Positions 1 to 29,349 of a stretch of 29,349 bases of DNA are shown in pieces. Under the pieces are notes generated by a model. The model did no database searches. It saw only the letters and a program-made list of their open reading frames with translations, and was not told the DNA's origin. The stretch is from a virus: IMG/VR virus record IMGVR_UViG_3300017750_000066, positions 1 to 29,349 of that record, one strand, 5' to 3'. Position numbers and translations under genes: made by a program. Each line of letters starts with the position of its first letter. The first letter of the stretch is position 1.

Positions 1-780
1 GAAACAGCAGGTTTAACACGAGATCAGGCTACACAGTCAGCGTTAGACACACTAACACAAGAGTTAGGTACAACCGAGACTGCACTTCTAGCTGAGATTG
101 GCACAACTAAAGACGCGTTAACTGCTGATATAACGCAAATAACAGAAAACTTAGGCGGCGACATAGACTCTATTGCTGAAGTGCTTGGTAAACCTGCTCG
201 TGACGTAACCCAAGAAGATGTTGATTTTGTTGCAAATAGTATAGCTTTAGATACAATTTTTACCGAGCAAGAGATAACGCAATACGACGTTAACAACGAT
301 GGTGTTGTAGATAAATCTGACGAAGATTTATTAATAGAAGCGTTAGATACAGATACAGATACAGATATAGAAATTGGACCTACCGGACTGTATGCTGACA
401 TAGACACACAAAACGATCTGATAACAGAATTGCAAACAGAGCTTGAGTTACAAAATGAACAACAACTTGACATGCAACAAGACTTAAACACACAAATAAA
501 CACGCAAACTAACCAAACAAACTTTAATCAGTTTCAAGATATGTTAACAAATGCTGGCGATATAGGTGGGCAACGTGTAGATGTGCTTGCTGGAGATAAA
601 GTAAATCTTGACTACCTGTATGATTTTGAAAGTATTTTTGCTAATCCGCAACAAGAGTCGTTGTTCGGTAGTCCTTATAGTCCTAGACCTACTGCAAATC
701 CTCGTGGTGGTAGGTTTGCACAGGGTGGACAGGTAGAGGATAAAAATGATATGTTGCTAAGAATACTTGGAGAAATGTAA
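1..780 (+). CDS. Acidic virion-region protein, 5'-truncated
   Basis: The frame is open from the first base of the window to the TAA at 778-780, so the true start lies outside and at least 259 residues are visible. The visible N-terminal part is rich in Thr, Glu, Gln and Leu with a heptad-like pattern, suggesting coiled coil. Around 286-321 it encodes a loop DVNNDGVVDKSD, matching the D-x-N-x-D-G spacing of dockerin/EF-hand calcium loops, followed by a (Asp-Thr)n run. The C-terminal part carries IFANPQQESLFGSPYSP, a box I recall from uncharacterised proteins of marine phages, and ends with GGRFAQGGQVEDK, a glycine box related to ones in two downstream genes. Its stop overlaps the next start (TAATG). 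It lies in the late structural operon, so a virion or assembly role is inferred; the exact function is unknown. Confidence 0.8.
   Translation, partial: ETAGLTRDQATQSALDTLTQELGTTETALLAEIGTTKDALTADITQITENLGGDIDSIAEVLGKPARDVTQEDVDFVANSIALDTIFTEQEITQYDVNNDGVVDKSDEDLLIEALDTDTDTDIEIGPTGLYADIDTQNDLITELQTELELQNEQQLDMQQDLNTQINTQTNQTNFNQFQDMLTNAGDIGGQRVDVLAGDKVNLDYLYDFESIFANPQQESLFGSPYSPRPTANPRGGRFAQGGQVEDKNDMLLRILGEM
345..368 (+). repeat. Hexanucleotide tandem repeat (AGATAC)3 AGATAT
   Basis: Four consecutive 6-bp units, the last with one change, lie inside the first gene and encode alternating Asp-Thr. A six-base unit keeps the reading frame when copies are gained or lost, so variation would change the length of the acidic linker and not switch the gene off. 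Confidence 0.7.
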
Positions 781-1421
781 TGGCATCTTGGTTTGACAGT
801 ATTTTAAATCAACTAACTGATGACCCAGTTAAAACAGGAATATCGTTGGGCGGGGCGTATCTGTTAAATCAATCCGGTATTGGCCAAGCACAAATACCTC
901 AAACAGGATATCAAGGTAAAATTCCAGAACTTTCTATGTCTAGGCAAGTAGTGCCTAACACATATGATCCTAATAGAAGGCCGGGTAGTAGTGGACAACG
1001 TTATTTTACTGACCCTCAATATATACCTAAAAGTGCAACGCCTTCTACACCGATGTCTGCCGAAGGTCTTGCTGCGCTAAATGCTGCAAATCCTGCTAAG
1101 GAAGAAGTAAAACCTGTTGTGCCCCCAGTAACAACAATGGCAGCGGGAGGTATTGCAGAATTAAAACAAGGTAAATATCTTGATGGCAAGACTGACGGTA
1201 TGGCTGACAAAGTGCCTGCGTCTATTGACGGCATGCAAGAAGCTCGACTTAGCGACGGTGAGTTTGTTATACCTGCAGATGTTGTAAGTCATCTTGGTAA
1301 TGGTAATTCTGATGCAGGCGCAAAAGTTCTTGAAGATATGATGGCTCGTGTTCGTAAAGAACGAACGGGCAATACTAAACAGGGAAAAGAAATTGACCCT
1401 AAAAAATTCTTACCCGCGTGA
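780..1421 (+). CDS. Conserved marine-phage structural-region protein, 213 aa
   Basis: The ATG overlaps the upstream TAA by one base and is preceded by TTGGAGAAA as ribosome binding site. After a short N-terminal part with Gly-Gly-Ala-Tyr, residues about 55-115 are Pro/Ser/Thr-rich and look like a flexible linker. The C-terminal third has the ordered motifs MAAGGIAELKQGKYLDG, DGMADKVPASIDG and SDGEFVIPADVVSHLGN, then a charged tail ending in DPKKFLPA. I recall this C-terminal module from many marine phage genomes, near tail or neck genes, without an assigned function. No signal peptide or transmembrane helix is evident. The module may be an assembly or virion-targeting domain, because the same glycine box recurs in neighbouring proteins; this is inference. 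Confidence 0.85.
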   Translation: MASWFDSILNQLTDDPVKTGISLGGAYLLNQSGIGQAQIPQTGYQGKIPELSMSRQVVPNTYDPNRRPGSSGQRYFTDPQYIPKSATPSTPMSAEGLAALNAANPAKEEVKPVVPPVTTMAAGGIAELKQGKYLDGKTDGMADKVPASIDGMQEARLSDGEFVIPADVVSHLGNGNSDAGAKVLEDMMARVRKERTGNTKQGKEIDPKKFLPA

Positions 1422-1429
1422 GGTGAATT

Positions 1430-2323
1430 ATGGCTGAACAAGATACTACTTCTGGTGTGACTGCTGGCAATTCGGGCATGCCCTCAAGTTATACGGGTAC
1501 TGAATCCTCACTGTCTAATTGGGCAGGAGATTATGTTACCAATATGCTCGGCAAGGGTCGAGCGTTGGCGGAAGAAGGATATAACGCGTATACAGGACCA
1601 CTAACCGCAGGCACTTCTGAATTACAAGATGAGGCTTTTAGCGGTATTGCGGGACTTAATTTGCCTACAGATCAAATGGGTGCAACAGGGTACACACCCC
1701 AAGCGTTTACAGGTGACGCTGTATCGCAGTACATGAACCCCTACCTCATGCAATCGTTGCAGCCACAGATTGACGAAGCGCGTAGGCAGTCTGAGATCGA
1801 CCGTATTTCTAACGCAGGGCGTATGACCCGTGCAGGGGCATTTGGTGGATCACGACAAGCGGTACTAGACGCACAAAACCAAGAGGCTATGCAACGAAAC
1901 ATTGCTGGAATTACAGGTCAGGGATACGCAGATGCGTATAGAAGTGCCGTAGATCAGTTTAATGTTGAGCAAGATCGCGGCATGACTGCACAAGACAGGA
2001 TAAATGAGTATGGGTTTACTGGGTTAGGTGCATTAACAGACGCAGGGCAGTTACAAAGAGATGTAACATCTGAGGGTATTGCGGCAGATAGAGCACAGTT
2101 TGAAGAAGAACGTGATTATCCGTTTAAACAAGTACAGTACATGCAGTCTTTGCTACAAGGACTGCCTATCGAAGCGCAGTCGTATAGTTACGCACAGCCT
2201 AGTGCGTTGTCAGAACTTGCTAGTACATCTGGTGGTCTTAGCGCGTTGTATGATAAACTATTTCCAAACACGAGTAAAACTGCTCCAACAACATCCCTTC
2301 GCCCTGTGCTACGTCCAACATAA
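1430..2323 (+). CDS. Conserved phage structural-region protein, 297 aa
   Basis: The ATG at 1430 follows GAGGTGA at good spacing. The central part (about residues 95-180) contains YMNPYLMQSLQPQID, then EARRQSEIDRISNAGRM, then RAGAFGGSRQAVLD and IAGITGQGYADAYRSA. It is a Gln/Ala/Arg-rich, largely helical stretch that I recognise from uncharacterised marine phage proteins encoded next to the giant internal protein. The N-terminus is Gly/Ser/Thr-rich and the C-terminus Ser/Pro/Thr-rich, both probably disordered. There is no catalytic motif and no membrane segment. Its position in the late operon, 8 nt after the previous gene, supports a virion or head-tail connecting role, which remains inference. 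Confidence 0.83.
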   Translation: MAEQDTTSGVTAGNSGMPSSYTGTESSLSNWAGDYVTNMLGKGRALAEEGYNAYTGPLTAGTSELQDEAFSGIAGLNLPTDQMGATGYTPQAFTGDAVSQYMNPYLMQSLQPQIDEARRQSEIDRISNAGRMTRAGAFGGSRQAVLDAQNQEAMQRNIAGITGQGYADAYRSAVDQFNVEQDRGMTAQDRINEYGFTGLGALTDAGQLQRDVTSEGIAADRAQFEEERDYPFKQVQYMQSLLQGLPIEAQSYSYAQPSALSELASTSGGLSALYDKLFPNTSKTAPTTSLRPVLRPT

Positions 2324-2334
2324 GGAAAAAATAA

Positions 2335-4302
2335 ATGGCTATTGATCCTAGAGGTGGACTTAGTTCTTTAGTTTCTAGTGAAGCTGAGAATATGTATGGC
2401 ATGCCGCAGCCAGCGCTAGAGCAACGTGCTAAGGTTGCTGGCGCTACTATGGATGCTATTGTTGCTCGTAAAGCTTTGGAGATGAAAAGACAGGCCAAGG
2501 CCGCGTTGGATGCAGAGACACAGCCTAACCCTGACACTATTGTTGCGCAAAACGAAAAAGCTTTGATGGACAGTATTCAGCAAGAAACCTCGGGCACACT
2601 GGCAGATTTAACAAAGCGTACGCAAGGTACAATGGCACAGAAACAGCGTGTGCAGGGTCAAAATATGCAACGCGCTGCAGCAGGTACGCCACGGCCACCA
2701 CAACAACCACAGCGCCGTCTTATGCCCCCACAGGCTCAAGGATTAGCTGGCGCACGTATGGCACAGGCTGCACAAACAGGTGGCCCTAAAATGATGGCGC
2801 AAGGCGGTATTGTTGGTTTTGCTGAAGGTAGAAAAGTAGGTTCTCGTGTTAGGGAGCGTGTTAAAGAATTAGGTATAGATTTAGCGACCTTTGATGCGTT
2901 ACCAGAAGAACAGAAACTTGCTATTGTAAAACAAATAGATGACCAAAGCAAAGCGGCAGCAGCAGGGCAATCACTTGGGTATGCTCCTGCACAAATAACA
3001 GATAAGCTATACCGCAATCCTATGGCAGCAATAGGTAATTTAGGTATAGCCGCAGCAGAATCACGCGTAGGACGTGCTATAGGGTTGGGAGATGCTACAG
3101 ACCCTATGACCCCATTTGAATACAACCCGAATGTCAAAAAAATAGATGCTGCGGTAGAAAAAAACTTTATACCTGAAGGTACAAGTATTAGAAATCTACT
3201 TCCTGTTGGTTCAGATACAGGAACACCGTTAGAAATGCCTTCTGATGGCCCTGCAAGTTTAATACCCCCTAGTCCTGATGGCACTCCTGTTACCCCTCCA
3301 CCTCCAACACCTACTCCCGCACCTGAAATAGAAAGGCCCGCAGAAGTACCCGTTGAAGATCAAGGGCTTGGTAGCTTAGAGGATACACCACAAACTGCAG
3401 GTACTGTCGGACTACCCGATCTTACTACCGAAAATAGAACAAACGTAGATGAAGCAGTGCAAGCAGGTTTTGCACAAGCAGATGCAAATTCTAATCGTGC
3501 TAGTAACATTGCCAGTATGGAAGAACGTCTTGCTGCGTTAGATAAGTACGACGCAGAAACTTATCGTACTCCCGAAGAACAAGCTAGCAGAGAGATTCAA
3601 TCGTTCTTGGTAGGTATGGGTGGTACAGGTTCACTAGGTGCGGCTATGCGCGGCGGGATGGCCGCTATGGGCAACGAAGAACGTATATCTAGGGCTAATG
3701 GGCGAAAACGTTTAATAGACAAATTTGAAAAACAAAAAGAAATTGTTGGCGAAGACCGGCAGTTTGCACAAATGGGTATACAACTGGGTACGCAACTTGC
3801 TGCTGACGCTGCTGCAAACGAACGTACCATTCGTGACGCCGCTGTAAAATTAACTACAGCACAAATGACAGCCGCCACTGCAGATGCAAATCGTATTACA
3901 GATCGCGAAAAAACTTTGTTGGACGCGGCAGATAAAAAAGCACAACGTGAGATAGACAGGGCAAAAAACAAAAGTTACGACAATCGAACTAGACTTACCG
4001 CTGCTATTAAAGTTGCAGGTGAGGTTGCTGCCACACGAGATTCCATACGTGCAACTGAAATAGAAAATAACACAGAATTAAAAATGCTTGAAATGCAAAT
4101 GATGGAAGCCAATGAAAATGAAGACACTCAACGTATGCAAGAAATACAACGAGAAATGACTGCAATACGACGAACTATTGATGTAACTGTAGAGTCTGCC
4201 ATTAACGCTGCAAATCTTACAGAAAAAGAATCTACCGCAAATGCAGTTATAGAAGACTTAATGGACGATGTATCTATAACTAGCACCACTGTAACACCTT
4301 AA
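2335..4302 (+). CDS. Large helical virion-region protein, 655 aa
   Basis: The start is preceded by AAGGAAAAAATAA, a plausible but spaced ribosome binding site. Residues about 1-120 are Ala/Gln-rich and helical. Around residue 150-170 lies the glycine box MMAQGGIVGFAEGRKV. A Pro/Thr-rich linker (about 300-345) separates this from a C-terminal half that starts with REIQSFLVGMGGTGSLG and continues as a long Ala/Glu/Arg-rich, heptad-like stretch (about 440-640), probably coiled coil. Members of this kind occur in marine phages immediately upstream of giant internal virion proteins; I know of no assigned biochemical role. An internal-core or ejected protein is a reasonable inference. No enzyme motif was seen. 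Confidence 0.85.
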   Translation: MAIDPRGGLSSLVSSEAENMYGMPQPALEQRAKVAGATMDAIVARKALEMKRQAKAALDAETQPNPDTIVAQNEKALMDSIQQETSGTLADLTKRTQGTMAQKQRVQGQNMQRAAAGTPRPPQQPQRRLMPPQAQGLAGARMAQAAQTGGPKMMAQGGIVGFAEGRKVGSRVRERVKELGIDLATFDALPEEQKLAIVKQIDDQSKAAAAGQSLGYAPAQITDKLYRNPMAAIGNLGIAAAESRVGRAIGLGDATDPMTPFEYNPNVKKIDAAVEKNFIPEGTSIRNLLPVGSDTGTPLEMPSDGPASLIPPSPDGTPVTPPPPTPTPAPEIERPAEVPVEDQGLGSLEDTPQTAGTVGLPDLTTENRTNVDEAVQAGFAQADANSNRASNIASMEERLAALDKYDAETYRTPEEQASREIQSFLVGMGGTGSLGAAMRGGMAAMGNEERISRANGRKRLIDKFEKQKEIVGEDRQFAQMGIQLGTQLAADAAANERTIRDAAVKLTTAQMTAATADANRITDREKTLLDAADKKAQREIDRAKNKSYDNRTRLTAAIKVAGEVAATRDSIRATEIENNTELKMLEMQMMEANENEDTQRMQEIQREMTAIRRTIDVTVESAINAANLTEKESTANAVIEDLMDDVSITSTTVTP

Positions 4303-4320
4303 TTTGCGAAAGTTTATTAT

Positions 4321-7300
4321 ATGGCTACGTATGCACTTGATCTATCTGATGGTTCGCAAGTTAGTGTAGACGCTCCTATAGGTGCTACAAATGCAGAACT
4401 ATTAAAATTAGCAAAACAACAACGTCGTGAAGCGCGAAAAACTGCGGCTAACGAACGTAGAGATGCCCGTGCTGACGATCTTTACGGTGAAATGGAAAAC
4501 ATACCCCGACAAGCAATTTCGCAAGATGACGGTTTGTTTACAGATTTAGCCAAAGGTTTTAGTGAAGGGTTTGTAGGCACAGGAGAAATGGCTGCGTTAG
4601 GTGCAGCTACATTGTTAGACGAAGAAACTGAAGTTGCTGCTCGTGACAAAATACAAGGTATTGCAGACGCAATAAAACCCAGCGGGGGCGACACTGATGA
4701 TCTATCGTATAAGATTGGCCAGACGTTTGGTTCTATTGCAGGATTTGCTGCACCGATTGCTGGTGTGGCTGCAGGTATAGCTGCGCTACCCGTTGCTGCC
4801 CCCGCTGCCGCTATAGCTACAGGCGCAGGCGCGTTACTTGGTGTAGGTACAGCCGCTGGTGAAGCTAGTGAACGTGCTCGTGTTGCAGGCGCTACAGAGG
4901 AACAACGTAATCGTGCTATACGGCAAGCTGCGCCGTTTGGTTTGTTAGAGGTTGCACCTCTTGGCAGGTTTATGAAATCTGTAGACATCCCTGTAATTAA
5001 CAAACTTATAGACGATCTTGGTCCTGAGACTGTTGAAACTATTGGACAACGTATTCAAAACGCAGCAATAACAGGCGGTGCAGAAGGCGCACAAGAAGCA
5101 ACTGCAGAGATTGTACAGAACCTTGCCGAGCGTGGATACAACCCAGAACGTGCTATACTCGAAGGAACAGGTGAGTCTGCCGCGTTAGGCGGTGGGGCTG
5201 GTGCTACTATTCAATTCCTTGTTGATGCGTTTACAAACAGTCGCAAAACTGGACCTGCTACAGACGCGCCTACAACAGAACCTGTACAGCTTGAAATGGA
5301 TTTGCAAGGTGGTAGCGGTGCTGCTCCACGGCCCGGACTTCGCACTAATTTTGAAGGCGAACAAGGTGAGTTATTTGGAGACGAGGTTGATTTAGGTCAG
5401 GCACCTCAACGTGAAGGCGCTGCTTCCGAACCTGACCCTCGGCAAAAAGAATTTGATTTTGGAGAAGATGACCAAGTTGATGACGAGCCTGATCTTGTAG
5501 ATCGTATGCAACAAAAGTTGCTTACAGGGCCGGATGATCTTGGACTAAGAAATGAAGCTGCAACGGGTGTACCTACTACACGAGATCAACGGACGGCCCG
5601 TACTTCCGAAGGAATAGCCAGCCTAACAGCAGCAAATAAAAAGAAAATTGCAGTAGTAGAACAGGCTAAGGCTGAATTACAAAACGATGGTATGATAACG
5701 CCTAAAACGCGTAAAGAAATAGAAACTAACCTTACACCAAAAGAAGCTGAAGATGCCTTAAAAAATACACGGTACGAACCTGCATTAGGATTAACAGGTG
5801 TAGGCGCACGAGATAACCGTGCATTTGGCGACGTGCAACGCGACCTTGTACCCCCAAAAGAAATACAAGATAGACAGCGTTTTGACGAAGTTGTTGCAAG
5901 TCAAAAACGTGATAGTCTTTCCCCTGACGCAGAAAGATCAGGTCGAACAGCCAGTATAGCTGTGGAAGAACAAGCCGCGCAAGCTAAGGCGCGCGAACGT
6001 CAAGGATTGGCCGCTGCAGAGCGTGGCGATGTAGAAGCTTTTGAGCAACCGGATTTGTTTGCAATGGAACGCGAACAAGACGAACGCAAGTACGGCAAAC
6101 CTACGCCTCAACCTGAAGCTGTGCCTGAAATGTTAGGACCAATAGACTCTGGTAGAGCAGCCAATCCTGAGACTGACTTAGTTGACCGTATTGCTGCGCT
6201 TGAAGCACAAGAGGCTAGTGCAAACGTACGTAAAGCTACAAGACGAGAACAAGAAAACCAAGAAGCCATAGATGTAGACACCGAACTAGGCTTGCGTGAC
6301 ATGCAAGCAAAGGTGACTGAACCTGCACGAAGAACCGCAGATCGTGAGAGGCCAGAACAATTATCGTTTCGAGGAGATTTACGGCAGGGCGTTCGTGAAC
6401 CTCAACTTAACCCTAATGTTGAGCCTGTAGATTTTGCTTCAAATTTAAGTGAACTTTCTAATTTAGGAGAGGGACAACAAAATGCAGACGCTCAACCAAC
6501 TGACGCGGGAGCAAGTGGAGTTAGCGATGCAGGTGTTAGACCAAAGCGTAAGAGTAGACGGGGAGCCAAAGCCCCTGCAGATACCGGCAGAGTTAAACCA
6601 CCTGACAGCGCAGGAGTGGGACAAGCTAGCGGAAGGGCTGGCAAGCCTAGTCGTAGAGCAAGGAAAAGCGACGATACATTAAAGACAGATGCTGCGTCTA
6701 AACCTACGATTAAAAAAGTTGTACCTACATTTCCTGAAAAAACCACGCTTAGAAAATATCGCAAAGATTTAGGGACTACAAGTAGACAAGGCCCTAAACC
6801 AATAACGCCCAGTGGTCCTGCGGGGTCTAGTAAAGTAGGTGTGCGTAAACCTAAACAAAAACAAACTAATACGCGCAAAGAGTTATTAGTTCGTTACGAC
6901 GGAACTGCAGATAAAACTGCTAATGTAGTTTCTGATGACGTGTTAACAGATAACGATGATCGTGTTGTGTTAAATCTTTTAGAGCAAGGCGCAACAACCA
7001 GAGACAAACTAGGCACCGCTGCTATTCGTTATTTGTCTAAATATCCGCGTCCCGAAGAAGGTTTGTATACTGCTATACATGATATGGCAGCGCAAACTCC
7101 AGAATTTAGACAAACAAAAGATATGTCTGCCGAACAGATAGAGTTGTTTAAACAGACAGGTATGGTTCCCGCTGCTCGTACTGTTTACTGGGGCATGAAT
7201 AATTTAAGTCCAAAAACACAAAAATGGATGGAAAAAACAAAAGCCGAGATATACGCACAACTAGATGCAGCTTCTGGCTTAAACTATACTAAACCCCCGA

Positions 7301-10300
7301 CAGAATCTAAAGCTGACGTTGATCGCCGTGCAGCTAAGGCTGCAGAAACGGTAGAAGCAATACGAGCCGAAACACGAAAAGACAACGACCTTGTAAAAGC
7401 GTTTGGAAAAATTTCTATACCGCCTGAAGTATTTAAATTCTTACAAGGATCAACAGACACTTATAAAGTAAAACGTATTATTGGCAAAACTGATTTTGAG
7501 TCGTATTTAGCAAGTGTAAAGAATACTATTAACCCAGAAACAAACGAAGTGTATACAGACAAAGAATGGCGTTCGTTAACCGTTTTTGGTAAAGGCGGTA
7601 AAAGCAAAAAAGCTAAAGCTGCAGCTGCAAAAGCAGATGCTTGGTTGTTACAGCAATACGCTGACTATGAATATTTAGAAAAGTTAAGATTTGCACTTGT
7701 AGCAGATGCTGTTGTTAACACAGGTATGCCATTACATCCTGTGGCTGTAAAAGCTATACAACAAGGAGATTTAGCAGGTGCATTAAATGCGTTAGGTGTT
7801 AGCTCTGCCAATCCGTTAGTGCAACGTTTAGCTACTAAATTAGGCGAAAATATTGGTGCTACTAAACTAACGACAGCTGCAAATTTAAAAACTCCTGATG
7901 GGGTCCCTGTTGCTGGCTATTTTGATCCTAAAACCAACACCATTACGCTAGATAAAACGTCTGGTATCAACGCGCACACCTTGTTGCATGAGATGGTACA
8001 CGCAGTCACGTCTGCTACACTAGCAAACAAGTCACACCCACTTACAAAACAACTGACTAAGATATTTGAAGATTCAAAAGAGCTGTTAGCAGGCGAATAC
8101 GGCGTAACTAACTTAGACGAGTTTGTTGCTGAAGCCATGTCTAACCCTGACTTCCAGACACAATTAAAAACATCTACGATAAACGGGCGGCACCCGTTCT
8201 ACCAAATGGCTCGGTCCGTTGCTAACTTTATTAGGACACTGATAGGACGCCCTACGGTGCCGGAACAGTCTACGTTTGATGCTGTTGACACCTTAGTACA
8301 ATCGCTAATCTCTCCCACTCTTGAGGGGCGTAATGCCAGCAAGATGTATATGATGTCTAAAACTGTCGCGGGAGCGAAGACTATTATAAACAACCTCGCT
8401 GACAAGACTATTGAGGCTGACAACAAATACATTGACGCCACCCGTGACTTAATAGGTGACGTACCCAGAAATGCACGTAAAGTGTTTTTAAAATTTATGC
8501 CTGTAAACGTGTTAGGTAAACTGGCCCGATCTAAGATTGCGGAAGCCCCTGTTCTCAATAACATTGTAAACAGTATGAGTAACGCCCTGCGTGAAGCCAA
8601 CGATAAGTTACGCCCTCTGGTTGAAGACATCCGAGAATTAAAGAAAAGTAAAACCCCTAAAGACATACAAGACTACGCCACACTGTCGTACCTTATACCT
8701 AACGCGTCATTCTACAGGATTGACCCCCGTGAGCCTAATTTCAAAAAAGCATACAGTATTAAGAAAGACCCAAAGACGCGGCTAGACGCAGTAGAAGCCA
8801 AAAAGATACACGACGAATTACGTAAACAGTTTACTAGCATGTCCCCAAAGGCACAGAAGCTGTACCGCACGATCACCAATATGTTTGAATCTCGTCTTCT
8901 GGATTCTCAATCGGCTATAGATGAAGCCATTGCTGCAAGCATCCCTGACGAAGAAGGGCGCAAGTCTGCAAGCAAGAAGTTAGCAGAGTTACTAGAAGCA
9001 GAACGGGGGCAGATACGTCCGTTTGCACCCCTAACACGTTCGGGTAACTACCGTCTTGAGTTTATGACCATAGACCCCGTATCAGGCAAACCTGAGTACT
9101 ATATAGAATACTTCGATGGGGTTACAGCGCGAGAACGTGCAAAGAAAAACTTGGCTGAATATAACGCAAAGGTCCGTGCAAAACTACCTAACACCCCCGA
9201 AGGTAACGCGTTTCGTGAATACATAAATCAACCTGTCATCGAAGGCGTACGAGGCGCAAACTTTAATTTCAATAAAGCGCCCAACACTTCGTTCGTGTAC
9301 GCACTACTGCAACAACTACAGGCGGCGGGAATTAAACCCGAGACTTACGACGGCGTTGTAGAATTAGTGTTGGATTCAATGCCCGAACGTTCGTTTATGC
9401 AGTCGTTCCGTAAACGTGGCGACAAACGTGGTTTCCAAGGCGACACAACCCCTACAGGCATGGCACAGACTGCATTTGACCTGTTAGACACCGTGCAAAC
9501 CAAAGGGCGCGACTACAACCGCCAAATCATACAGATGCAGTATGGGTCTAAAATTCAAAAGTGGAAGGTCGGAGTTAACGATAAATACAAAACTGAGAAG
9601 CTTGACGAAACAACTGCCGACTACAAGACGACTTTAATTGATATTGCCGACTTTGCACAAAGTCCTAACGTAGCACGGTGGTCTCAAAACCTTACATCTT
9701 TTGGGTACGCGTGGACTATGGGCTTCAACCTGTCTTCTGCTGCTACTGCTATATTTGACGTGCCCATGTCTGGCGCACCAAGATTGATGGGTAAATACGG
9801 GGATGCAAAAGCAATCAAAGCCTTGGGTAGCGCGGCAGCGTTACTTAAAAATAGCCCCAAAGAAAAACTTATAGACGCGTACAGCGACAAGGTTGACGCT
9901 GATGGCAAGGTTATACTTGAAAAACGCAAAATCAAAGGCGGTATGGCTGGGTTCTCTATAGTGAACTACGACTTTGACGCCATACGCAATATGTCTGACG
10001 CTGAATTAAAGAAAGAAGGCATGACAAAAGCACAACAGAAAAAACTGTTGGACTTAGAAATGTTAGCCGAAGTTGGCAGCGAAAACGCGCAGTTTAGCCA
10101 ATCGCTAAACCAAGAACACATGGATGTAACGCGCGGAAAAGACCGCCTTGAGATGTTGAACGCTTACACCAGCTTTCTGTTTCACCATTCGGAGCGTTAC
10201 AGCCGTGAAGTTCTTATGGCGTCCACGTATGAGTTGGAACTAGATCGCTTACGTAACAACCCTAAACCTGCAGAGCGTAATATGTCAGACAGTGAGAAGC

Positions 10301-11361
10301 AACGCGCTGCTGCACTGGAAGCCGTAAACGAGACGGAGACAACGCTGGGAGCTACAGCATCTGCGGGGCGTCCTGTTATTGCACAAAGCGGCGTTGGTAA
10401 CGTGTTTATGTTGTTCAAGCGGTTTGCCATTAGTAAGTACGCTATGATGGCTGAGATGACTAACGACGCGTTCAAGGGGGCTACTACAGACGCAGAGAAA
10501 CAAGACCGCGCCATAGCCAGAGGGCAACTAGGCAGGTTTATGGTGTCCTCCGCTGGGTTCGCTGGTGTAGCGGGTATGCCTATGATGGGCGCGTTGGGTA
10601 TGCTGTACGATATATTCTCCGAAGACGATGACGATAATTTTGACGCTGTGCTAGACAAAACCTTTGGCGAGACATTGAGCCGTGGCTTATTGAACGCAGC
10701 GTTAGGGTCGGACATGGGCAGCAGAATTGAAATGAACAGCCTGTTGTATCGTCCTCCGATTATAGACAAAGATCAATCAATGTTGTGGACCCTCGCGGAG
10801 CAACTGGGTGGTCCTGTGGTGGGCATATCCTTGAGCATAGAGCGAGGTATAGGGTTGTATAACGAAGGGGAGTTTGTGCGCGGCACAGAAGCCGTACTGC
10901 CAGCCTCTATACGTAACGTAATAAAGAGTGGGCGGTACGCAACCGAAGGAGCGTTGACGCGTAGGGGTGATCCGATAAGCGAAGACATCGGGTTGTTCCA
11001 AACCATAATGCAAGCTGGGGGTGCGGCCCCTACAGCGATAACAGACCAGCACCGTAGAAATAAAAACAATCGGGGCAGGGACGATCATCTAAAAGAAGAA
11101 CGCACACGACTGTTACGCAAATTAAATTTTGCAGCCGCACAAAACGATGCAAGAGGGTATCTTGAAGCGTACAAAGAAATTTTGAAATACAACCGTAGTC
11201 TGCCTCTCGCTGCCCGAGAGCGCAAGGTCATACTCAAAGAGACTATTGACAGGTCGCGCAAAGCCTACGACGCCCGTACGTTACGTATGAAAGGCGGTAT
11301 TGAGTACTCACCGTTCATGCTTGCAAGTAACCGCGAGTATGATGACGGACTGTTTGATTAA
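4321..11361 (+). CDS. Giant internal virion (ejection-type) protein with metallopeptidase-like domain, 2346 aa
   Basis: This gene takes up 24 percent of the window. The N-terminus (MATYALDLSDGSQVSV) precedes a basic helical segment. Residues about 137-180 form an Ala/Gly-rich hydrophobic stretch that could insert in a membrane. Residues about 330-800 are low-complexity, charged and repeat-poor, with a basic Ser/Pro region near 725-790. HEMVH at residues 1223-1227, preceded by a hydrophobic strand and followed by LDEFVAEA (Glu1271), is a zincin-type HExxH plus downstream Glu pattern. PFAPLTRSGNYRL (about 1567-1579) matches the PLxRxGxY box of large polyvalent phage proteins. A second Gly/Ala/Met-rich hydrophobic stretch lies near 2070-2100, before a basic C-terminus. 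Length and order fit proteins packaged inside podovirus heads and ejected with DNA. The ribosome binding site (GCGAAAG) is weak. Peptidase activity is unproven. Confidence 0.8.
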   Translation: MATYALDLSDGSQVSVDAPIGATNAELLKLAKQQRREARKTAANERRDARADDLYGEMENIPRQAISQDDGLFTDLAKGFSEGFVGTGEMAALGAATLLDEETEVAARDKIQGIADAIKPSGGDTDDLSYKIGQTFGSIAGFAAPIAGVAAGIAALPVAAPAAAIATGAGALLGVGTAAGEASERARVAGATEEQRNRAIRQAAPFGLLEVAPLGRFMKSVDIPVINKLIDDLGPETVETIGQRIQNAAITGGAEGAQEATAEIVQNLAERGYNPERAILEGTGESAALGGGAGATIQFLVDAFTNSRKTGPATDAPTTEPVQLEMDLQGGSGAAPRPGLRTNFEGEQGELFGDEVDLGQAPQREGAASEPDPRQKEFDFGEDDQVDDEPDLVDRMQQKLLTGPDDLGLRNEAATGVPTTRDQRTARTSEGIASLTAANKKKIAVVEQAKAELQNDGMITPKTRKEIETNLTPKEAEDALKNTRYEPALGLTGVGARDNRAFGDVQRDLVPPKEIQDRQRFDEVVASQKRDSLSPDAERSGRTASIAVEEQAAQAKARERQGLAAAERGDVEAFEQPDLFAMEREQDERKYGKPTPQPEAVPEMLGPIDSGRAANPETDLVDRIAALEAQEASANVRKATRREQENQEAIDVDTELGLRDMQAKVTEPARRTADRERPEQLSFRGDLRQGVREPQLNPNVEPVDFASNLSELSNLGEGQQNADAQPTDAGASGVSDAGVRPKRKSRRGAKAPADTGRVKPPDSAGVGQASGRAGKPSRRARKSDDTLKTDAASKPTIKKVVPTFPEKTTLRKYRKDLGTTSRQGPKPITPSGPAGSSKVGVRKPKQKQTNTRKELLVRYDGTADKTANVVSDDVLTDNDDRVVLNLLEQGATTRDKLGTAAIRYLSKYPRPEEGLYTAIHDMAAQTPEFRQTKDMSAEQIELFKQTGMVPAARTVYWGMNNLSPKTQKWMEKTKAEIYAQLDAASGLNYTKPPTESKADVDRRAAKAAETVEAIRAETRKDNDLVKAFGKISIPPEVFKFLQGSTDTYKVKRIIGKTDFESYLASVKNTINPETNEVYTDKEWRSLTVFGKGGKSKKAKAAAAKADAWLLQQYADYEYLEKLRFALVADAVVNTGMPLHPVAVKAIQQGDLAGALNALGVSSANPLVQRLATKLGENIGATKLTTAANLKTPDGVPVAGYFDPKTNTITLDKTSGINAHTLLHEMVHAVTSATLANKSHPLTKQLTKIFEDSKELLAGEYGVTNLDEFVAEAMSNPDFQTQLKTSTINGRHPFYQMARSVANFIRTLIGRPTVPEQSTFDAVDTLVQSLISPTLEGRNASKMYMMSKTVAGAKTIINNLADKTIEADNKYIDATRDLIGDVPRNARKVFLKFMPVNVLGKLARSKIAEAPVLNNIVNSMSNALREANDKLRPLVEDIRELKKSKTPKDIQDYATLSYLIPNASFYRIDPREPNFKKAYSIKKDPKTRLDAVEAKKIHDELRKQFTSMSPKAQKLYRTITNMFESRLLDSQSAIDEAIAASIPDEEGRKSASKKLAELLEAERGQIRPFAPLTRSGNYRLEFMTIDPVSGKPEYYIEYFDGVTARERAKKNLAEYNAKVRAKLPNTPEGNAFREYINQPVIEGVRGANFNFNKAPNTSFVYALLQQLQAAGIKPETYDGVVELVLDSMPERSFMQSFRKRGDKRGFQGDTTPTGMAQTAFDLLDTVQTKGRDYNRQIIQMQYGSKIQKWKVGVNDKYKTEKLDETTADYKTTLIDIADFAQSPNVARWSQNLTSFGYAWTMGFNLSSAATAIFDVPMSGAPRLMGKYGDAKAIKALGSAAALLKNSPKEKLIDAYSDKVDADGKVILEKRKIKGGMAGFSIVNYDFDAIRNMSDAELKKEGMTKAQQKKLLDLEMLAEVGSENAQFSQSLNQEHMDVTRGKDRLEMLNAYTSFLFHHSERYSREVLMASTYELELDRLRNNPKPAERNMSDSEKQRAAALEAVNETETTLGATASAGRPVIAQSGVGNVFMLFKRFAISKYAMMAEMTNDAFKGATTDAEKQDRAIARGQLGRFMVSSAGFAGVAGMPMMGALGMLYDIFSEDDDDNFDAVLDKTFGETLSRGLLNAALGSDMGSRIEMNSLLYRPPIIDKDQSMLWTLAEQLGGPVVGISLSIERGIGLYNEGEFVRGTEAVLPASIRNVIKSGRYATEGALTRRGDPISEDIGLFQTIMQAGGAAPTAITDQHRRNKNNRGRDDHLKEERTRLLRKLNFAAAQNDARGYLEAYKEILKYNRSLPLAARERKVILKETIDRSRKAYDARTLRMKGGIEYSPFMLASNREYDDGLFD

Positions 11362-11363
11362 CG

Positions 11364-11389
11364 AAAAAACCCCCGCTGTGAAGCGGGGG
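11364..11389 (-). terminator. Intrinsic terminator of the - strand gene cluster
   Basis: A perfect 7-bp GC stem (CCCCCGC at 11370-11376 with GCGGGGG at 11383-11389) encloses a 6-nt loop. On the - strand the hairpin is followed directly by six T residues (11369-11364), the classic rho-independent layout. On the + strand there is no T tract after the hairpin, so it mainly stops leftward transcription, just before it would run into the oppositely oriented giant gene, whose stop codon lies only two bases away. Confidence 0.9.
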
Positions 11390-11442
11390 AGTATACATCG
11401 AGGAGAACGGCAAACAGATCAGACGTTGCCACGATCACAATA

Positions 11443-11670
11443 TCACATCTTTCTCCATATGCGAACCCCAAACATTTTATTTTCTACACGCGCACGTATA
11501 GTCATACGCCACGACTTTAACTGAGCCACTTTCCGAGCCTGTTCCGCTGCTCGTACTGTGTTAACACATGGCACAAACACAGAGGCACCTACGCACATCT
11601 TATCCCAATCAACGATGACTTTTACCCCATCAGGATTTAAATCATATATCGTCTGTGTCTTCTGGTACAC
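11443..11670 (-). CDS. Conserved hypothetical protein, 75 aa
   Basis: This is the last gene of the leftward cluster. It starts with GTG inside the 3' end of the primase-helicase gene (29-nt overlap) and ends about 55 nt before the terminator hairpin. The product has YDLNPDGVKVIVDWDKM, VGASVFVPCVNT and a basic C-terminus with RARVENKMFGVRIWRKM. I recall similar short proteins in marine phages with a strongly conserved FVPC-N segment; their function is unknown. The pattern of short beta-like strands flanking a helical basic stretch would fit a small nucleic-acid-binding protein, but this is only a guess. No alternative ATG start lies upstream of the conserved part. Confidence 0.7.
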   Translation of the reverse strand: MYQKTQTIYDLNPDGVKVIVDWDKMCVGASVFVPCVNTVRAAEQARKVAQLKSWRMTIRARVENKMFGVRIWRKM

Positions 11671-14317
11671 TGCTCAGTCCGTCTAGTTTCACAGCAATCA
11701 CCCGTATTGGTGGCAGATTAAAGTTAGTGCCTTTAGTCAACCGCACCTGTAACTTTTTAGCCCCCATCTGTTTTACCATTTCCTCAACTGTAGAGTTGTA
11801 GTTTATGTGCCTGTCGTTCAGATGTTTCTTAAACGCCTTGGGCACCATGTAAAACATATCGGTGTCTGTCTCCAGCCTAGCAACAAACATATTACGTGGG
11901 TTTTGTTCGGGTATAATTATAGGTACAGCCCCATCCACAGCCGTGCCACGTTGGTCTTTCGTGCTCTTTATCTTGAGTATGTTTGTCCAATTTTCTGTAG
12001 CAAACTCTGTGACTAGCTGTTGTACGGACGCCCCGCTGTCATCAACATAGGCTTTGACTTTCTGCAGTTCCCGTACGACCCAATCAAACAACGCATTTGT
12101 GTCGTAATGTATCAGACCCATTTGTTTTGCTGCTAACGCCCCTAATATTGTAGCCGAACACCCCGCAGACCAAAATCTGTTCTCTGCCTGTAACCCCGCC
12201 TTACGATCTAGTTTTGCCTTGATCTTGCGGTACAAACGCTCAAGCGCATCTTTGTTATTTATGACGTATTGCACAAACTCTATTGAGAAATGCCCATAGT
12301 TTTGTTTGGTATCTTGAAACAACTGGTCTGTCTTACTCTTGTCTAAGACTGCCTTTATGTTTTTATCGACCCGTATTTCTAACACACGCTGCATCTCGGC
12401 TTTGGGGTCATCTTTTACACGCTGCATTTCTTCGTAGAAACTCATGTTACCTGTAGACAACGCCATAAGCTGCCACGGCTTACCCCTAACGCGCTCCATG
12501 TTACCACCACCTGCCATGCGGTTCTTTTGCTTTCCTTCGGACAACTGATAAGAATACTTTGATACATCGCCCCCTTTCATGTTCGTCATCTCGTCAGAGT
12601 TTAACGGTACGTTGCACATAACCTCTCCACGGTTCATGCGCGAGTTAGGGGTGTCATCTTGCCCCAACGTGAGCGCGTGAGGGTCGCCCCACACACCTGT
12701 ATTTGCGTATATCGCAGTGGTCTTACCTACGCCTGTGCCGCCGTACAAATGTACCCCAAAGCTGTTCAACCCTGTCAACGGCATCAGAATAGAACCAAAA
12801 CCCATACACACGGCGAATTGTTGTAACTCTAACCCCGTGCAGTTAAAAAACTCTAGTATCTCAAGTTGTCGGGCACGGGTGCCTTCGGGTTTAAAGAAAT
12901 CAATCAACCCCGCTGTCTTGCCTGATGGTGGATTGTATTCAACATCCGTTGCAGTGACTAACTGATCGCCCAACACAAAAGACTTCATGTCCTTGTCAGC
13001 CCACCCGAATTGCTGGTGCGCCTCACTTGCTGTAGTCGTACGTTGTAACTCGTTTATCCATGCTGCTGTGTATGCCATAAGTTTATCTACGTCCTTCCCA
13101 AATGAGGTTATGCCTTGCATAGCCATGTTCTTACGAAAGTCTTCCCTAGAAGTAACCGCTGTTAACGGTATTACAAATTCCCGCACCCCGTCACGCGGTA
13201 AGTGTAGAGCAAACGCTACTACCTCTCCAAGCAACACGTCATGTAAGCGTCTCGTCACGTAGAAGTCGTAATGATATATGCACTCCTCGTCAGGATCACC
13301 ATCAGCGTTCTTTGTTCGTATAAACACGCCGCCGTTATGCCCACGAAAATAAGGCTTGGGGAACGTAGGTATAACGTGTTTCCCCGTAGACGTTTCCTCA
13401 GAAGCATCCTCATCTTCGTAAAAGTCTACTTCCTCATGCGCTGCGTAGCGCGACACCAAACCGTCTACCTCGTCCCGATCCAACGGTGGGTCAAACGTAG
13501 TGGCGTTAAAGCCATGCGCCATAGACCGTATGTCTTCCTCGGATAAGTGCCCCTTAGCGCGGAGATGGCCTATATACGAAAGCATGGCAGGGTTTCGGCC
13601 CCCCTCGCCTACTTCGGTAGGTTTCTCATACCCGTCACGTTCAAGTAAGTCGCGCAGAGCCGCCGCCCCTTGCCCTGCCTTTGTAGGAACTGGTATCGAA
13701 TCACCGCCGACTATCTCTGAAAAAGTGTCGTAGTCTACGGTGCGGGGTTCTTCTAAGCCAAAAAATGTCACCCGCTCGGGGGGAACGCTCTTGTAGTTGT
13801 GTGTGTCTGGAACACGTAAAACCCTAGATATATCGGCAGTAACCGCAGGATCAGCGGGAAACTCACTGGCTGCACATAACCTTTTAAGACGCGAGGCAGT
13901 CGTAAGCCAATCGTCTTTGTGTACGGGCGTGTCCAGTATCCAGTATACGTGTACCCCGCTCCCTGAGTTTATTAGTGTAGGGCGCGGCAGTCCATGCTCC
14001 CCACAAAAATCCTTGAGTTGTTTGATGGCTGCAGCCTGTGTAGGAAACTTGTTGTCCCCTTCCCCACAGTCCAAATCCAAGAAAAAAGATTTAAGTGTGT
14101 GTACGTTGTCTGCCTTGCGCGAACCTGCTTCCGTTAAACATGCTAGACTAAAGTAAGCGTCGTAACCGTTTTGGTCAAACTCTCTCGCTGCGTCTAATAC
14201 GTGTTCAGTGGATGTGTAGAATTTTTGTTTGCGACGGTTTGCGGCTGCGTTAGCGGCAAAGACGCAATAGTTCCCCTGTTGACCTAGTACTAGGTCCAAG
14301 AATTGCTTCGTTTTCAT
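11642..14317 (-). CDS. PrimPol-DUF927 DNA primase-helicase, 891 aa
   Basis: Primes and unwinds DNA at the phage replication fork. The N-terminal domain has the three archaeo-eukaryotic primase motifs: FFLDLDCG (metal ligands Asp81, Asp83), SGSGVHVYW (His123), and ISRVLRVPDTHNYK (about 163-176). A linker (about 210-310) leads to a DUF927-like helicase domain with Walker A GGTGVGKTT at 526-534 (Lys532), followed by GVWGDP, and a Walker B-like LNSDEM (Asp575/Glu576). A long helical C-terminus follows. I chose ATG at 14317 because GTGGTGA stands just upstream; a GTG at 14326 in the same frame would add three residues but lacks such a site. The gene begins 14 nt after the terminator of the SSB cassette, so it is expressed by read-through or from an unseen promoter. 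Confidence 0.9.
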   Translation of the reverse strand: MKTKQFLDLVLGQQGNYCVFAANAAANRRKQKFYTSTEHVLDAAREFDQNGYDAYFSLACLTEAGSRKADNVHTLKSFFLDLDCGEGDNKFPTQAAAIKQLKDFCGEHGLPRPTLINSGSGVHVYWILDTPVHKDDWLTTASRLKRLCAASEFPADPAVTADISRVLRVPDTHNYKSVPPERVTFFGLEEPRTVDYDTFSEIVGGDSIPVPTKAGQGAAALRDLLERDGYEKPTEVGEGGRNPAMLSYIGHLRAKGHLSEEDIRSMAHGFNATTFDPPLDRDEVDGLVSRYAAHEEVDFYEDEDASEETSTGKHVIPTFPKPYFRGHNGGVFIRTKNADGDPDEECIYHYDFYVTRRLHDVLLGEVVAFALHLPRDGVREFVIPLTAVTSREDFRKNMAMQGITSFGKDVDKLMAYTAAWINELQRTTTASEAHQQFGWADKDMKSFVLGDQLVTATDVEYNPPSGKTAGLIDFFKPEGTRARQLEILEFFNCTGLELQQFAVCMGFGSILMPLTGLNSFGVHLYGGTGVGKTTAIYANTGVWGDPHALTLGQDDTPNSRMNRGEVMCNVPLNSDEMTNMKGGDVSKYSYQLSEGKQKNRMAGGGNMERVRGKPWQLMALSTGNMSFYEEMQRVKDDPKAEMQRVLEIRVDKNIKAVLDKSKTDQLFQDTKQNYGHFSIEFVQYVINNKDALERLYRKIKAKLDRKAGLQAENRFWSAGCSATILGALAAKQMGLIHYDTNALFDWVVRELQKVKAYVDDSGASVQQLVTEFATENWTNILKIKSTKDQRGTAVDGAVPIIIPEQNPRNMFVARLETDTDMFYMVPKAFKKHLNDRHINYNSTVEEMVKQMGAKKLQVRLTKGTNFNLPPIRVIAVKLDGLSSVPEDTDDI

Positions 14318-14330
14318 TGTCACCACTCAA

Positions 14331-14363
14331 TAAAAAAGCCACGGCTAACTTAATAACCGTGGC
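14331..14363 (-). terminator. Intrinsic terminator after the SSB gene
   Basis: Arms GCCACGG (14338-14344) and CCGTGGC (14357-14363) form a perfect 7-bp stem with a 12-nt loop. Reading the - strand, the stem is followed by six T residues (14337-14332). It lies 7 nt after the SSB stop codon and before the primase start, so it would let SSB be made in excess over the primase. Confidence 0.88.
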
Positions 14364-14370
14364 GCGAGAC

Positions 14371-15093
14371 TTAATCGTCCCAGTTATCTACTATTGTGTC
14401 TAAATCATCTCCACCTGACTTACCCATAGACGCTGCCTTTTTGGCAATCTTCTTTGGGGGTTCGTCTTCTTCATCATCGTCAGGCACACCTGCTAACACG
14501 TTATTGCTTTTAGGAGACGCTGCTGTTTTGGCAAACGGGTTTTCTTCCGCACCCCTAAACACAAACCCACCATCCACAGCCCCAAACGGATTACGTACTT
14601 CTTGCGGTATGTACTTGATAACCTGCACAGCTTTGAGCCGTAGTGACACGCCGCTTTCCCATTCCTTACCCAGTTTCATACGGTAAGGGATAAGGTGTAC
14701 TGCTACATTTACCGTACTACCTGTAGTTAACTGAAAACCCTTTGGGAGCGGTGTACCCTGACTGTCTACCTCTAATGGTTTGGTAGTAGTCTCCCCGTTA
14801 TACGCACCCTTGAGGTTGGCTTTGTGAGTGTACGTACCGTTATCATCTTTGACGAACGGGTTAGTTAGTTTCTCGTCCCAATCGTCATCACGATTGTCTG
14901 AGTAGGCTTTCTTCATAGCCGTAAACAAAGCTTTAGCTGTGGCGCTGTCCATGCGAAACGCAACGGAATAAGAGGCATTTTGATCCCGTGGATCACAAGG
15001 TTCGCTACGTCTAATTTTAGAATTAAACGCATAGGTGCGGTCCACTTTAGGCCACAGGGCTTCAACGTCTTCAATAATATAGGCTTCTGCCAT
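14371..15093 (-). CDS. Single-stranded DNA-binding protein, T7 gp2.5-like, 240 aa
   Basis: Coats single-stranded DNA during phage replication and recruits replication partners through its acidic tail. The length is close to T7 gp2.5 (232 aa). Residues about 1-175 look like a compact beta-rich domain with AYSVAF-type strands and VNVAVHLIPYRM and VSLRLKAVQVIKYIP. A flexible Pro/Lys region follows, containing the acidic run DDDEEDEPP, and the protein ends in DDLDTIVDNWDD, the acidic, aromatic-containing tail typical of phage SSBs. The start ATG is preceded by AAGGAGAACGAC, a strong ribosome binding site. It is the last gene of a three-gene cassette closed by an intrinsic terminator. The assignment rests on length, tail and replication context. 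Confidence 0.85.
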   Translation of the reverse strand: MAEAYIIEDVEALWPKVDRTYAFNSKIRRSEPCDPRDQNASYSVAFRMDSATAKALFTAMKKAYSDNRDDDWDEKLTNPFVKDDNGTYTHKANLKGAYNGETTTKPLEVDSQGTPLPKGFQLTTGSTVNVAVHLIPYRMKLGKEWESGVSLRLKAVQVIKYIPQEVRNPFGAVDGGFVFRGAEENPFAKTAASPKSNNVLAGVPDDDEEDEPPKKIAKKAASMGKSGGDDLDTIVDNWDD

Positions 15094-15111
15094 TGTCGTT
15101 CTCCTTATATG

Positions 15112-15360
15112 TTACACATCTTCATCAGCGTCGAGATCAAACTCTAACTGTTTTTCTTTCGGTTTATCGACCGACTTAGGTTCTACAGCGGCGGTTGTTA
15201 ACGCCTCGGTCACTGCGGATTGTTTGAAACGGTAAGTGTTCCCAATCTTTACATACGTGTGCTTGGGTATGTGCCCCTGCCGTAACCACGCACGGATAGT
15301 AGATATGGACACCGCAAAATGCTTTGCCAAATCTTCTATAGGTACAAACGGTTCTGCCAT
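15112..15360 (-). CDS. Excisionase/MerR-type helix-turn-helix DNA-binding protein, 82 aa
   Basis: The protein has a single small winged-helix domain at residues about 7-50: VPIEDLAKHFAVSISTIRAW, then LRQGHIPKHTYVKIGNTYRF with the aromatic GxxYRF strand usual for excisionase-like (HTH_17) folds. The rest is an acidic tail ending in LEFDLDADEDV. Such proteins bind DNA as small regulators or architectural factors. There is no integrase in the window, so a role in excision is not supported; transcriptional control or replication-associated DNA binding is more likely. The start overlaps the upstream TAA (TAATG), so it is translationally coupled to the 133-aa gene. Confidence 0.85.
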   Translation of the reverse strand: MAEPFVPIEDLAKHFAVSISTIRAWLRQGHIPKHTYVKIGNTYRFKQSAVTEALTTAAVEPKSVDKPKEKQLEFDLDADEDV

Positions 15361-15761
15361 TATTTTTTCCTAACTGAGATTACGTATTCGTTATCGACGT
15401 TCAGCCCCTTGGGTAGTACGTCTGGGTTTTCTTCCAAAAACTGCTTTAGGTTTGTCTGGTTCAAACGTTTGTCCAACAATTCGGGTACGTCATGCTCAAG
15501 TATAAACTCGTACATACGTTCCCAATCGCTCGTCCAGTATTTTGTTTTAGACGTTCTAAAAAACAGTCCTTCAGAAGTCCGTACACTTTCGACTTTGTGT
15601 GTCTCACAATAATCTAACAGTGCGTTCTTCAAGATAGTTTGTTGGCGAACCAACGCCCCATCTCGTTCCTTAAATTCTGCTGACAATGCTGCCCGTTCTG
15701 CACGTATTTTTATATACGCTTTGGTTAGTTTGTCGGCAGGTATTTCGTCTTTGTCTGACAT
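15360..15761 (-). CDS. Conserved phage hypothetical protein, 133 aa
   Basis: The first gene of the SSB cassette. Residues about 10-60 form a charged amphipathic helix pair (AYIKIRAERAALSAEFKERD), then FFRTSKTKYWTSDWERMYEF, and a helical C-terminal part with LDKRLNQTNLKQFLEENPD and LPKGLNVDNEYVISVRKK. I recall this family from many podo- and siphophages, usually next to an SSB or a small HTH gene, without known biochemistry. The arrangement (coiled coil plus a compact helical domain) suggests an oligomeric accessory replication or anti-host protein, but the sequence does not decide this. ATG is preceded by GAGGGGGG, a strong purine-rich ribosome binding site. Confidence 0.82.
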   Translation of the reverse strand: MSDKDEIPADKLTKAYIKIRAERAALSAEFKERDGALVRQQTILKNALLDYCETHKVESVRTSEGLFFRTSKTKYWTSDWERMYEFILEHDVPELLDKRLNQTNLKQFLEENPDVLPKGLNVDNEYVISVRKK

Positions 15762-15790
15762 TTACCCCCCTCTTCAGTAGTGAGAATTAT

Positions 15791-15819
15791 TAAATACTTA
15801 CTTATGGTAGGCTAGTCAA
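15791..15819 (-). promoter_or_regulatory. Candidate promoter of the SSB cassette
   Basis: On the - strand TTGACT (15819-15814) is followed after 17 bp by TATTTA (15796-15791), within an AT-rich run containing TTTAAT. The -35 box overlaps the stop codon of the SNF2 gene and the promoter lies about 30 bp before the start of the 133-aa gene. The -35 matches the sigma70 consensus at five of six positions, while the -10 is poor, so this is a moderate candidate. Confidence 0.4.
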
Positions 15820-17347
15820 GTAGTTCTTTGTATAAATCAATCATTTTTGTGTGTACGTCTATTCTATTATCTAATAATGAGTATATACGTCGTTCCACGG
15901 GGGAGCCTTGTAGTTGTACTACAGTACACTTATGCTTCTGCCCCGACCTGTGAACCCGAGCGTTTGCTTGAGCGTATGTTTCTAATGACGAGGTTGGACC
16001 CCACCATACAACAGTGTTTGCCGCTGTTAACGTGACACCATGTGCTGCCGACTGTGGTTGAATAATTAGTACACGTGGGTCTGGCTGTTCTTGAAATCGT
16101 TTAAAGATGTCTGTTCGTTTGGCTACGGGTACACCCCCTCTTATAACTTCCGTAGCGATCCCGTCATTACGCAGCTTATCTGTCAGTATGTCAATGACAT
16201 GTTTAAAAGGTACGAATACTAAAACCTTTTGACTGCTCTCGTCTATTACTTCGCGTAAGACCTTATACCTATGGGATATGTCAAACTCTAAGGCATCACC
16301 TTCGTCGGTATACACAGCCCCACATGATATTTGTAACAACTTATTCATAAGCACAGCAGCGTTTATGCCCGTAACTTCGTCCTTACCAATCGTCACAGTC
16401 ATACGTTTTTTAAGTAACTGGTAATACTTTAGCTGTTGCCGCGTAAGTTCGACCTTTCGCTTGACGTAAACCATGTCGGGTAAGTCAAGACATTCTTCTT
16501 TAGTAAACCGTATTGCAGGTTGTAGTATTGCATGCACCAGATCACTCGCTGTGTCTTTGACGATCCACCTAAACTGCGTGATGTTAACCATAACCATGTC
16601 ACGGAATGACCCAAAAAACCGTGGCACAGTATTAGGATTGACCAACTTAGCCAATCCGTACGCATCTAACGGAGACTGTGCGGCGGGGGTGCCTGTCATG
16701 AGCCACAGCCATGTCTTGTCATGTATTAATTTGTTAAGAGTTTTCCAGCGTTTAGACTGCGCGTTTTTGTAGTGCGTTGCTTCATCTACGATAATTAAAT
16801 CAAAGTTACCGGCTGCAATACTATCAGCCACAATTTTAACACCGTCATAATTTATTATTACAAAGTCTGCACCTTGCTCTACAATCGCCTTGCGTTTGGT
16901 AGGGGTGCCGTGCGCTATGTCTACTGAGCGGTGCGGGGCAAACGCATCTAAATCACTACGCCATGCGCTGTCCATAATAGATAGAGGACAGATAACTAAC
17001 ACTCGCCGCACTTTATTTTGCTTCATCAAAAAGTCAGCGGCCCATATTGCGCTTGCTGTCTTACCTGTACCCTGCTCGTTAAAACAAAACGCCTTACGGT
17101 TCATTGTCAAAAACGCAGCGGTAGTTTTTTGGTGTGCAAACGGCTTGTGTTTGCCCGACCACTGGTATCGGGTTTCTATGGGCGACGGGGATTTTATCCC
17201 CAAGTCTTTAAGTGTATGAGCCTCGTCAATGCCAAGGTTAACTTTTACCTCATGTTTGTTAACCTGTACGCTGTTAGGTATTGTTTTAGTGACACGACTT
17301 GGGTTGCGTAGCCGTAACAGCAACGCTTTGCCATCTATCAACTGCAT
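15812..17347 (-). CDS. SNF2-like superfamily 2 DNA helicase/ATPase, 511 aa
   Basis: ATP-driven DNA translocase or remodeller, probably acting in phage replication or recombination. Motifs appear in order: KPFAHQKT (motif Q-like, about 68-75), Walker A NEQGTGKT (90-97), LVICPLS (motif Ia, about 117-123), IIVDEATHYKN (DEAx box, Asp188/Glu189), MTGTP (motif III, 217-221), and in the second RecA lobe LVFVPFKH, IRGG, LIIQPQSAAHGVTL (motif V) and YAQANARVHRSGQ (motif VI with arginine finger). The length is short for SNF2 enzymes, with no accessory domain. ATG at 17347 follows CAGGAGAACGAAC. One copy of the 18-bp palindrome stands between it and the preceding gene. Confidence 0.93.
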   Translation of the reverse strand: MQLIDGKALLLRLRNPSRVTKTIPNSVQVNKHEVKVNLGIDEAHTLKDLGIKSPSPIETRYQWSGKHKPFAHQKTTAAFLTMNRKAFCFNEQGTGKTASAIWAADFLMKQNKVRRVLVICPLSIMDSAWRSDLDAFAPHRSVDIAHGTPTKRKAIVEQGADFVIINYDGVKIVADSIAAGNFDLIIVDEATHYKNAQSKRWKTLNKLIHDKTWLWLMTGTPAAQSPLDAYGLAKLVNPNTVPRFFGSFRDMVMVNITQFRWIVKDTASDLVHAILQPAIRFTKEECLDLPDMVYVKRKVELTRQQLKYYQLLKKRMTVTIGKDEVTGINAAVLMNKLLQISCGAVYTDEGDALEFDISHRYKVLREVIDESSQKVLVFVPFKHVIDILTDKLRNDGIATEVIRGGVPVAKRTDIFKRFQEQPDPRVLIIQPQSAAHGVTLTAANTVVWWGPTSSLETYAQANARVHRSGQKHKCTVVQLQGSPVERRIYSLLDNRIDVHTKMIDLYKELLD

Positions 17348-17362
17348 GTTCGTTCTCCTGAT

Positions 17363-17380
17363 TTCGGGCAGCTGCCCGAA
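17363..17380. repeat. Start-associated palindrome, copy 1 (before SNF2 gene)
   Basis: Perfect 18-bp palindrome TTCGGGCAGCTGCCCGAA. On the - strand it begins immediately after the TAA stop of the basic protein gene and ends 15 nt before the SNF2 start codon, just upstream of the AGGAGA ribosome binding site. As RNA it could form a 7-bp stem with an AGCU loop. It has no U tract, so it is not a normal terminator. Confidence 0.95.
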
Positions 17381-17662
17381 TTATTTTTTCTTTTGGTAAT
17401 TACGCGAACGGTTCTTGCTTGAACTCTCTATACGTAATCCGTCTTTATTCTTGCCCCCTTTTACTAGAGCTTTCTTGTGACTAACATCTTTGCCTTCACG
17501 TTTGTCTGCCTTGCCGTTTTTGTTACGGTCTACACCTTCGCGGTCTACCTTGCGGCGCGCGCGTTGGCGTTCCATCCTACGCTCAAACGTAGCAGACCCA
17601 ACAGGTGCGTTAACTTGTTTCTTTCGTTTGGCTTTTTTGGCTCGTTTTTTATTTTCACTCAT
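17381..17662 (-). CDS. Small very basic protein with HNH-like C-terminus, 93 aa
   Basis: Almost half the residues are Lys or Arg. The N-terminal half is a basic helix (MSENKKRAKKAKRKKQ, then ERRMERQRARRKVDREG). The C-terminal half reads KDVSHKKALVKGGKNKDG then LRIESSSKNRSRNY, which resembles the DH-x-PL-x-x-GG-x-N...NR core of phage HNH-type proteins, with Ser where the usual Asp precedes His. It is probably DNA- or RNA-binding; catalysis is doubtful. I chose ATG at 17662 because it overlaps the upstream TGA (ATGA); an upstream in-frame codon would add eight residues lying inside the nuclease gene. The stop is directly followed by a palindrome. Confidence 0.75.
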   Translation of the reverse strand: MSENKKRAKKAKRKKQVNAPVGSATFERRMERQRARRKVDREGVDRNKNGKADKREGKDVSHKKALVKGGKNKDGLRIESSSKNRSRNYQKKK

Positions 17663-18330
17663 GCGTTCGCTCCGTTGTGGACACATTCAACTACAGGACA
17701 GTGGCGTCTGCATAACCCGCTAGGACGTGCGTTCCACACATCGTTATCAGCGGCGGTTTTCATGTGGTTATATTTACCCAACCACTTGCGCCAAAGCTGT
17801 TCGCTATCATACTCCATGTAGGTATCTTTTACCAAGTCTTTAGTTATGACAAACAACAGCCCCGCCCTTATCTTTTTTACTTCGGGGTAATGCGCGAACA
17901 CGGACAAAGCCATAAGTTCTAGTTGTCCTTTGTCAGCGTACTTTGCAGACTTACCTGTCTTGTAGTCAATCACCCATGCAAGATCACCATCTAAGATGAT
18001 AAGGTCAGCTATGCCACGGAACCAAACTTCAGGGGCGTAAAACCCGCAGGGTTCTAGGTTTTCGGTAACTCCTAACTTTTCTTCGCACAGTTTTCGCCCC
18101 TGTCTATTTTTTAAAGACGTGAGTGCGGCACGTGCGAACGTAAATTGTTTAGGTACAGGTACGTCCTTACCTACAAAGTCCTCGGCCATGTTATGAAACG
18201 CCGTGCCATACAACGTAGCCTCAGTCTCCTTGAAAGGATGTTCTTTGAGTATCTTCTCATGGTAAAACTGTTTAGGACATTGCTCAAAGGCTTTGATCCT
18301 GCTGAACGACCACGGCGCAACTTTTACCAT
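17659..18330 (-). CDS. RecB/Cas4-like PD-(D/E)XK nuclease, 223 aa
   Basis: Probable single-strand or end-processing DNA nuclease in phage recombination or replication. The RecB-type motifs are in order: WSFSRIKAFEQCPKQFYHE (residues 7-25), GTAFHNMAE (His46), FRGIADLI (Asp109), VIDYKTGK (Asp122, Lys124) and QLELMAL (Gln136). Four cysteines are placed as in iron-sulfur members of the Cas4/AddB group: Cys18 near the N-terminus and Cys207, Cys211, Cys216 near the C-terminus, although the C-terminal spacing (x3, x4) differs from the common C-x2-C-x5-C. The length fits Cas4-like phage nucleases. The start overlaps the previous gene by seven bases and the stop overlaps the next start (ATGA). No CRISPR array accompanies it. 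Confidence 0.88.
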   Translation of the reverse strand: MVKVAPWSFSRIKAFEQCPKQFYHEKILKEHPFKETEATLYGTAFHNMAEDFVGKDVPVPKQFTFARAALTSLKNRQGRKLCEEKLGVTENLEPCGFYAPEVWFRGIADLIILDGDLAWVIDYKTGKSAKYADKGQLELMALSVFAHYPEVKKIRAGLLFVITKDLVKDTYMEYDSEQLWRKWLGKYNHMKTAADNDVWNARPSGLCRRHCPVVECVHNGANA

Positions 18331-18548
18331 GCGTCTTTTAACTTTTGGTCTGCTATTCTTGCTAGCACTAAAGTTAATTCTTCTATGGACGCACCTATCA
18401 TAGCTAACGCCACCATCTGAGGGTCAGAATAAACAGCCACGCCAGAGTTTTTGTCGTCGTCAGACATATCGTCTAAAATTTCACGCACAAGATGCAGACG
18501 TTTAAGAGTACCGCTGTCTAACGGTTGTAAGTTAAGATTAACATTCAT
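18324..18548 (-). CDS. Small acidic helical protein, 74 aa
   Basis: Tightly packed between DNA polymerase (TAATG overlap with its stop) and the nuclease gene (7-nt overlap). The product starts MNVNLNLQPLDSGTLKRLHL, then an acidic loop DDMSDDDKNSG and a hydrophobic helix VALAMIGASIEELTLVLARI. It has no cysteines and no clear transmembrane helix. The family is unknown to me. Translational coupling to polymerase and nuclease suggests a replication accessory or inhibitor role, which is inference only. Confidence 0.75.
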   Translation of the reverse strand: MNVNLNLQPLDSGTLKRLHLVREILDDMSDDDKNSGVAVYSDPQMVALAMIGASIEELTLVLARIADQKLKDAW

Positions 18549-20395
18549 TATTCACACTCCCCGTATGATTTGCCTGTGCCACTTTCACAGGTGATAGGTA
18601 AGCCTTCGGCCCAATCAGGTTTCTGGCTCATGCAATGTTCTACATATACCCGCGCTTCAGCAACATCTGCGTCTGGCACAGCTACAACAATGCTGTCATG
18701 TACTGTTAGCACAACTTTGTATCTCTTGGCAATAAGTATCATTTGGTGGCCTATGATACAACGTGCAACAGCTTGACACACATTCTCGACTACCTTGCCA
18801 CCATATATTTTGTTAAGACCTTTACGGGTCTTATACATATATTCTGTACCGTTCTCGGTGTCGTACGCGCTTACATCGGAGTAGAACATCGGCAGTCCAG
18901 ATGGCAGTGTGATGGACTTAGCTACGCCATCGACCACAAGTACACCTTCTTTACCAAACTGTAACGTATCACCACGGGCCATGTAGTGAACCATGTTATT
19001 TGCATCCGTCCACAGTTGGCTTATGGCACCGTTCTTTTTTCGGTAGATTTGTATAATACGCCGCGCTTCATTCAAGCCCATATCGACGCCCATGCCAGCC
19101 AGTTGTGTCTGAAACTTGACCGCACCCATGCCGTAGCCAGCACCTAAAATTGTAGTCTTACCAACAAACCGCTGCGAACCTTTCACCTCGTCTGATGGCA
19201 CGTTGTATATGCTAGACGCCATGTGCTTATAAACATCGTCTCCGTTGGCGAACGCAGTGGTAAGATCGTCTTGCCCTGCCAGCCATGCAAGCACACGCGC
19301 CTCAATCTGTGAACTATCACAGTCAATCATTGTGTGACCTTCGGGTGCGATAATGCTCCGCTTTAACTTCTTACCGTTGGCTCCACGGCTCGGCAGGTTT
19401 TGCAGGTTAATCTTATCGTCACCACCCCACCTACCTGTATGCGCTGCATAATATCTTACAGGTACGGGAAGATTGCCGCGAGCAGCAATGTCTATAAATC
19501 TTTGTGTGCGAGTTTCTTCAAGAGTAGACTTCGTGCCTATACGTGCTGCAGCCAAAGCCTGAACACGTGCGTCAGGGTCATCTAGTAACTTCTTAAACCC
19601 ATCGTCGTTCTTGGCAAACGCAAAAGTCTCTTTACCAGTGGTGGGGCTAATCTTCATAGGCGGCACAACACCTAGTCCCTTTAACACTTCGGCAAACTTA
19701 GGATTACTCATTAATTCTTTTTTATCTATGTTTGCTTCTCTCAGCAACTCGACCTTACGCGCCTTGACATCTTCTAGGTGCGAACGCAGTAGCTTAACGT
19801 CTAACCCCAACGTAGGTTCGGTATACATACGCAAGGTCAGGTCGATCAGCTTTAATTCTTCGGGGGGAAACCTGCACCCTGTCATTACGCCGCTTGCCAT
19901 AATGTTAAACAGTTGATGCGTTAACTCTACGTCATTTATGCAGTAGTCACCGTACGCGCTTAATTCTTCCTCTGAAAAATCTGCGCGGCGTTTACCTTTT
20001 GCGTCGAGAACTTCTGTCCCTTTAACACCAATATTGTACCTCTGAGATAACGCAGCGAGACTTCCGCCAGCTTCAGTCCCATGTAAGGCACGGGCAATAC
20101 ACAAAGTATCGGTATACATGCGAGGACGAATATCAAAACACCAATTAAGAATGGCACCATCAAACATAGTGTTATGGCAAAGAAGACTAGCCTCTTGCCA
20201 AGCGAAGTTCTGGGATAGGTATCTCTTAATCTGTTTATGCGTTCCACTAGCCCACTCCGTGTCTTCGTTGTTGAGTTTGATGCCCACGCCGATCACCTCA
20301 AAACGAGGGTCACGAACGTAGGCTTCTGTGGTCATCTTACGCAAAGAAAACTCTTGGTCGTAAAATGTTTCAAAGTCTAAAGTTATAAGGTCCAC
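18548..20395 (-). CDS. polA: Family A DNA polymerase with 3'-5' exonuclease, 615 aa
   Basis: Replicative phage polymerase. The exonuclease domain shows Exo I LDFET (Asp7, Glu9), Exo II CHNTMFD (Asn75, Asp79) and Exo III YCINDVE (Tyr151, Asp155). The polymerase domain shows TGRWGG and NLQNLPS (about 320-336), motif A IDCDSSQIEAR (Asp360), motif B RFVGKTTILGAGYG (Arg409, Lys413, Tyr421) and motif C TVHDS (Asp567). There is no 5'-3' exonuclease domain, as usual in phages. Aligned on motif B, the position equal to E. coli Phe762 is Leu417. The start is GTG, overlapping the TAG of the upstream gene (TAGTG). It lies in a coupled operon with the RecB-like nuclease. Confidence 0.96.
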   Translation of the reverse strand: MDLITLDFETFYDQEFSLRKMTTEAYVRDPRFEVIGVGIKLNNEDTEWASGTHKQIKRYLSQNFAWQEASLLCHNTMFDGAILNWCFDIRPRMYTDTLCIARALHGTEAGGSLAALSQRYNIGVKGTEVLDAKGKRRADFSEEELSAYGDYCINDVELTHQLFNIMASGVMTGCRFPPEELKLIDLTLRMYTEPTLGLDVKLLRSHLEDVKARKVELLREANIDKKELMSNPKFAEVLKGLGVVPPMKISPTTGKETFAFAKNDDGFKKLLDDPDARVQALAAARIGTKSTLEETRTQRFIDIAARGNLPVPVRYYAAHTGRWGGDDKINLQNLPSRGANGKKLKRSIIAPEGHTMIDCDSSQIEARVLAWLAGQDDLTTAFANGDDVYKHMASSIYNVPSDEVKGSQRFVGKTTILGAGYGMGAVKFQTQLAGMGVDMGLNEARRIIQIYRKKNGAISQLWTDANNMVHYMARGDTLQFGKEGVLVVDGVAKSITLPSGLPMFYSDVSAYDTENGTEYMYKTRKGLNKIYGGKVVENVCQAVARCIIGHQMILIAKRYKVVLTVHDSIVVAVPDADVAEARVYVEHCMSQKPDWAEGLPITCESGTGKSYGECE

Positions 20396-20871
20396 TATTC
20401 ACGGACCTTTGCAATTAACTCCCCACCACATGCCAGATACCCGCATGCGTCTATCCAGTTATCTATATTATCGGGGTTAGATTTGAGACGCGCAATTTTT
20501 AGCAGGGCCATCATAACTGAAACATCTAGGGGGCTGATGGTGCTTTCGGTGTACTGCGTCCACAACTCCGCTATCTCTCTAAAGTTGTCTTCCATATCAC
20601 CATGTGTAGCTGCGCGATCTACGCTTACGTATTTGTCAGCTTCTGTTAAAATTTCGGAACGTGTCCACGTGTCAGCATACTCCGCATTTCCCCTAGAGTA
20701 TATTTCTGTATTGTACTCGGGTTCAGTCTGCCCCGCGTTAAACTCTTTGCGTACCTTCCACACGTGTGCAGGGGAACACCCAAGCTTGTTGGCTATTTCC
20801 TTGTTAGTTTTTTGAGTGGTCAATAACAGTTTTGCGATCTTATCAGCCTTGCTTTGTTTCTTTTTAGCCAT
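20395..20871 (-). CDS. HTH plus DUF6378-like (possibly MazG-like) protein, 158 aa
   Basis: Two parts are visible. Residues about 8-46 form a helix-turn-helix (TNKEIANKLGCSPAHVWKVR). Residues about 82-156 contain VDRAATHGDMEDNFREIAEL, then SPLDVSVMMALLKIARLKSN and NIDNWIDACGYLACGGEL, which I recognise as the phage DUF6378 family. The all-helical pattern, with acidic residues on successive helices (Glu/Asp in EDNFREI, DNWIDACGY), resembles all-alpha nucleotide pyrophosphohydrolases of the MazG type, so dNTP pool cleaning is possible but unproven. The start has the strong site GGAGAACCACA. The stop overlaps the GTG start of DNA polymerase, so both proteins are made together. Confidence 0.82.
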   Translation of the reverse strand: MAKKKQSKADKIAKLLLTTQKTNKEIANKLGCSPAHVWKVRKEFNAGQTEPEYNTEIYSRGNAEYADTWTRSEILTEADKYVSVDRAATHGDMEDNFREIAELWTQYTESTISPLDVSVMMALLKIARLKSNPDNIDNWIDACGYLACGGELIAKVRE

Positions 20872-20883
20872 TGTGGTTCTCCA

Positions 20884-21072
20884 TTATTTTTTCTTGTCTT
20901 GCTTACTCAAGTGCTCTGCTTCTGCGCTGGCTTGTCCTAGAGCTTCTATAAGAAGTGTGCAGTCGTCAGCACTAATTTCAAACGGTCCTTGTGGGTAGTC
21001 TATCTGTGCCTTCCACTCCCCGTTGTGTTTTACTATGGCAATGGAATTAATAATGTTTTTAACTTTATCCAT
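20884..21072 (-). CDS. Small hypothetical protein, 62 aa
   Basis: An acidic and lysine-rich small protein: MDKVKNIINSIAIVKHNGEW, then KAQIDYPQGPFEISADDCTL and a helix LLIEALGQASAEAEHL ending KQDKKK. The strand-strand-helix pattern suggests a small alpha/beta fold. The start overlaps the stop of the upstream gene by eight bases, with AGGGG just before the ATG. The family is not recognised. It sits in the run of small coupled genes upstream of polymerase, a typical place for host-takeover proteins, but nothing in it proves such a role. Confidence 0.65.
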   Translation of the reverse strand: MDKVKNIINSIAIVKHNGEWKAQIDYPQGPFEISADDCTLLIEALGQASAEAEHLSKQDKKK

Positions 21073-21364
21073 ACCCCTGATTACTCCCCTTAAATTTTAT
21101 CTGATACCGATTTGACTTAGCTATAACCTCTTCCACAGATATACTTGTGATGCGTGAGGCTTCTGCCAGACTAAATCCTTGCTCCGCTAAACGTAGCAAA
21201 CGTTGCGCGGGTTTTGATCTTTCAATCTCCGACATGCGAGGCTTACCGTTGCTTCTAACGTGTTCTTGCACGATCCCATAATTTAAGGAACGCCCCCCGC
21301 ATTTGGCGATCATCTGTTTGTTTTCAATCAAGGCCAACGCCTTCATCTTTTCTAGTTCCGTCAA
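21065..21364 (-). CDS. Small helix-turn-helix-like protein, 99 aa, TTG start
   Basis: Residues about 55-85 (RLAEQGFSLAEASRITSISV, then EEVIAKSNRY) form a helix-turn-helix of the kind seen in small phage regulators. The N-terminal part has ENKQMIAKCGGRSLNYGIVQ, where the basic Gly-Gly-Arg could bind DNA. The start is TTG at 21364, chosen because AGGAGGGGACA stands six bases before it; the first in-frame ATG (21346) has no such site. It overlaps the upstream coiled-coil gene by 41 bases, a large overlap for this cluster. Confidence 0.65.
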   Translation of the reverse strand: MTELEKMKALALIENKQMIAKCGGRSLNYGIVQEHVRSNGKPRMSEIERSKPAQRLLRLAEQGFSLAEASRITSISVEEVIAKSNRYQIKFKGSNQGYG

Positions 21365-21512
21365 TGTCCCCTCCTAGTTTCTTTTTACCTGTAACGTACA
21401 AAACAAATAACTGCTGCGTCATCTGTTCTAATTCTCTCCGCAACTCGCGGTTCTCCGCGCAGACACGTTCGTACTCATGGCGGTTAATCATATTAAAGCT
21501 CCACTTTGTCAT
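21324..21512 (-). CDS. Small coiled-coil protein, 62 aa
   Basis: The product contains a heptad-like helix (YERVCAENRELRRELEQMTQ, continuing QLFVLYVTG) and a short glycine/acidic tail. The ATG overlaps the upstream TGA (ATGA), which supports start and reality; another in-frame ATG seven codons in begins MINRHEYERV. It is likely a dimeric helix, function unknown. The 3' end overlaps the start of the next gene by 41 nt in another frame. Confidence 0.6.
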   Translation of the reverse strand: MTKWSFNMINRHEYERVCAENRELRRELEQMTQQLFVLYVTGKKKLGGDIDGTRKDEGVGLD

Positions 21513-21793
21513 ATCTTCTTATGCTCAAAGACAAACTCGTCGTGAAGAGTTCGGCACGTAAGATACCCGTCTCGTTTAAGTTCCTTTAACATTTGATGTG
21601 CTGCGCCTTCCTTCAACTTCATGCGCTTTGCAAGGTCAGATACCGTCCAAGCCTCGCGGGTCTTCAACACGTCAAACACCACGGCTCGTAAGTCTACTTT
21701 ACCTTTGTAGTTTCGTCCGTTTATGGCCGAGTTAGGCTGCAGGTTTAACCGCATATGTTCGTTCTCTATCGCTGCCATTTGCTTTGGGGTCAT
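21509..21793 (-). CDS. Winged helix-turn-helix protein, 94 aa
   Basis: The C-terminal half is a winged helix: VFDVLKTREAWTVSDLAKRM, then KLKEGAAHQMLKELKRDGYL and a beta wing TCRTLHDEFVFEH, as in MarR/ArsR-like or replication-initiator-type domains. The N-terminal half (MTPKQMAAIENEHMRLNLQ, then NGRNYKGKVDLR) is helical and polar. I chose ATG at 21793 because it overlaps the upstream TGA (ATGA); the longer form from 21808 would add five residues inside the previous gene. It is probably a DNA-binding regulator of phage or host genes. Confidence 0.8.
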   Translation of the reverse strand: MTPKQMAAIENEHMRLNLQPNSAINGRNYKGKVDLRAVVFDVLKTREAWTVSDLAKRMKLKEGAAHQMLKELKRDGYLTCRTLHDEFVFEHKKI

Positions 21794-22089
21794 ATATTCT
21801 TGCCCCACGCACGTAGGTCACTAACGTAACGTGTTAGTTCTTCCCGCGCTGCAAACAAGTTATTGGCTGCGTTCGGCATCGGGTCTTTTGCACGTGCTTT
21901 GTCCCCCCACATATCCACCTGTTGTTTCAAAAACTTCAACTCTGATTGCTGTGCGGGTGTCAGCTTGCTTTGTTCTCTCTCCATAATTTGTACCTTTTGG
22001 TTTCGGATTAACTCTTGCTGCTGTTCCAACTCAAGGAACTGCCTGTCCAAGTCGCTATGCTGTGGGAAGCCTACTATGTTATCATCCAT
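21790..22089 (-). CDS. Glutamine-rich coiled-coil protein, 99 aa
   Basis: The protein starts MDDNIVGFPQHSDLDRQFLE and continues as a long Gln/Glu/Lys-rich helix (LEQQQELIRNQKVQIMEREQ, later LKFLKQQVDMWGDKARAKD), most likely a coiled coil, ending with a second helix. The start ATG at 22089 follows GGAGGTGAAC, an ideal Shine-Dalgarno sequence; the longer TTG-initiated form would begin inside that site and is rejected. The stop overlaps the next start by ATGA. Function unknown; it could oligomerise or scaffold the small HTH protein encoded next. Confidence 0.72.
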   Translation of the reverse strand: MDDNIVGFPQHSDLDRQFLELEQQQELIRNQKVQIMEREQSKLTPAQQSELKFLKQQVDMWGDKARAKDPMPNAANNLFAAREELTRYVSDLRAWGKNI

Positions 22090-22103
22090 GTTCACCTCCA
22101 AAA

Positions 22104-22259
22104 TTAGGTGCCCCGTGCTATCACACAGGGACTAACCGTATCGTGGTTTCTGCCGACAAGATCACAAGGAAGAAAGGTGTGTGCTGCCATCGCTGCCAAC
22201 ACGGAGTTTCCCTGCTCTTGCTGCTGTGGTTTATGCGGAACCATGCCAAACGCGCCCAC
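22104..22259 (-). CDS. Possible small protein, 51 aa
   Basis: This fills the gap between the VRR nuclease and the coiled-coil gene. The frame opens after a TGA just before GTG at 22259 and ends at TAA (22104-22106), 14 nt before the next start. The product begins MGAFGMVPHKPQQQEQGNSV and continues LAAMAAHTFLPCDLVGRNHD, with two Cys and three His. An internal ATG at 22244 would give 46 residues. No good ribosome binding site precedes either start, which lowers confidence. Without it, 189 nt would be empty in a cluster that otherwise has almost no gaps. Confidence 0.42.
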   Translation of the reverse strand: MGAFGMVPHKPQQQEQGNSVLAAMAAHTFLPCDLVGRNHDTVSPCVIARGT

Positions 22260-22278
22260 TCACAGCTTGGGTATCTAA

Positions 22279-22578
22279 TCACAACGCGGGTTTACCGCAG
22301 TCCATAAGTTCATCTCTTACTGTGTGCATATTGCCCTCGTTAACAACTAAATCTAAGCCCCCTGCGTCACGTATCTGTTTGAGGTTTTTGTCTTGCAGGG
22401 GTGTAGGTTTGTTTTTACCAGCCTTACATTCTATCCCAAAGAACACGCCGTGGTAACAGCCTACTACGTCAGGCACACCGCTTTGACCGTAGCCACCTGT
22501 TACAGGGTAAAAGTAGTATGCGCCGAGTTGTTTTAATTGTGCAATCACAACCTTTTTAACTTTTGCTTCGGGTGTCAT
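22279..22578 (-). CDS. VRR-NUC nuclease, 99 aa
   Basis: A minimal PD-(D/E)XK nuclease of the VRR-NUC family, expected to cut branched or flap DNA as a virus-type Holliday-junction-like or replication-repair enzyme. Motifs: an N-terminal helix with Glu4 (TPEAKVKKVVIAQLK), GVPDVVG (Asp37), FFGIECKAGKNKPTPLQ (Glu50, Lys52, Gln62), and LVVNEGN. The length of about 100 aa is the usual stand-alone size. ATG follows CGGAGAACAAC. Its 71-nt upstream gap holds a palindrome copy and a separate hairpin. Confidence 0.9.
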   Translation of the reverse strand: MTPEAKVKKVVIAQLKQLGAYYFYPVTGGYGQSGVPDVVGCYHGVFFGIECKAGKNKPTPLQDKNLKQIRDAGGLDLVVNEGNMHTVRDELMDCGKPAL

Positions 22579-22599
22579 GTTGTTCTCCGTCGATACCAG

Positions 22600-22627
22600 T
22601 GGTGAGGCAGTATTACCCGCCCCACCA
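22600..22627 (-). other. Leader hairpin upstream of the VRR nuclease
   Basis: Arms 22600-22608 and 22619-22627 can pair as nine base pairs in the - strand RNA (one G-U), with a 10-nt loop. It lies between palindrome copy 2 and the ribosome binding site, in the only palindrome leader that is long (52 nt). No U tract follows, so a terminator is unlikely. Confidence 0.35.
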
Positions 22628-22630
22628 GTT

Positions 22631-22648
22631 TTCGGGCAGCTGCCCGAA
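22631..22648. repeat. Start-associated palindrome, copy 2 (before VRR nuclease)
   Basis: Perfect TTCGGGCAGCTGCCCGAA. It directly follows the TAA of the 82-aa gene on the - strand. The VRR start is 52 nt further on, the longest spacing of all copies. Confidence 0.95.
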
Positions 22649-22897
22649 TTAGTATACCCAATAACTATTTGGTCCCATCCGACTACCTACCTTGTCAACC
22701 TCACAAGTTGGTGGTGGCAACGACAGCATGGTTAACACAGACAGCCGTTCTTGAACCCATTGGGGTAGTTCATCCACAGAATTATAATAGCTATATAACT
22801 CTCCGTCAACCCTATCTATGCCTAAAGTTGACACATAAACACCTTTACTGTCTTGTGATATGCGAATGTGATATACAATGTCTTTACAAGCACTCAC
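22649..22897 (-). CDS. Small hypothetical protein, 82 aa
   Basis: The start is GTG overlapping the TGA of the upstream gene (GTGA), so it is translationally coupled. The product shows alternating strands (DIVYHIRISQDSKGVYVST, then LGIDRVDGELYSYYNSVDEL) followed by a short helix WVQERLSVLTML and a Pro/Cys tail ending NSYWVY. A small beta-rich fold is likely. The family is not recognised. The TAA stop is immediately followed by palindrome copy 2. Confidence 0.68.
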   Translation of the reverse strand: MSACKDIVYHIRISQDSKGVYVSTLGIDRVDGELYSYYNSVDELPQWVQERLSVLTMLSLPPPTCEVDKVGSRMGPNSYWVY

Positions 22898-23805
22898 GTG
22901 GTAACATCTTCCTCGTAGAAGTAAAACGTGGTGTCATCGACCTTGTACCCAGCGCCTTCGACAAACTGTCCCGCTTCACACATAGACATGACTGCGACCT
23001 GTCCTTGTAATTCCTCGGGAGCATCGGCAGCGTCCCATGTAGCTACGTGTTCGCTATTAACATCAAGGTAGCTAGTTAACACATCGTCTACACGTGCCAC
23101 GTCCACCCGCTGTTTACCAAACTTTTCGTAGATGCGAACAAACCTCATGGGTAGCTTATCTGTTTGCAACCTATTATTTTCTTTTGCGGCAGACAGCATG
23201 GTTTTTATATCTGCGTTCAACTCAAGATCAGGGAACACGTGTCCTGCCGACAAAAGCCCTGCCAGTGCATCTTGCATACGACCTGTTGCCGTGCCGTAGT
23301 ACTCTAGGCCCAGCTTTTTCAACGCATTTAGATATGCTTGCCTCGCATCCCCACGCAATTCCATAACAGGTTCACGCACCTTTGACTTCAACGCGGCTGC
23401 TATCTCTGCAGATGTGTAGTTGCGAAGTTCTGACTTGGCAGCTTTGAGGGCTATATCCGCATGTTTTGCCATACGCATGTGAAACTGCCTGTTTTCAGTA
23501 TTGTATTTGCAGTTACGTATAGAACGAGAATACACCACATATTTACTAGGGCCGCTCTTGCTGCTCTGGAAATCGCCGTAGCCAATCCAGCCCATAGTCA
23601 TGTACTCACCTTCCATGTAGACCCATGCCGAGTTAGTGTCACGATATAACGTCTTAGCACCACGTATAGACCGCTCTACTTCTTTGCGAAACGTAAGTAT
23701 GCCATGTTCAGCCTTGTGGTCAAAGCCCGTACTACCGGCGTTGTCCTGCACCATTCTATTGTACTTATTCTTTGCGAACCGTACGCTTGTGTGTTTAGTG
23801 GTCAT
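22894..23805 (-). CDS. Uncharacterised phage protein, 303 aa
   Basis: The start overlaps the upstream TAA (TAATG) and the stop overlaps the next GTG. The N-terminal third contains WVYMEGEYMTMGWIGYGDFQ followed by a GP pair (residues 61-86), a motif also seen in the 341-aa neighbour. The middle (about 110-190) is helical with AKHADIALKAAKSELRNY and a possible Gly-Thr-Ala-Thr-Gly loop. The C-terminal part ends in aromatic and acidic residues (TTFYFYEEDVTT). No enzyme motif or membrane helix is visible. It is a middle member of a coupled block; an accessory or host-interaction role is only possible. Confidence 0.8.
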   Translation of the reverse strand: MTTKHTSVRFAKNKYNRMVQDNAGSTGFDHKAEHGILTFRKEVERSIRGAKTLYRDTNSAWVYMEGEYMTMGWIGYGDFQSSKSGPSKYVVYSRSIRNCKYNTENRQFHMRMAKHADIALKAAKSELRNYTSAEIAAALKSKVREPVMELRGDARQAYLNALKKLGLEYYGTATGRMQDALAGLLSAGHVFPDLELNADIKTMLSAAKENNRLQTDKLPMRFVRIYEKFGKQRVDVARVDDVLTSYLDVNSEHVATWDAADAPEELQGQVAVMSMCEAGQFVEGAGYKVDDTTFYFYEEDVTT

Positions 23806-24830
23806 TACTTCTTACCTTTCTTGATTTTTATGAAACCACAGACCTGATTGATCTGGGCGTTATACTGCGCTCTTACCGTGCTTTCACATACGTTCTCATA
23901 CCCCGAGTACCTACGAAGCCCCTGCTTTATAAGAGCCTCATAATGTGTGTTACGCATTATGGTATAACCTAGAGCCACACGCAGCGGGTGTCCTTCGTCT
24001 TTGATAATCTCCTTTGTTAGTTTTGGGTCATTTACAAACTCGTCTTTCGCCCTGTAGACATACGTAGCTAAAAACGCCCCCACGTCTTTGTTTACACGTG
24101 TGGCTTGATCGTAACTGTGATAATCCCATAGCGGGGCCATAGTGAACGTCCATTGTTGGAACTTGTCAAGGTACGGTTTCATCTTATTCTTAGCTACTGT
24201 GTCGATACGTTTCACAGGTGGGGTGGGTTTGGCTTTGCCGCCATCGTCATAACGTATTCTACCATCGGTAATTCCCCTGCGGAACGTCAGCGCAGCGCCA
24301 TCGTCACGTGTAGTGTAGTGTTTATCCCATTTACTACGTTCACCTTTTGGTAGTGCATGGGCTGCTAGCGTATTACTCTTGGCAAGGTAATACCGTTCCC
24401 CTGCACAATGAACGTACTGTTTACCGGAGTCCACGCTAAACCCAAGCCCACGTGGTAGACACCGACCTAAGAACGCGTACCTACTACAATGCGAGAAGTT
24501 CCCTGATCCGTTACGTACGGTGATTGTTTCACTGCCATCTTTGTGTTTGCGCCACACGATAGGGGCCAACTTGATTACTTCGGCTTGGGTCGGACCTTCT
24601 TTCCTAGAGCCGTAGTAGGATAGAAACACGTCATCACCTGTGTAGTACCCGTCCATCAGCACGTAACAGTTGTCACTGATTTTTTTGATGCGTTCGTGTT
24701 TACGCGCCCGATCACCGATGGGTCGTATGTCTTGGTCGCGCGTGTGGCATTTTGATACCAGTGGTTTGACACAATCGTACAGCGTTGCGATTTTATCAAA
24801 ACTGTCTACATTCCATAAATTTACAAGCAT
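23805..24830 (-). CDS. Uncharacterised phage protein, 341 aa
   Basis: I chose ATG at 24830, which follows the CGGAGATAAAA site; a longer in-frame start at 24857 would run through the palindrome leader. Residues 56-80 (YVLMDGYYTGDDVFLSYYG, then a GP pair) resemble a segment of the 303-aa neighbour. The middle part has many aromatic residues and several cysteines (HCSRYAFLGRCLPRG, YVHCAGERYYLA) that could bind metal, then a basic C-terminus ending KIKKGKK. No known domain is recognised. It opens a coupled three-gene unit (341, 303, 82 aa) behind a palindrome copy. Confidence 0.8.
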   Translation of the reverse strand: MLVNLWNVDSFDKIATLYDCVKPLVSKCHTRDQDIRPIGDRARKHERIKKISDNCYVLMDGYYTGDDVFLSYYGSRKEGPTQAEVIKLAPIVWRKHKDGSETITVRNGSGNFSHCSRYAFLGRCLPRGLGFSVDSGKQYVHCAGERYYLAKSNTLAAHALPKGERSKWDKHYTTRDDGAALTFRRGITDGRIRYDDGGKAKPTPPVKRIDTVAKNKMKPYLDKFQQWTFTMAPLWDYHSYDQATRVNKDVGAFLATYVYRAKDEFVNDPKLTKEIIKDEGHPLRVALGYTIMRNTHYEALIKQGLRRYSGYENVCESTVRAQYNAQINQVCGFIKIKKGKK

Positions 24831-24848
24831 TTTTATCTCCGTTTGTGT

Positions 24849-24866
24849 TTCGGGCACCTGCCCGAA
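24849..24866. repeat. Start-associated palindrome, copy 3, variant centre
   Basis: TTCGGGCACCTGCCCGAA on the + strand: both 8-bp arms match the other copies but the central GC is CC, so it is the only copy that is not a perfect palindrome. On the - strand it follows the TAA of the AlpA-like gene directly and lies 18 nt before the 341-aa gene start. Confidence 0.93.
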
Positions 24867-25493
24867 TTAATATGTTTTACCTACGAACCACGCAGCGGCA
24901 ATCGCAACGACCAACACCATCACGTGCGCTAGCGTCTTATTGATGTATACGTGGTAATCATCATGCCCCCCTTTACGATACGTGGAAAGCCTCGGGGTGC
25001 TGTCTTTAGTGTACCGCGCGTCGGCACCCTTGTTCACAGCGATGGGTTTAACCTTCACCGTATTAGGTGCTTTACGCACATAAGCCTTGACTGTAACACC
25101 TTCTGAGGATGTCGTTACGTCAGTTTTACCCGGAAGCGGGTTCTTCTCGCCCGGCTGGTCGTGCTTGCTGTTAAGCTCGTCAATGTATTCAGCAACACTT
25201 TTGCTAATATCGACAACTTGCTCTCGGTCAGGCGCACTTAACCGTGGGTCAGTTTGAATGTCCAACCATGTGCGCCACGTTTCTTGTGGCCCTGTCGAAG
25301 ACCGCAACGGACCCGTACCGTTGGCCTTTATCCACAGGTCAATGTCAGCACGATCCCAGCGGGTGCTGTGACTGTTACCCCATTTCTTCGGCGGGAATAC
25401 ACCCAAGTCAACGTACCGCCATATTGTTGAATCACCCAAACCTGTTAGGGCCATCACTTCTGCCTTTGTCAGCTTGTCTACCTTCTTAGTCAT
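24867..25493 (-). CDS. AlpA-like helix-turn-helix protein with C-terminal membrane helix, 208 aa
   Basis: Residues about 5-60 are an AlpA/excisionase-type HTH: KLTKAEVMALTGLGDSTIWR, then YVDLGVFPPKKWGNSHSTRW and DRADIDLWIKANG. Residues 60-180 are a polar, Pro/Thr/Lys-rich linker. The C-terminus carries one hydrophobic segment (LAHVMVLVVAIAAAWFVG, about residues 187-204), ending in Lys-Thr-Tyr, so the protein could be a membrane-anchored DNA-binding regulator. ATG at 25493 follows AAGGAGAACAAAA; a longer reading from 25553 is in frame but begins inside a small coupled ORF and is rejected. The TAA stop is followed directly by palindrome copy 3. Confidence 0.83.
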   Translation of the reverse strand: MTKKVDKLTKAEVMALTGLGDSTIWRYVDLGVFPPKKWGNSHSTRWDRADIDLWIKANGTGPLRSSTGPQETWRTWLDIQTDPRLSAPDREQVVDISKSVAEYIDELNSKHDQPGEKNPLPGKTDVTTSSEGVTVKAYVRKAPNTVKVKPIAVNKGADARYTKDSTPRLSTYRKGGHDDYHVYINKTLAHVMVLVVAIAAAWFVGKTY

Positions 25494-25572
25494 TTTTGTT
25501 CTCCTTAAATGTTTGTTTGTACTTGTCCCATGCAGCGGTGAACTCCTCTGCATCTGTCTTGTCGTAAGACAC
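25486..25572 (-). CDS. Possible 28-aa peptide coupled to the VWA gene
   Basis: A GTG codon overlaps the TAG of the VWA gene (TAGTG) and the frame stays open to a TAA that lies inside the first codons of the AlpA-like gene (8-nt overlap). The sequence SYDKTDAEEFTAAWDKYKQ followed by TFKENKND is an ordinary charged amphipathic helix and fills the gap exactly. No separate ribosome binding site exists, so it would depend on reinitiation. Confidence 0.42.
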   Translation of the reverse strand: MSYDKTDAEEFTAAWDKYKQTFKENKND

Positions 25573-26807
25573 TACATGTCCTCCGAACCAATATGCACCA
25601 CTTTGCCCACGTCAGGCTTGGCGTTTTTGTTGTCGAGCATGCACCACAGAACAGGATGATCCCATTCACCCCAACCCCCAAAGATGTAGCCATCTGTTAA
25701 GACGATAGAGGCTTGGGGCTTGAGATTGTGCTCCTTCAGATACGCAGGTACGCAGCGCACATCTGTACCACCACCACCCTCGGGCTTGGTAGACTGCGCG
25801 AGATTGCCCATCTCGTCAACCTTGTATGTCTCAACCGCACAGACTTCGGTGTCCCAATACGTCAGGCGTACCAAGTCAGGGTGTACTGTGTCACACACAG
25901 ACTGCACTTCAGTGAGAAACGCTGCCAACTCACGACCACCAATAGAACCAGATGTGTCGATGTGCAGGGCCAACTCGCCCACCTTATCGCTCACACCAGA
26001 GGGCCAATAGTCACCCGACTGTAGGTAGCGTTTGTTAGGGCGGCGATAGGATGAATAGTCCATACCCGCACATGTCTCTTGGATGAAGTCACGCAACACC
26101 TCGCGCCAATCAAGTTGTGGTTCCAACAACTCTTGCATGTCGCGGTTGCCACCGCTTCCACTCTTACCTGCTATGATGTCGCCTTGACGTACAGCCTCGT
26201 CGATCTCACGTTCCAACTCGCGGCGTTCTTCGGCGTCCATTTCTTCCGCGCCTTCCCAATCGTGATCGTCTATCGGTGTACCACCACCATCACCATCCTC
26301 GGGGTTGCCACTGTTGCCGCCGCCTTTCTTTTTCTCATACAGATGCCAGAAGATTTTAGCTGTACCCCAACCACGGAAGTCATAGTTGAGACAGCTACCT
26401 TCGATGAACTCTACCCAACCATCTTGACCGTACTCGTCCATGATCTTGATGTTAATATCATGATCCATAGAGATGTTGGCAAGCTGCGGGTCTATAGCCC
26501 ACAGGTGTTTCCACGTTAGCAGGTGGCGATACATCTTGTGATAGCTTTCGTGGATCACCACGAACCGTAGCTTTGCGTCGTTCAATGGTTCCATGAATGT
26601 CGCGGAATACCATTCGTCTTTACCGTTGGTACACGCGGTCCGAACTTTCATCTTTGATGTATCGCACTTGCCTTGGGTGTGGTCGTACACCACCTCGCGT
26701 TTGCCAATCATGATGATACCAGCGAGTGCATGGCACTTGCCCATCACGTCAACGACTGCTTTGGACAGCCGTTGCTCTGGAGTTAACGTCTTACCTATTG
26801 ATAGCAT
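25572..26807 (-). CDS. VWA-domain protein with putative metallopeptidase domain (DUF2201-like), 411 aa
   Basis: The N-terminal domain holds the zinc-peptidase-like motif HESYH (86-90) and a following MDHDIN helix, as in the putative metallopeptidase half of DUF2201 proteins. A Gly/Asp/Glu-rich linker (about 160-215) precedes a VWA-type domain with a complete MIDAS: IDTSGSIG (Asp284, Ser286, Ser288), GGTD (Thr348) and LTDGY (Asp372). VWA proteins of this kind work with MoxR-type AAA+ ATPases as remodelling pairs (compare RavA-ViaA), and the AAA+ gene is next to it here. ATG has AAAGG upstream. A palindrome copy lies 18 nt before the start. Confidence 0.9.
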   Translation of the reverse strand: MLSIGKTLTPEQRLSKAVVDVMGKCHALAGIIMIGKREVVYDHTQGKCDTSKMKVRTACTNGKDEWYSATFMEPLNDAKLRFVVIHESYHKMYRHLLTWKHLWAIDPQLANISMDHDINIKIMDEYGQDGWVEFIEGSCLNYDFRGWGTAKIFWHLYEKKKGGGNSGNPEDGDGGGTPIDDHDWEGAEEMDAEERRELEREIDEAVRQGDIIAGKSGSGGNRDMQELLEPQLDWREVLRDFIQETCAGMDYSSYRRPNKRYLQSGDYWPSGVSDKVGELALHIDTSGSIGGRELAAFLTEVQSVCDTVHPDLVRLTYWDTEVCAVETYKVDEMGNLAQSTKPEGGGGTDVRCVPAYLKEHNLKPQASIVLTDGYIFGGWGEWDHPVLWCMLDNKNAKPDVGKVVHIGSEDM

Positions 26808-26825
26808 TTTCTTTACCTTTCCATT

Positions 26826-26843
26826 TTCGGGCAGCTGCCCGAA
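26826..26843. repeat. Start-associated palindrome, copy 4 (before VWA gene)
   Basis: Perfect 18-bp palindrome, directly after the TAA of the AAA+ gene and 18 nt before the VWA start codon. The downstream leader differs from that of copies 5 and 6, so only the palindrome itself is conserved here. Confidence 0.95.
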
Positions 26844-27944
26844 TTACTTTTTGTCAGCGGCGAACATGTAGTTGTTGTCCATCGCCCACTGTGTGAATTT
26901 CTTGTTAGTCATGATAAGAGACTGCTTGCTGTACTTCGGCGCACGTACGCCATTGGCAAACATGCCTTGCGCCTCGGTGTCCAACCGCTGCATGTACGTC
27001 ATCCATGCGTCCACCCAATCACGTTCGATACTGGCAAGTGTACGGAACACGACCATACAGGTCGCAGACGCAGACGTTGGCACTATCGCGTTGTCAGGGT
27101 CTTTCTTGATACTCTCGGTTGTCGGCAGTTGACTTGCCAGCTTGACATACGCCATCAAGTCCAAGCCACCACGTGTGCCGATAGCACCCATAAGTGCGGT
27201 CGTTAGTGTCTGGTCATCTATCAGGTGACGTGTTTTGAGGATGTCCGAACCCAGCTTACCGGAGCGAGGGGTAAACACTGCGTCTTGTGTGGGGCGGCGT
27301 GGGTGATGGATGTACGGGTTATCGTCAGGGTCTTTCACCTCGTCGTACGTCTGCAACACTTGCGGGTTGTCTTTGACCCAGCCCAGCATTACGGGGTCCA
27401 TACCATTGTTCAAGCCCCAGCCTAAATATTCCTCGACTGTAGGTTTACGTGTCTGGACAACGACGATGGCATTACGTTGGTGTGCGGGTAGCGCGTCACC
27501 TAGACCCTCGCCTGATTTGTTAGTCGTGCCATAGATGATAGAACCTTCGGGCAGTGTGATGTTACCGACCTTACGTTCTAACATGATACGACGAACACCC
27601 TTTTGCACAGGCTGTGGGGCTTTGAAGAACTCGTCAAAGTTAATGATAACCTTCACGCCAAGGTGTGCGCCCAATTCTGCATTAGGTACGAACTCCACAT
27701 AGTCAGAGATCATGTTCTCGACTTTCTTCATGAATTTTGGTGCAGACAAGTCTTGGATGTCTTTGTTGGTACAATCAAATTCGATGTACTTGTGGTCAGG
27801 TAACGCAGCTTCAAGGTTAGCTTTGATGCCCGAGGTTTTGCCTGTACCCATGTAACCTTGGGCAATGACGGTCAGGTTATGGCCCACTGCTTTGATAAGG
27901 TCAGCGGTCTGGTCGATAGACAGGCTGTAAGATGATAGTGTCAT
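26844..27944 (-). CDS. MoxR-type AAA+ ATPase, 366 aa
   Basis: ATP-driven remodelling enzyme, expected to partner the VWA protein encoded next. Motifs: Walker A GYMGTGKTS (30-38, Lys36), Walker B VIINFDEF (Asp104, Glu105), sensor 1 IIYGTTNKS (Asn142), then GDALPAHQRNAIVV with an arginine near the finger position, and a helical C-terminal lid. The wide spacing and PVQKGVRR segment after Walker B are MoxR/CobS-like. I chose ATG at 27944 after CGGAGAACGAAC; a longer in-frame start at 28010 would translate the palindrome and is rejected. The gene is third in a unit with the 298-aa protein and the 31-aa membrane peptide. Confidence 0.9.
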   Translation of the reverse strand: MTLSSYSLSIDQTADLIKAVGHNLTVIAQGYMGTGKTSGIKANLEAALPDHKYIEFDCTNKDIQDLSAPKFMKKVENMISDYVEFVPNAELGAHLGVKVIINFDEFFKAPQPVQKGVRRIMLERKVGNITLPEGSIIYGTTNKSGEGLGDALPAHQRNAIVVVQTRKPTVEEYLGWGLNNGMDPVMLGWVKDNPQVLQTYDEVKDPDDNPYIHHPRRPTQDAVFTPRSGKLGSDILKTRHLIDDQTLTTALMGAIGTRGGLDLMAYVKLASQLPTTESIKKDPDNAIVPTSASATCMVVFRTLASIERDWVDAWMTYMQRLDTEAQGMFANGVRAPKYSKQSLIMTNKKFTQWAMDNNYMFAADKK

Positions 27945-27963
27945 GTTCGTTCTCCGTTTGTGT

Positions 27964-27981
27964 TTCGGGCAGCTGCCCGAA
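27964..27981. repeat. Start-associated palindrome, copy 5 (before AAA+ gene)
   Basis: Perfect 18-bp palindrome, 3 nt after the TAA of the 31-aa gene and 19 nt before the AAA+ start. The following ACACAAACGGAGAACGAAC leader is nearly identical to that of copy 6. Confidence 0.95.
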
Positions 27982-27984
27982 TGG

Positions 27985-28080
27985 TTAAAAAGTATACTGG
28001 CCGAAACCATGTGATAAGAAGATAAGAGTGATGAAGAGGGCCATAAGCACCAGCCCCCCGCGAATGTTTCCGTTGCCCAT
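27985..28080 (-). CDS. 31-aa single-span membrane peptide
   Basis: The ATG overlaps the TGA of the 298-aa gene by one base (TGATG) and the frame ends at TAA just before palindrome copy 5, filling the gap exactly. The product has a short N-terminus MGNGNIRGG, one hydrophobic helix (LVLMALFITLIFLSHGFG) and the tail QYTF. The arginine before the helix favours an N-in, C-out orientation. Being coupled to a AAA+/VWA module it may be a membrane anchor or effector; a small holin-like or pinholin-type protein is another possibility. Function unproven. Confidence 0.65.
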   Translation of the reverse strand: MGNGNIRGGLVLMALFITLIFLSHGFGQYTF

Positions 28081-28976
28081 CAGAAGTCCAGACTTGGCAA
28101 CGCGGCGATGGCAGCGGTCAATTCTTTCTGCTTGTCCTCGCGTAGGGAAGGGCTGTTCTTTACCTGACCAAGTGTAAGACCGTGAAATGTCTGTTCAAGA
28201 CGTTGGCGCATTGCTTCCATCTGGCTATCACCTGTCACGTTACACGTACCCAGCATGTCAGTCAGCTCGAGCGCACGATCAAACACTGTGTCAAACATCT
28301 TATTGCCTTTGCCTTCCTCGTTCACATCGAACTGTCGGGCAAGTGTGGTGAGGTTATCGTGTAGCTTTTGCCATATGTCGTTCATGGCAGTGTTGACGGC
28401 AGACGTATAGTGCTGCTCATACTGTGTTTGGAGGTCAACCATAGCTTCGTTGCCCACGTCGATACGAAAATCACCGCTGTCTGGCAGGGGGACATAGCTT
28501 AGGCGAAACCCGAACTTGCTTTCAAGTGCTTCACGTGTCGGGTACTCGTCACCGTTCCACATCGCACCCAGCTTCGCTTGCGCGTCCATTATCTTCCATT
28601 CGTACACGGTCAGGAACTCGTCAACCAAACGTGCGAACTCGTTTTGTAGATCGGTCATGACCTCATGGTATCTGAAATACTGCGCTGTCGGAAGCAAACG
28701 CGACCCGTTGTCAGACCACGGCATAGTCATGGAATAGTGAATGTTACGGGTGTTAGCTGCAAACTTTTGCACAGCGCGTAATTCCTCGCAGTCACCTAGT
28801 AAGTTCTTAGACACAGACGCAACGCCTTTGTCGGCGTAGTTTGCGTCGGTCACTTCGGCAGATGCCTTGTGATCTTTCTTACGCGCTGTCCAGACAGACG
28901 CGTTGAAGTCAACGGTCATGGCCGCGCTGCTGATAGATGGCGCGGTAGCCGTTGGGGTTTGGAATAATTGGTTCAT
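28080..28976 (-). CDS. Helical partner protein of the AAA+/VWA module (possibly DUF3150-like), 298 aa
   Basis: I chose ATG at 28976 after CGGAGAACGATT; a longer frame from 29063 would read through the palindrome. The N-terminal 40 residues are Ala/Ser/Thr-rich. Then come long helices (LQNEFARLVDEFLTVYEWKI, later LHDNLTTLARQFDVNEEG) around a short segment with YVPLPDSGDFRIDV. From memory the pattern and the neighbourhood (MoxR ATPase and VWA protein immediately downstream) fit the DUF3150 group of phage proteins; this was not checked. It is the first gene after the promoter at 29054-29082. It is likely a substrate or adaptor of the ATPase complex, which is inference. Confidence 0.78.
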   Translation of the reverse strand: MNQLFQTPTATAPSISSAAMTVDFNASVWTARKKDHKASAEVTDANYADKGVASVSKNLLGDCEELRAVQKFAANTRNIHYSMTMPWSDNGSRLLPTAQYFRYHEVMTDLQNEFARLVDEFLTVYEWKIMDAQAKLGAMWNGDEYPTREALESKFGFRLSYVPLPDSGDFRIDVGNEAMVDLQTQYEQHYTSAVNTAMNDIWQKLHDNLTTLARQFDVNEEGKGNKMFDTVFDRALELTDMLGTCNVTGDSQMEAMRQRLEQTFHGLTLGQVKNSPSLREDKQKELTAAIAALPSLDF

Positions 28977-28995
28977 AATCGTTCTCCGTTTGTAT

Positions 28996-29013
28996 TTCGG
29001 GCAGCTGCCCGAA
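28996..29013. repeat. Start-associated palindrome, copy 6 (before 298-aa gene)
   Basis: Perfect 18-bp palindrome in the 5' untranslated region between the promoter and the 298-aa gene, 19 nt before its start. The transcript would carry it as a 5' hairpin about 35 nt from its start. Confidence 0.95.
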
Positions 29014-29046
29014 AAGGTTAGTTGAGGTTGGTAGTCTATCGTGTCG

Positions 29047-29068
29047 TACCTATACAATATCATAGGTA
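29047..29068. promoter_or_regulatory. Operator-like inverted repeat over the -10 box
   Basis: TACCTAT (29047-29053) and ATAGGTA (29062-29068) are a perfect 7-bp inverted repeat with an 8-bp spacer. The spacer holds exactly the -10 hexamer of the leftward promoter, so a dimeric repressor bound here would block RNA polymerase. Confidence 0.55.
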
Positions 29069-29082
29069 GCGAGGTATGTCAA
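29054..29082 (-). promoter_or_regulatory. Extended -10 sigma70-type promoter for the AAA+/VWA module
   Basis: On the - strand a consensus -35 TTGACA (29082-29077) is followed after exactly 17 bp by TATTGT (29059-29054), with TGA directly before it giving an extended -10 (TGn). It lies in a 92-nt gap between the 49-aa gene and the 298-aa gene, about 75 nt before the latter's start codon. Confidence 0.75.
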
Positions 29083-29105
29083 GTAATTCACTTTGGTGGT
29101 GTTCA

Positions 29106-29255
29106 TTACTTTTTGATTTGTTTGGCTAATATAGCCTTTACCACTTTCACTTTCATGGGTGGGTCGAACACGCGGGGCTTCACGATTTCCACTGCGTACT
29201 GCATCTTGGACTTGTCCACCTTGGGCAGACATTTGCCTTTACCGACTAATGCCAT
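29106..29255 (-). CDS. Small basic protein, 49 aa
   Basis: ATG at 29255 follows GGATGGAGGTAGCA, a strong Shine-Dalgarno sequence, and the frame ends at TAA 29106-29108. The product is Lys/Val-rich: MALVGKGKCLPKVDKSKMQY, AVEIVKPRVFDPPM, KVKVVKAILAKQIKK. Strand-like alternation and the basic tail suggest nucleic-acid or membrane-surface binding, but no family is recognised. A longer overlapping frame at 29050-29232 is out of phase and has no ribosome binding site. It precedes the AAA+/VWA unit and is preceded by palindrome copy 7. Confidence 0.7.
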   Translation of the reverse strand: MALVGKGKCLPKVDKSKMQYAVEIVKPRVFDPPMKVKVVKAILAKQIKK

Positions 29256-29349
29256 TGCTACCTCCATCCTTTCGGGCAGCTGCCCGAAAATCTTCCATGA
29301 CGTTTGCGGCTTCTTTTGGTTGGCTGGATTTCTCCCATGTGTCCTTCCA
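29239..29349 (-). CDS. Possible 3' end of an upstream gene, truncated by the window
   Basis: One frame is open from the right edge to TAA at 29239-29241 and reads WKDTWEKSSQPKEAANVMED, then FRAAARKDGGSNGISR. It looks protein-like, but it translates straight through palindrome copy 7 and would overlap the 49-aa gene by 17 nt. The other two frames are also open near the edge, so the assignment is uncertain. Confidence 0.3.
   Translation of the reverse strand, partial: WKDTWEKSSQPKEAANVMEDFRAAARKDGGSNGISR
29271..29288. repeat. Start-associated palindrome, copy 7 (before 49-aa gene)
   Basis: Perfect 18-bp palindrome, 15 nt before the start of the 49-aa gene and just upstream of its GGATGGAGG site. 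Unlike four other copies, no stop codon directly precedes it. Confidence 0.95.

Follow-up and report, generated by a model that had tools for sequence, protein, structure and literature searches.

The P2 promoter and its operon

The stretch of DNA analysed here, hereafter the window, is a 29,349-bp IMG/VR fragment of an uncultured bacterial virus. Towards its end it carries a promoter sequence, P2, on the minus strand, a strand left unstated in an earlier note on this DNA (Table 1). The -35 hexamer matches the consensus in 6/6 positions and the -10 hexamer in 4/6, the two being separated by a 17-bp spacer, in agreement with what characterises sigma70-type (RpoD) promoters, namely a -35 near TTGACA, a spacer of 16-18 bp and a -10 near TATAAT. 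Equally, the TG one base 5' of the -10 conforms to an extended -10, with TRTG kept in relatives. The strong promoter described earlier, TTGACA, 17 bp and TG-A-TATTGT, is thus present as described, and as a family motif it lies far above chance, with a matrix score of 68 bits for P2 against -5 for the best shuffle, the training set of the matrix including P2 itself. From these elements we infer the activity of P2 and its start site.

Table 1. Coordinates of P2, the operon downstream of it and the leader hairpins in the window
Feature	Position	Strand	Remark
49-aa ORF directly 5' of P2	29106..29255	-	of the genomes compared, G002 has a match
CAC box 5' of P2 (ACACCACC)	29095..29102	-	in relatives, CAC recurs at -16, -26 and -36 from the -35 hexamer
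-35 hexamer TTGACA of P2	29077..29082	-	invariant or nearly so in relatives
Upstream dyad arm TACCTAT	29062..29068	-	family element TACYTRTG strongly conserved, overlaps the extended -10
Extended -10 TG-A-TATTGT of P2	29054..29062 (hexamer 29054-29059, TG 29061-29062)	-	TRTG and TANNNT kept in the family
Downstream dyad arm ATAGGTA (discriminator / start-site region)	29047..29053	-	weakly conserved in the family
Predicted P2 transcription start	29046..29048	-	placed by spacing to the -10 only
P2 leader hairpin TTTCGGGC-AGCT-GCCCGAAA	28995..29014	-	between P2 and the ribosome site
P2 leader RBS GGAG of first gene	28984..28987	-	direct reading
DUF3150-like protein, 298 aa, first gene of transcript	28080..28976	-	borderline Pfam match, just under cut-off
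AAA+ type ATPase (PHROG 1297), 366 aa	26844..27944	-	
VWA / putative metallopeptidase protein (DUF2201), 411 aa	25572..26807	-	
Window leader hairpins	17363-17380, 22631-22648, 24849-24866, 26826-26843, 27964-27981, 28995-29014, 29270-29289		

The predicted transcript from about 29047 would begin with a 70-nt leader followed by the DUF3150-like gene (ATG at 28976), after which come the genes for the AAA+ ATPase, the VWA/DUF2201 protein and an AlpA-like HTH protein and, further on, replication genes. Control of the AAA+/VWA module by this promoter, as claimed in the earlier note, agrees with this gene order, P2 reading into the module with the DUF3150 gene in first place.

Elsewhere in the window, a second strong promoter-like site, TTGACG-17-TATAAT (11/12), lies on the minus strand at 22781-22809 inside a small ORF, and a 16-bp perfect palindrome, GACCTAGTACTAGGTC, is found at 14281-14296 near the start of a primase/helicase-like gene.

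A promoter pair in an uncultured phage family

Homologues of the first gene are encoded by 80 viral contigs, most of which have the same promoter in the upstream DNA, and the promoter is still found ahead of this gene in viral contigs whose protein identity has dropped to about 50%. In dozens of viral-metagenome relatives P2 stands ahead of the same DUF3150 / AAA+ / VWA operon; relatives with no recognisable P2 exist and are mostly of the TTTAGGG leader-hairpin type described below. Distantly, DUF3150 is present in cyanophages such as MinM2 (25%), a search of GenBank phages with the promoter-region DNA gave no match, and no relatives were found in cellular genome contigs. When a broad promoter pattern was run over viral contigs, unrelated chance matches made up most of those among the matches listed.

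With a promoter matrix derived from 40 distinct examples, just two high-scoring sites, P1 and P2, were found in every one of six larger phage records, at 52-74 bits with shuffles below zero. The two sites are 450-1,600 bp apart in these relatives, with small genes between them, including one for a weakly DksA-like zinc-ribbon protein. As the window record is only a fragment, carrying P2, the P1 of this phage would lie beyond the window end. Upstream of P1, an origin-like region was observed in L083 (5270-5620) and in the corresponding position of L086, L090, L092, L095 and L097, in which iterons GTTCCAA (or GTACCAC) stand on one side of AT-rich TATATATA and inverted copies on the other, the iteron sequence varying between phages.

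The elements conserved in the family comprise TTGACA, a 17-bp spacer ending in TACYTRTG (with the TRTG-type extended -10), TANNNT, and CAC boxes phased by 10 bp; the consensus of 30 distinct P2 accordingly reads CAC boxes, TTGACA, a spacer ending in TACtTgTG, and TAtAnT. CAC starts at -36, -26 and -16 from the -35 hexamer in 14/30, 19/30 and 24/30 of these promoters, respectively, with only the proximal box present in the P2 of the window. In bits per column, the same 30 promoters give 1.93 for the -35, 1.66 for the spacer TAC, 1.62 for TRTG, 1.09 for the -10 and 0.83 for the downstream dyad arm, so that TAC is conserved like TRTG and more than the -10.

In the region 20000-29349, promoter-like sites occur at background number (9 found versus 10.4 expected), which would be in line with P2 as a functionless chance match to sigma70 sequences; yet many phages strongly conserve the site in this position, and each larger record has a second copy, so that such a coincidence is scarcely credible. 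Rather, we regard P2, one of a conserved pair, as a probable strong early promoter, and give this reading, together with that of its dyad below, a probability of roughly 0.7. A host sigma70-type RNA polymerase would read it by means of the consensus -35, the 17-bp spacer and the TRTG-type extended -10, and P2, which follows the related early promoter P1, would drive the minus-strand DUF3150 - AAA+ - VWA operon. That a further factor also makes contact is hinted at by the helical phasing of the CAC boxes and by the spacer TAC. A stricter version, in which P1 and P2 depend on an activator and a host or phage factor on the CAC boxes and the spacer TAC recruits polymerase, is compatible with the preferred reading and adds a step to it. 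Although the CAC phasing at -16/-26/-36 and the conservation of TAC exceed known sigma70 contacts, a consensus -35 together with an extended -10 is normally sufficient without an activator and the window P2 has the proximal CAC box only, and we consider such dependence rather unlikely. Across this family of uncultured phages, the P1/P2 pair provides a marker of early transcription.

The inverted repeat around the -10 box

The perfect 7-bp inverted repeat to which the earlier note drew attention exists, as TACCTAT-N8-ATAGGTA with an 8-bp gap (29068-29047, minus strand). Its placement needs slight correction, as it had been said to bracket exactly the -10: the downstream arm does abut the hexamer, whereas the upstream arm, which takes in the T of the TG, ends 2 bp short of the hexamer. 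Perfect 7-bp inverted repeats with loops of 3-12 bp occur often in the window (30 observed versus 20 +- 6 expected). That such a 7-bp dyad should fall within 5 nt of a particular -10 has a low chance of about 0.001 per promoter. Sought elsewhere, the dyad has a single copy in the window, and the P1 of the closest relative, L001, reaches just 4/7 arm pairs.

For the distribution of the dyad, 48 aligned P2 promoters were placed on the DUF3150 protein tree. At least 6/7 arm pairs are present in 10 of the 48 and fewer in the other 38, with about six changes on the tree; relatives with the promoter but without the dyad, which the earlier note had named in advance as speaking against its proposal, are therefore the majority. 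The arms of P1 pair at a mean of 2.7/7, with no excess over shuffles, and those of P2 at 4.1 versus 3.8 shuffled (of 7; 27 distinct promoters; p 0.008 without kinship correction), the excess in the first 17 promoters having a p of 0.06. Covariation of the arms on the tree involves few independent pairs, and the sister pair L002/L003 shares the downstream arm ATAGGTA but differs in the upstream arm (TACCTAT versus TACTTGT).

The HTH proteins that had been put forward as ligands (82 aa, AlpA-like, winged HTH) have distributions none of which tracks the dyad. Among the genomes compared, the AlpA-like protein is confined to the window, being missing from G002 despite the same dyad there; the winged HTH protein occurs in the window and G002 and not in G007, which has the dyad; and the 82-aa protein is found in nearly all genomes, dyad or not, including G003, G008 and G009, whose P2 lacks it. 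Lysogeny-type repression was considered and rejected: searches of eight relatives, the records of which are possibly incomplete, revealed neither integrase (PF00589) nor resolvase (PF00239), and no CI-like / HTH_3 repressor (PF01381) over the cut-off, so that genes of a temperate lifestyle were not found in these records. Repressors may nevertheless be encoded by lytic phages.

A true operator would involve a dimeric phage repressor which, on TACCTAT-N8-ATAGGTA, covers the -10 and the start and shuts P2 after early infection. Perfect 7-bp arms at an ideal place argue for it, as do the perfect dyad of the window clade and of phages L014, L023, L024 and L042, the TACCTATGGTATACTATAGGTA carried by L014 and L015, which is palindromic at 20/22 positions, and the occurrence of TACCTATGNTANNNTATAGGTA in 14 viral-contig stretches, most of them from this phage family. 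This proposal is opposed by the absence of the dyad from 38/48 P2 and most P1, by its single copy in the window, and by the lack of both an HTH protein that tracks it and lysogeny genes among those sought, and we judge it improbable. The dyad is probably not a general off-switch, and the suggestion that it makes the promoter repressible is not upheld, as 38 of the 48 P2 keep the promoter without it.

In the preferred reading, a strong host-sigma70 early promoter paired with P1 and carrying a dyad that is at most accessory, the dyad would be a by-product that arises where the conserved upstream element meets a downstream sequence specific to the clade, and it may have been recruited as a weak operator. 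Conservation of the upstream element in the family is owed largely to the extended -10 that lies inside it, and the dyad is perfect in the window phage because its upstream arm matches the downstream one through the C at position 17 and the A at position 19 from the -35 start. Since the family conserves well only the upstream element, the dyad would be at most a clade-level operator. Such a role is possible in some clades, considering the weak excess of P2 arm pairing and the very palindromic version in L014/L015. Points against the preferred reading are the -10 with just 4/6 matches, the low chance of a perfect dyad by a -10, the recurrence of the dyad in more than one clade, the slight excess of P2 arm pairing and the relatives in which P2 is not recognisable. 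Conceptually, the family shows that even a perfect inverted repeat across a -10 box is not necessarily an operator kept by selection in relatives.

Leader hairpins and comparison with known systems

The hairpin in the P2 leader is stable on folding (-15.5 kcal/mol, z -3.3) and is one of seven near-identical hairpins in the window (stem TTCGGGC, 7 bp; 4-nt loop), all ahead of early genes and most of them 14-19 nt 5' of the start codon. In relatives, the same rule applied to both strands finds 164 hairpins of this layout on the sense strand versus 1 on the other. Nearly all copies in a phage share one stem type, TTCGGGC, TTTAGGG, GTTAGGG, GTTAGTG, TGTATAC or GGTAGTC. The stem is strict, and the loop has 4 nt in 105/107 exact cases, with variable middle bases. 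Stem type changes 11 times on the DUF3150 tree, on which the TTCGGGC-type rows are not one clade (AU p 2e-8). Rfam gave no family in the window, and no closely similar system of hairpins in early leaders turned up in the literature searched; in the relative G002, Rfam matched Mu-gpT-DE RNA with 56 bits (L083 15279-15329).

A further observation concerns the nuclease-like gene at 22578, the leader of which (window 22579-22630, minus strand) has ACTGGTATC directly before GGAG. Relatives have, in the noncoding DNA 5' of P1, a tandem array of two or three units, most of which consist of a hairpin plus GATACCAGT (L083 5600-5930), and GATACCAGT and ACTGGTATC are perfectly complementary over 9 nt. 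The tandem units may possibly constitute a trans-acting small RNA.

On whole-genome comparison, two genes follow hairpin type, a ~200-aa early gene and the gene for a giant virion protein, whereas core genes do not; identity of the giant protein is 52-61% within the TTCGGGC type versus 26-34% between types. On the contigs where the ~200-aa gene was recognisable, allele and hairpin type agree without exception, with 23 C alleles accompanying TTCGGGC and 31 T or X alleles the other stems, and all 11 further contigs found by the ~200-aa protein alone have the TTCGGGC hairpin. A sign test on the switching of hairpin type and allele is not significant (p 0.125), falling short since there are just four independent well-supported switches. 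Hairpins near the ~200-aa gene could simply travel with the gene, an explanation that extends less easily to distant ones. The ~200-aa protein has an all-helical predicted model (pLDDT 83, pTM 0.62), with no significant match to its fold in the PDB and a viral library. The giant polyvalent protein, of 2346 aa (window 4321-11361), occurs as two alleles and has a zincin motif HEMVH, LPD39 and a DarB-like C-terminus. An N4-like virion polymerase reading the leader hairpins was also considered, the giant protein giving no RNA polymerase match at the sequence level in Pfam, PHROGs or PDB searches; a search for a T7-type polymerase gave no match, nor did its positive control give a signal.

Tentatively, and with somewhat less than even odds, the stem, shared by most early genes of a phage directly 5' of their ribosome sites, may be a phage-specific code that is read by the type-matched ~200-aa protein or giant injected protein, both of which switch together with it, and that controls early expression or excludes rivals. 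The co-switching of hairpins and proteins is a lead, separate from the promoter finding; if true, leader hairpins read by a matching phage factor would represent a new kind of early-gene code.

Among known systems, lambda-like operators overlap early promoters as the P2 dyad lies over the -10 and start region, but this dyad is not conserved with its promoter, and neither a cognate repressor nor lysogeny genes were found in relatives. The stoperators of cluster A mycobacteriophages are reported to be asymmetric repressor sites in many dispersed copies whose specificity differs between phages (PMC9283540, PMC6550527). With these the leader hairpins share the many dispersed copies per genome and the differing specificity between phages, but are symmetric and located just 5' of early-gene ribosome sites, in phages in which no repressor or integrase was found. 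The hairpin promoters of the N4 virion RNA polymerase are similar in being short hairpins just 5' of early genes, with a giant virion protein that here co-segregates with hairpin type, and different in that the giant protein gives no RNA polymerase signal by sequence and a sigma70 promoter stands ahead of the operon. In lytic phages, tandem early sigma70 promoters such as those of T7 have consensus-like hexamers, are present in several copies ahead of early operons and are used by host polymerase. P1 and P2 resemble them in their consensus-like hexamers, multiple copies and position ahead of an early operon, and presumably in host-polymerase use; unlike the T7 early promoters, the predicted promoters P1 and P2 combine a TRTG-type extended -10 with the spacer TAC and phased CAC boxes.
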